DNA from: Physcia stellaris
Lineage: Eukaryota; Ascomycota; Lecanoromycetes; Caliciales; Physciaceae
DNA: 64,000 bases
Assembly (NCBI GenBank): GCA_018902385.1
Contig: JABSSW010000030.1
Span: 124,001-188,000 of the forward strand
Direction of reading: 5' to 3'
Every line of letters begins with the position of its first letter. Positions within the stretch are counted from its first letter, which is position 1. The position numbers and the translations under genes were made by a program. Below are positions 1 through 64,000 of this stretch, piece by piece. The notes beneath the pieces are model-generated. The model ran no database searches. It saw only the letters and a program-made list of their open reading frames with translations, and was not told where the DNA came from.

Positions 1-1939
1 ATGGCCAGTCCGCAGGAGCATCGATGTTTGCTCCATAAGCGATCAGTGATATTGCCAAAGTGATATCGTCAACTTTCGCAGCAATCTGTAGTGGGGAATC
101 TCCGCACTCATGACCGTCAACGGAAGCACCAGCGCTCATTAGAACCTCCATGAGCTCATAGTTCTTCATAAACACCGCCGTCTGCAAGGCCGTGTCTGTA
201 AAATTACAGACAGCTGTTCTGGAGTCCGGACTCAATGAAGCAAAGTCCTTTAGGAACGACTGGCGTCGTTTGCTGAGCCGTGGGTCGGGGTTTGCCCTAG
301 CATCCAGCAGAGCCTTGACCATCAACACATTCCCGTTCCGCGTGGCATGTACAAGAGGGCTGATGTACGCATTGTCTGTATCATCATTTGGCGGAAACAT
401 GTGTGTATCATAATTTGGTTCAATAGATGACCCCAAGGGTGCATCTACATGGCACCCATTTGCTAAGAGCATGTGGACAATATCCATGTTATCGTTTTCT
501 GCCGCAGCTTGTAGTGCCGTTCCCTCTGTTGGACTCCATTGGTCTATTGAAGCTCCGGCTTTCAAAAGCATCTGTACCACAATCTTGCAACCCGACTTGG
601 CCGCAAGACCCAGTAATGATAGCCATTCGCGGTCAAACGCTGTAGCACAGGCGTTGACGTCTGCACCTAGCTCAAGCAATGATTGCACTATTTCACCAGA
701 CTTCGCTATGCTGACTGCCAACTCGAGTGGTGTAATTTCATAGATGTGTCTTAGTCTAGGGTTGATTTCGGCTCCTCTATCAATTAGAAGTCTGACAAGC
801 CGAACGCTGCCACATCCTATTGCGTTTCGAAGCGCACATTCGGAAAAAGTTCGGACATTGGCATCAGCGCCTACGGTCAAGAGGAAGTGTACTAAATCAA
901 TATCATCGACCGTACATGCGTGAAGCAGAAGATTCGTTGCGAGAATCTCCGTAGTTGGTGTCTTGTACGAGAAGATGCTCTTGAGCACCCATCGCCGGCT
1001 GCTATCGGCGACCCATTCTAGGAATTGGTCCAAAGACTTGCCAAATAACGAGTTGTTTGTAGATAAGTATATTAGCGCCTGAACAAGCTCAAAGCCAGTC
1101 GAAAGGTTGGAAAGTGCTGTGGTCTCCTGGCCCATAGATTTTTGGCTCCTGTCCAAATCAGTCGTCAACATTGCCATCATCGAAGGAAGGGTTGGAGCTC
1201 TTGGCAAAGTGCCGCATTTGACTTGGGAAACGAAAACGTCCCAGGGACAAGCTTTCAAGGAAGTGTAGGCCATATCTACGGATTTGGTGTGGATTGAGAT
1301 TCCTGGTGTCCATGTGTCGCTTTCAGGGACTGTGAGGGATAACGCTACCCACAGCAAGGGTAGCATCGACTTCCAGCTGCTTTTGAAACCTGAACCATGG
1401 GATGTTTTGGAGACTAATCCTGCATAAGCGTTGTTCCGCCGGAGTACAGATGGCAATGTCTGATGGCGTCGCCGGGCTGGCGGCTGTGGTAAATATTAAT
1501 CTGAATCGTTCAACCTACAAGGGGGACAAGAGAGCGATCACCTGTCTTAGAATACTCGTCCCATATCGACTGGGTGTACCGAGAGATCTCTTTTCTCACC
1601 TTTTTCTCCGGGATGATGGTGCCATTGATATAGATCGCACTATCCTTGCCATTCAATTTACGCTTTCGAACTTTGTGGGCAACAATTGCCCAATTCTTAC
1701 TAGTACTATTCTTTGATAGACCCCACTTCTTGAAGCGCCGGAAATACTGCTCCTTGCTGACACAATTCAGATAGTGTTTGGAAGACACCCAGACTGCATT
1801 ACCTTGCACGAAAACCATGACGGTTTGCCATCGCTGTCATGACATCCTCACGCTTTAGATCATCTTTGACATATAATCGTTCGATCTCCACTTTATGTCT
1901 CTCCCATTCGGCGTCAGATATTCTTTTGCCGGACGACAT
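1..1939 (-). CDS. Clr5-domain ankyrin-repeat protein (3' part beyond left edge)
   Basis: Three exons are read on the minus strand: 1939-1803, 1756-1519 and 1483 to the left edge. Introns of 46 nt (GTAATGCAG...CAG) and 35 nt (GTAGGT...CAG) keep the frame. The N-terminus from MSSGKRISDAEWERHK matches the fungal Clr5 domain: W near the start, LY.KD.L..EDVM in the middle, HGFRASKEQYFRRFKKWG across the first splice. After a linker of about 200 residues come ankyrin repeats, for example TEGTALQAAAENDNMDIVHM and TDTALQTAVFMKNYELMEVL, running open to base 1. The 35-nt intron is very short, so exon 3 could start elsewhere, but the joined frame is open throughout. Clr5-ankyrin proteins are common in Pezizomycotina; their targets are mostly unknown. 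A role as an intracellular protein-interaction scaffold is inference. Confidence 0.8.
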
Positions 1940-2968
1940 GACTGTCAACTGGATGGTCACCGAGGTCAAAGTGTTCACTTTTGTATGGCGAGTTTTGTGT
2001 CGTGATATCTGGAAGGAAATTAATGTGTTGGCAGTTTGGGAGGAGATAGAGCCGCTAGATAAAAAAAAAAATACTGGGCCTGCGAACAGAATTGTGGGAA
2101 AGGATGTAGAAGAAGAGAACCAGCACGAGAAGTCAAGTGCTAAATTCGCAGCCTTATCGAAGCCAGCGAAGCCTTGCGGCAACCTTCCCAGTCTCGCCAG
2201 TGTGACCGCGGTTCGTTACCGCCGCCATGTGCCATTGCCGCTTCTAATGACAATGAGGCTCTGATGTTGATGCATTGAATTAATTGGACGAGGCCAGAAT
2301 CTCGAAAGCCCACATGCGGTTATGGCAGTGGCATGACTAGGATGCCGCAATGGCCAGCACGCCAGCATGCATGTCAGCACAGTCTCTCAAGGAACAATCA
2401 TTGGCTGTTGCCAAAATATCGCAAAGCTCAGGGTAGGGAAAGCGCCACTGGAGCCGTGAGATGGTTGTCCACCCTTGGACTTTGGGAACAGATTGTCAGC
2501 AATTGATTGGATGGGGCCAGAATCTCGAATCTGAGCTAGCTGCCGTTCCGATCTAAGCCCACTCAGCCCACTCCCGGTGCCGGCACGTCTCCTGCAAGGC
2601 CTCTCATCTCGAGCTCGGAATAATCTGGTCACATTCGAGAATATCGCACGTAGCAAGCCAACGAAGGCGCGTTTGGCGAAAAGCCTAATGCGCGCTATAC
2701 CTGTAGCGTAGGCGAGGATCCGCGATCGTTGCTCGCGCTCAAGAAGCATGTCTAGTCTGCTAGGCTTTTGCTGGCCAGGGACGGGCATGGCCAGAATCTC
2801 GGTTCCTGACACCTGATGTCAGAGGAAAGCCCGGTATCTCAATTATTTCATCTCAAATATCTGCCACTCGCCTGTGCATCCCAGACTTCAAAGAGATCTT
2901 TCAACATCAGAGAGCTCGTTATCTCAAGCCACCTGATCGAGCTCACACCACTCAAGCGTCAAATCAGA
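1940..2968. repeat. intergenic stretch with a thrice-repeated 13-mer
   Basis: No convincing gene is seen. The 13-mer GGCCAGAATCTCG occurs at about 2292, 2514 and 2788. The first two copies are embedded in a longer similar stretch beginning attgga. The open frame at 2387-2812 on the minus strand has no recognisable domain. The repeat could be a relic of a short element. Confidence 0.3.
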
Positions 2969-3238
2969 ATGCCACTTTCCACTGAAGCCATTATCTCGCT
3001 CATTAGCGTCATCGTCAATCTCCCTCCAGCCCTGTTCATCGTCTGGATACTTTACTCCCGTCGTCGCCGTCAACCAGGCGATGTCCACCATCTAGGTAAG
3101 AATGATGTTGGCATTAAGCACCTTACCGAGGCTGATGACTGTGACTTCCATTCAGATGGCAACCAAGTCGAACTCGATCGGAGACCCCAAGCCAATTTGG
3201 AGCGGCCGAGGAGGACTGTTGTCACCTTCGAAGGTTAA
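2969..3238 (+). CDS. small single-pass membrane protein, unknown function
   Basis: Two exons, 2969-3095 and 3156-3238, with a clean 60-nt intron (GTAAGA ... CTGATGACTGTG ... CAG), give 69 residues. The N-terminus MPLSTEAIISLISVIVNLPP leads into a hydrophobic helix ending ALFIVWILY. A basic stretch SRRRRQ follows, then a short polar, arginine-rich tail ending TVVTFEG. The charge pattern suggests one transmembrane helix with the tail in the cytosol. Small proteins of this shape are frequent in Dothideomycete and Leotiomycete genomes and have no known role. The start was chosen because the helix begins just after it; the frame is open further upstream. I do not recognise a family. Confidence 0.5.
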   Translation: MPLSTEAIISLISVIVNLPPALFIVWILYSRRRRQPGDVHHLGKNDVGIKHLTEADDCDFHSDGNQVELDRRPQANLERPRRTVVTFEG

Positions 3239-4241
3239 GCACAGATCTCGACGCTTCTTCGTTTGTCAAAGATCACCGTCTGCTTTGTTGAAATGAGTTA
3301 TTGGTGTCCAGCAGTTTGGTGATTGTACTAGCCTCATGTATGTAAATCACTATGTTTCGTCCAAGTACGATTATGCTAAAGCGTGCCACAGCTTGTGATG
3401 CCTTCTCATGCACCTGCCCCTAGCGAAGAATTATTTTCCATTTCTTAAGGATTTCGTTAGGAACAAGTGTTAAGAAAAAGTCAATCCCATCATAGCATCG
3501 ACAATTCATCATACTCGTGACACACTATGATAAATGTGATACTAAGCTTGCCATTTATTTGTCGAAGAAGGTGTGGAAGGTGCCTAAATATATCGTCACA
3601 GCATTGGTTTGTGACCTTCGCAAAGTTCCTTAGCGCTCTGTAAGGGGAGTTTCCGAAGACGCCCAGATCCTTAATCTGGATCAGAACATCACGGTACGGT
3701 CTCCAAACGCCTTTGACGAACACCGGCTCTGGTTAATTTTACCTCTGGTCCTTGGCGTGTCGCATGGCCCAGCCCAATTTGTCAAGTCTTCTGTGAAATA
3801 CTCCAAAATCAAGGTGGGAGATACCACGTCTCCTGCGAAATGCAACAATTTTTGGGTAGGTAACTTCATATCCTGAGTGTCCTAGTTTGCCATCTGGATA
3901 TGCTAAATCTATCGAGTCGCTTCGACAGTATGGCGTGCACACATGCATATATGTAGTATACCTTTGGGGCAACTGACCAGTTCTTTCCACGAGTTTCAGA
4001 AGCCCAATCTGGATGGAAAGCTCTTGTGCCGCATCTTGGTTTGTTTCCTCTAATGTCACACCGGAAAATATCTGTGGTCCGTTGATCGAAGCGCGCCACG
4101 CGCAAACACAGCGCCAATCTGCGCGGATGCGTCAGGACGATCCTACGAGGGTCCGTGTACTTGCGGCCCGTGTGTATATAGCCAGCAACAGTGCCCAGAA
4201 GACGTGCCATGATTTTTCTCTTGCACGAACCGGCGGCGAAA
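3239..4241. other. intergenic; possible short minus-strand gene fragments
   Basis: An open frame at 3739-4059 (minus, 106 aa) has balanced composition, and another lies at 3490-3723 (minus). I could not join them with a splice that keeps frame, and no domain is recognisable. A TATA-like gtgtatatag at about 4171 may serve the gene that starts at 4242. Confidence 0.2.
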
Positions 4242-5110
4242 ATGTTGTGGCTTCTTGCCTCCACGATTCTCTACCAGCTGGCATGCAGCCTACCAAAAGC
4301 TCTTACTAGCTTTCCGGGCTCACATTCATTACAACTGGACACCAAGAACCTCACAATTCCACCCTCTCTCGCTCTTCCCTTCATACCGTACGTATTCCGC
4401 CTGACCTCTCCTCCGAGTAGGCTAGATTCCTCAATCCTAAATTTGACAACCGAGTCAACGCTAACAATGTACAACCTACAAAGCCACCTCCTCAAGAACT
4501 GGCCAAACATTGATGAATGGGTCCTGCTCCGTCCGCACCAAGGGTCCTACCTCACCTTCACCCAGTATTCCCGCATAGGTGACCGTACGCTCACCGCGGA
4601 AGCGCTCGATCTGTTTCAGTACGAGATCCATTACCTCACGACACACCCGTTCCGCCACGGTCGTAAGTGCTTCTCCAGGGTTCTCATGTCCAGTATCTGT
4701 TTTATCGTCGAGCTTGTAGATGTTTGCTTGCGGTTCTTTTTGCAAGTCGCGGCTGCCCCATAAAAGAAGATGTTGAACAAAAAGAGACAAAAAAGTAATG
4801 GGATACTGACTTCCGAACCCCCTCAGCGCGCAACCTAATCGGTCACAAAAAGACCACAGACGTCTACTTCGAATGCACAGCCGAATGGGCACGTACATTG
4901 CCTCCCGGCTTTGATCGGATGTGGACATTTCCGCTCGCCATGGATATGCTGAGGACTGTGGAGAGCTTTATAGCAAGTTCGGGGCTGAGGGAAGTTAAAT
5001 GGAGCGTTTGGCACCTCGAAGACGAGCTGGTGAGGTGTTTCTTGAATTTTCAATGGCCATATGAGTTGGGTGGTGAGACGCGAAGAAAGGGCATTGGAGG
5101 TACCTTATAG
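4242..5110 (+). CDS. secreted protein of unknown function, 234 aa
   Basis: Exons 4242-4662 and 4827-5110 flank an intron with GTAAGT at the 5' end and CCCCTCAG at the 3' end; the join keeps frame. The start MLWLLASTILYQLACSLPKA looks like a signal peptide, with a core of about 12 apolar residues and possible cleavage after ACS. An upstream in-frame ATG at 4191 would bury that signal, so 4242 is preferred. The body has FTQYSRIGDRTLTAEALDLF in the first exon and DVYFECTAEWARTLPPGFDR in the second. Few cysteines are present. No family is recognised. It most resembles lineage-specific secreted proteins of fungi with unknown function. Confidence 0.55.
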
Positions 5111-5641
5111 TTCTCGGAAGAGAAAATGCGGGATAAGTTGGATGTATTCTATCTGAGAGCAACGCGGTGAGTATACAAAGGCTAAAAAGATCAGCTGTAA
5201 CCACAGAAAGTTGTGTTTCAACAATGGGCATGTCTATACGGTGGTAGTGAATCTCATCTCACTATCAAGATTGGTTCTCTAATTTCTGAACAGCTTTTCA
5301 GACCTGGACCAGGATGTGTTCTGTCACTTATACTGACTGGAATTAACAACGGATTACCTCTTCACAAGTCGGCAATCAAAATTCTTGTCAAGAGTAACTA
5401 TACAGGCTTCAGTAGATGGCAATGCGAAGGAGATTTGACAACCCCATCTTGATGAACAGCGCTGAAAGCCTCGGAAGTCACAAATACAAAATCTTAGCCT
5501 TAGGCGCTGTTGTAGGAAACATCCGAGGAATACAAATTCCACAACCCCATACGACAATAACACCATGAACAAGAATCGAAGTCTTCGCAGAGATGATCAA
5601 GTCTTAGTTGTGCATCTGAAGACAAGGATTTTCTGGCTTGC
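5111..5641. other. intergenic, nothing recognised
   Basis: Short frames on both strands lack domain signatures. The stretch is the downstream side of both flanking genes, which converge here. Confidence 0.4.
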
Positions 5642-7075
5642 CTACTGCACCTCATAATTATCCAGTGCGTACTCAATAAACCATGTTAGCTCCTCCTGAT
5701 ACTGCGTCACTGGTAGCGCGCTCTGAAATTCCTTCCTAACGAACCCCTTCTCCACCTTTTTACCATCAAACCGGTCTTCAACCCATTGCAGCCAATTACG
5801 CTGCGCAGCATACATCGCTGGGATATGCGTAGCCCCAGCATACCTTTGATACTCCAGCTGATGGTCTGGGAAAATCTTAGCCGTCTCATTGACATACTGG
5901 TCCGTGACCAGCGCCGGAACGACCTGATCCGCACCCCCCTGAACCACAAGCAGTGGCCCCGCAAAATCCCTTCCACCAACACCAGTCCTATTCTGAAAGG
6001 CTTCGACCCGCGGTAGATGCTGCCATCCCGGCTGATACAGCGTCTCGTTGTTCATGAAAGTTGCAAACACAGGATTGCACCCTTGGATCTCTTCAGCCAG
6101 CGTGAACCTCCTGATGCCCTCCGCTGTAAGTATACTTCCAACATCGAAATCCGGATACACGCTCTGCAGTCCACGGAGCACCAGCGCGGCGAGATACGCA
6201 ACCCCCTTGGAGACATCAACCTGTGTGACAAAGTTCGTTAGCGGACTCCCTGCCACAGCGCCGAGATATCCATGCACAGGTCTCTGTTTCTGGCGCTGAG
6301 CGACGCCCCACGCGACGCCTCCGCCCTGCGAGTGGCCCACGACCACGAACCGCTTCGACAGTTTCCTAAACGCGGTCTGGGCAGCTTGGACAGCGTAGGT
6401 GACATCATTCGCTTGACTCGGATTCGCAAGGTACGGATGCGGTATCTTCTTCCCCCGGGCATCCCTCCCAACTCCTAGTCCCTGATAGTCCGGCGCCACG
6501 ACCACGTAGCCCTGCTGCACCAAAGCGAAGGGCACCATCCAGTGGTACCACAAATTCCGTACATGGCTAGGCCCACACTCCGCGAAGATGCCGGTGGTGG
6601 CGTGCGCCCAGCTGACGACGGGATAGCCATCGTGCAGCTTCCTTGGGACGTACGGCCACAGCACGTAGGCTGAGGCGGGCACTAAGCTCCCGTTGAGCGT
6701 CTCGCTCTGATACATTATCCGCGAGATGGCGGTATTTGGCGGGAGCGTGAACGCTGAGGCGTTCGCGTTCTTCTCCACCGTGAGCAAGGAGCCAGCGGGG
6801 AGGTGGGAGCTGTTGGATGGGGGGGTGTAAAAGGGAAGAGAAGACACGGAGCCGGAGGCCCAGTTTGAACGCTCGAAATTTAGAGCTACTTCGATGTTGT
6901 TGACGAGGGCGGCGGTGAGGTTGGTGGAGGAGATTTGGGAGGGGGTGAGGTGGTAGGTGGAGTTGAACGTGTTAATTTGAGGGGCTATGAGGCTGGTTTC
7001 GGAAGATGGGGACTGGGCGGTCACCAGGGCGAGAAGAGTGGTGGTAAGGTGAAGCGTTATTAGGGGATGATACAT
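5642..7075 (-). CDS. secreted alpha/beta-hydrolase, secretory-lipase-like
   Basis: A single exon encodes 477 aa. The signal peptide is MYHPLITLHLTTTLLALVTA, followed by an N-glycosylation-rich region. Catalytic elements of the alpha/beta-hydrolase fold are visible: the nucleophile elbow GHSQGG near residue 248, an acid in LLVVQGGADQVVP near residue 375, and a histidine in YAGATHIPAM near residue 413. The motif APDYQGLG before the elbow and the length fit the fungal secretory lipase (LIP) family, which hydrolyses ester bonds of lipids outside the cell. Prolyl-aminopeptidase-like or other esterase activity is possible. The frame is intact with no sign of decay. Confidence 0.8.
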   Translation of the reverse strand: MYHPLITLHLTTTLLALVTAQSPSSETSLIAPQINTFNSTYHLTPSQISSTNLTAALVNNIEVALNFERSNWASGSVSSLPFYTPPSNSSHLPAGSLLTVEKNANASAFTLPPNTAISRIMYQSETLNGSLVPASAYVLWPYVPRKLHDGYPVVSWAHATTGIFAECGPSHVRNLWYHWMVPFALVQQGYVVVAPDYQGLGVGRDARGKKIPHPYLANPSQANDVTYAVQAAQTAFRKLSKRFVVVGHSQGGGVAWGVAQRQKQRPVHGYLGAVAGSPLTNFVTQVDVSKGVAYLAALVLRGLQSVYPDFDVGSILTAEGIRRFTLAEEIQGCNPVFATFMNNETLYQPGWQHLPRVEAFQNRTGVGGRDFAGPLLVVQGGADQVVPALVTDQYVNETAKIFPDHQLEYQRYAGATHIPAMYAAQRNWLQWVEDRFDGKKVEKGFVRKEFQSALPVTQYQEELTWFIEYALDNYEVQ

Positions 7076-8778
7076 CGTGGAGTCGGAAGAGTTCTTGCTG
7101 ATGCTGCGGATTGTAGTGCTGGCTAGCTGACTGAGTACAACCTAGTACCCGAACAGAAGAAGAGGTGGGTTTGTCAGTCTGCAAATCAAAAATCAGGGAA
7201 CGAACGTTGGCTTTATAGTCGCATACCCAATTACCGTTTCGATTAGAGGTTACTAGGAGCGCAATCGAAAATAGCGGACTGTATTTGCTGGACCCATGGG
7301 ACCGGCGTACTCATCCACACCCGACCGTCCCAACCATGAAAATTCGATCATATTTCCACAGTGTACTTTCCATACAGGTTTTGCGGCGTTGAGTTCTCTG
7401 GTGCATGATCCCTGCCATATTCACTCTTGATTACCAAGCGAATGGGGGAACATCTTTCGACCGCTCCTTCGCATGAATTACCCTCTTTGTTGTCCAACAC
7501 TGTGGGCCCTTCTAGACTTAGAGTAGGTGAAGATTAGAAATCCACTTCCTGAGCAGGGACGGGATTCTGTCATAGTGGAATCCTTCGGGGTTTTTCGTCG
7601 GAGATCATCGGACTTCCGTCCTTAAACCCTCGTCCCTTATCTTGACAAGGGTATTGGTCTAATTTCAGTTCATGTTACGCTTTCAGCGTAATTCAAATAA
7701 GGTATGATGTAACAGTCTGTCTACTAGTAATGACTTAGCTTAATATATGATGTTATACCGGATTCTTACTATTGATGGATACGTCCGTCATAATTGGTTT
7801 GCGGATGAAACCACCACGATGCCATCAGGCATGCAATAATCACCAGAGAAATTCTTGAGACGTGCCTAAGGATCCGTACTGATGATTGGTCCACGAAGAA
7901 TCCTATTTGTAGGCTCCAGTCTGCTACCAATACTGTATCATTCGAGAGCAAGTGTGGAAATTTTGCTGTCATTGAAAGGGGCGAGAAGCGCATGAATGCA
8001 TCTAAGATAATGGAACTCAATGGCTCTTTCATGATGACATTGAGGCGCATGCAACGTATGTTGTGGAAGACTCCAGAACAGACCTGGTCTTATGATATCA
8101 GGGTAAAGACCTAGGCCCCAAACACACTACTATCAGTAAGCTAGAGATCCTTTCTCCTTCGATCAGGATGGCCATATGTAATTGTATCAATCTAGGGCTG
8201 GTGTATAACAGTCGAGGACATTGCATGCAGACTGAGGAAACTCCAGAATCAAAGAAGACCCAATGGTAAAGCATCAAAAGAGAAACAGTGATAAACATGA
8301 CATTTTCAACAAGACTCGGCCTCCGGTCTTACACATGCAGCAGTCTCTGTCAAACTCACAGTTCCCTTTTTCTTGGTCTCTGGAGGTCTAGGGTGCAAGG
8401 AGACTATTGCGGATCTTTGCTTGGTTGACAAAGATTGTGCTCTGTAACGGGTGACTGAATTCAAAGACACAGAAGTATCAAAGCAGTTACTTTCAATAGA
8501 TAGCTTTATGTCTCCGACTGCTTTTTAATGAGTTTGTCACAAAAACCAGAGGATTGATTGCTCTATGACCTAGAAAATCTTTAGTTCGCCATGAAATCTC
8601 TTTGTCTTATCGCTGATGAGGGAAGCAGCAAGCATACAAACCACACCATGCATTTGCGACACCTAGCAATACGTTAGCAAGATGTTCTGCCAAAAGCTGG
8701 CTTTATCATCCAATTCCTTTTAAAGCATGATAAATAGCTTGATGATCTCCACCGGTAAGACTCATCTTATGACTAGTT
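7076..8778. other. intergenic, no gene recognised
   Basis: About 1.7 kb separates the lipase promoter side from the first SET gene. Only short frames occur, none with a domain or signal peptide. Composition is normal for the arm. I see no RNA gene or element ends. Confidence 0.4.
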
Positions 8779-9795
8779 ATGGCTCTCAGACATTTCACGA
8801 AGCTGGAAGATTGGGAGATTACCAAAGCCTTTGAAAGACTTCAGATAGCACCTACCATATCCGATCCGCCTATAAACACGTATGTGCGTATGACCGATGT
8901 GGTAGGCGAAGGTCGTGGGTACGTTGCTTGTAGGAATATCACAAAAGGCACACGAATACTTCAAGACGAGGTAATATTCTCGATCCCGGGGAATGCCAGT
9001 GCCAAACAAATCAATCAAGCAATAAAAAAGCTTGGAAAAGTTGAGCGGGAAGCATTCGGCAAACTCGGTAATCCGGAGATGGATAACAGCACACGCTTCT
9101 ACACATACGGTTTCAACATGCCGAAAGTCGGACCATCTACGCACTCTCGGTCAGGAGTATTTTTACATGCAGCTCGTTTCAACCACTCGTGCATGCCCAA
9201 TGCATTTTGGACCTGGAACGAGCAAGCGGGCACGAATGACAAAGGCCGTCTTACAGTGAACGCAACCCGGGATATTGCGACTGGCGAAGAGATTACTTTC
9301 GACTACACAATGCTCGATAAATTTGAGTCACGTGCCGACCGTGTGGCGACCCTCGAGAAAGATTATGGCTTCGTCTGTAGTTGTCCAGCTTGTGATACAG
9401 AAGATCCAAGCTTCACCCGGGGTGACGAGAATCGACAATGGATGAAAGATATTCACAAAAATAACCGAAAATGGGCGGAAGGTACCGTACGTACCAGACG
9501 CAACGAAGCCAACCGGAGACGAAGATATGCACAGCTCATGGACACTCAGAAGCTCCTTGAACTGATTGAAATCGAGGGTATTGGGTACCCACAACAGGCC
9601 GAGGCAAATGGCTGGCTAGCAACGTGGTGTATCAGAGAAATAAAGCTGGATGGACCCACTGTAATGGACCGAGAGGAAGCGCGCACAATGGGACTTAAGG
9701 CCGCTAGAAACAAGCTTGATCTCGACATTGTCGCTGCAGGTGATAGGTCATCGGAAGTAGAAAGTACCTTGAATCTTATTGCACAATTAGGTTAG
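8779..9795 (+). CDS. SET-domain protein 1 (SMYD/SET5-like)
   Basis: A single exon encodes 338 aa. The SET core is visible in order: GEGRGYVACRNITKGTRIL near residues 42-62, then RFNHSCMPNAFWTW near 133-146, the NHSC motif that binds the methyl donor. GEEITFDYTM near 177-187 includes the tyrosine used in catalysis, and a zinc-binding post-SET CSCPACD follows near 213. This arrangement is that of fungal SET5/SMYD-like lysine methyltransferases. The substrate, histone or not, cannot be told. It shares the start (M.LR.FT..E.W.I...., ..RLQ..PT) and layout with the gene at 10868, so the two are tandem paralogues. All key motifs are intact. Confidence 0.85.
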   Translation: MALRHFTKLEDWEITKAFERLQIAPTISDPPINTYVRMTDVVGEGRGYVACRNITKGTRILQDEVIFSIPGNASAKQINQAIKKLGKVEREAFGKLGNPEMDNSTRFYTYGFNMPKVGPSTHSRSGVFLHAARFNHSCMPNAFWTWNEQAGTNDKGRLTVNATRDIATGEEITFDYTMLDKFESRADRVATLEKDYGFVCSCPACDTEDPSFTRGDENRQWMKDIHKNNRKWAEGTVRTRRNEANRRRRYAQLMDTQKLLELIEIEGIGYPQQAEANGWLATWCIREIKLDGPTVMDREEARTMGLKAARNKLDLDIVAAGDRSSEVESTLNLIAQLG

Positions 9796-10867
9796 GTTCG
9801 ACCGGCAACTGTACAATAGGGAAACTAGTTCCGTCCAATGCTTGATTCTTTTTGTATTGACGAATGTCAGCAGCATTGTAGTAGTGAAGAGTCCTATTAA
9901 TAGCAATTGTTAGCACTTGTTGGAAATTACATACAGCGAGACTTTTTAGGGTAGCTGGCCCCATGCAACAGTTAACACAATTACAATGTGAGCTTGGAAT
10001 TTACAAGCAGATCGAGTCCGCCATTGGAGATTGCTGTCCATGAAGTAAGCCTCCGTAGAGAGAGCACGAACCTTGTGTGCAAAGCAATTGAATTCATCGC
10101 AATCCCAAGCATGTTGCTATTAAGGGTTTGACGAAACAATTAGATCGTTGTTCTCAGTCATCCGGTCCCGGATTTGAGGGGTAGGTGGAACATCCGATGA
10201 AGGTGTGATTGTAGGCTTTGAGCCACCTGCTTGTACTACTGTGTCCCCATTGCCCGGTCTCGCTCCGGCTGATCCTCAACCAAGAGAAACCTAGATCCGA
10301 AGTGGCATGAGGTAAATGTCGAGATATGGCTTGTTGCCCATGGTCTCTCCCGAGTGCAAGCAAGTGCCCCTGAAACGGCAGAGTCAGGGTTTCCCAGGAA
10401 GATGGCAACAAGCACTATCATGGACAAGACGGTTGAATACCTTTGCCCTAGTTGCTGGAACTTTAGGTCCTAAGATCAGTACAAAGATCATTCCGTCATG
10501 TGCAGACATTGTGTCCTCATTAGGCAGCTGATTCTTACAAAACAGTGTTTCCAGAGCAAAGGTGTTTTTTGTGAGGTGACTGGTGTCTCAGACCAGTGTC
10601 TTGTTAGACCTGCACAAACGGAAGCCGATGAGATTGTTCCTTTGTTAGCCATGAGACTGTGCTTACGAGTGTTTTAGGCTTTGTGTAGTTGTCGCACAAG
10701 AGTCACCGGCATTGTGTTTATAAGCTGCAGGTAAATGACTATCTTCTAGTAGAACATCAGCAAACCATTTACCACAAGCCTATCTCTTCATCTCACATAC
10801 CATTGGCAGGACCAATAGCACGAGCAAACTACAGTATCACACTACTTTTGCCCCCATACTAATCACC
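9796..10867. pseudogene. intergenic with relic of the HD-gene 3' end at about 10,150-10,275
   Basis: On the minus strand near 10,275-10,150 the frame reads ARPGNGDTVVQAGGSKP. It aligns with ARPGDGSIPVHASGSRP at the end of the HD-phosphohydrolase gene (12,368-13,983, same strand). The relic sits about 355 bp after SET gene 1; the full HD gene ends about 435 bp after SET gene 2. The rest of the HD gene is missing from this copy. The remainder of the stretch shows nothing recognisable. Confidence 0.55.
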
Positions 10868-11932
10868 ATGCCCCTTAGAGAATTTACATCTCATGAAAAA
10901 TGGGTAATCAACGATACATACAACAGACTTCAACTATTGCCTACCGTGCGTAATCCAACCCCGGAAGCATATCTCGACTCAGCCGACGTGCCAGGCAAAG
11001 GTCGGGGATACTTAGCTCGCAAGAAAATCACGAGAGGTACCCGTATCCTCGAAGAGAGTCCGTTCTTGTGGGTTAGGAGATCCAGCAACGGCAACAACTC
11101 AGTGGACAAGAAGGAAGCCGCAGTAATCACGCGACGGTTGAAGAGATTGCCAAATGATATCAAGACTCTGTTTAGCGATCTTAGTCCAGCTGGTACCGAT
11201 TTCTTTCAGCGCTTGGAAAGGAATGCTTTCGAACTGTCGGGAGCTGAACATTTGACGACTTTCGCAACAGGCATATTCCTGGATTTCTCGAAAGCTGGGG
11301 ACTTACAGCCTGAAACGTCCGGCATCTTCCAATATGCATCTCTTTTCAACCATTCATGCATACCGAATGCGCATTTCACTTGGAATCCATACATAGGTCT
11401 GGACGGCCGTCTCACAGTACACGCGATCCGGGATATAGCCTTAGGGGATGAAGTCGTGGTTAATTATCGAACCAGCGATAGCTACGAAGGAAGGGCCGCC
11501 CGTATGCGAGAGCTAAGGAACGACTACGGGTTTGACTGTACTTGTCCAATTTGTGATACTCAATCCCCAATTGCTGCGCAGAGCGAGCAAAATAGGCGTT
11601 CGATGAGGAAGATTGTTAAAGAGCTTGAACGAGGTGGCGAGAATCCAACATTCAAGCAAAGGCAGGCAGAGCTCACAGGTTTGCGGTTACTTTTAGATGC
11701 GGCCAAGATGGAGCAAATGGTCTTTCCACAGCAAGCTGATATCTATGGTGACCTGGCTGAATGGTGTGCCAGAGAAGGTGCGCAAACAGGGCCAATTGTT
11801 ATGGGTCGCGAAGAGTCCCACAAACTGGGTCTCGAAGCAGCTAGAGAAAAGCTCCAGCTTGAGATTCTCTGTACTGGCGAAAGATCGTCCGGCGTCGAGG
11901 AATCCTTGGATCTGATTGCAAGAATAAGCTAG
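10868..11932 (+). CDS. SET-domain protein 2 (SMYD/SET5-like), tandem paralogue
   Basis: A single exon encodes 354 aa. Motifs follow the same order as in its neighbour: GKGRGYLARKKITRGTRIL near residue 44, LFNHSCIPNAHFTWN near 160, GDEVVVNYRT near 205 where the catalytic tyrosine is kept, and post-SET CTCPICD near 237. The insert between the first motif and NHSC is longer than in gene 1. It is a probable lysine methyltransferase of the SET5/SMYD class with unknown target. The region just upstream carries no obvious core promoter. Duplication together with part of the downstream HD gene is indicated by the relic after gene 1; the divergence of the pair suggests the duplication is old. Confidence 0.85.
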   Translation: MPLREFTSHEKWVINDTYNRLQLLPTVRNPTPEAYLDSADVPGKGRGYLARKKITRGTRILEESPFLWVRRSSNGNNSVDKKEAAVITRRLKRLPNDIKTLFSDLSPAGTDFFQRLERNAFELSGAEHLTTFATGIFLDFSKAGDLQPETSGIFQYASLFNHSCIPNAHFTWNPYIGLDGRLTVHAIRDIALGDEVVVNYRTSDSYEGRAARMRELRNDYGFDCTCPICDTQSPIAAQSEQNRRSMRKIVKELERGGENPTFKQRQAELTGLRLLLDAAKMEQMVFPQQADIYGDLAEWCAREGAQTGPIVMGREESHKLGLEAAREKLQLEILCTGERSSGVEESLDLIARIS

Positions 11933-12367
11933 ATGATGAGGGCGCTGGAAGAGTAGGACGGAATGGCAGGTTCAATGCAATATGAAAAAGTCCGACTTGA
12001 CTGGTCGGGTTTACCATGTGGAACGAGCTGGTAAAGCAGTCTCCAGATCACCACACTTGTGATTTGTTGAGTTGCTCGCCTAGACTTTATACAGAGGGGC
12101 GTGTGTGGGGATCTCTTACGGCGGTTGGAGGTTGAACTTCGAGAAGTCAATTATAGCCAGTACGGGTAGCTGTCATCACTCATTAGCCCACTAGCTCTTA
12201 ATGATAATATGCTCTATTTACACATGCCACAGCTAGCAAAATGTCTCGATAGCGCAAGCTACAACAAAGAGGGCAATCCCAATGGCAGACCCTTTCCTGG
12301 TGATGCAGTCAATGCCCGAAAGAAGGATAAAGACCTAGAACCGGGATTGATTTGAAGTGGATCGTAT

Positions 12368-13983
12368 TCATATTCGGTTATTTGATGGATGTTCTACGTT
12401 GCTAGCCAAGTTCTCTTGATGATCTGGCAATTGGGCTTGATTCGGCGAGATAATTCCTGAAGGTGGAGGCCTCGAACCACTTGCATGTACTGGTATAGAT
12501 CCATCGCCAGGTCTTGCTTCTTTGAGGACAGCGCTCGCTACCCACGGTGGCACTTCCTGTACCCACGCCATATCCCCCGTTTCAGCACGAGCCAGACCCA
12601 TCTCTTCTTGCCACCAGCGGCCAAATATCTTAAGTCTTTGGGACCGTACAAACGCTAAACGTTTTCCTTCTTCAGTCTTCATCTTTGCTTCAAGATTGAC
12701 GAGTTTGTCGCGAAAGTGATTGATTGTTCCCGCCATTCCTTCTTCCCGACCTTTGGCGCCACCATATGTGAATGCACGACCAATGCCAATAGCTCCCATG
12801 GCATCAATCCGGTCGGCGTCTTGAACTATCGCAAGTTCTGGGTGGAGAGCTAGGGCGGACGCAAAGGCGTCAGGATCGGTCGTCTCCGCTAGAGTAACAG
12901 TCAGCAAGACCATCTATGCGCACTCCAGGGTGACGAGTATTAGATAGGACATCCAAGGCATTAGCTTTACACATCATGTTGCCACAGCGCCTAGTACGAC
13001 ATACCTTTGTAAGAGACCCAAGGGGTGATAGCGCTGACTTTGGATGTAACATATGGGGGCCATCCAAGGCGGAGGAGGTGATCTTCCACAGTTGGAGGCG
13101 ATGTCGGCAGTGAGAGTGGAAGTAAGCTGGTATCGAGATGCTCAGGAAAGCCAGATGTATTGAGTTGAAGGTTTGAGAGGAACGATGGATCATTAGAACC
13201 TATGCGCTGTGGGTCAGTCACACTGCCAGGATTAGTGTGATGACTGGAGTTTCCTTCATTTGCTGGATGCCGGTACTTGTGGTCATCGACATCATGCATT
13301 AAAGCCGCCAGCTCGATTGCCAAGGTATCGTACATGATGTCGCGATGAGCACTCTGCTCCGCTCGTAAAATATCCAAGCTCATAGCAGCAACGCGCAGTA
13401 TATGGTTGTAGTCATGACTGCCGTCGAATTGAGGCTGCGACATGTATTCTTTCACCCACGTCCTAGTCTTTTCCAGCAACTGCCTCCTTGCTGGATAGGT
13501 CAGCTTCTTGCCGAGTTCCGCTGGTCTTTTCGGCCCTTGATTTGTATTCTTCTTGACAGGATTGCCATTCTCATCTCTTGGTAATGTCCGTATCCAGAAA
13601 CCTTGCTCGTCCCTAGGTTTGAGTGGCTTTTTCAATTTCCATCCGATCCTGATACATGTTCTCTGCAATGTACTTTCTGTCATTTTAAGTTGATATGTAT
13701 CCTCCATAAACTTGCACATGTCCTTCAGGTAAGAATCAGGGTGTTCGTTCAAGAAGCGAAGGAGGCTCTCCTCGTGTTCCCTGTTGAGCTTCCTCCTCCG
13801 CCCAGTAGGCTTTTTTTTGTTGGTATTGATGACTTCCCCATTCGCGAGGAAGCGACTCCTCATAGCTCGTGCTTTTGTGCTCGAGATGTTGTGATTCGTC
13901 TGTAAGGTCTTGAGGTCCATTATACCGTTTTGTAGATCGGCTTTGACAAGGTCGCATAATGCGCTGGAAAAGGCTCGAGGCAT
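12368..13983 (-). CDS. HTH-domain / HD-phosphohydrolase fusion protein
   Basis: Exon 1 is 13983-13005 and exon 2 is 12888-12368. The 115-nt intron (GTATGT...CTCTAG) rebuilds VSYKAETTDPDAF, total 499 aa. Residues 1-140 look like a Tc1/paired-type helix-turn-helix region: LKTLQTNHNISSTKARAMRS, then TESTLQRTCIRIGWKLKKP. Residues about 180-430 form an HD phosphohydrolase of the YedJ-like fungal family, with the metal-binding DGSHDYNHILRV, the HD pair in LAALMHDVDDHKYRH and the distal aspartate in IVQDADRIDAMGAIGIGR. The HD part would hydrolyse a phosphorylated, nucleotide-like substrate, which is unknown. The frame is open upstream to 14268 but that part lies in the transposon TIR, so 13983 is preferred. 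Two genes merged by a missed intron or stop is the main alternative. Confidence 0.7.
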
Positions 13984-14180
13984 GGCTAATCGGTAGAAGC
14001 TTGCAGCTTCGTAACGGTAGACAATAGATGGAACAAGGTACACGTGCACGAACGTGGTATGGCGATTAAGGGACCCTAGGACCTCTGTGCTAACAACTTG
14101 GTGGCGCTCGGAGATCAGGAGGGAGCGCTCGGTCAGAAGTTTAGCCGGCGCCGCAGCCCTCTTCCATATCACCATACGGA

Positions 14181-14278
14181 CTCCCGGTTGACAGAAATAT
14201 TGGAACGCTAGGCCACATTGGGCCCGCCCCACCAAGATTTGTATGCGACCGTTCCCCTTTTCCCTCAACCTTCTACAA
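14181..14278. repeat. left terminal inverted repeat of the Tc1-like element
   Basis: It starts ctcccggttgacagaaatat and ends ccctcaaccttctacaa. It is the inverted partner of 42,061-42,156. It keeps normal GC and many GG/CC pairs, unlike everything just inside it. Confidence 0.8.
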
Positions 14279-14427
14279 CTTCGTCAAATTGCTCACACGT
14301 TTATTATTTCGATATGTCTTTTTCTCTTACACACGTAATCGAAATCGACTGACATACGCCTCAAACAAGTCGCGTCAAAACGCTCAGAAATGACGTCGAT
14401 ATGTTTTATCGTCAAATTTGATTTCGC

Positions 14428-14746
14428 TGTAAGATACGAAATGTGACATCAGAAATGTATAACAGAAAACGATATTATGACTAGACTAATAACTGCAAAA
14501 CTAATTATTTTGCAAATTTTCTGTTATATAATCGTTTTGTTTGTTTAATTGTACGAATAAATCGAACAACGTGTTTCAATTGCAAATCATTCGACTTATT
14601 GTTTCAAATCGTTGTTGTACAAAGAGATACAAAAAACATTGTTTCGAATTCGATGTTTGTTTTGCAAGATGATCATGATGCATATTTCGACTTTGTCGAA
14701 ATTCGATCATATTTTATGTCGATTTGAATTCTGAATGCTTTTTACA
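14428..14746. repeat. left LTR (about 319 bp)
   Basis: Termini are TGTAA...TTACA, preceded by TTCGC. It matches 40,119-40,589 along its length once the MITE in that copy is removed. Confidence 0.8.
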
Positions 14747-14883
14747 TGCGTTTTTTTTTTTAGCATCGAAATTTCTTGAAATAATCAGAATTTTTTCATT
14801 TGCTTTATAGCAGAAATTTTTAAATCTGTATATTTTTTGACTTGAAAAATCACTGTGATCGTAATTTTCGCATCGAATCAAAC

Positions 14884-16820
14884 TAATGTTTACTCGTCAA
14901 GTCTGTGAACTTGTGCAAGAATGAAGTTGATTAACATCGATAATGCGATATGATCATGCATTCAATTTTGAAACGGAGAATAACGGATATTACACACGAA
15001 AATAATCAAATTTGACAAGTGATTTATCAGTATCGAGAAAAAGAAAACTGGAAATGTTATAGAAAGTCGATCGGAAATTGCCGACACGCGACTGTTGCGT
15101 TTATCGAAAAATTTAAACGTCGAAATTAAGAGCAATATTTCGATGCAAAAAATCTAATCAAACATTCAACACGATCGCATCGATATTTTCGCAACGTCTG
15201 CAGATAATGCAAATCTGTATCGCGAAAAATGAGTTTATTGATTGATGAAGAACAATCGATTCATCGCATGTTTAATTTTGTAATCAATGACATTTCTATT
15301 AAATCTTCGTTTGTAACAACATTAAATAAGTAAGATAATGCATGAGAATAATGCATAAATTAACGAAATCTAAAATATCTCGACGTTCATTCAAAGTCTA
15401 AAGATTTTCAAAACGTTCAGTCAACAACTGCTATTGTTATGACGATGAATGAAAACGATGAAAATATTGCTGATGATATTTCAACGAAAAATGTGAACAT
15501 TGATAAGAATGATAATGCAAAAAAATAATGCATAAATTAACAAATGATAAAACGTTTTGTTGAAGAAATTGCATTGTTTGTCTCGTTTTCAGTCAATATT
15601 TCGTCGATCAATTGAGACGTTTTTGCGAGCGTTGTTCGAAAGTTTAAGTCGAAAATCGTTGCTGAAATGTCTATTGAATTTGCTAATGATAAGAAATTTG
15701 AAAAAACGCGAAATGATGAAATCGTTGATATTAATAATCATAATGATTTCTCGTCTTGTAAATCGAGTAATGCATGACGATAATGCATAAATTAACAGAT
15801 CATCGCAATTGCTGAAAATGAAAACACTCAAAAAGAACTCGAAATATCAGCATCTCAAATGTTTGAAAGTCGAAAAATGTCGAGAACGATGAATCGAATG
15901 AAAAGATACTTGATGAAAATGAAATCAAAATTGCTCACAAATTCGATACTCATGATATTGTCATTATTCATACTGAATTCGGAAATGATGATCAAATTTC
16001 AAATAAGTCGAATAATGCGTCAAAGTAATGCACAAATTCACAAATCGAAACACGCGTCATGAGAAAAACAAATTCGCAAATGAGTGATGACATTGATGTG
16101 AACAAAAACAAAGCGCCGATCACAAAGCGATTAAAAATGAACATGATCGCGTTCAAACTTTTCGCGCTCAAATTTTTTGCGTTCAAGTTTTTGCGTCGAA
16201 ATTTCTCGCGTTCAAATTTGTCAATAAATCGAACAAAAAATCAATCGCAAAGCGCTTCAACTCATTGACTAAAAAAAGAATCGCGAACAAATCGATAATG
16301 CATTCAAATCATTGCGTTATCGAATATTGATTAACACATCAATAAAAACACAAGCGAGCAAAATTCGAAATGATCGTATTGCGCGAAATCAAACGTTTTC
16401 AAAAAACGACTGAACTTCTAATTGCAAAAAAATCGTTCGTGAAACTTGTGAGAAAAGTGATGCAAAAATAAAAAAAAAATGTCAAAATTCAAACATCGAT
16501 TTTTGAAATTTTGCAAAAAAATATCGAAACGTTTGTCACAAAAATGTTTGAAAATAAATCAAATGCATTATTTTTGCGCATTATCTTGTTGACTAATTTC
16601 TATGAAATGATTAATGCAAAAACGATTCATGCGAAACGAGTGACTGTTCAGATGAAAATATTCATTTTGTTCGAAAAATTCTGAAAATGTCTGTGAATAA
16701 CAATGTTCAATCATTTAGACACAATGTTATTTCTGTTGAATAGTTAATTTACATAATTTGAGTTCGTGTTTGAATTGCTTTTCATATCAATATTTGTCAT
16801 ACGTGAATTGAAAATTAAAT
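14884..16820 (+). repeat. H-unit copy 1 (about 1.94 kb) with H3-like frame
   Basis: The unit is homologous to 17,943-19,922 in the same orientation, from taatgtttactcgtcaagtc to gaaaattaaat. It contains a decayed multi-part reading frame on the plus strand. An early part has a basic stretch matching KKFKRRN-like sequence near 15,110. Segments of roughly 180-280 bp are separated by paired ATAATGCA boxes at about 15,328, 15,509, 15,764 and 16,012. The unit ends in a histone H3-like fold. The unit's family is not recognised; it may be part of a hAT-type DNA transposon, since the same H3-like end follows hAT remains at 21.2-25.4 kb. Confidence 0.65.
16370..16740 (+). pseudogene. histone H3-like histone fold, copy 1 (decayed)
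   Basis: The frame reads LREIKRFQKTTELLIAKKSF, which lines up with canonical H3 [20 protein letters not shown] at the alpha-N and alpha-1 helices. Further on come LQKNIETFVTKMFEN (H3 LQEASEAYLVGLFED) and IHAKRVT, identical to the H3 IHAKRVT before the last helix. A spacer with a reversed box pair lies between FEN and IHAKRVT, perhaps an intron. No K4/K9/K27-type tail is recognisable upstream. The copy is decayed by the region-wide C-to-T change. It is closer to a divergent or CENP-A-like H3 than to replicative H3. That it is H3 seems clear; any function is unknown. Confidence 0.75.
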
Positions 16821-17942
16821 GATAATGCGTGATGATAATGCATTTTCGTTATTTAGTCAATTTAGAAATCGAACATTATGAAATTTTCATCGTTCGTATT
16901 TTCGTTGTTTTCGAACTCGTTTTCGTCATCGAATTTTTTTCACGTTTTTTTTTTTTTTCGTTATCGTCGTCGTTTTTTGCACTTTTTTTTTTTTTTGATC
17001 GCATTGAGAAAATCGATTTTAATATCTCGATCTTTCGCATTGTGCGAAAAAACAAAATCATTAATTGTTTTTCGCATTTTTTCATCGCGTCAACAAAATT
17101 CGTCGTTTTCAATGCGCGAATTTTCATATCGTCATAAAAAACGCGTTACGCAATCAATTTCATCACTGAATACAAATATTTTTTATTGCGTTTTGCACGC
17201 GTTCAATGTCGTCATCGTTTTGCATTTAAAGTGAATCATTAATGAAATCAACAAACTTTGACAGATTTTGACATTGAGAATTCATCGATTGTTGCGCAGA
17301 TTCGAAGTTTGCTATTCGACGTATGATTTCGATTGCATTCTTTTTTTGCATCGTTTTGTCGTGCTTGTTCGTCGAATTTTTTTATTCTGTCGATAAATCT
17401 CATCTTTCAAAAGCACGCTTAAAATTAATTAGAAATCGCAATTTTTATATGCATTATTCGATTGCATTATCATGATTGTCGTTCTCAATACGCATCGAGC
17501 GTTTTTTTTTTTTTATCATTTTTTTTCAAAGTTTTGCGATTTTTTCATCAAATTCAAATCAGACAGCAGTTTTCATCAAATTTTTTTTGAATTTGAACAC
17601 AACGACATTGTCGACATTTTGTGTTTTGTACAGTTTGATTTGAATATTCGATCAATGCTTTTTTCTTTCGCGATTAGCGATATTTTTTGAATTCGTCGAA
17701 TAAATTTTAACAAATGTAAACTGTGCGAATTCGAACATTTTGAATGAAAATATCAACACGATAATGCGACAGAATAATGCATCATCATTGAACAATGTTC
17801 AGAACGTACGTCGAGTATGAATCAATACGAAATGATCGACAAAATTGAAAACAAATTTGTGATTGAAATCATTAGCAAACGTCATGCGATAAGCAATTGA
17901 ATCATATTTGAAAACGAAAAAAAACAGACGTGAAAATACAGA
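16821..17942. other. AT-rich spacer between H-units
   Basis: Decayed sequence with box pairs at about 16,819, 17,451 (reversed) and 17,761. Long T runs read on the minus strand as lysine-rich frames. No domain is recognised. Confidence 0.35.
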
Positions 17943-19230
17943 ATAATGTCTAATCGTCAAGTCTGAGAGTTTATTTGCAATAAAGTTGATTAACATCGAT
18001 AATGCGATATGATAATGCATACAATCTTAAAATATTCACATCGTAAATGATTAAACGAAGAGTAACGAATATTACAAAAAAATAATCGAATATGCGAAAT
18101 GATTTATCAATATCGAAAAAAAAAGCTGAAAATGTTATAAAAAATCGATCGAAAATTGTCGACACGCGATTGTTGCGTTTATCGAAAAAATTTAAACGTC
18201 GAAATCAAAAGCAATATTTCGATGCAAAACATTTAATCAAGCATTCAACACGATCGCATCAATATTTTTGCAACGTTTGCAAATAAAGCAAATCTGAATC
18301 GCAATGAAATGAATTTATTGATTGTTGAGCAAATTTCGATAAAACGCATCGACAATTTTACTGAATATTCATTTGTGACAATAATAAATAAATAAAATAA
18401 TGCATGAAAATAATGCGTTGATTAACATTAATTAAAACATTTCAATTTATATTCAAATCACAAAAATTGAATCATGTTTTCATCAAATGACATCGATGTC
18501 ATCAATTTCATAAATCAATTTCGAAATGTTGTCGATTTTCAAACAAGCACTGAAAATAACGAAAATAATACTGATGATAATTCAAAGAATGTTCAAAACA
18601 CGAATAAATAATAATGCATGAAAATAATGCATAAATTAACAATTTTCAAAGTTTATGTTCGCGAAAACTGATTTGTCTGTTTCGTTTATGACGAATATTC
18701 AATCGTTCAAATTTAATGTTTTGAAAAACGTGATGCGAACATTTAAAACGACAATCGATACGAAATCTGAAAAAACGAAAAATGATGAAATCATTGATAT
18801 CAATAGTAATATCAATAATAATAATAATTTTTTTCTTGATAAGTCAAATAATGCATGAAAATAATGCATAAATTAACAAATTATAACAACTGCTAAAAAT
18901 ACGAGAATTTCAAAAAAGTTCGCAATGAAAGCGATTCAAAAATTTGAAAATCAAAAAAATGTCGAGAACAATATTTCGAATAAAAAAAAACTTGATGAAA
19001 ATGAAAATTTGAATGCAAATCAATTCGATGATGATGATTTTGACGATAATGAAACGAATGACGATAACGATATTCGAATTTTGAATAAATCGAATAATGC
19101 GTCAAAGTAATGCACAAATTAACAAATCGAAAAACGTCGCATGAAAAAAGCAAATCGACGAATGAATGATGACATTGATGTAAACAAAAACAAAGCGTCG
19201 ATCAAAAAGTCACAAAAATTGATTTTTATC

Positions 19231-19320
19231 GCGTTCAAATTTTTCGCGTTCAAATTTATTGCGTTCAAATTTTTTGCGTTCAAATTTATCGCGTTCAAAT
19301 TTATCGCGTTCAAATTTGCA
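19231..19320 (+). repeat. 15-bp tandem repeat, six units
   Basis: Units of gcgttcaaatttwty read IAFKF/FAFKF on the plus strand. A shorter, more varied version lies in H-unit 1 at about 16,147-16,222. It precedes the H3-like fold. Confidence 0.7.
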
Positions 19321-19466
19321 ATTCAATCGAACAAAAAATCGAACGCAAAACGTTTGAAATCATTGATTAAAAAAAAAATCGCGAACAAATCGATAATGCA
19401 TTTTGATCATGCGTTATCGAATATTGATTAACACATCAATAAAAATTCAAACGAACAAAATTCGAA

Positions 19467-19817
19467 ATGATCGCATTGCGCGAAATTAAACGTTTTCAAA
19501 AAAGCATTGAATTATTAATTGCAAAAAAATCGTTCGAGAAATTTGTGAAAAAATTGATGCTAAACATAAAAAAAAATGTCAAAATTCAAACATCGATTTT
19601 TGAAATTTTGCAAAAAAATATCGAAACGTTTGTCACAAAAATGTTTGAAAATAAATCAAATGCATTATTTTTGCGCATTATTTTGATGATTAATTTTTAT
19701 GAAATGATTCATGAAAAAACGATTCATGCGAATCGAATAATTTTTCAAATGAAAAATATTCATTTTGTTCGAAAATTTTTGAAAATGTTTGTGAACAACA
19801 ATGTCACAATCATTTAA
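19467..19817 (+). pseudogene. histone H3-like histone fold, copy 2
   Basis: The longest open H3-like frame reads ALREIKRFQKSIELLIAKKS (H3 [20 protein letters not shown]), then ILQKNIETFVTKMFENKSN, an inserted spacer, then TIHANRIIFQMKNIHFVRKF (H3 [20 protein letters not shown]). Helices alpha-N to alpha-3 can all be placed. The insert between FEN and IHA contains a reversed TGCATTAT pair and may be an intron or an inserted motif. The frame starts at the H3 core rather than with a tail, so an upstream exon probably carried the N-terminus. It sits at the end of H-unit 2 and faces the minus-strand copy at 21,183-21,517 across an AT desert. Confidence 0.75.
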
Positions 19818-19922
19818 ACACAACGTTAATTTCGTTGAATAATTAATTTACATAATTTAAATTCGCGTTTGAATTTTGCTTTTCATATCGATATTTGTTA
19901 TGCGTGAAATGAAAATTGAATC

Positions 19923-21182
19923 GAATAACATTTAAAAAACGCGAAATGTCAAATTATGTATATTTGTGACGATTTTGTTGTCGAATCATCATCAAAATCA
20001 TATGAAACGAAAGCAAAATTTTTGTCAAATATGACGCAACAAAATATTGTCGATTTTCATGCTGTTTATAATTGATTTCGATTTATAATTATATTTCATG
20101 AAATAATAATAATATGATAAATGACTTTTTGTCAATTTTGAACAATACATTATATCATTATTTTTCATTTTAATTTTTGAATTGTTAGAATTTTATTTAT
20201 GTTTTTCAAATAACGCAATATAAATATGAATTTTAATTTTTGCATTAAATTATTGCGTGCAAAAAAATATTAAATATCGAATTATTCGAATATTTAATTT
20301 TTCAAAGAATCAAAAATCATCATAAATAAAACAAAACAAATGTTCATAATAACAATATTTGTTTTTTAATAAAATTGAAATTCATTTTCGATTGTTGAAA
20401 ACAAATAATTTTAATACATCGAAATAAAAAATAAAAAATAAAATATCGATTTAAAAAAACGAAAAAATAATAAAATATTATTCGATTAATTTCGTATATA
20501 AATTAAAACAATACAAATAATTTGTTTATATGTAAATTATTTAAAAAAAAAATAATTAAAATATGTCGATATAAAATCATTTAAATTAATAACAAAACAT
20601 CAAATTGACAAATTTATATTATTTATATTACAATCATAAATTTATAATTATATTATTATTATTTTATTATAAACTTTTTTATATATTTAAATAGAATTAA
20701 TATAAACATTTAAATTATTGAAACATCAAACATATATTATTTATATTACAATCATAAATTTATAATTATATTATTATTTTATTATATTTTATATTTTCAT
20801 ATGATTAATAAAATGACAATTTTTGTAATTTTATAATAATTTATATATAATATAATATTGAAATGTCAATTCATATTATTTCGTACGTTTTTATTGTGAT
20901 TATATTTTTATTTTATTAATTGTTTAAATTATTGTATGTTAATATTTTAATTTCAAATTTGTATTTTTTAAAAACAAATATTTGTATCATATATATGTTT
21001 GAATTTGAATTGAAAAAACGTTTATATTGAATTTCAAATTTCTAATTCTAAAAATGTATTTCAGTTAAATTCTAATTTTTTCAATATTCGAATATAATTA
21101 ATATCAATATTCATTTTGAAAACTTCGATTGATTGAATTTTCAATAAAAAATTTATGACATAAATTTCTATATACGAATTAA
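19923..21182. other. extreme AT desert
   Basis: About 1.26 kb made almost only of A and T, with rare C or G and short ATTATATTA-like motifs. A stretch around tttataattatattattatt recurs near 20,640 and 20,760. There are no open frames of note. Unlike the surrounding decayed DNA it also has many TA steps. It lies between two convergent H3-like ends. Confidence 0.6.
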
Positions 21183-21517
21183 CATGTTCAATAATTTTTT
21201 AATTAATTTAATATTTTTGTTTTGAGCAATTATTCGTTTTGCATGAATAATTAATTTGTTAACAACTAATAAATATCAATAAAATTATGATTTGAAAATT
21301 CGAACAACTAAAAAGAATATTTATTTTCGAATATATCAATAACATAAATTTCGATTGTTTTTTGTAATATTTTCAAAACATTTGTTTGAATTCGTATTTC
21401 GACATTTTGATTAATTATTTCAAACAAAATTTCTCGAATCACTCGTTGAAATGACAGTTTTGATATCATAAAATCAATCGATTTTTGATATTTTCGAATT
21501 TTTTTAAAAACGTTCAA
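21183..21517 (-). pseudogene. histone H3-like histone fold, copy 3
   Basis: On the minus strand the frame reads IRKYQKSIDFMISKLSFQRV, then IREI, matching H3/CENP-A RRYQKSTDLLISKLPFQRVV and REI. VLKILQKTIEIYVIDIFE follows. After a gap containing TTGTTAAC the frame gives IHAKRIIAQNKNIKLIKKLL, the H3 C-terminal helix. This copy is less like copies 1 and 2 than they are like each other. It lies immediately downstream, on the same strand, of hAT transposase remains and of a lysine/arginine-rich frame at 21,676-22,011. It could therefore be a C-terminal part of the same transposon gene or a separate cargo gene. Confidence 0.75.
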
Positions 21518-22567
21518 TCGCGCTTTGTTTTTGATTCAATAAAAATCAATTTGTGCGAATCAAATGCATTATCAATATGCATTATTTTTTTTGATTTCGA
21601 TTTCTTGTTCGAAACATTATTCGAAACAATTTTATGCGAAGTTTCAAAAACGATCAAATCGATTTGAAAGTTTTTTTATTGAATCACAAATTTTTTTTTT
21701 GCGCGAATTTTTTTTTCAACATCATTTTCACGATTTTTATCTCGTGAATCTTTAGCTCGCTTATTCACGACTTTTTTTCGCGAACTATTATTGATTTGAA
21801 ATTGATCAATTCGTTTTTGAATCGTTAAAAATGCGACGATGTTTTCGTTCGCAACAATATCGTTAAATTTCGATATTTTTCGCGATTTTCGATGCACATC
21901 ATCAATATTTTTTTCGAAATTTTCAGCAAACGAATTGATTTTTTCATTTTTTTTGTTTTCGACATCATTCAAAAATTTCGTGATCACGATATTTAAAAAA
22001 TCATTTTTCAATTTTTAATCGTCAAATGCATTATTATCAAGCATTATTTCGATTCATTTTATCGATGATTTTTTCGAAATTTTCAGCAAACGAATTGATT
22101 TTTTCATTTTTTTTGTTTTTGACATCGTTCAGAAACATCGTGATCATTGTATTTAAAAAATCAATTATTAATTTTTAATCGTTGAATGCATTATTATTAA
22201 GCATTATTTTGATTCATGTCATCGATGTTTTTTTTTTGCTTTTTGTTCGTGTCATTCAGTTCAGATTTTAAACATTTTTTCAAAATCGAAAAATCGATAT
22301 CAATTTCGTTTTTCATGAATGTTTCATCGTTTTGCGAATTGAAATTTTCAATCTCGAAAATGTTTGAACTTTGAAAATGTTTTGATAAATTTGTCGTTGA
22401 AAAGAATTTTCGAACAAATTCTGTTGTTTTATCAATAATATATTCAGACAATAAAGTGAAAAATACAAATTTTCAAATTTCATAAAATTCATGTTTGTTT
22501 GCGTTACGAAATAATCTATCAAATAAATTATTAATAATAGATTAATTAGAATACTAAATGAAAATTG

Positions 22568-22600
<33 letters not shown>

Positions 22601-22860
22601 ACGTTTATACGATTCGAAAATTAAATTTTGCAATTATATGCGATTATGCGCAATCTAATTAATATTTTCGATGTTTTGATTGAATGCAAATAATTTATGC
22701 ATTATTTGTTTGCATTATCGATGATTATTGCAAATTTCATTTCAAATCGTCTATTATTAAATTTTGAAATCATAAAACGAAACATTTTTTTTATTGAACG
22801 ACGAAAAACATTTTTCATCGCAATTTCATTATTTTCGTTTTTTTATCGTTTTATTAAATT
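21518..22860 (-). other. decayed minus-strand exons between hAT remains and H3-like copy 3
   Basis: Open frames at 21,676-22,011 (basic, with VNKRAKDSRDKNREN) and 22,197-22,451 are flanked by box pairs at about 21,562, 22,026, 22,186 and 22,697. Two near-copies of a stretch (cagcaaacgaattgattttt) lie at about 21,925 and 22,086. A run of 31 A lies at 22,568-22,598. No known domain is seen. Confidence 0.4.
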
Positions 22861-25438
22861 TCAAATTTTCGAAACAGCATTTTTAGATTTTGCATTCATC
22901 GTTCGATTATAATATTTGATCATCATCGTTTTTTCAATCGTTTTTTGATTCAACATTGCTCGATCATATTTACAGATTCGACGTGTCAAACTGAAAATTC
23001 GCTTCATTTCTATCGATGAAACAGAACAAAACAAAATATTTTTCGTCATTCGAGTCAATCGAGAAAAATTCGAAACATTATCGTTTCAATATTGTCAATT
23101 AGAATTTTCTTTCATGATTGATATAAAGAAATAACGTTCGATTTCGTTTTGTGATTGTTTCGATTTTCGATTCGATCGCAAAATCGAATTAATAAAAAAA
23201 ATTTATTGTTTTGTTAAATTGAATTTCAATGCATTATTTTGATGCATTATTTTTATCGAACGATTGAAAAATAACGCGTTGAAAATCATCATATATTTTG
23301 TCATCATAATGATTTCGATAGTAATTCAAAAATCGTTTACGAACGTCGTTGATATACGCATTTTTTTTTTTTTTGTGATTTTTCGAAATTGTCATTTTCA
23401 TTTCAGATTTCATAAATCGATAGCTTGTTGATTGAATTAAAATATTAGCAAAATCGTATATCAATTCATCATTTTTTTTTGTTTTCGCATAATATTTGAA
23501 AAGTTTTTGAATGATTTTCGCACAAGCAATCAAAATTAATGATTTGTCGAAACATTGATTTTGTCGTATCGTGTCATTGAAATAATTCAGATGATCGTAT
23601 AAAAAATTGAAAATTTTAAATTCAGTTTGCACATTAGTGTTCGTGATTCGAGAAACAATCAATGTGATTTCGTAAAATGTTTTTAACATGTTTTCGAAAA
23701 ATAGAATTTGATTTCAATCATCATCAAATATTCGAATTTTGACAATTTTGACATCGTTGCGATTTTTTTGAATTCATTTATCAACGAATCGTCGAAATTG
23801 ATAAACACGTCGTATCATAAAATAACAAAAGTTTCAACGAATCTTGACATTTTGTTTCAATTTTCGAAAACGTTTAATTTTTGTTTTCTTTTGTAATTTC
23901 ACAAAGCGAATCTTTCGTTGCGAAAAAGAATTGATAACAATCGTCAAAACACGAATTTGATTATTTTGTTAACAAATGCATTATTTTTTTGCATTATCAA
24001 ATTGATTTATTTTTTTGACGACTTTTGACATTTTTGTATTTTGTTCGATGTCATCGATTTGATCATTTTTCAAATTTTGAATAACATCATCGCTAATAGT
24101 TTCGATTTCAATCGAGTTGATAAAGTTTTGTGCGATTAAATTGCACACATGAATTAAACAGTTCATGAAATTTTGATTCACATTTCAGTTAATGCTCATT
24201 TCAATCATCGTTAAATTCAATAATTGTTTGAAAATGCGATTATTGAATGCATTATCAATCGTGATCGTCATTAACTTTTTTGTTATTTCATAAAATTTTA
24301 GTATTGACAGCAAAAATTTAACATTTTTTTTCGTCATGACAAACATTTAACGAAACAAAGTCGATAAATTTTTCTTGATATTGAAAATTGATATTCATTC
24401 AATATATCATCACATCTAAATAAGCGATTTTTTGTTGATTGAATCAAACATCTAACGAAATAAAAATTCGATTAGCATTTTTCAATTGATTTCTCAATTG
24501 ATCACGAATCTTTTCATAATTTTTCGTTACAAGTTGATTTAATTTGATGCGATGTGATAGTTTCAAATGAATCGATTCATTTTCAGATATATTCGAAAAT
24601 GTTCGTTTTCGATCGTTCGATAAGAAAAATCACAAGCAATAAAGATTTTGATTAAATGCTTTTCAAAAAATTTCTCGTCGAATGTTGCACGAAAATCGAA
24701 TTTGTTTTTTTTTTTCTAGTAAAAGTAAATAAATGCATTATCAACATGCATTTTCAACAAATTTACATTGACATTCTCGAAAAACTCGATTATTTTTGAA
24801 AATCAAAGCGACATTGTTCGATTTTTTTTTTTCAACTTTAAGACGATGTTTTGCGCTTTTCAAATGTTTGTTCATGACGTTGATGTCGTCATTTGCGCTT
24901 GACGAATGTTGTTGAATTTTATGACATGTTTTACAAGCAATCATTGATGTTTCGTCAAACATTTTCGTTATTTGAAGCAAATTCTTGTCAGCATGAAACA
25001 GTTTTATCTTTTTTGTTCGATCAATGTGAATTATTGTACTTTGTTTGAATTTTGTTCAAAATACTTTCATCAAAATTGATTTGTTTTCATCACTTTAAAA
25101 AAGCATTCGAACTTTTCTTTTTCAGAATACATATTTTTATTGCTATGAAAACTAAAATCAGAATGCTTTGTTCGAAATTCTTTCGTCAATTTGATTATTT
25201 GATTTTGACGATTATCAAAAGTTGAAATTATCGATGTCTGAAATTTGTGATGACTATCAAAGACTGAAATGATTGATTGTTGAGAATTGTCAATTGACAT
25301 ATCGTCATCGTCGTTCATGATGAACGAGCTTTTTAAATTTTGAATTGAAGACGAAAAGAAATTCGAAAACAATTCGAAACTCGACATTTTATTTGACATT
25401 TGAATAGATGATAAAGATAATGCAAAATGATAATGCAA
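22861..25438 (-). mobile_element. hAT-family DNA transposon remains
   Basis: Minus-strand frames, in gene order, are as follows. At 24,980-24,741 there is a BED-type zinc finger with ACKTCHK and HLKSAKH. At 24,181-23,981 CLIHVCNLIAQNFI fits the hAT C.AH..NL..Q motif. At 23,689-23,234 FYEITLIVSRITNTNV and YAKTKKNDELIYDFANIL fit the RNase-H-fold half. At 23,058-22,861 SSIEMKRIFSLTRRI and AMLNQKTIEKTMMIKYYN match the hAT dimerisation domain. Box pairs separate most of these parts. I could not place short TIRs or an 8-bp target repeat. The gene is decayed by C-to-T change across all parts. Confidence 0.7.
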
Positions 25439-28400
25439 TTTGAAACATTAATTGTATATAGCACGAAATCAAATTTCAAAATAATGCACAAAAATAATGC
25501 AAATATGATAATTGCAATTGTTCGATGAAGATCTTGAATCAAAAAGTAGTATAATTCAAAAAGTAGTAAATTGTCGAGAAGAATTGATAATAATCTCGAA
25601 TACAAGATAATACTATGATTATCACGTTTGATTTATATGAAATAATGCAAAAAAAAAATTCGAAAGCTTTGAAAAAAAGCATCTATAATTAGTATCAAAA
25701 ATATCGCGAGATAATGTAATACGTCATGAAATTAAAGTTCTTGACGAGTCAAATCAAATTCGACATCGAAATTTGAAATTTGATTCAAGCTCAAATCAAG
25801 TCTTGACATTCTGACTTGAAATTTGACTCAAGTTCAAATTTTCTAGCGTGTCAAAAGCTTGAACTTGACTCAAATTCAAGCTCAAGTCGAGACTTTCGAC
25901 TTGCAAATCGAATCAAGTCGACGCATTCGAGTTTGAAACTTGACTCGACGATCAGTTTAATCGTTGATTTGAAAAATCATTATCGTCGTGATTTTCGCAT
26001 CGAATTTCATTTTTTTCGCAATTTTTAATCAGTTTGCGTTAAAAATTTGAAAAAACATTTTCGTGAATGATTCAAAAAAAGCATGATTTGATAATTCGTT
26101 TGTTTTGTTGCTTTCAATATCGAAAATTTGATTTCGTACAATTCACAACTTTCGATATGATGATTGACAATTGATTGTTGACAACGAAATTTGAATTCGA
26201 ATTCTTATTTATTTTTTATTTTTTTTGCTTTTTATATTGAAATCGATGAGTTGTTTCGAAAAAAAGTGATTAGTCGCGAGAGACGTCGAATGAACTTTTT
26301 CATTGATGAAATAATCGCGATCGCATTGAATACATCAAATTTCGAAATTTTTTCGATTTTTGTATTTCATTTCACATTCACATATTCAACGTTTCGTTAA
26401 ATCAGACAGCAATTTCTGAAAATGTTTCTGATACGATTCAATTCTTCATGCATCGTAAATTCTAGACAGTAAACAACACAGAATTGATGATATGAAATCG
26501 TGATGTTCGATTTGAATGTCGCGATATTTGCATGATTGTTCGAGTCAATTATATCGTCAAAGAAATCATATTTGCAATGTGCGTTCGACGTCGAACGCGT
26601 CATGATATCGAATTGTTTTCGAGTCGATTGTATCATCAAAAAAATTGCATTGTCGTGTTATTGATCGTCAAATATTTTTTCGATGTACGATTTGTTCGAA
26701 ACTTGATCACTCATTCGTGATTATGAAATGACGTCGTGATGTTGACATGATTATTCAAATCAATTGTTTTATCAATTGAATTGCATTTACAAAAAACGTG
26801 AACGTTACAAAACGTTTGAACGCGTCGTGATATTGTATAACAATTTCAATCAATTGTATCATCAAAAAAATTGCATATGTCGTGTTGTTGACTTTCAAAT
26901 TCGTTTTCGCTGTTCGATTTGTCGTGATTTGATCATTCATTCGTGATTATTTTTTTATCAATGTCGATGTCTTATAAACTGATACGTGAATTTTATTAGC
27001 GAAATTTTATTTTTTTTTTTAATTTGAACTTTTTCGACAACGAGACGACTTTTTGAATACAACTATACGATAAATTCATTTCTTGAGTATTTTGAGCGAT
27101 TGAAAGATTTTCATTTTTGATGTTTCGTTTACATCTCATTGACTTTATTGATTCTAAATTTCAAGCTATGCACGTTTAAAAGCATCGTGATTTTTCGTGC
27201 ATTGATTTGCAAATTTGATTTATTTTTGAACATGTTTTGCAAACAAATTGTCGTCATAAAAACAAATAACGTTTTTGAAATTTTTGCGATCATCATATGA
27301 TGAATACACAGTTCATGTTTTATTTTCTGATAATTTGTTATGAGATTCACGTAAAGTTAATTCATTTCAATTTCGTTGAACGAAAACGATAATTTATCGT
27401 GTAATTTGTAACGAAATGTTTGTTTGCAAATTTTCGATTCATATTCGCATGTTTAAATTTTGTCAAAATGTTTTGCAACGACATTATATTTTGCAATTTT
27501 TGATTTGTTCGCATGTTTTGTAACATATTTATTCTTGTTCACATGTTCAAATTTTGCATGTTAAAATATGACGAAATGTCGTTGACGCATGTTTCGTTTT
27601 TTGATTTTTTTCGTATGTTTCAATTCGAACGAGATGTTTTGTCAATTGATTCATATTTCGTTTTCGACTTGTTGCAATACATATGAGAAAATATATTTAA
27701 ATTTTGACGAGATGTTTTGACAAGCGATTTATATTTCGTAATTTTTGATTTTTGTTCACATGTTCAAATTTTGAATCGTGTTTGCATGCTAAAATCGTGT
27801 TCGATGTTCGATGAATTATTTCGTTTGTTTGATTCGATCGACATATGTTTTGAAATGTTTTTATCAAAATATTCGTTCAAATACGTTTTATATCGTTCGA
27901 TCAAAAGTTGTTTCGCACGAACGACGTTTTTTTTATAAAATTCGACGAAACGTACAAGCAATTTTTGTGTCATAATATTTCGTTTTCGTCGTGTCAATGT
28001 CGACGTGACATATCAGAAATAATTAATTTTTGTTTCATTTGAATCGCACGAAATTTGCGCAATGAACGTATCAATTCGACGAAAACGTCAATGATTTTAT
28101 CGTCGTCATTGTTTGACAATGAACGAATTCAAACATTGAAAATCGTCGTTATTGTTTATTTTATTTCAAATTTTTGAATATGTTTTTGCTCAATCATTTC
28201 ATGAATCAGATTCGAAAATTCGCGCATTATCAATATTATTCATCGACGATCACGTTTGATGCACAATCGAAAACAAAAACGAAATCATTCGAACACGAAA
28301 TTTTTTTTTTATTGAAAATTTTTCGAAAAACGTAATTTTCAAAAAGAACGAAATCATTCGAACACGAAATATTTTTTCGTTGATAAAAGTTCGATTCGCA

Positions 28401-29397
28401 ATTTTTTTTTTAATTTCGAAATTCATTCGAACACGAAATATTTGCTTTTCGTTTGATTTGAAACTCATTCGAACACGAAATATTTGTTTTTCGTTTTGAT
28501 TTTTGCATTTCTGTTTGATCGCATCGAAATGATTTGAAAAATCATTATCGTCGTGATTTTCGCATCTATTTTTCTTTCAGTGATTTTTTGATCGTATCGT
28601 TTGAACAAATCGTTCGCATCGCAGAATTGTTGTTGTCGAAACGAAATGATTGAAATTTCGATGATATTATGATCAAAACTTTTTGTGAACTTGTTGCATT
28701 GCAAAAATCATTTTGAAAAGAAAATTTATTGCGTTGTTTTGAACGTCGATTTTCACGTGAACGATTTAATCGAATCGAATTTTATGTGAAATTTTGCTTA
28801 TTTTTTAGCAAAAAATCAAAAAATCAAATTTATTGAAATTTTTGATATGCGTCAAACATCTTGTATAGCAATTCATTTTGTTGCATTTGCACATTCGTCG
28901 AAAAAAACGACGAAATTTTTTGTTTTTACGTTTGCACATTTTGAGAAAAGACAAATTGTTCATGAAATGAATAATTTTTGAATAAAAATGAAAAAAACGA
29001 AATGTTTGATGAGATTATTTTTCAAATACGTTTGAATAAATTTTCATTATTGTTAATCACTTTTCGATAAGAAATAAATAGATAAAATTATGAAATAAAT
29101 TTTTGTTCGATTGCAAATTTTGTTGCATGTTCGTGATTCATTGCGAACTCGTCAAACATATCGCATGTTCGTCAAATTTGTTGCGTGTTCATTGAGCGAA
29201 TTGTATGTTCGTCAAATTCAAAATACGTCAATTCGTGATCGAATGATTCGCATTTTTTTTGTCGATGTTTATGTTTTCGATTTTCGATAAAATTTAATTT
29301 ATACGAATTCATTGTTCAAAATGCGTTTCATGCGAAATCGTATTCTCGTTATGAAATATTCGTACGAATACATCAAAAATTTTATTTTGATTAGAAA
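25439..29397. other. decayed AT-rich DNA with local tandem repeats
   Basis: Contents seen: box pairs at about 25,417 and 25,484, and a MITE-like stretch rich in gactcaa/ttgagtc at about 25,730-25,963 that shares its right end (gactcgacgatcagttta) with the MITE at 38,928. A tandem repeat of about 215 bp covers 26,529-26,955 (two units sharing attcgtgattat). Periodic gttcacatgttcaaatttt motifs lie at 27,430-27,790. The 17-mer tcattcgaacacgaaat occurs four times at 28,289-28,485. No gene is recognised. Confidence 0.4.
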
Positions 29398-29427
29398 TGT
29401 GAAATGTCATGCATTGATATAATATTA

Positions 29428-32232
29428 AAAAATCACTATTCGGAGAATACATTTTACTATTTGGAGAATAGAATTAGAGTTGTTTTTCGGGAGCTATCAA
29501 GGGCTCGAGATAAGAATCGATTTTTGATGTGTTTCGCATCAAATTTTCATTTTGATTTCGAAAATCAAGTAACATATTTATTCGCATGTTAATTACACGT
29601 TTTCTGTTCATATTGCAAGCATAGCATGTTTCAGAAATCACGTTTTTTGATTTTTTGAAAGCATATCATGTTTTCTTTTCGAGTCTAACGTCATATCATT
29701 TAATTTTTGCTTTTTATTCACTTTTTTGCTCGTTTCGTGATCTCGTCACGATTTTTTTCTATCTGACTTTCTTCTACGTGTGATCGTTTTTTTACAGTTG
29801 ATGTCGAAAAGATGAAATCGAACTGAATTTGCTGTGAAATAAGTCATTGACTGTACATTTGACTTGAACGAAATGTTTGCGACGAAAAAAAAAGTCATAA
29901 TAAAAAATTGAAAAAAACTGAGTCATCGAAGACTCGAAGTAAATAATAGAAAATCGAATAAAAACTGAAAAAATCCGAATAGAAAGAGTAGATTGACTGA
30001 CAAACATCTGTATATTTTTCACGTTGTTCTCGACGATGAGATCAATGATTTCGATCTCGACGTATTCGAATGCTGAAAAATTACGACGTGTGATGTTTTC
30101 GAAAACCTGTTGACGTTCTGTCGCATAATCACGTTTTTTTCTTGTTGTTTTATTTTTTTTTTTTGTTGTTTTGTTTCGAGAATCTCGCGAGCGATTTTCT
30201 GAATTTTGAGATCGTTTTTTTGCTTTCATCATTCGAGAATTCTGAATTTGAAGTAGAAAATTCGAATCAAACGTTTTCTCGTCAATAATCTCATCGACGT
30301 TTAGAAATTCGTCGAACTCGCGATAATGACGAATAGATTTTTTGAAACGTCAATGAGAATGTACGTCAAATAGTTTCAATATTTTTTCGCTGATCGCATT
30401 TGCAAAGCGCTTCTCGATGATGTGAACACAAAATAAATTCATTGTATTGTTGAATGATTTCGTGCAAACAAATAAATTTTTGTTGTTGTTTTGCGCATTT
30501 AACAGTTTTTTGTAGTGTTTGTCGATTTCTTTCAGAGCAAACGAGATCACATACGTTTTCAGATTTCGATACAGAGATTTTTTGAGTTCGCTAGAAAGTC
30601 GTTGTTTGATTTCATCGAAAAGTATACGATAATTGACTCGTTGAGTATCACACAGAAAGTTTGATTTTTGAATCATCATGCGAACATCATCGATGAAATT
30701 TTCTAATTGAGATTTGAATCATGATGTGCTTCTTCGCATTTTGAGTTCGAGATATTGTTGAAATGCATGTAAGCGTCGATTCAGATTTTGTTTCATTTGC
30801 GTTTTTTCGACATAATCTCGTTGTTCAGATATTCGCAAATGATCGATTCAATGAAGTTGTATTTATTTTGAAGCAATTGTTATTGTAAGTTCAACTCATT
30901 TTCGATTTTCGCATCAAGAATTTTGTGTCAATTTTTTTTGATGTTCTTTTTTTTTCATCATAAAAGATTATTCATTTTTTCGCGATAACGAAGTGTTTTT
31001 TGCAGTTGTTGAGTACGTTGTTGTTCATATGTCAAACGCATAGAATGTGTATCGCATTCGACGATATTTCGATTCTGATTGTTGAAAAAATATTCGACTC
31101 ATCGTCTGAAAGTCATACATCAGAAAGAAAAATGTCGAAATGTTTGTAAAGCTCTTTAATCGTTCTGATAAATCATTGATAATTTTTCAGTTTTTTTTTT
31201 TTCATCAAGCACATGTCTGAATAGAAAAAAATGTTCAAACAAATCATTTTTTTCAAAACACACAACGACATTCTGTAGCGATTGATTTTGTATGTACAAT
31301 TCAGCAACAAGATTTCGTCATTGATTCGAAGCATTTTCATCGATGCTCTGTTGATTCAGAAGAGATGTTGCATTTCGTCAATGACGAGATTTTTGTTGAT
31401 TCGTACGAATCATTGAGTTTGATCTGCATGAAGCGTTACGTTCAATGTCTGAATCGCTGTCATATTTTTTAATTTCTTTTCACGAATTCGACTCAGAACG
31501 TTGTACACATTTTTCGAGTCAATGATCGAATTATTGAGATCTTTTTCATCGTATTTGTTTCGAATGAAAAAGAGTATTTGTTTCGAAGTTGCGTCGTCGA
31601 AATGTTGCTGTTTGATATTTGCACGTACAACAGAATTCATGAAATATTGACGTATTTTTGCGTGAGAGCTCTCGTCGTCGCTTTCGTGAGTGTGATTCGA
31701 ATCGACAATTTTCTTCAGTATTCATTTATCGATTTCGTTGAGTACATCAACGACTTTGAAAAAACAATCAATGCGTTTGAAAACGACATTGCGTTTGTCA
31801 ATACTCGTGTTCGCAAACTTTTTTTTTCGCGTACAATTTATGTAGATTTTGTTCTTTAATTTTGTTTTGCTTCTTTTTGTTTCTGTAATATTGACAGCAT
31901 ATTTTTGACGTTTGATGAAAGCGTTGAGATTTTCGAAAAGATTTTCACTGCTGTCATACTCATTTTTCAATGAAGAAGATTGCATGAGCTCGTCAATGCT
32001 TTCGAACTTTTCAAAAACAAAGAAATCGTCAAGCATATCATGTTGATCATCATCGTGTTTCATTTCGATTTGCGCAATGATTTGATGAAAATGTAATGAT
32101 TTAATTGCAAAACATGAAAAATGATGTTGATTGAAAAAAATCGCGTTGTTTCTCGACGTTGCAAATTCGAAATTCGACAATTTTAACTTTATTTTTCAAA
32201 TAGTAAAATGTATTTTTCGAATAGTGATTTTC
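29428..32232 (-). mobile_element. Mutator-like element (MULE), decayed
   Basis: The TIRs start AAAATCACTATTCG and match over about 42 bp (29,428-29,470 and 32,190-32,232). The 8-bp target repeat TAATATTA flanks it at 29,420-29,427 and 32,233-32,240. A paralogous uninterrupted site at about 38,010-38,050 confirms the insertion point. On the minus strand, 32,180-31,722 has an FAR1-like N-terminus (YINCTRKKKFANTS, then FKRIDCFFKVVDVLNEID). 31,640-31,410 has a segment with NVYNVLSRIREKKLKNMT, and 30,679-30,350 has the SWIM-like C-terminus (VCTKSFNNTMNLFCVHIIEK, then KLFDVHSH). These fit fungal MULE transposases of the Hop type. The coding parts are decayed. Confidence 0.75.
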
Positions 32233-32410
32233 TAATATTAATACATAATTACACGAAAATATCGAAATGAAAAGCAAATACATGAAAATTTGCAAAAACA
32301 TATGTAAAAAATTTGATTATAAACGAATTTCGACTCTGTCATTCGATGTGATAAAATAAAAATGTTAATTTTGTCAAATGTTGAATTCGATGCACGTTCG
32401 TCACATTATT
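32233..32410. repeat. repeat R2, right part of copy 1
   Basis: Near-identical to 38,033-38,205 (about 97 % by eye) from attaatacataattacacg to gaattcgatgcacg. The left part (gaaatgtcatgcattgatat) is at 29,401-29,420, on the other side of the MULE. Confidence 0.75.
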
Positions 32411-34050
32411 TTTCGTTTTTTTTCAATTTCGTTTCGAAACGATAAATTGATTTTTTTCTTTTTATCGATGAACGTTTCATGCGATTTCGATGATTTGTTG
32501 AATGACGTTCAAACGAACGAACGTTGAAACAAAAAAATCAACAAAAATGCGAAAACAACGAAAAAATCAACGATCATTAATAAACAATTGAAAATTTTGT
32601 TGAAAATTTTGTTGATAAATCTGTATGCATTTCGAATTTCAAACATTTTGTTGCTTTGCATCTTGTTATTTTTTCATAATTCAATAAAATCGAACAACAA
32701 TTTTTGAAAATGTTTTTGACACGATTCAATTTTTCATGCGTCGTAAATTTTGACTGTAAATAATACAAAAACGATAAAATAAAAATTTGAAAAAAAAACT
32801 ATTAAAAATCAACGAAAAAATGAATATGTAACGAATTTGAAATTGACGTGATGTTTTTTGATTGATTACAAATATCAAAAACATTTCAATTTCGTTTCGA
32901 AACGATTAATTCATTGTTTTTTTTTTTTTCATCGATCGACAAAATACGTGATTTTGATGACTTGTTCGTAAATGTTTAAAATTCATAACGAACGCGACAA
33001 TCGTGAAAACGTGCAAAAATTTGAAATGAAATCGACGAAAACGACGAAAACGACGAAAACAACGAAAACGACGAAAAAGATTGAAAAAATTGAAAAAACT
33101 TTTGCATGTTTATGTGACTAAAAAGTTCACTTTTTGAATCGTAACGAAAAAATTATTAAAACATGAAATAAACGAAAATATCACGTCATTTCGTATGATG
33201 AAAAAACGTTTTTTTTTGCAAATTTTTGAGCATGCATGCGATGTTCATTAATGATTAATACAAATACAAAATAAAAAAAATGAAAACGTTTTCGAATTTC
33301 AATTCGAAATTTGATTGCGAAACATGAATCATGATATTTGCGAATAAATGATATGATAAATCATTTGAAAATATTTGAAATTCAAAAATTTTAAAACAAA
33401 TGATCGAAACGAGAAAATTTTTCAACGTTTTGAATTTTTGATCAATGTAACGAATCGTTTCTATCAAATTTTCGATGTGAATAGAAATATTTGTATTCGA
33501 TGTCGAATGCAAATTTATGCGAAATATTTGAAATCGAAATCATTGCAATTGATAAAAAAATTGATTTGCAATCAATTCGTTGAAAATGCAAACGATAACG
33601 TAAATGATAAAATAAACAATTGCAATATCAAATCGATTATACGATGAAACGAACAATTTCGTCATGTTGATAAAATCAACGCAACAACGATTAACGCATC
33701 GATATTTACGCACATGCGATAATTGATGTGTACATTGCATTCAACAAAACATGAATGTAATGAATTTTTTGAAAAATGATCAATTCATACAATCTTTTAC
33801 GAATAGTTTCGACGATCATTAGTAAACAAACAACTCGTTAACATTTTTGAATTCAAAATTTTAAATCGATTATATCATGAAACAAGCAATTTCATTGTAT
33901 TAGCAGAATTCGCGTAACAACGATTAACGCATCGATATTTGAACGCATACGATAATCGATGTGTACAATCTATTCAGTAAAACGTGTATGCAATAAATTT
34001 TTTTGAAAATGTTTCGTGATTGAATATTCGAACAATTTATTTCTCGTTTT
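32411..34050. repeat. decayed DNA with dispersed and tandem repeats
   Basis: A unit beginning caatttcgtttcgaaacga recurs at about 32,427, 32,886 and 34,055. A tandem pair of about 235 bp with acgattaacgcatcgatatt covers 33,640-33,790 and 33,865-34,015. A frame at 32,577-32,768 (minus, HEKLNRVKNIFKNCC) is related to one at 26,397-26,639 (HEELNRIRNIFRNCC), so both derive from the same older repeat. No domain is known to me. Confidence 0.4.
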
Positions 34051-34053
34051 TTT

Positions 34054-37000
34054 TCAATTTCGTCTCGAAACGACAAATTCAATATCGACACGATCAATGA
34101 TCGAAATGACTTGTTGATAAACGTTAATACAATTCATTTTTGCAACGAATATGATCGAAACGAATGCGAAAACAAAAAAAAAGTCGAAAAAAAACGAAAA
34201 AATATGAAAATGAAAAAAAGAAATCTCGACAGAAAATTTCAAGTTGATGCAAAAAACATTTGACAATTTGTATGATAATTTGATCGATTTTTCAAACAAA
34301 ATTTCGCTGAAAACGATGCGAATTGATTTCGCAAACATGTGTTGATTCAAATTTTTCGATTTCGAATTTTTCGAATTTTGATTCATCGACGACTTTTGAT
34401 TGATTGTAAATTTGAAATAAATCGTAATTCGTGATTAACTTGAGAAGAATTCTCAAAAAAAAACGTTATTTTGATTTTGAAACAAACGTTTTTTTTTGAA
34501 TTTTTTATCGAACATTTCGAACAGATTTTCGATAATAAAATACGACTTTTTCGAAAAAATTGAACATGATCGATCGAATTGTCGAAAATCAAAAATTTGT
34601 GAAAAACGACAACGAATTTGATGTTGTTGCAAATCGAATGATTTAAACTTTTCAACAAACATGCGATGCAATTCATTCATAATCAAATAGAATTTTTGAA
34701 TGTGAAATTTTTGATGTTTTTGAATTGATATATGCGATAAAATAAATGAAAAAATGAATGAACAATTGACGATTGCGTTTTTCATCGACTTTGAATTGAT
34801 TTTGTATGTCGCAATCGAAAGATTCGAACGCGTTGATACGATGATTGATTCGAAAATTATTGAAAATCAAAATTTTTGATTTCTAAATGTTGCAAAAGAA
34901 ATAAATGATTTTTGCGAAACAAACGAAACAAACGAATCAATGTTTGTTGATTTTTCAATAATTTTGTGTGTGAATTCTGATGCGAAAATTCGAAAATCAA
35001 AACTTTTGACAAATTTTCGAACATGACGTTCGCGTATATGTTCGTGAAACTTGTTATTGAAATTGAATATCTTGTTGCAACGTCGACAAATTGTTGATTT
35101 TTTCGTTGATTTCGACATAATTTCGAATGTGAAAAACGAAAGATTCGAACGTTTCAATAAAATGACTGTTTTGAATGTTATTGCAAATTCGAACATGAAT
35201 TTTGAAACAGAAAAATTATGCGAAAAAAATGACGTTTTTTCGATTTCGCATATTGAATTGACTGCATAAATCGAGAAATAAAAATTTTCGATTTGTTTTT
35301 GAATTTTTTGTTTTCGTTGATATGCATGACGAGCGAATTGTTGTTTTAATTTATTGCGTAATGTTTCATGACACGAAAAAATTCAAAATAATGTTTTTGA
35401 ATTGAAAAAACATCGATTCGACAAATGAAACAACTTCTTTTGAAAATTAAAAAAAAAATGAATGATTTTTGCGAAATAAACGAAACAAACGAATCAATAA
35501 CAATTGAATTCTTTTCGCTTTCGTCTATTGATTTGTTTGTAAAAATTTTGAAAAACGAATTTTCGATTTCAAATTTCTGAATAACGAATTCATGATGTTT
35601 TGATTCGAACGATTGAGAAAATGATGATTTCGACGAAATAAATAAACATTGAATTGATGTGTTTTTCATCGATTTTGATACAATTTCTGATGCATCAAAT
35701 GAAAATGTGAATTTTTCGATGTGTTGATTGTTTTCAAAATCATGACAAAATCGAATATTTGTTTTGATGTTGCAATAAAAATATCAAATTTTTGCGAAAC
35801 ATGCGAAACAAACGAATCAATGATTGTTGATTTTTTCATCGTTTCGCATATTGACTTGAATGTATCGACTGAAAAAACGAATTTCGAACAGATTTCTTTG
35901 TATGTTGTTCGCGCACGTGCTCGCGAAACTTTTCTTGAAATTGAAATTTGAATCGCAACGCATGCAAATTATTTTCGAAATTTTGATCATTGCAAATGAA
36001 ACATTCGCGAAATCGACTCGTAAAATTTCAATTCATTCATTTAACGATGTTGATTTCATGACGTTTTGTTTATCGTATTAAATATCGAAAGCAAAATTTC
36101 AAAAACAAATGAACAACAACATAAACAAATTTGATTTTCGATACAAATGTTGACATTGTTGAAAATGTTGCAAAAATTTCGCGATTTCACTGAATCGTCG
36201 ATTTTCGCATGTGAATGTTGAATCGAAAATATCGATATTTTGAAATTTCGATGTTGATTTTGCAATTTTTTGAATTTTCAAAATTTTTGACTTGATTCGT
36301 TTTGCATTTTTGACAACATTAATTTTAATTTTCTTGATCATTTTCAAATTCTTAAATGAAATGTTCAATTTTTGTTGTTTCGACGAAACAAATAAAATAA
36401 ATATTGTTGATTTTTCGATAATTTCGTTCGCATATTTTTCGAAAAATTGCAAAACGAATTCGTATGTTTGTTGATTTCGAACAACACATGACGAATATTG
36501 AAAATGATATAAATTTCAAATTTCGTAAATTAATTGACATCATTGACAGCGATTTGAAATCGAAATTTTAATTTTTTGTTGTTTTTGCAGAATCGTTGAA
36601 TTCGTTGCAAACTCATTAGAAAAAAACGTTTTCGTAAAAATTATATCGAAATCGTGTAATGAGATGAATTTCGATTGATTTTTGAATCAATTCAGAACGA
36701 AATTCATCAAACAATCGTGTAACAGATTCAGCAAATCGAATTTTCGATGCAAAAATTGAAATTGTTGAAATCGTTGCAAAATGTCTGTGAATTTGTTAAA
36801 TATGTTTCATTTTGAATCATCGTCGATGACAATTGAATTGAAAAAATCGAAATATGCAAAAAGCAAATTTCGCAATTTTCAATTTTGTTTGTTTTCGAAT
36901 TTTTCGTTTTCGTTGTTTTGACGTCATCGTTCGTGCGAAAGAAAAAAGACGATTTGCTAAAAAATTAAATACGTTTTCGAATTGATTTTTCGACGTGAAA

Positions 37001-37653
37001 AATGACTCGAATATTGAATGTTGAAAAAGAATTTCGCAAAAATGATATGAGTTTTTCGAATGAAAATGATATTGATTTCATCGCAAAAATTGAAAATCAA
37101 AATCGATTTGCTAAACAAACAAATGTGATTTTTGAATATTTTCAAACAATTCGAATAATGTTGATATCGAATGTTGAAACAAAACGTTTTAAAAAATTTT
37201 TGATATTTCGAATGCAATGATTTTTAATGCAAAATTCTGAAAATTTGATGTTGAATTCAATATCGATACAAAAAACAAACGTTGATTTGCTAAACAAATA
37301 AATAAAATATCGAAAAATTCTCGAATGAAAAAAATGATTGCAATATTAAACGTTGATGAAAATTTGAACAATTTTTTTGATCGATATTGAAATCATCGTT
37401 GAAATCAGAAAATATGATCGATCGATAAAAAAAACAAATATGTTTTGAAAATGTTTTCGAAAAAAATAAATGATTCGAATTCGATCGAAAAAATGAAAAT
37501 TCGATCGAAAATTTCTGATCGAATAACGAAATTTCTGATTCGATTTCTGATTGAATATTTCTGATATGATGTTTTCGTGACGTAAAAAAATTCGTTGTCT
37601 TGATAATTTAAATTTGATTTATTGATATGTAATGATGTCACAAATGATTTCAA
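34054..37653 (-). repeat. tandem decayed modules with C2H2-like fingers
   Basis: On the minus strand ICRRCNKIFNFNNKFHEHIR continues to RH at about 35,100, a C2H2 finger (C-x2-C ... H ... H). A linker with IDSFVSFVSQKSFISF follows toward 34,900. Similar linkers occur near 35,500, 35,810 and 36,410 (IVDSFVSF-like stretches), and a second finger-like CFICRIDVFSIQKHYFEFF lies near 35,420. About four modules, 300-600 bp apart, can be made out. They lie inside the fossil LTR element and might be part of its coding region or an inserted repeat. They are too decayed to assign. Confidence 0.45.
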
Positions 37654-38927
37654 TCGTCGTCATGATTTGTTGATTAAATAAATGCGTATCACGTTCGAAA
37701 ATATCAAACAATCGTCGTTTCGATCAATAGCAAAACAATTTCGTTTTCGTTATATCGAAATGATTTTTTCGTGAAAATTCACATTCGAAATCGTTGTTTT
37801 TTGAAAAATGATTTGAATGAAATAAAATTTCGTTGTTTTCATTCAAATCGTTTAAATTTTCGATTTCACGTGAACAAAATTACGTCGTTTTCGTTGCACG
37901 TTTAAAATTTGATGACGTTTTAAATTTTCGCATTTGTTTGAGATTTTGTTTATTGAATAAATTGTCGTATTTCGAACAACTTGAAAAAATTAAAATGATT
38001 TCGATATAATGTGAAATGTCATGCATTGATATGATATTAATACATAATTACACGAAAATATCGAAATGAAAAGCAAATACATGAAAATTTGCAAAAACAT
38101 ATGTAAAAAATTTGATCATAAACGAATTTCGATTTTGTCATTCGATGTGATAAAATAAAAATGTTAATTTTGTCAAATGTTGAATTCGATGCACGCTCGT
38201 CACAAAAAATAATAGAATCGATTGATTTTTCGAATTCGAAATGTTCGAAACGATTTATGATGAAGAAATTTTGCATTGCAAAATGTCAAAATCGAATTCG
38301 ATCGATATATTCATTTTGATTTCGTTGCATCAATGCGATTTCATGAAATCGATTAATTCGAAACAATTTTTGAAAATTTTTTATTCAGAAATTGTTTGCG
38401 ATCGTTTTTGTTCAAGAATGATATTCGTACGAAACAGACGTCAATAATTTGAATTGATCGCTGTTCAAAATTACAGTTTCGTGATTAAAAATTTGAAACG
38501 AAATTGCACGAATTCATTGAAAACATTACTTTGAAATTGATTTTTCATCTGAAGTCGATGTGACTCGCATTCATATCATGAATATTATTGCAATTAGTCA
38601 TGCAAGACTTTTTGCGACAATGCTTGATGACAAAATCAACAAAACTCGTCGTGAAAAACTCATTGCTATTATTGTTTATTGATTGATTATCGAAATCATC
38701 GCTATGCGATGTAAATTTGTTCGAAAATAGACAGTTGATTCAATTGTTGTTCGTTTCAAATACAACATTGCTTGTCGCATTGATAATTTTTGTAAAATTC
38801 ATAATTTCGATGTTGAAACGATGAAGAATTTTTGCAAAATCAATTTTTATAAATCAATTTCTATTGAAACAATACGAAATTCTTGTAATCGTGTCAGATG
38901 TTGTTCAAACTTGTCACATTTACAATT
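37654..38927. other. decayed DNA including repeat R2 copy 2 (38,008-38,205)
   Basis: R2 copy 2 is uninterrupted and serves as the empty-site reference for the MULE at 29,428. At 38,570-38,930 two plus-strand frames (HARLFATMLDDKINKTRREK and CRIDNFCKIHNFDVETMKNF) look like former coding sequence, not identified. Confidence 0.45.
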
Positions 38928-39360
38928 AAACTGATCGTCGAATCAAATTTCAAATCGACATGTTCGAACTTGATTTGAGTTTGATTCAAATTCAAGCTTT
39001 TCATTTAAAGTTTGAGTTTGATTTGATCAAGCTTCAAACTCAATGTTAAAGTTTGAACTTGACTTGAAAATGACATCATATACTAATTATAGTAAAAAAA
39101 GTTCTAATAATAAAAAGTTATTAATAAATGCATTATCTTTTTGCATTACTTTTTTTTAAAACGTAATATTTACTTCAAATTTGATCATTTTTAAAAAAAA
39201 ATCAAATCAAATCAAACTTTCAAGCTCAAACTTCAAACTCAATTACAAAGTTTGACTTGATGTCAAGACAAATTTCAAACTCAAAATTTCAAATTTGATT
39301 CGATTTTTTCGAATCAAATTCTTGATTCGATTCAAGTTTTGACTCGACGCGATCAGTCTA
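38928..39360. mobile_element. MITE (433 bp), MULE-type by target repeat
   Basis: Flanked by a perfect 9-bp target repeat TTTACAATT (38,919-38,927 and 39,361-39,369). Ends are AAACTGATCGTCGAATCAAA and the inverted TAGACTGATCGCGTCGAGTC. The inside has many ttgagtttga/tcaaactcaa inverted motifs and one TGCATTAT box pair at about 39,127. It has no coding capacity. A related fragment lies near 25,730-25,963. Confidence 0.7.
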
Positions 39361-39369
39361 TTTACAATT

Positions 39370-40118
39370 TCTATTGATTTTGACTGAATGTTTATTAATT
39401 TTATCGAATTTGAATTTTTTATCGTTTTTTTGATTATGAAATGTATTGTATTCATGCGATTTTGCAATCGCGTGTTTTTGTTGAAATCGCTATGTGAATT
39501 TCTGACGAGAATATTTTGCAATGTTTTTGTTGAACTCATCGTTCGATCAACTTTTAAAAATGTTATGATATCTTGATTCTTGTTGTTCGAGATTGAAAAT
39601 GTCGATCATAAATGTTGTTTTCGAACTGTTTCTCGATGAATGAATATAAAAATTCATTTTGTGTGAAAGTTTTTGACAATTCGTGTTTGTTTTTTCAATT
39701 ATCTTGATGTTCTTGATCTGTCGTTACTGTTATGAGTAATCGAGAAATGAAATGATTGACGTTTATTATTGAAAACGTTCACGAAATCGAATGATTGAAA
39801 TCACGTGTGTAGATTTCTTATTGCATCGAGATAGTTTGCTTTGAAATTTTGCATCGAGAATTTTGCTGATAATTTTTCGAGCTCGAATTCGCTGCTTAAA
39901 TTGAACGATACGTGATAGCAAAACAACACAGTCAATCATGATTGCGATACTTAACTGTATGATGTACAGTCTTTTTCTCGATTTGTTTCTCGTTCAGATT
40001 CTCGTTGAATCGATTTTTTGTTCGAATCGAACGTCAAGAACGTAATAGCACGTACAATTGTTGAATTGCTTTTTATACACGAATGATGTTAATCGAATGA
40101 TTATTGTAATTATTAGAA
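39370..40118. other. decayed AT-rich DNA inside the LTR element
   Basis: Next to the right LTR. No domain is recognised on either strand; GC rises slightly toward 39,900-40,100. Confidence 0.35.
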
Positions 40119-40589
40119 TGTAAAATACGAAATGTGACATCAGAAATGTATAGCAAAAAACGATATTATGACTAGACTAATAATTGCAAAACTAATTGTC
40201 TTGCAAATTTTCTATTATATAATCGTTTTGTTTGTTCAATTGTACGAATAAATCGAGCAACGTGTTTCAATTGCAAATCACTCGATTTATTGCTTGTTGT
40301 TGTACAAAGAAATGCAAACAGCATTTTTTCGAATTCGATGTTTGTTTTGCAAATGATCATGATGCATATTTCAATTTTGTCGAAATTCGATCATATTCGT
40401 ATTCATTCGAAAGTCAATCAAATTCAATAATGAGTCACGAATTAGAGTTATTTGCTTAAAAGTCAAAATTTAATTCTGACAAAAACTGATTTTTGTCGAT
40501 AATTCTAATTCGTGACTCATTATTGAGTTTGATTTATTTTCGAATGAATACGAATATCTTATGTCGATTTGAAATTTGAATGTTTTACA
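40119..40589. repeat. right LTR, enlarged by a MITE
   Basis: Starts TGTAAAATACG and ends TTTTACA, followed by TTCGC. Without the inserted 161 bp it is about 310 bp long and aligns end to end with 14,428-14,746. Confidence 0.8.
40396..40554. mobile_element. foldback MITE (159 bp), TA target
   Basis: Nearly perfect inverted arms of about 53 bp, starting TTCGTATTCATTCGAAA, leave only about 50 bp between them. TA at 40,394-40,395 and 40,555-40,556 is the target repeat. The left LTR has the empty site (tcatattttatgtcg), which proves insertion after the LTR element arrived. The few arm mismatches suggest it is younger than most of its surroundings. Confidence 0.85.
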
Positions 40590-40617
40590 TTCGCACAGAA
40601 ATTTCTTTAGCAACAAC

Positions 40618-41590
40618 ATGACGTCTGAATCATGGCTCGTTCGCACGTCGTATAGCCAATAGAGACGACGTTGAAGAAATTCGAAAAGCATTTAGAAAGC
40701 TATCACGCGAAGATGTCGCTCGATGTGATCAATTGCTCGAAACAGTTGATTGAAACGACAAAAATTTGATCTGAGAAATGTTGATTTACGAGACCAATTT
40801 GAAATGTTCGATCAGAACTTTACAACGTGAAATGCATCAATTAAATTGATGAAAATGCATTGCATGTCGCAAATCGTGAACGAGTTTTAGTCACGTCATT
40901 CGACGAATCGATTGAATCGAAAAAGCGTTGTTTTTGCGATCAAAGTCGAAAAATTGAAACAACGTACGATACAGCGATGAAATGCATACAGATTTCGATT
41001 CTCAAGAACGTGTATACGTCATTCGCAAGTCGAGCACACGCATTTGTGTCAATTGTATTCAGCACGTTGTCGAAAAATTCAAGAAAAAACGAAATTTGAA
41101 AAAAAAAAACATGTTTGAGTCGCTGTGAATTACAATTTCAAATCAAACATGATGTTTTACGATGTTTTTGACAATATCAATGACAAAATGACGCTGCAAA
41201 TGTATAGAAATCAAATATTGAAATTCGTAATCAAATCATGAATTTTCGAAATTCGAACAAATGAAATCTCATTTACATTGAAAGAAAATGACGATTCGAG
41301 TCACGAAACGAGCAAAAACAACATTTGTCGAACGTGAAAAAAAAAAAATTTGCTAAACTGTTATTTCAACGTTGCAAAAAATTCTGATTTGATTTTCATA
41401 GAGAATTGCTGACAAGAGTCAAAGCAATGAATCAAAAAGATATCGCATTGAAACGACGAAACCATCGAGCATTTGATGATAAAAGATTGAAAAAAACATA
41501 TGTTTCAACGCTTTATCAACGAACGAAGCAGATCGATGCTCGAACGATTACGCGATGTTATTCGGTTGAAAAATCAAATGACTGAATATT
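40618..41590 (+). pseudogene. Tc1/mariner-type DDE transposase (decayed)
   Basis: Starts MTSESWLVRTS. Motifs in order, in more than one frame: LSREDVARCDQLLETVD (N-terminal helix region); KCIACRKSWTSFSHV; VRYSDEMHTDFDSQERVYVI, the first catalytic aspartate; IRTNEISFTLKENDDSSHET, the second; and YFNVAKNSDLIFIENC, the third acidic block (normally SPDLAPIENCW). The end FINERSRSMLERLRDVI matches the tail of fungal Tc1-like transposases. Former tryptophan codons now read TGA, while glutamine CAA codons survive. That fits C-to-T change at CC/CT rather than CA. The element supplies the TIRs at 14,181 and 42,156. Confidence 0.75.
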
Positions 41591-42060
41591 GAACGTCAAA
41601 TCATTTCAATTCGATTCTTCACGCATGTATCATCAAGATATTGATATACACGAGTAATGATCGATATTCGATTTCGTACAGATATGTTTTGATTCATGCG
41701 CGTTGTTATTTGAACAATTTGATCTTGTTTGACTCATTTTAGAAACGTTTCATCATATTCATCATTCATGAGAGCCATTTCATCTTTTAGCGCTAAAGTA
41801 TCGTTCGATTTGAATATAAATTCGAGCATATCGTTGACCTGAAATTTACGATGATTGATAAAGAAATTATTTGAATTATTTGAAAAATATTAGCATTGAT
41901 TGCGACGGAGAAAAAAGAATGCGAGCGGAACAAGCATTTGAACCTTATTTAACGTTTACTTACACACGAAATTGATCGAAAATTCAACATCATTGTTAAT
42001 CATGACGTAATTCGATTTTGTATGAGAATTGTTTTGAATCAAATGCTTCGAAATCGTGAT

Positions 42061-42156
42061 TTGTAGGTCAAAGGGTGAAAGGGAACGATCGCATACAAAT
42101 CTTGGTGGGACGGGTCCAATGTGGCTTAGCGTTCCAATATTTCTGTCAACCGCGAG
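42061..42156. repeat. right terminal inverted repeat of the Tc1-like element
   Basis: Inverted partner of 14,181-14,278. Ends ttctgtcaaccgcgag. It differs from the left copy mainly by transitions, yet keeps normal GC. Confidence 0.8.
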
Positions 42157-42669
42157 ACGGAGTACTCTGTCCCTTATCGCGGTGGACAGAATAAAATTGT
42201 GGTTCTCACCCTACAACAGTCAGGTTAACTCGGTAGATTGAAAATAAACGAACGAAGTCAATTTTCAACTTCCATCATCCCATTTGTCATACTCCTCCAC
42301 CTCCTCCTCCTCCTCCTCCTCCTCCTCCTCTTTTTGGGATGTTGCTTTTCTATAGATGTTCAATTCTTCAACTTCTACGCCACTACCATAATCACAGACG
42401 TCTTACCCGATACGCATCTCCCTCATGTCTCACCAAAACCATTGGGATTCTACTCCACAACCGTAGCACGTTCGACATGTGACTTCGAAACTCAGCTTCA
42501 CCTTTCCAGTCGCGAAACTGACAAGACAAGGGCGTCGAGCGGTGTTCGTCGTTGAAACAAGCTTGCTTGACCTGGCCCATGCATCGGTAAAATGTTTAGG
42601 CACTTATTACTACTTATTAGCTACCCTCAGCCAAAATCTACACGTGTGAAGGCTATTTCTTAAGGTACC
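42157..42669. repeat. intergenic with a (CTC)10 microsatellite
   Basis: Ten CTC units lie at 42,301-42,330. The plus-strand frame across it (42,238-42,555) is low-complexity and unlikely to be a gene. Nothing else is seen. Confidence 0.6.
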
Positions 42670-43133
42670 TTAGGGGCCAGACATCACGTGCCACCATTCC
42701 ATAAGAAGGATAAGTATAATCGTGGGTACAAGTAGTAGCCCAACACCAGATGTGAGTGCAATTGTCTTTTTACAAGAAAGTTGTGCAGCCAACGGACTGT
42801 AATTACCCATGCCTCTTCGGTTACATTCGGCCAACATTCTCGGAGGGACACTGATCGCCTGTGAATGATCTGGATCAGCGCCAAAAGCCAATTTTCTAAG
42901 ATGAGGTTCTCGGATCGAGGAGTATCGACGGGATCTACAGAAGAATACACAACCACATGGCTCCCGTGAGTAGATGGTGGATATACCTGGAGAATGAGGC
43001 TCTCGGAATGTAGCCTGCAGGTGGGTGTGAAGATCGGATCGCTAAAATCGAGCATCAGTGGACCACAAGCATTCTTCAGCTGCAAAATCGAAGGCAAAGG
43101 TGAAGCTTGTCCCATTCTCATTCTAATCGTCAT
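42670..43133 (-). CDS. small protein with C-terminal membrane helix, unknown function
   Basis: Exon 1 is 43133-42949 and exon 2 is 42895-42670; a 53-nt intron (GTATTC...CTTAG) keeps frame and gives 136 aa. The N-terminal half has LILQVYPPSTHGSHVVV. The second half has DPDHSQAISVPPRMLAECNR, then an apolar helix ALTSGVGLLLVPTIILILL near the C-terminus and a short tail WWHVMSGP. The layout suggests a tail-anchored membrane protein. The family is not recognised. The splice was inferred because the membrane helix and the upstream frame lie in different frames; the alternative is that only one of the two frames is real. Confidence 0.4.
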
Positions 43134-43853
43134 CTTGCATTCTGCTTATTTCCTTATCAGCTTACTTTAACGCTAATGACTGATTCGGACGTTGCTAATT
43201 TCCATCTTGCCGGCTTCCGCTATGGACCTACGGATCCTTTGGGGCTGGAAAAGATCGAATGATCATACATGACGCACGATTAACTCACACACGAGTCTCG
43301 CCTTCCTATTCAGCATTAGTACCTCGTACCGGATAGCAAATTCTTAGGTATGATACCACTCTACCAGACATCTGGCTTGACCTCGGAGAGGAAGATTGCC
43401 GTTTGATAATATGGCAATCAGGATGTTCCATTCTCCCACTCGCTTTCGCGCCCGGATATCGGAGCAAATAATGCATGTTCTTAAGAACTCTTTTCCCATT
43501 TTGAGTGCATTTTGTTCCGATCGCGTACGTTCCTTCGTGATGCGAAAGATACAGAACTAAGACGCTATTTAATCTCATTCCCTACAAGCGCTGGTTATTC
43601 CTTCCTTGACGTATGAGCTGACATTGATTGACAATCGGTAATGTTCGGAGCGAGGGAATCCAACATCCTGCAACTCCTTCCTTCCAGCCAACCAACACGC
43701 ACGGACAATGATCTTCTTGAAGATGAGCAGTAAACCAGGACGTGCGGCTGAAGGCTTTAAATCCCCGGCAGCCCGCGCGTTCATCCTGACGGGAAGTTCT
43801 TTTGCTGCAGAGATACTCTGTAGAACTCGAAGCTCGAGTGGAAGATCGCCGTC
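43134..43853. other. intergenic, nothing recognised
   Basis: Divergent promoter region between the small minus-strand gene and the flavoprotein gene. Short frames only. Confidence 0.4.
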
Positions 43854-45394
43854 ATGTTTGTCTCTACAACCCAGGTGCTTTCTCTTCTCTCCCTTTCACA
43901 GTTGATATCGGCTCTTCCCTCGCTTTCCTTCGACACAGCCGCATATAGTCCCTCTTGCATCATCAAACGTGATGTTGTTGTGATCGGTGGCGGCTCCTCA
44001 GGCACCTATGCCGCCATTGGTGTCCGCGATAGAGGCAAAAGCGTCGCCGTAGTCGAAGCGCAAAGTGTCCTTGGAGGTCACACAAACACCTATACGGACC
44101 CTGCCACGGGCACAACCGTCGATTATGGCGTGGTTGTTTTCGACAATACTACCACCGTCACCTCCTATTTCAAGAGGTTCGACGTCCCACTCACTGCTGG
44201 CACTGGTGCCGCCACAGGCATCCGGAAACGGTACAACGTTGATTTTCGAACGGGCAAAAACGTCACCAACTATGTCTCCCCAGACCCAACAGCTGCTTTC
44301 GAAGCGTACGCTGCCCAGCTTCAGAAATATCTATTTCTCAACACACCAGGGTGGAATCTACCCAACCCTGTCCCAGCTGAGCTACTCATCCCGTTTGGAG
44401 ATTTTGTCAAGAAGTACAAGCTTGATGGTGCCGTGCCTATCATCAATTCATATGCGCAGGGCTTTGGTGATACCCTATCAATCCCGACTCTGTACATCAT
44501 GAAGTATTTTTCGCTATCGGTCCTGCAAGGGGCTCAAACGGGATTCTTGACTACGGTTCGACATGACAACAGCGAGATCTATGTGAAAGCACGAGCAGAA
44601 TTGGGAAGTACGTCAGTCAGAGAGATTAGACTGCCTCACGGATTCGATACTGACTTTCTCCCTTAACCAGATGACGTGTTCCTCAACAGCAAAGTCCTAG
44701 CCACACAGCGAAACGACAAAGGCGTCAAAGTCGTCGTCCAAACACCGACAGGCAACAAGCTAATCCTAGCCAAGAAAGCCGTCATCTCCATCCCACCTCT
44801 CCTCTCCAAACTCGCCGGTTTCGACCTCAGCAAATCGGAGCGGTCTCTCTTCGGTCAATTCCTGACTGGTGCTTACTACACCGGCCTGTTGCGAAACACC
44901 GGTATCCCTGATGACGTCTCAATCACTGCCGTGGGCGCAGATACACCCTACAATCTCCCTCAAGGTACAGTCCCCCGATCTCTCATCCCTCCCACCTCCC
45001 CTATCTGGAGACCAGCTAATCCCCTACCGCAAACAGTACCAACCCTATACGGCATAACCCCCACCGCCCTCCGCGGGATCAAAGACATCAAATTCGGCAA
45101 CTCCGCCCCCTCTCCGACGCCGCCGTCAAAGCAGCCATCGTCTCCCAAGTCCAAAAGCTAAAGACCGCCGGCACGATCCCCACGGCGTCGACGCCCGAAT
45201 TCGTCGCCTACAACAGTCACACGCCGTACGAGCTGCGCGTGTCGGCGGATGCGGTCGCGAAGGGCTTTTATAGGGATTTGAGGGCGCTGCAGGGGCAGAA
45301 GAGCACGTATTGGACGGGGGCGGCGTTCAATAGGCATGATAGTGGGGATATGTGGGCTTTCACGGAGGGGTTGTTGGGGAGGGTTGTTGCGTGA
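43854..45394 (+). CDS. secreted flavin amine-oxidase-like protein with one frame break
   Basis: Exons 43854-44607, 44671-44964 and 45037-45394 are joined by introns of 63 and 72 nt. The signal peptide MFVSTTQVLSLLSLSQLISA precedes the dinucleotide-binding motif VVVIGGGSSGTYAA near residue 42, then VVEAQSVLGGHTNTY. The C-terminus has YNSHTPYELRVSADAVAKGF and STYWTGAAFNRHDSGDMWAF, typical of fungal FAD-dependent amine-oxidase-like proteins. In exon 3 the frame changes at the CCCCC run 45,106-45,110. Before it the frame reads IKDIKFGNSAP, and after it LSDAAVKAAIVSQ in another frame. One more C would restore the family pattern, so this is either a sequencing slip or a recent loss. Without it the protein ends early at 45,161. 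Confidence 0.7.
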
Positions 45395-45508
45395 GCGCAA
45401 GGGGTTAATGGGGCTTTTTATCGCTAGTTTTAGTGGAGAAGTTTAGACACGAGCAGTGAGGGAAAGGTTGCGGCCGTTTTTTTTTCTTCTTCTTTTTTTG
45501 GGTTACGC

Positions 45509-45901
45509 CTGTAGTCACTCCCTATTTTCTGCATCCCACTCCCCATTTTCTTACACACAATCTCATACCCTAATTCTACAACTACACCACCTATTTTGTA
45601 TGATGGTGATGAGGTGTGTCGCACGGCTAATCTCGTCGAAATTCTCGCGTCTTTCGCCTTCTTCATACAAGACAACATCAAGATTTGTGAAGACTGCATC
45701 GACAGTTTGTTCGCTCATTTCTTCGTCTTATCTTCGCATGTTTGCTGAGAAATCGAGGCCATTGAGTTATCCAGGGTACGCGGATGTGCGGATGTCCCGA
45801 AAATTCTCAGGGTTTGGCAAGGGTTGCGAAGTAGGATTAGGACAGTGGAGTGTGTGTAGGAAAATGGGGAGTGAGATGCAGAAAATAGGGAGTGACTACA
45901 G
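45509..45901. mobile_element. MITE-like foldback element (393 bp)
   Basis: Inverted ends of about 50 bp: the left starts ctgtagtcactccctatttt, and the right ends aaaatagggagtgactacag. Only a few mismatches separate them. The centre is non-coding. No clear target repeat. Confidence 0.65.
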
Positions 45902-45942
45902 TGAGAACCATTTTTTGCGGTGTCAAAAAGCTGCGCATCATG

Positions 45943-46086
45943 ATGATCGTGGGTCAGGACCTCACTAAGAGGCGGCCCCGAGTTTTAGTGAGGCTCCGGC
46001 TAAAGGGACGCCCCGGAGCTTACCTAGGGAGGTCCCGACTAGTTCTAAAGGGACGCCCCGAGTTCTAGTGAGGTTCCGTCCCACGA
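45943..46086. mobile_element. short TIR element, family copy 1
   Basis: Begins atcgtgggtcaggacctcac and ends with the inverted gtgaggttccgtcccacgat. The inside repeats ccccgag-ttctagtgagg motifs. About 144 bp. Confidence 0.55.
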
Positions 46087-46297
46087 TTAGCTCAATACTT
46101 ATCTGGATACACTTCCTTGATCCCATTCTCATTTGACGTGCCACATTAACACAAATTTACACAACCCCAACCTATGCGCCCGCGGACTATAGGACTATAT
46201 AATCGATCAACAAAACAAAATCACCAAAAGAGAAGGTTGGACGATGGCGAATGTGGGAAGTTCATCGGCCTATCTGTATTTTACTAGGCTTCTTTGA

Positions 46298-46416
46298 ATC
46301 GTGGGTCAGGACCTCACTAAACCTCGGGGCCTCCCTTTATTTAGTGAGGTATGGCGCTCAATTACCCTATCAATTGAAATATGACTAAAGGAAGGTCCCG
46401 AGTTTTAGTGAGGTCG
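46298..46416. mobile_element. short TIR element, family copy 2 (right end lost)
   Basis: Begins atcgtgggtcaggacctcac as in copy 1 and ends cccgagttttagtgaggtcg. The outer end is not seen, so this copy looks truncated. Confidence 0.5.
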
Positions 46417-47878
46417 TGCAGCCGGCGATTAAGGCTGGGAAGTCTTTGGTCTGAGGCATGTTTCTCAGGTGAGATAAATAGAGTATCTAGAACGGTCCTC
46501 GAGAGTACAGCTCTTGACGGGCTGTGGTTTGGGAGTGATGCAAGCGGCTGTTTTCTCTGATATCCTTTTGTTGGCGATTTGGTATGTGTTGGGCGGGGGA
46601 GGGGCTAGTAACAAAACCCTTCATAGCCTTGTCGTCGTACTTAGAAGACTCTTGTTGACTCGATTGAATACATGAACTATTATTTTTCTCGGTTCAGGCT
46701 CAAGGGCTAGTGTTTTCGAATGCATTGTCGATATCCTTCATGTGCCATTTGCGCACTAAGGCTCCCACCCCATTCCTCCTCGCTAGCAACCATCCCTTTC
46801 CCTCCCTTTCTCTCGATTACATCCATCCAGTAGTTCGGTTCTCGCTCTCAAGTACAATCGCCGAAAAGCCAAAACTGAGACTCCTTTCCCACCACCCTTC
46901 TCCTCGTGCTACTGGGATCGATACTTAAACCCAGATCTAAAGTCTCAATGCCAAACGATCCACGACGCTCCCGCCCTTGAGATTCACAGTATTGGGCTTT
47001 AAAGCTGGCTTGGAGCTTGGACATTCCTCTCCATTTTTAGCTTAGCGGTCGCACTTCGGTGATCTTTGGGGTTCTTTCAACTTCCTGGATCTGGTTGTAG
47101 GTGCCCGATGCTGTGCCTGGGTGCTCGTTTTGGATAAAAAAAAAATTTCCAGCTTGTATTTTAAGTCTCGACAGACAGCGGGGGCTCTCGATTGGGAAGT
47201 ACGGCGAGTGTTTTCTCGGAAGCGCCGCCGGCGTACGGCTGGATAGTCTGTTCTTCACTTCAACAGCGTCAGAGTTAAACCACAGGACTGGATAGGCGAG
47301 ATCTGCCCGTCCGTTGACATCTCCTATGCACTGGTGTGGCACTCTTTTGCTTAGGTATGATCGCAGATAAGAGGCATCCCTAGTCCGCCCTTAGATTACG
47401 CCCGGGCGCAGCCGCAGTCTACTAAGCTCCAGGCCGCCTCTGGGCGCTCAAAACAGAGTTGCAGTTTCCATCAGTGCATACTCGTAGCATAAATTGAATT
47501 AAAAAGACGATCGACCGTCCTCCTTCTCACATTGCTGTTCAGGACATAAACACAGTTTCTTTCTCTTGGCGGCCATGGTAGCTTGAAAGGGCGGAACAGC
47601 TATGATGGCGGGCGTGCCCTCCGTAGCCTGCTGCTCGAGGCTAGTGATATCCTCATTGGAGCAGGTGTGGATTTGTAACAGTGAGACCGAGAATACCAAA
47701 GCTGATAGCCCCAAGATGAAGAAGAGGCCTGCTTAGTTGCCATGAGGGTCGACAGTTGAACTGGCGGGAACTGATGCTCCTTCGTCGAGTTATTTAGGGC
47801 CGTTAGTCTTGAACAGTCTTGCCACAGTGGCAAAGCAGAAATCATCATTGGAAAGCTGCAGAGTGTGTTGCTCCCTCC

Positions 47879-49813
47879 TCAACTCCACCTCGCACCAAAG
47901 TACGCCACACCCAACTCTCGACAGACTTTCTCCCCAGCCTCTATAAATGGGTTGGGACCTGAGATATATACCCAAACCTTCTCGCTAGGCATATTCTCAC
48001 AAGCGTCGGTGATAGCCTCTTTTGCATCGAGCCGTTGACGACCATTCCCGGTAAGATGAGGTCGGACTTCCAGGCCAGGGGTGGTTTTCTGGAAAAATGG
48101 CAAATCGATAAAGTCCAGTTCGCGTACACTCCAAAGTACTACACATCGTTTCCAGGTATTTTCAGCTGATATAGGCACTGCTGTGTGCTTGGTTGATTTT
48201 GCACTATATGCGGCGGCGATGGCGATGGCTCCACTGATCCCTGTGCCTGCAACCAGGCAAATGACTGTCTCATAGCTTGCTGGATTAGCGGGCGTGAAGT
48301 AAGGTCCTTCGAGGCGAAGGGTGGTATGATAAGTCGGACGAAAAAGCCGTTGAAGCTGACTCTCTGAATCCGCTGCGTTCGGTGATGAGGGCTGAACACT
48401 GACCGATTTTTCGTCGACAAGACTTGCCAGCTTATTAGTCCACTGCTTGCTCAGCTTCCCTTTGCGTGGCTGGCCCTCTCCGGTATTTGAGAAGTTGTTA
48501 TTTTCACTTTTCCGGAAGAGAAATTGTATCAAGATGGTTTGATCGTTCCAGGCGATCAGCTTCTCTGAGGTGTGACTTGGCAAAGCGACTTTCTCCGACG
48601 CGAGATATGTTATTGTGGTAAACGGATGAATCTCTCGAATCGATGATTCCGTGTGATGAATATGGAAATGTGCCAAAGGCGAATGGCATGCACATCCATC
48701 TAATCGCCGCCGGGGCAGAGGTACAGTGAGACTATGGACTTAGTCAGTTACGGTTGAAGCCTAGCTCCACTCAGATGTCTCTTACCAAAACCATCCTTTA
48801 CCGATCGCCTCAAGCTTGCTGTCCATCTTCCCATTCAACTCATATATACGCATACCCCAGTCTAATATCCACATGGCTAAACCCGGAGCAGTACAATAAA
48901 ACATCGTACTTGCATGCAGGCAGATGACGATGACAGCCACAATGCTCAGCAGATGTGTAAAATAAAAGACATTGAAATGCTTCCGTCTGATGAAGGGGAA
49001 TGTTGTCATGAAAATTATAAACATGATGAATGTTGCGCAAAGCCCCGTGAAGATTAGAGAAGCTCTCCAGATACCAAGCGAGGAATTGGCTCCTGGCCAT
49101 ACTTCATTGTAGAGGTATGTAGGATTTAGAAGTGGAAAGATGAAACGGGTCAGGTCCGAATCCCGGTAGTAAACAGCAGTCCAGGCTGCATATATGAGTC
49201 CATGAACAAGTACCAGAATGAAAAGAACGTATGCCTGTATCATGTGAAACGTGAATGTCGTTGACGCCGACAGCCTGAAGAAAGAAGCCAGAGCACTATT
49301 CCGAGCCACTGGAAGTAAGACCATGCCCATAGTCACATCCGCGTAGTGTCCAGTCAATGCAACCGCAGCCAGACGATTGTTACCTCGAGAGAGCCCACCG
49401 TGCTGGCCTCTGTTGACAAAGTAATCTTGGAGACGGAGCCACCATATGCCCGTGACGATCCCGTACAAGGTCATAACCCATAATATGACCAAGGCACCGC
49501 TGATCGTCAGTCGCTTACCGAGAACAGGAAGTTGACAAGTACTTATCTGCCTCTGTAGCAGAAGTCGTATGGATGGTCGGAACGCGCGCAAGGCAAGTAC
49601 TGTCACCGAGATGGAGATCCAGCAATACCACACCACAACGTGCAGCCGTGCCTGAAGTGGGAATAACCATTCGCCACATACTCCGGCATAGCAATGATGA
49701 TTGGACCGAAAGGTCAAGGCGATGGACAACCCGAAGCAGATGATAAGGCTACCTGTCAAGGGCCACAAACAGGTCCGTGGGGTGATTCTTTTCAGCTTCA
49801 TCTTTTTCAACAC
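47879..49813 (-). CDS. ferric reductase-like transmembrane protein
   Basis: Exon 1 is 49813-48786 and exon 2 is 48731-47879; a 54-nt intron gives 626 aa. Exon 1 holds several membrane helices and the heme-binding histidines of a ferric reductase-like domain: LTGHYADVTMGM, FHMIQAYVLFILVLVHG and FTHLLSIVAVIVICLHAS. After the splice, CACHSPLAHFHIHHTESSIR and REIHPFTTITYL form the FAD-binding loop (HPFT). VAGTGISGAIAIAAAY is the NAD(P)-binding glycine motif and VWVYISGPNPFIEAGEKVC the C-terminal one. It should move electrons from cytosolic NAD(P)H across the membrane to iron or another acceptor. The true start may lie upstream in another exon. Confidence 0.8.
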
Positions 49814-51346
49814 GGTTGATGGACCAAATGCGATTCGCAGGTCATCTTACGCAGCAGCTATTGAAGATGACAATATTACGACAAGACAGCTTCCAGACCC
49901 ATTAGACGTAGAGGAAAGGCATTACCACGTCAGCTCGTTGGCAGCAAATGAAAGCTTGATACATAATGAACCAAAACGGTGAATATAATGTACTTACTGA
50001 AAGAAAGGAAGAAAGAAAGAACAAAAAAAAAGAAAGAAAAATAGGAAGTGGGACCAGCGAACGATGTGACAGTAAATTGAATTCAATGGAGAACGATGGA
50101 ATGATGGAAGATACTGGCGCGCCTCGAGATGTGCGCTTTACTGCACGGAACAGAACGCCACCTAGCTGCTAACCTCCATCCAGACACTGGTCGAACTCGA
50201 GGAGTCCCAATCGGGACTTTCTCTTGTGCACTTGGCCTTAATGGTCCAGCCACTTCTGCTCGACAAATCGATGTGGTTAGCGAACAGCGATGGTTGACGA
50301 TGGCGCGCAGTGCGCGCATGGATAGCGTAACGTTTTCGGGATTCACGTCTTCCGACGGAGAGTCATCAAATCATCGCACGAATCCTGCACGATGCTCGAT
50401 TCCCTTACGGCCGCAACTGATCATGGGGTTGTGAATCTCATGATGAAGGATTGCGGAGATGCGAAGACCACAAGACGTGATCATTGGACGTGATGGAGAA
50501 TTGAAGAAGACGACTTGCAGTCTGCAGAAACTGAACCCATTGAGGCCCTGAGGGGTCCGATGCTTAGTCAATGCTCTTGGCAGGACCAGCCAATCAAAGC
50601 AGATCATCAAAAGAGCGCATTGGAGGCTTAGAAGGAACTGGAATTGTAGTTCTATGCAAGATGCTGTTCGACAAGATTTTCCTGGTTCGATCAATCAACA
50701 AATGCTCCTCTACTCAAATCCAGGGATATTGCATCGAGCAACAAGTTTCAGAAAGCCGTACATAAGGAATGTGGGAGACTGAGCTTACGTGTGCGGCACA
50801 AGAAATCCTTACCGCGAATTAGCCAAGCGAGAAAGATTTGACCGAATTGCCAAGGTAGAACTCGAATTCTAATTGTCAAATCTAAGAGCGGTAGACTTGT
50901 AATCGGTGCTGTTCGTTTGTGTTTTCTTTCTCCCCGAGCTTACGCGTAACAATTTCGGAAAAGATGATAGTCGTCCTTCGCAAACTACTCTAAGTGAAAC
51001 GCCTGATGTGTATCTTAACTCTGTAGCTAGAGCTTAGACAGAAATGAGCAGCGTAAAGTGAATCGCCGTCCGAATATCAAGTGGAAACTAGCGAAAAACA
51101 AAGGTGAGTGCACGGAGAGATATCTGTGCCGGAGTTATTTCGGCATTAAGGCTACAAGTATTCTACGCTTATCCCCAAAAAGGTTTTCTTGCCGCTCTCT
51201 GTCGATTTTCTACATAACGCATTAGCAACATGTTACCAATCCCTTGGCTGAGAGCTTCATCACTAACTAAAATTATATTCAAACCTGCCAGTAAGATACT
51301 CGTACATCCAACCCTCTTCCCCCACCAGTGCCACCACCGTTCCCCC
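49814..51346. other. intergenic, A/G-rich stretch near 50,000
   Basis: A purine run (gaaagaaagaacaaaaaaaa) lies at about 50,005-50,040. Frames on both strands lack domains. Nothing else is recognised. Confidence 0.4.
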
Positions 51347-53219
51347 TCACGCCGCCGTCGCCAAACTCAATAACCGCCCGAAATCCGGAACTCCCAGCCC
51401 CGTAACGGGATCCCACCCCTTCGTCGCATTCCAGCTGGCATACGGGATGACACTACCTCCCTGTACCGGCTGGCCGGTCTGTCCATTGGTCCCGGTACAG
51501 CCCACACTGCCGCCCCCAGTGATATCTGTGAGACCGCTAAGGCCAGTGCTGTAGAGGAAGGGGTTCAGGAAGCCGAGGGGCTTGAGGCCTTTAGCGAGGC
51601 GGGCGTCGTTGAGGAGACCAATGATCCCTGCGAATACAGGGCAAGCGGCGGATGTTCCACCAGAGCGGGTGAGGGCGTTGTTGGTGTAGACTGCGTAACT
51701 GGATGGTGAAGCACGACTCTTAGCATTTGATGGCTCGACTGCAGTGCTGGGGTGGGGAGGAAAAGAGGGAATTGAGGAAATCTTACTCAGGGGTCAGGCT
51801 GTGTGCCGATACATCAGGGAAGCCGCGGCCGCTGCTGTTGAAAAAGGGCTTGTAGTAAGCAAGCGTTGCCTTGCTGATGCCGTTGCTCAGGTAGTTCGAG
51901 ACGGCAGACGCTTGGTAGGATGGTTGGGCAAAGTAGTCGCTGAACCCACCCGAGCCAGCATTCCAAGCTACTTCGGGGTTGATGGATTGAGTGCCGCCAA
52001 CAGAGGTGATGAATGGGCATGTACCTGGGAACTGAGGTGTAAATTGCGGAGTCTTCTTACCATCATTCGACTGGCATGGTGCGCCAACCCCAGTGTCGCC
52101 GGATGATTCGAGCACCGAGATACCGCGTAGTCCCAATTGACCGATCATGTTACAGACGCGAGTAGCATACGCTGGCGGTACGGTCTGCTCATCGTCACCA
52201 TACGAGTTCGAGATGACCTGGGGCAGCTTGCTGTTGGGTTGCGCAAGCAAGTAAGTGTAATAGTCTAGGTAGGGTTCATTAGTATTTTGAGCTGCAGTTG
52301 GCTCATCAAGATTCGGAATGAAAGGCGGTGAGCCGCCCGTGATATAGCTGACGATGGGCAGTGGATGGCTAATACCAGCAATGTATTGCACGTCGAGGTT
52401 CGCCTCTCCGTGACGATTACTGATACTTTGGTCATTGGTGCCTCCATTGATGAGTTGAACCGAGAAACCTTGGCTTGGAATGCCGTACTTTTGTTCGAAT
52501 AATGAGAGGTCTTGAGTCCGGGCGGATTGATTCAAGAAGCTGCCAAAGGCCACAGTGCTATTAGTCTTTCCTGTTGGGGTGTAGTTGATCTTGTATATCT
52601 GCTTCAGGCACGCGGGGGTTATCGAGGTCCGACAGCTCGCATCAACCTGGCGAGACTCAAGCGGAGCCTTGTCTGGGGATATGACAGGGGCCTGGGGAGA
52701 AGTCTTTCCAAAAAAGGTGGTCGGTGAAATGAGATCGATGTGTGGGACTAATGAGTCTGGTACTGAGTATTGCTTCGTTCGTAATTTGGTAACGCCTTGG
52801 TTCTCATAGTAGGCAAATTTGGTATTAAGCAGCTTATTCGCCGTACCCACGTCAGTTGCGAATGTCACCCAGTGCCCATCGCTGTGTATCATAGTAACAC
52901 CTGCTTGCTTTAGCCACGAGGTGACTGCTTTTTCTGTTCCGGCGCCTGGTTTTAGGAGAGCATCAACCTCTTCTTTTTCCATATGGTTTCCATACGAGGG
53001 GTGACCAGGCGTAGACACCTCGTAGATTAAGGAATGAAGTTTGTCGAGATTTTGCTGCTGAAGACCAATTTGCAGTCCAATTGTACTCTCTTCCGCTGGA
53101 TATCCAACGTGGGTCCATCCATGTGGAAGTGCCGCCAGGCTCTCATGAACAGCGGCAAGGGAAGGAATGATTAGTAGAGAGCAAAATGCCGTTGCAAACA
53201 AGATAGCGCTGGTATGCAT
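51347..53219 (-). CDS. sedolisin (S53) / tripeptidyl-peptidase, secreted
   Basis: Exon 1 is 53219-51787 and exon 2 is 51698-51347, giving 594 aa; intron GTAAGA...TCCAG. The signal peptide is MHTSAILFATAFCSLLIIPS, chosen over an ATG eight codons upstream. A pro-domain with LYEVSTPGHPSYGNHMEKEE-like sequence follows. Catalytic Glu and Asp sit in RHGEANLDVQYIAG, the oxyanion Asp in LESSGDTGVGAPC, and the nucleophile Ser in SGGTSAACPVFAG in exon 2. The C-terminal calcium region is seen in LTDITGGGSVGC and GWDPVTGLG. All key residues are present. The family works at acid pH outside the cell and releases tripeptides or cuts internally, fitting extracellular protein use. A ProA-like endopeptidase is possible. 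Confidence 0.9.
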
Positions 53220-56200
53220 AGTGAACAAACTAGAATCAAACAAGGATAGAACTGGCTGCGCTAGCTAGGAGCTTTAGGGAGTTGGCTTACACGAGAGGGA
53301 ATGGAATCAAGGAGAATAAGGATGCATTTTATATTGAAAGGAGGGTCTGGTCATTTAGAGCGAACACTCCCTCCGTCTCTCGTTCTGGCAGGTCACTAAG
53401 AAGATAGGAATCTTGGGCGGAGACAGAATTAAAAGGCCACTGATGGGGACAGAAGCCGTTGGCACAAAACCCCGCATCTGCATCATTAACAGTGTAAGGG
53501 ATCAGATACTATTGATTGGTCGATCCGGATAGCCATTCATAACATTTCCGAGATAGCATGCCTAGCCCTCTCGGTGTATATTATGACTGGCCTGCACTTT
53601 GTCATCCTGCACGGTCGCGGTCGTATTGTTCATTCAGGCTGGTAGTAAGCCGGAGGTGGTGCGGAGTGATGGGCCTTGCATGAACGATAAGACGTTGCCG
53701 AGATGACGCACATAACATTGTCGTTTTCGCTCTTGTGGCCTCAATAATATCGGGCAACTTGATAGGCAGGTTGACTGAGGAGGAAGGAGGTTTAGGTGGA
53801 TAGAAAAGTGCCGAGGAACCGAAGGGCGCCAGTCTAGATGTGGTACCTCGTAGGTGTGCCAAGAGTGCATCCATCGGCCCGGAGAAACCCGCATCGGTTA
53901 AATTCGGTTTGCTTAAGGATCTCCAGCTGGTCGCAGACTTCCTTCAAGCCAATCTATCGGGGACTTAAGGCTACCTCCGAAGTCAAGCTAGCTTACCTGT
54001 AACTTGATCGGTTGATAGGACCTGTCAAGAAGGTGATCTGGTCTGTGCCAAGGTCACTTTTGCCTGTCTGCGTTCGCCATCCAGATGCGCCGAAGCAGTG
54101 GCGCTAGCATGTGGAGGATATCCATGGAATTGACGCGGATAAGCCGAAATGCTGCTCCTATGACACACTCATGTTAGCTTGGAGATACTCGGGTTTCTGT
54201 TGTATGAGGAGTCGTCAACGAAGACTCCTACGAACGTCCGCTCATCCATGAGCAAACTACGAATAGAGGGAGACTGAACAAGTCTAGTCTCCTATAGTAA
54301 CATTCAGTCCATACTAATGAACGGGGAAGGAGCGTTAAGCTCGTCTTCTGGAGAGCCAATCGCCAGAAGAGCCTAATTCGTGTTTGGGTCATATTCCTGC
54401 CACATCAGCAGCGTTGAAAAAGAATCCTTCAACGTCCCAGTCTGAGGAAAAGTTCCAGATGGCTCCTTTGGGAAGAGGACAGATCACAGATTAGGAAGCA
54501 ACGTACCTGCAGGTATACTCGAAATCTGCGTTCTCTAAGTTTCCTCGCGCTCACCTGCAGCATTTATCTTGGCCGAAAGCGCTTCCATCAGGCCACAGAA
54601 AGCTCATACCCTGCTTTTTCAGCCTTTAGTAACGACTTTAGATACGAAGACATACTGTGTGTCGGCCCAGCAGTGGCCCGATTGGGATGGCAGAAATTGA
54701 TCTTCCAGGCTGCCTTGACGCGACTAAAGCCAACTCGCGGAAGTTCCGGTTACGAGACACACATGGTTCTCCTGGAGCGGAGCAAAGAAAGACAAGCCTG
54801 CTTTACCCTGGCATTGGAATCTACCGGAGCGTAGTGATGCTGGTGAGTCTAACCCTTGAACGTAGTCGTTCTATCTGTAGGATGGCCGCAAATATTGATG
54901 AGCTTGTTGGTGGCAATTGACTCCGTGGTATACACACAGGTGATTGTACCTTCCTCGTCCGTATGCTCAGGGACTTCGGCAGAGACACCATACCTGTCGA
55001 TGCTTCTCATACATTTGATCCGAGTCGGAATCATCGACTCGTAACGTCCACTTGGCCGCGTATCAACGGTGCTGCAGTGTATCTAACTTTTGAATGGATG
55101 AAAGGGCCGGCACCAAATGGTGGATGGATGAAAGTCGACGACAAGCTACCCGTGTTGATACTACCATCGAGGAGCTTGATGAGATTCTATTGGGCTAATG
55201 ATGTGGTCAAATTCGAGGACAATTGGAGCAATCAGACAACAGTTATGCGAAGGAATATCTAGCTATCAGTCAGAAATTATGTTTAGCTTGGAGATTGAGG
55301 AATTCGAATTGTATTACTGACTTTTTGTAGTGGGGCTTGGGAACATGCTGCTGCGAAGGTGGTGTATCGCATGATCGGTTCCAACGGCTGTTGTTCTTCG
55401 AGTCCCAAGATTCTCGTGTGGCTTATAGGTTATCGCTGCTTGTCGGCCACTTCCAAGGTCAAAGGTCGCCTATATTAATTATGAAGACAGTTTGAAAGGC
55501 TATGAATTAACGGCACTAACAACATCATGTTGTTAAACCCGTAGGGTCCATCTGATCTGGATCGAGATGTGTTTGATAAGCTTAGGGAAGACGTGTGAGC
55601 TCTTCGATAGCAACCTTTATAGATAGGGAGCGACCAGCTATTCCTATTCGAAGCGGCAAAGAAGGATAAAGAGGAAAACAGATAACGGATCAATGGCGAC
55701 CTACACGGTCCAGCGAACACAGGCCTTATCCAGGATATTCCAATGGAGACAATCTCCGCCTGAAACACCATTTTGAACTGTGTAGCGCCAGGTAACAGAA
55801 GAGATAAGTGTTTGACCATATATCTCCAACAGTGTAATCGCGCCTGAGGGTTTTCTTGTTCGGAGAAATGATGCCGCGAACTTAACCCACGTAGCTATTG
55901 CCGCGAGCCGCGACACATTCATAGGTGTGGGGGTCCGTTTGTGGTCTCTGGAGGATATTCATCCTAGAGTTATGACGCATCTTCATCTTTGATGTTGTTG
56001 TCATGGAAGTTCGAATCCCTAGATGTAACAGGAGCAGTGCATGAGCATGAGAATAAAATCTGGGGGCTAGAGCGATCGATGGACTTGATAAGATAAAAGA
56101 AGCAAGATTGTCGAATGGGCTACTGCAAGCCAGGACAATCCCAGCCAAAGTCACTGCAGGGTCTTCGGTGAAACTTGCACTTGTTACCAAAGGCACACAA

Positions 56201-56734
56201 GTCTAGTGACAGCCATGGCGCGGGCTGGACCAGTCCAGACGTTTGAACGACTTAACTATTGGGCCAACGAATGAAAGAACGGCCGCGGTGTCTCCGACTC
56301 TCCGTACTGTCAAACCTGATAGCTTACTTGCAATACATGATACTCTCGGCCATTGTGCGTATCATCTCCCTACCTCGAATAACCGTGAATTACCGTTTGG
56401 GCGCTTCTGGAATATGGAAGAATTGCTGTCCGGTAGCTGAGGCCGGCTTTGAGCGAGGCTTTCTTTGCTGTCTTATCAGCAGCCTTGTCATCTAGACCCA
56501 AAAGGCAGTCAAGGTACAGGCGTCAATTTCGCAATGGCCTCGCATCACACAGCTGCAGGCGCACTTCTTCAGAGGGAATGTAGCCTGCTTATGACCTTCT
56601 GGGCGTCTTGGCAGCTGCAGTAAGACGGTATATATGTCGGTAAGCCCCCGCCTTTCGAAGTGCTGTATCGAGTCTCCGGGCACGCGACATTTCCTTTGAC
56701 TATCGTAGCCCTTGTCCGTTCATATTTCGTCATA
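53220..56734. other. long intergenic stretch, possible unrecognised small genes
   Basis: About 3.5 kb without a convincing gene. A plus-strand frame at 54,657-54,920 and others at 54,856-55,262 have normal composition. A possible intron (GTGAGT...CTGTAG, 54,843-54,880) joins them in one reading, but no domain is recognised. No element ends seen. Confidence 0.3.
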
Positions 56735-58399
56735 ATGGGCAAACCAGAAGACTTCGGAGTCACCACGGGCGCCGATAAGCCGTACTTTGATCATGAAAAA
56801 GGCCCTAGGGCTGAACGGTATGGCTCAGCGGTCCTCGATGCTGGCGAGCTTGACGAGCTTCAACAGTCAACCAAGCGTGGCCTCAAATCGCGACATGCCC
56901 AGATGATTGCGTTAGGTGGAACTATCGGTACAGGTCTATTCGTGGGGAGTGGAGCAACGCTGGCTCGAGGCGGCCCTGCTTTCATCCTGGTCTGCTATAT
57001 CATCCTGACTATTCTGATCTTGTTCATCATCACTGCCATCACCGAGGTTGCTGCTCATCTGCCCGTTGCAGGCGGTACTATGTCCTACTTTGGCTTCAGA
57101 TATGTCTCCAGCAGCTTGGGATTCGCCATGGGCTGGCTGTACTGGTACTCGCTCGGCATTTTGGTACCCTACGAAATCACCGCCGCAGGACTGGTCATTG
57201 ACTATTGGGGTTCGCCTGTCAACGTCGGTGTCTGGATCACCATCTTCATCATTGTCATCGTCGGCCTCAACTTTTTCCCCGTATCTGTCTATGGGGAGAC
57301 CGAGTTCTGGTTCGCGTCGCTCAAGGTTATCATGATGATTGGGCTGCTCATCCTTTCATTCATCTTGTTTTGGGGTGGAGGGCCAAATCACCAAAGGCTG
57401 GGCTTTCATTTCTGGAAAGATCCAGGTCCAGTCAATACTTATCTCATGGTCGGAGATGCCGGACGAACAATCGCTTTCTTCTCGACATTAGTCCTCAGTG
57501 CCTTCCCATTCACCTTTGCTGCTGAGTTAATCGTCGTCACGGGCGGTGAGATGAAGAACCCACGACGAAACCTACCTATTGCGGCAAAGAGGTACATTTA
57601 TCGATTGGTTATATTCTACGTTGGCTGTGTGTTGGCCATCGGGGTCATCTGCTCGTCACAAGACGAAGCTCTGACTAGCAAAGGAGCTGGCGCTAAATCT
57701 GCTGCCTTCGTGGTTGGCATCAAAAATGCTGGTATTAAGGGTCTTGACAGCGTCATCAATGCAGTCATTATCATTTCGGCATGGTCTTCGGGCAACTCTT
57801 TCTTGTACATTTCCAGCCGATCCCTATACTCAATGGCCGTCGCTGGAAATGCACCAGCGGTGTTCAGGAAATGCACCAAGAACGGCGTACCGTACATGGC
57901 CGTCTTTGCTAGTGCTTTGTTCACACCTTTGGCCTACATGAACTGTGCCAGCAGTGGCTCGACTGTTTTTGCATGGTTCGTCAATCTTACAAACACCTCT
58001 GGCTTCATCTCTTGGATATGTTGCTGCATCGTTTATCTTCGATTCCGTAAAGCGTGCAAAGCTCAGGGATTCACCGATCTTCCATATCATTCCTGGATGC
58101 AACCATACGGAGCTTGGATTGCCCTTGTCATGTTCGTCATCCTGGTCCTGATCAATGGTTTTGACGTCTTCTTCCCTGGCCAATTTTCGGCATCATCTTT
58201 CCTTACCGCGTACATTGGGATTCCCATTTTCCTAGGCATCTACTTCACCCACCGTATTCTCCATCGACACGATACCTGGGCGCGTGATCCACTGGAGGTC
58301 GACTTGACTACCGGTCTCCAAGACATCAAAGACCAGGAGGTACCCAAAAAGAAGCATTACGATCACTGGTGGGAGTATGGCAAAGTGTTGTGGGAGTAG
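56735..58399 (+). CDS. amino-acid permease (YAT family)
   Basis: A single exon encodes 554 aa from MGKPEDFGVT. An in-frame ATG at 56,660 would add an odd apolar leader, so the later start is preferred. The signature after a hydrophilic N-terminus is RGLKSRHAQMIALGGTIGTG with LFVGSG, typical of fungal general amino-acid permeases. PVAGGTMSYFGFRYVSSSLG lies in the third helix region. About twelve membrane helices can be counted. FTFAAELIVVTGGEMKNPRR carries the conserved acidic and proline residues of the central loop. It should import amino acids with protons across the plasma membrane. The substrate range cannot be told. Confidence 0.9.
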   Translation: MGKPEDFGVTTGADKPYFDHEKGPRAERYGSAVLDAGELDELQQSTKRGLKSRHAQMIALGGTIGTGLFVGSGATLARGGPAFILVCYIILTILILFIITAITEVAAHLPVAGGTMSYFGFRYVSSSLGFAMGWLYWYSLGILVPYEITAAGLVIDYWGSPVNVGVWITIFIIVIVGLNFFPVSVYGETEFWFASLKVIMMIGLLILSFILFWGGGPNHQRLGFHFWKDPGPVNTYLMVGDAGRTIAFFSTLVLSAFPFTFAAELIVVTGGEMKNPRRNLPIAAKRYIYRLVIFYVGCVLAIGVICSSQDEALTSKGAGAKSAAFVVGIKNAGIKGLDSVINAVIIISAWSSGNSFLYISSRSLYSMAVAGNAPAVFRKCTKNGVPYMAVFASALFTPLAYMNCASSGSTVFAWFVNLTNTSGFISWICCCIVYLRFRKACKAQGFTDLPYHSWMQPYGAWIALVMFVILVLINGFDVFFPGQFSASSFLTAYIGIPIFLGIYFTHRILHRHDTWARDPLEVDLTTGLQDIKDQEVPKKKHYDHWWEYGKVLWE

Positions 58400-58732
58400 A
58401 CGGCATGGTCTACAGAGGTGGCACTTTGATGGATGCAATGGAAGCGATTGAAATTTACTTGGTGCCTCATGTATGGCGCATAAGACACTCGACTTCCGCA
58501 TATATGTTGATACAGAAAATGCTTTATAGATGAGGGTCATAGACTCAGTGACCGATTGAAACGAAAACCTCGCCCTCTCTGGCGACGGTGCGTGACATCA
58601 TCGCCAAGACCAAGGCTACGTGAAGACTGTTCTGTGATCCCGTCTCATAACGTGGCAACTGTCGACATCCTCGCGATATTCCTGATGCTTATCAGGAGCC
58701 TGCTCAATCGAGGCTTTGTATCGCCATTCAGA

Positions 58733-59446
58733 ATGTCAACCGCAGCCTGCACACCTGTGTGCAGACCCAACGCAAGGGCCGGGGACCAGACTACCGAAGT
58801 ATCTGTAGCCCAGCGGCACCCTTCGCCGCGACCAAAGAATGCGGATCATATTGCCAATACTGGAATCGAGGAAGACTCTACATACGTCCTGACTTTACGT
58901 ACAAATCGCGACTTTCATGAGCGCATCAACGACCTCCGCAAGCAATACTTCCCTCCCCACTTGAATAAAATTGGAGCCCACATCACCCTCTTTCACGCGC
59001 TGCCAGGCTCGCAGCTGACGACAATCATCTCTGACATCATAAGCCTCGTGCATACCGAGTCATCTTTCACGATATCGACTATCGAGCCCATCAAGATGTC
59101 CTATGGCGTTGCCCTTAACGCCAACAGTCAAGATGCTCGTCGGCTTTGGAATATTCTTGCGCAGAAATGGGGCCCAACAGGAGCGGACTTCCTGAGCAAA
59201 CAAGATCAGCATTTCAAAGCACACTATACCATTCAGAACAAGGCGGAGAAAGACGTTGCGCAGAAGTCTTGGGAGGAAGTCAAAGAGAAGTTTAGGAGCG
59301 ATCAGGGCCGGGCTATTGGCTTCACCCTCTACAAATATCTGAAGGGAGGACACTGGAGGTACCAACGAACTTTTGACTTTAAGGAGGAAAATCCCCCTTC
59401 TTTGTCTTCTAATGACTTTCCTCCACTGGGCAATCCTGCGCCCTAA
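58733..59446 (+). CDS. 2H phosphoesterase (2'-5' RNA ligase-like)
   Basis: 237 aa from MSTAACTP. The frame is open to 58,556 but upstream residues look non-coding. A TYVLTLRTNRDFHERINDLR segment starts the domain. The two H-x-[TS]-x motifs of the 2H fold are present: GAHITLFHALPG near residue 83 and KAHYTIQNKAEK near 165. They are about 80 residues apart, as usual in the family. Such proteins open cyclic phosphates or 2'-5' bonds in RNA or nucleotides; the actual substrate is unknown. The C-terminal tail is short and serine/proline-rich. It may be shadowed by transcription from the permease, whose end lies 333 bp upstream. Confidence 0.75.
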   Translation: MSTAACTPVCRPNARAGDQTTEVSVAQRHPSPRPKNADHIANTGIEEDSTYVLTLRTNRDFHERINDLRKQYFPPHLNKIGAHITLFHALPGSQLTTIISDIISLVHTESSFTISTIEPIKMSYGVALNANSQDARRLWNILAQKWGPTGADFLSKQDQHFKAHYTIQNKAEKDVAQKSWEEVKEKFRSDQGRAIGFTLYKYLKGGHWRYQRTFDFKEENPPSLSSNDFPPLGNPAP

Positions 59447-60920
59447 AATTCGCGGGCTCACCTAGCTAAGTAGTGGCTGCACCTATGGGGTACACCAAAC
59501 CAACACTCGGTCAGGATGTGATGAGAGACGATGATGGACCATAAGTGCTATAAAGAGCAAGACTGGGGATTGTCAAGCTATGGCTACCGCGGGATCGCCC
59601 TGCCCTTTCCCTAGACGCAGAAGACGTTCCGGCGACGAACAATCTCAACCACCTAAATGGTTTAATTTATGCAAAACCTAGTCGATACACTGTCTGAAGG
59701 TCAATGTCGCCCGGACGCCTGGCCGCATTCGCATGCCAAGGGTGTTTATTGACTCGAAGGACTTGTTGTGTACTTCCTACTTCAAGTTCCGATACCTAAA
59801 ATTTCGTCGATAACTAGCAGCATTACATGGAAGGTCCCGCTATGGCTATAGAAGGCGTTGTTACAGAAACCAATTCTAATGGGTTTGCTTTGTGGATATC
59901 GCGCGGCTTCTTTCCCACTCTCGATACAAAGTCTCGACCAGACTTTTCAGATACAACGAGCAGAAACCAGCTATCGTTCTCTGCAGCTGCGTAACAATGG
60001 CGCGCTCGCTGAAAATCCGGGTACTTGTTTTGCTCGCCATCACTTCATTGCATTTTGGGTGCGCCGGCCGTTTGCTCAGGGTGTGCTGTCTGACGGAGCT
60101 GGGGAACTTGGCTCCCAGCAGGGCTTGCTGCGCAGTACCTCTCCAAAGAGGAATCTCTCATATTCAACGTCGGGTCTCGCGTGTACCTAGGCTTTAATGA
60201 CCTACTGTGATGATAATATAGCTGAGAAGTTCCGGAATACCAATCTCTCTTGCAGCCTACAGCTAAAGATTACCTAGCCTATCTTTGACTGCCTCACCAG
60301 AATTTCTTTCACGCGGCTAGACCCAGCCCGTTCCTCTGTCTCATTCATTACTCACGATCCATGAAATTCCAAATCGAGGGGCTCTGGCAGTGTTCTCGAT
60401 TCCCCATAGTGTTGGGTCGTATGGGAGTGCCTTGCAAAGGTGTGTGTAGGCAGTGGTTTAGACACCATGATGCCGCAGGCTGATGCAGTGTTTTATGTCC
60501 CTTCGGGCTTTCCGCTTCCCTCACGATGACTTCCCGCTCAGCCCTCGATTGAGATTGGCTGGATCCATGCAGCCTAAATCGCGGCACCAGACCACTACGG
60601 ATAGACTGCAATACTTTTTCCCGCCATGGGCAGGCTACTTGAGAGCGTTAGGATCGATGTTCATTTGATTCAGATGTTGTGGTGGGGCCGCCAATGGATC
60701 CTCCGCTCACTGTACAATGACCTCACAGAGCATCTAGCTGAATCTACTCGGCGTAGTTTTCAAAGTGTCGCAAAGTGCCATAAAGCGGCTTGGTGTCTCG
60801 CACGCTTCATTAAAATCTACGCCGAGTACAAGGTGCCAATGCTATGTCGCCACAACCACACGGATATTTTCTTGAATGTTGTTGCAATCCTCAAGTGCGT
60901 GACCGCAGAATACACCCACG
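59447..60920. other. intergenic, one possible small secreted peptide
   Basis: Besides the candidate at 59,997-60,197 (listed), only short frames without domains are present. Confidence 0.35.
59997..60197 (+). CDS. candidate small cysteine-containing secreted peptide
   Basis: 66 aa. MARSLKIRVLVLLAITSLHF looks like a signal peptide with a basic start and apolar core. The mature part has two CC pairs (RVCCLTELGN, SRACCAVPLQ). Small size, signal and paired cysteines fit a fungal small secreted protein, but short frames of this kind also arise by chance. The gene is not supported by introns or homology. Confidence 0.25.
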   Translation: MARSLKIRVLVLLAITSLHFGCAGRLLRVCCLTELGNLAPSRACCAVPLQRGISHIQRRVSRVPRL

Positions 60921-63164
60921 ATGGCGTCTTCGTCACCAGTCTCAGGGAAGCATCACCCTTTCGCTGCCCTTGATGGACGAAAGCAGTCTATCTTGACTGA
61001 TTCGGGTATAATCTTGGTCAAATCCCCGAAAGATGCCGATGAAGCGTTCTCTTTTCTTGAGAAGCACCCTCGCTCCGCCCAGGTAAGACAAGAGGGTCTC
61101 GAAATTCTAGAGGATCCGGTCCGTCTGAAAAAGCTGGTTCGGAAGATCGACTTCACCATCGCTCCACTGCTGGCAGCAGTCTACTTTCTGCAGTTTCTTG
61201 ACAAGACTGCCCTTTCATATACGGCTGTCATGGGTATTCGGCAAGACACCCACCTAATTGGTCAAGATTATTCTAATTTAGCGATGCTTTTCTATGTTGG
61301 TGAGCATCACAACGTCTGGCAGTAATGTAAAGGCGGGCTGTATTCTAATACCGTAATGAAGGCTTCCTTGCGGCCGAGTTCCCAACTCAGTATCTTGCTC
61401 AGCGTATCTCGAGACTGGGGTTTACCTTGGTGTCAATATCATGATCTGGGGTCTCATTTTAGCCTTCCATGCCGCGTGTACAAGTTTCGCTGGTTTGTCC
61501 ATCGTCCGAACATTATTGGGTATCTTCGAGAGCTGTGGTTCGATACAACCCTCTCAACCCCACGAGTCGTAGTTCTTCTGGATTGACCATTTGTCTAGTT
61601 GCACCCATCTTGGTTTTGATCATCGCTATGTGGTATAAGAAAGAAGAACAGGGACGTCGCGTGTCTTGGTTCTACGTTTGCAACTCTCTTACCCAGGTTT
61701 TCGGTGGGTTTGTGGCATATGGTGTGTCTCATGCCAACACCAGATTTGCCACCTGGAGGATCTTCTACATCGCCATCGGAGCTCTTACGATAGCGGCCGG
61801 CCTTTTAGTGGCGATCTTCTTGCCTGATTCGCCGGTCAAAGCTGTGCGATTTACTGACGCGGAGAAGGTGGCTGCGCTGCTGAGGGTTAAGAACAATCAG
61901 AGGTATGTACTTACTCTGGCAGCACTATTCTTGTATCCTGGTAATAATCTTACACCTTCTCTGTATTAAATATATTTCCACACTGCCTGCGAGACACTTC
62001 AAAAGTTATCGTCTCATCTGATGAGCTAGTTAAGAACACGCTTATGCAGAAGACAGTGGCACGCAAAACGCCCATATCAAGAAACAACAGATCCTCGAGA
62101 CGTTCAAAGACATGCGCATCTGGCTTGTCTGCCTTGGGGCGTTGCTCACGTCTATCCCAACCGGCGGGATTACCAGCTTCCAATCAATCCTCTTGACCAC
62201 TTTCGGTACTATTTCCTTTTCTACCTACCCTTGCCCCCTCGTCCGCGCCCCACTTCCACTGATCCGTCTAAATTTACCTTTCGATGCCAATTTCAACTCC
62301 CAAATGTTTCCTCTCAGAGGGTCCTACTCACATAAAGAATAGGCTACACATCCCAACAAGCCCTAATTCTCACCACCCCCACCGGCGCAATTGGCGCAAT
62401 AAGTGTCCTTCTTGTCGGCTACCTCTCCGATAAATGGCACGACCGCTCTCTCGTTATATTAATCTCCATCTTCCCCACAATCCTTGGCGCAGGCCTAATG
62501 ATCGGGCTTGATCCAGATGGCGTACCGAAAAACAAAGCTGGTCTGCTCGCTGCTAGTTTCCTGACCGGGTAGGGCCCCTTTCACTATTTCCTCTCTCCTT
62601 TCTCCTTCTCGTTATCATCCCTTCAGAACGGCAGTAGAAAACTTCAGACAAGCAATTCCCTCAGAAGACTCTGCCGCGTTTTACATTAGCGTTTCTATGG
62701 ATCTAGTAACCATGATTGCTAAAAACGAATCAAACAGCACATTCGGCGCAGCATTCATGCTCCTCCTCGCCTGGAACGCATCCAACATCGCGGGCCACTC
62801 CAAAAAAGTAACGGCCAACGCACTGACCCTCGTCGCGGGCAGCGTCGGCCAAATAATCGGTACGCAGACCTTCCAAGCCCGCGAAGCGCCAGGGTACAGG
62901 TCTGGAAAGATCAGTATCGTGGCTACACTGGCGGCGCTGTGTGTTGTTGTTGTGGCGTTGAGGCTTTTCAATGATGCGTTGAATGAACGGAATAGGAAGG
63001 CGTTGAGGGGGATGGAGGGAGTGAGCGAGGAGGAGAGGGAGAGGATGAGGGATGAGATGGCGTTTAGGGACGAGACGGATCGGAGGAATGTGTTTTTGTG
63101 TATACGCATTGAGGTGGTGGCCCTTCGCCTTAGTAGAGCTACGCATCAGAATAGTGACATTTAG
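60921..63164 (+). CDS. MFS transporter, Dal5-like anion:cation symporter, with frame break
   Basis: Six exons: 60921-61299, 61362-61537, 61599-61902, 62057-62205, 62343-62568 and 62738-63164. The start MASSSPVSGKHHPF leads to KKLVRKIDFTIAPLLAAVYF, the typical first helix of this family, and DKTALSYTAVMGI. Later MWYKKEEQGRRVSWFYVCNS and GHSKKVTANALTLVAGSVGQ are diagnostic of allantoate/carboxylate-type permeases. In exon 2 the frame changes near 61,417-61,425 (ggggttta): AQRISRLG in one frame, YLGVNIMIWGLILAF in another, as if one base were missing. The C-terminus also departs from the family pattern just after a T5 run near 63,094. It is a pseudogene or has assembly slips. The substrate is an organic anion, unknown. 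Confidence 0.75.
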
Positions 63165-64000
63165 CTGGGCTCAGCCTGTTCTTCCCCACCCAACCACCGT
63201 CCATCCAGCACCTCCAATAGCTCGTCACCAGTTTCTTAGACCGCCAATACCTTTTCCCTTCGTCCCTGTCAGTACCCAGCAATACATCTCATAGCTCGCA
63301 CGCCTGCACCTCTCCTCTCCAACTCCTCAAACCCTTCGAAAAAGGCCTCTCGCCCCCCAAGTAAAGGAAACACAAGACGCCACCAAAGCCCAAAAGTCAC
63401 ACAGAGTATACCTAAACCAACCATCTCATCCCCCCGCCCCAAAGCACGCATATCCGATATCCCCATCTATTCCATTCCTACCAAGGATCATGTGAGCAAA
63501 GGCCAACAACAGCTGATATCGTCGTTACCGTTCGCATTCTAATTTCATGAATGATTGCGAAGTAGCAGAAAACAAGGTCTAGCAAATGGTTGTGTCGGGG
63601 ATCGTGAGTTAGGCGTGTATTGGATGTAGATATACGATTCGGTCGCTGCTGTGGTGGGATGGCGCGAGGGTGAAGCGGGTGATTGGGGGAGATGAGAGGG
63701 GGCGGGTATTAGGGAGGTGGGCTTTGGTTTTGGGCTTTTGGATGGGTTGAGGGTACTAACTGCATGGAGAAGACGAGAGAAGACTTGTGGGGACGAGTGA
63801 TTGGTGAGCCAGAGGGGTGGATCATGTATGGAGGATGGTAGCTGTTCATCAGGAACTGCTAAGGGGCTCGAAAGAAAGGGAACCGGTTTGCGGACGAGAG
63901 AGGAGATGAAAAAGTGACATGTTTTATCTAAACTAGAATCTATCGAAAAATAACATAATCTTCACAAGAAGAACACACACACACAAAAGAAGGACAGTAG
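63165..64000. other. right-edge intergenic, nothing recognised
   Basis: Pyrimidine-rich then G-rich stretches with short frames only. A CA repeat (acacacacac) lies near 63,973-63,984. Confidence 0.4.

Follow-up and report, generated by a model that had tools for sequence, protein, structure and literature searches.

A decayed hAT transposon carrying three histone H3-like genes, amplified and C-to-T hypermutated in the genome of Physcia stellaris

Introduction

hAT transposons that carry histone H3-like genes have been described in Pyrenophora (PMC3538342, 2013) and in Pseudocercospora, Cercospora and Sphaerulina (PMC6710886, 2019); the preliminary description of the present locus, which knew of no such element in fungi, is corrected on this point. 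The second paper counts 471 H3-bearing elements, and the authors of the first place the H3L protein with neither H3 nor CenH3. As regards RIP, a CpT signature is given for Botrytis, Sclerotinia and Magnaporthe (PMC4352252), and CpT to TpT is named as the dominant form in RIP-capable fungi (PMC7882544). We analysed a stretch of 64,000 nucleotides from Physcia stellaris (the window), and it adds one further fungal genome to those with a hAT-plus-H3 association.

Results

Three frames with an H3-like histone fold

Three H3-like folds had been proposed for the window from sequence motifs. A Pfam profile search, in which stops were read as X for copies A and C, placed PF00125 (Histone) above its cut-off of 26.4 bits in all three frames (E 1.6e-10 to 6e-8):

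16346..16741 (+): H3-like copy A, stop-broken; PF00125 41.7 bits, E 1.6e-10, stops as X
19443..19814 (+): H3-like copy B, open frame of 124 codons, insert included; PF00125 33.4 bits, E 6e-8
19653..19721 (+): FEN-to-IHA interval of copy B, 69 nt (15 nt in host H3)
21181..21535 (−): H3-like copy C, divergent type, broken; PF00125 39.1 bits, E 1e-9, stops as X

In a PDB search made with copy B only, solved histone H3 chains were matched with a best E of 2.1e-12. The proposal of three H3-like folds is thus borne out, whereas the motifs behind it hold in part. Copies A and B carry LREI.R.QK..ELLI, but the first motif of copy C is FKKIRKYQKSIDFMI; by reading, six residues and not five separate E from FE in host H3, A and B; and extra DNA sets the FE(N) motif apart from IHA. 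The PF00125 alignments start at profile positions 24–40, and the canonical tail ARTKQTARKS was not recognised by eye. Loop 1 of copy C exceeds that of H3 by three residues.

The FE-to-IHA length could be measured in 19 of 22 A and B copies across the genome, and was 68–69 nt in 18 of them and 75 nt in one. Two of the 12 C-type copies were measured from the right anchor, giving 74 and 75 nt; in the remaining ten the measurement began at an earlier match, and their sequences still show the same layout. B and C both carry the insert at the same FE site, and host H3 has none. The C-type insert region contains in-frame stops, with GT kept in the copies of C27 and C6, TTAG in C47, and a CTAAC-type branch site in C53, C27 and C6. 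This extra DNA is probably for the most part an intron that host H3 lacks. By reading, the element copies are unbroken across two of the three intron sites of host H3, whose introns we take to resemble those of Aspergillus.

The H3-like genes lie within a hAT element

The three frames belong to a decayed DNA transposon of the hAT type, about 12.4 kb long, which was delimited by comparing the window with 20 loci on 10 contigs by blastn:

14878..25959 (no strand): decayed hAT element, lacking about 1.5 kb at the left (left terminal inverted repeat and start of the first unit); right terminal inverted repeat at 25959
14878..16820 (no strand): tandem unit 1, truncated; period about 3.1 kb
16817..19921 (no strand): tandem unit 2, complete
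16876..17752 (−): Gene X, open stretches (ORFs) found in each unit, no assigned function
18640..19431 (+): open stretches 18640–18858, 18877–19110 and 19123–19431 upstream of copy B; possible tail exons
22860..25450 (−): region of the broken transposase gene
22915..23094 (−): hAT C-terminal dimerisation region; PF05699 22.5 bits, cut-off 21.4
25939..25959 (−): right terminal inverted repeat, reading inward TAAACTGATCGTCGAGTCAAG
38927..39360 (no strand): short non-autonomous MITE with the same ends as the element and an exact 8-bp target duplication (ATTGTAAA/TTTACAAT)

The missing left end was found at another locus (L039). The window copy adjoins the two halves of another repeat, which is unbroken at locus L028. 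The left end (TAGACTGATCGCGTCGARTCAAG) and the right end (TAGACTGATCGTCGARTCAAG), both with variants among copies, are near-identical over about 20 bp. Target duplications of 8 bp flank three of seven end pairs: C4 (GTTTTTTC) and the window MITE have perfect ones, C16 has one that matches at 7/8 positions, and the other four pairs (C47, C44, C65 and C5) are mismatched. PF05699 scored 24.8–27.9 bits in six family copies. The element has terminal inverted repeats, 8-bp target duplications (three of seven pairs) and the dimerisation domain of hAT transposons. A zinc-finger-like CxxC...H motif was seen by eye in 24741–25055; a search for a BED finger over 24741–25052 gave no Pfam match.

Each element holds three H3 genes, which fall into two divergent kinds. 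A and B are near copies within the 3.1-kb tandem unit, and C is inverted and adjoins the transposase gene; it appears to be an older relative. In two copies, the three minus-strand frames of Gene X matched no Pfam family with an E of 1 or below, which rules out histone H4 or another named domain at that threshold. In the open stretches upstream of copy B the sole Pfam signal was a weak one for Pentapeptide, at 19.5 bits below the cut-off of 20.2, and these stretches show many transversions between the tandem units.

Copies across the genome

A genome search gave at least 80 H3-like matches, merging to 53 places in 25 clusters; once the intact host H3 was set aside, at least 52 places in 24 clusters were left. 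The layout of two direct H3 copies and one inverted was found in 12 of the 24 clusters: all three H3 genes spread together as one block. A diverged and possibly truncated element (C46), considered as a candidate for an ancestral form lacking H3, had no H3 match in the genome search, and the 6.2 kb examined gave just a weak one (E 0.062). The suggestion that a transposon had captured and amplified an H3-like gene is upheld as regards carriage and amplification by the H3 profile matches, the inverted-repeat ends, the duplications at three of seven pairs, the hAT domain and the 24 clusters; the mobile context recurs in the other copies, which have the fixed inverted-repeat ends and the hAT transposase in common.

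RIP-like hypermutation

All element copies examined show C-to-T hypermutation, mostly before C or T and less before A, and no copy free of it was found among them; the window copy is itself broken. CC+GG amounts to 0.6 per kb in the element, compared with 113 per kb in window bases 1–14000. Invariant C columns were never CpC or CpT (0/565 and 0/514). Since CpA columns were often polymorphic too (149 and 164), the CpC/CpT context is a preference and not a rule. Within the element CpC and CpT are nearly emptied and CpA stands above expectation. The repeats are thus C-to-T hypermutated in a RIP-like manner, unlike the flanking host DNA, and the genome has C5 DNA methyltransferase at three loci. 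The pattern is not that of classical CpA RIP: over 14.5–42 kb TpA/ApT is 0.41 and (CpA+TpG)/(ApC+GpT) is 1.58. The usual RIP indices, whose thresholds are quoted in PMC7882544, would score this AT-rich, H3-carrying block as RIP-free when averaged over it, despite its near-loss of CpC. Surveys that rely on such indices could thus overlook mutation of this type. The mutation context therefore matters separately from the H3 cargo.

Descent and selection

In one B copy (C59), 54 of 76 codons were compatible with host H3 by RIP-type changes alone, whereas 1000 shuffles gave 12.8 such codons on average and 24 at most. In the 11 B copies, 20–25 of 72–76 codons could not be derived in this way from the host H3 residue. 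Transversions were about as many between B and C (38 in 53 codons) as between host H3 and B (43 in 57) or C (39 in 53), and both types retain the histone fold despite their divergence. The element genes were thus divergent H3 variants already before hypermutation. A forward descent test favoured host H3 over host CenH3 in 34 of 34 copies (11 A, 11 B and 12 C), which disfavours a CenH3 origin; in all 12 C copies, H3-only codons exceeded CenH3-only codons both in blocks 1–2 (6–7 vs 1–3) and in block 3 (1–3 vs 0).

The selection tests suggest, though not uniformly, that selection had kept the H3 fold of the element copies. With the full transversion count, none of 3000 simulations attained the observed similarity of B or C; with first- and second-position changes only, 190 of 3000 attained the B-to-host similarity, and on transversions alone B against C was unexceptional (1748/5000 and 1271/5000). 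The transversion-variable core columns of ten group-2 copies had no third-position bias (4, 6, 1). The 96 sites after the insert hold two differences, both at first positions. Between the units Gene X shows the same degree of conservation as the H3 core, so that gene conversion may have taken place. The selection may also have acted on H3 genes before the element acquired them.

Discussion

Very probably, the locus is a cut-and-paste hAT transposon of about 12.4 kb whose cargo was three selected H3-like variants, and which was amplified and then damaged by RIP-like mutation. The wave of mutation would have come after the transposase had moved the whole H3-bearing block. The H3 genes would be protein-coding variants, their fold kept by selection, and not fresh copies of host H3, and the putative product would most likely have entered nucleosomes as an H3 variant; as the preliminary description suggested, it might have affected chromatin at the element's own copies or at centromeres. 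The RIP-like C-to-T change, which resembles a mutation defence of the fungus itself, then wrecked the copies.

A host H3 transcript or gene could instead have been caught once or twice and carried, functionless, until RIP, the reading given for Pseudocercospora in PMC6710886. We regard this as a serious possibility, if probably not the right one: the unbroken sequence at two of three host intron sites is retrocopy-like and the selection tests, in their weaker versions, leave neutrality unrejected, but the B-copy codons that RIP cannot derive from host H3, the B–C transversions with the fold kept in both types, and the insert at the same FE site in B and C speak against it. Bolder, and offered tentatively as somewhat unlikely, is the idea that a hAT lineage has long inherited its H3 variants, here three genes of two kinds, as a functional component and not as accidental cargo, and has used them to alter chromatin for its own spread; the Pyrenophora and Pseudocercospora elements would then be other branches of this kind. 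The H3 genes appear older and under more constraint than one would expect of a chance capture, so the question "passenger or tool?" becomes testable across fungi.

That the element bears a CenH3 acting at centromeres is improbable: copy C has a D matching that of host CenH3 (STD), its loop 1 is longer than that of H3 and the block is AT-rich, but host H3 fits more codons than host CenH3 in every A, B and C copy. Very improbable too is that these are host H3 pseudogenes of the ordinary sort, multiplied by segmental or subtelomeric duplication and not by transposition: clusters in C2, C27, C31, C72 and C91 lie near contig ends, but those in C4, C5, C6, C16, C30, C59 and C65 are at least tens of kb away, and the shared inverted-repeat ends, hAT transposase and target duplications (three of seven tested pairs) reject pseudogenes without mobile context.

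As in the published type, H3-like genes and a hAT transposase lie here within the same ends and are amplified. The element shares with that of Pseudocercospora fijiensis (PMC6710886) H3-like cargo between hAT ends, 8-bp duplications and AT-rich blocks; a 16-residue insertion is present in one of the two H3 copies there, as an insert is here, and in both cases RIP inactivates the element copies and not host H3. That element is about 9.5 kb with one or two H3 copies, whereas ours is about 12.4 kb with three H3 genes. Its mutational bias is CpA to TpA and not mostly CpC/CpT; its authors infer capture of an intronless transcript, whereas a probable intron of its own is present here; and the dimerisation domain, found here, was not found there. 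The H3L element of Pyrenophora tritici-repentis (PMC3538342) likewise combines a hAT transposase with an H3-like gene and a further gene of unknown function, but is 5.6 kb (also a 2.3-kb form) with one H3L, near-identical copies and ESTs, compared with three H3-like genes in hypermutated copies here. The mutation resembles CpT-type RIP (PMC4352252, PMC7882544) in changing C to T before T in repeats and in the presence of C5 DNA methyltransferase genes; CpC does not occur in the text of either paper, and the species of PMC4352252 also have a CpA signature, whereas CpA is above expectation here and CpC and CpT are nearly emptied. Among the literature matches listed, and in the parts consulted of these four papers, there was neither a hAT element with three H3 genes nor RIP of CpC/CpT with CpA spared. 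What sets this element apart from the known systems is the presence of three H3 genes of two divergent types per copy, their probable intron, which host H3 lacks, and the context of the mutations.

Three histone H3-like frames in the window

The preliminary description had proposed three histone H3-like frames, and when these were compared with the Pfam core-histone profile all three exceeded the cut-off:

16346-16741, plus strand: H3-like copy A (E 1.6e-10; stops read as X)
19443-19814, plus strand: H3-like copy B (E 6e-8; open frame)
21181-21535, minus strand: H3-like copy C (E 1e-9; stops read as X)

Among solved structures, the open 19443 frame also matched histone H3 chains, with a best E of 2.1e-12. 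The motif patterns first reported held for both plus-strand copies, save for one residue of spacing; in the minus-strand copy the first motif differs.

The frames belong to a repeated hAT element

Used as a protein query against the whole genome (44.0 Mb, 147 contigs; the window is C30:124001-188000), the 19443 frame gave at least 80 matches, merging into 53 places and 25 clusters. Once the intact host H3 gene (C26:314644) is set aside, at least 52 places remain, in 24 clusters. Half of the latter (12) contained two same-strand copies 2.9-3.8 kb apart plus one opposite-strand copy; the other 12 had fewer copies, several lying at contig starts or ends. An unbroken 124-codon frame, including the extra DNA (insert) between the FE(N) and IHA motifs, was retained at 5 of the 52 places.

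By blastn (20 loci, 10 contigs), the block common to the window and the other loci ran from window position 14878 to about 25960. The other loci extend further left, and the window copy thus lacks about 1.5 kb at that side. From the left, the element is composed of an inverted-repeat end (TAGACTGATCGCGTCGARTCAAG), a tandem pair of 3.1-kb units, copy C, the transposase gene and the right inverted-repeat end (TAGACTGATCGTCGARTCAAG), both ends having variants among copies. Each unit holds an H3-like gene (plus strand; A or B) and a minus-strand gene, X, that matched no Pfam family; copy C is inverted relative to A and B, and the transposase gene likewise lies on the minus strand. Pairs of end matches lying on the same contig gave lengths of 12.41 kb (C16), 12.46 (C65), 12.48 (C47) and 12.56 (C44), with longer ones of 13.0 kb (C27) and about 14.9 kb (C4 and C5).

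A hAT dimerisation domain was found at 22915-23094 on the minus strand (PF05699, 22.5 bits, cut-off 21.4). Used as a DNA query, the transposase region had 30 matches, some of them short, and PF05699 matched the genome 13 times, six in the H3-carrying family and seven elsewhere (C42, C34, C41, C21, C59:100608, C16:446306 and C19). The 19443-frame search placed no H3 match within 15 kb of any of these seven; the C19 match adjoins short left-end matches of the H3-carrying family. Among seven end pairs tested, the 8-bp target duplication was exact at C4 and at a short element in the window (38927-39360), agreed at 7 of 8 positions at C16, and gave no match at the remaining four (C47, C44, C65 and C5). 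Inverted-repeat ends, the PF05699 domain, duplications at three of seven end pairs and 24 clusters bear out the mobile context claimed for the frames.

The short element at 38927-39360 is non-autonomous; its ends are those of the H3-carrying family and its 8-bp duplication is exact. The left-end search gave further short matches in C42, C7, C19, C14, C81, C41, C82 and other places. The window copy adjoins halves of another repeat, of which locus L028 holds an uninterrupted relative. TAATGC(AT) motifs recur at 15500-19400 and 22000-25500, between open stretches of the element, often as pairs separated by a few bases, and in several places followed by ATTAACA; they may represent short introns that share an origin. 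Direct repeats of 171 bp at 32235-38204, 98% identical to each other and spaced 5.8 kb, look like LTRs, and their sequence recurs in 33 of the 45 matches listed; a Ty5-Gag-like stretch (31410-31721) scored below cut-off.

Mutation of the block

GC content is 13-37% at approximately 14-42 kb and mostly 43-59% elsewhere in the window. Over 14.5-42 kb, CpC/GpG are nearly gone (observed/expected 0.02 and 0.03) and CpT/ApG depleted (0.36 and 0.38), with CpA/TpG at 1.29 and 1.34 and CpG at 2.80. This depletion points to C-to-T hypermutation favouring C before a pyrimidine, a pattern resembling repeat-induced point mutation (RIP) with CpA largely spared. In 14 H3-centred loci (L001-L008, L014, L015, L017-L020) CC+GG numbered 0-5 per kb, compared with 113 in window bases 1-14000; longer loci reaching flanking DNA rose to as much as 105. 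Two alignments, of 9 and 10 unit copies, had 565 and 514 invariant C columns, not one of them CpC or CpT. Polymorphic C/T columns were CpT (176 and 185), CpA (149 and 164), CpG (57 and 80) and CpC (5 and 12), so CpA was also mutated, but less completely. The standard RIP indices, averaged over 14500-42000 (TpA/ApT 0.41, substrate 1.58), would class the block as not RIPped.

The same genome, with its unusual RIP context, has three cytosine-5 DNA methyltransferase loci (L057, L058 and L059), which by their sequence motifs may be RID-like (two loci) and DIM-2-like. Immediately outside the mutated block, two adjacent open genes (8779-9795 and 10868-11932) apparently belong to one family, SET-domain-like by eye.

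The copies are nearer H3 than CenH3

For every codon of the gap-free blocks, which exclude loop 1, the tail and the insert, we scored whether RIP-type change alone could produce it from the residue found in host H3 or in host CenH3.

Codons reached from host H3 and host CenH3, and mean reached from shuffled H3 references
B, 11 copies: H3 49-54 of 72-76; CenH3 44-50; shuffled 12.8/76
A, 11 copies: H3 46-48 of 65-67; CenH3 40-42; shuffled 10.7/67
C, 12 copies, blocks 1-2: H3 26-36 of 52-53; CenH3 21-32; shuffled 7.6/53
C, 12 copies, block 3: H3 11-17 of 18-19; CenH3 10-14; shuffled 3.2/19

Every copy tested was nearer H3. Differences that RIP cannot produce affected about three codons in ten in A and B and at least a third in C blocks 1-2. 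Copy C shares with CenH3 the D of STD (in contig C53 also an R), and its loop 1 is three residues longer than in H3.

The length of the insert was obtained for 19 of the 22 A/B copies, 18 of which have 68-69 nt and one 75 nt; the two of 12 C-type copies measured correctly have 74-75 nt, and the host H3 has 15 nt between FE and IHA. C-type copies have in-frame stops inside the insert, before IHA, and retain GT (C27 and C6), TTAG (C47) and a CTAAC-type branch site (C53, C27 and C6). A and B likewise have an insert at this site, which reads open in several copies. These marks suggest an intron. None of the three host H3 introns lies there, and by reading, element copies are continuous across two host intron sites. 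Were the insert spliced out, the core would, puzzlingly, lack a few residues that host H3 has where helix 2 ends.

Probable selection on the H3 fold

Transversions, which RIP does not produce, served as the divergence measure. Third positions took 19 of 43 between B and host H3 (57 codons; one-sided binomial P 0.09), 21 of 39 between C and host H3 (53 codons; P 0.007), 18 of 38 between B and C (53 codons; P 0.05) and 3 of 3 between A and B. In a null model, host H3 received the observed number of randomly placed transversions and then full CpY mutation. The observed similarity was reached in 0/3000 runs for B (43 changes) and C (39); at lower counts it was reached in 1/3000 for B (36) and 0/3000 for C (27). 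When changes at codon positions 1 and 2 alone were counted, the figures were 190/3000 for B (24) and 3/3000 for C (18). Together with the mixed results below, we read this as maintenance of the H3 fold by selection before the mutation wave.

Selection probably, though not certainly, acted inside the element. Between B and C, transversions alone did not go beyond neutral (1748 and 1271 of 5000); once transitions were added they did (0/5000 in either direction), but RIP accounts for many of the transitions. Between the tandem units, purine/pyrimidine differences numbered 2 in 213 sites in the H3 core (both third-position), 2 in 96 after the insert (both first-position), 4 in 66 in the insert, and 4 in 201, 30 in 205, 32 in 233 and 16 in 292 in upstream stretches. 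Gene X is about as conserved as the core, which makes gene conversion possible. Variable core columns among copies fell at codon positions 1, 2 and 3 as 0, 1 and 4 in group 1; those of group 2 (4, 6 and 1) count against selection.

Comparison with known elements

The preliminary description knew of no such element in fungi; two are in print. The hAT element of Pseudocercospora fijiensis measures about 9.5 kb and carries one or two H3 copies; it has 8-bp target duplications and shows CpA RIP, and the same paper describes similar events in five more species (PMC6710886). Elements with two H3 copies have a 16-residue insertion in the second. In Pyrenophora, a 5.6-kb hAT element carries H3L together with a gene of unknown function (PMC3538342). 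As for mutation context, PMC4352252 and PMC7882544 report CpT change, the latter naming CpT to TpT as the dominant form in RIP-capable fungi, so that CpT change alone is not new; CpC does not occur in either text.

H3-carrying hAT elements are therefore already known, and the window element is a variation on them: about 12.4 kb with three H3-like genes and gene X, mutated mainly at CpC/CpT, whereas the P. fijiensis element is shorter, has at most two H3 copies and underwent CpA RIP, and the Pyrenophora element has a single H3L beside its unknown gene.
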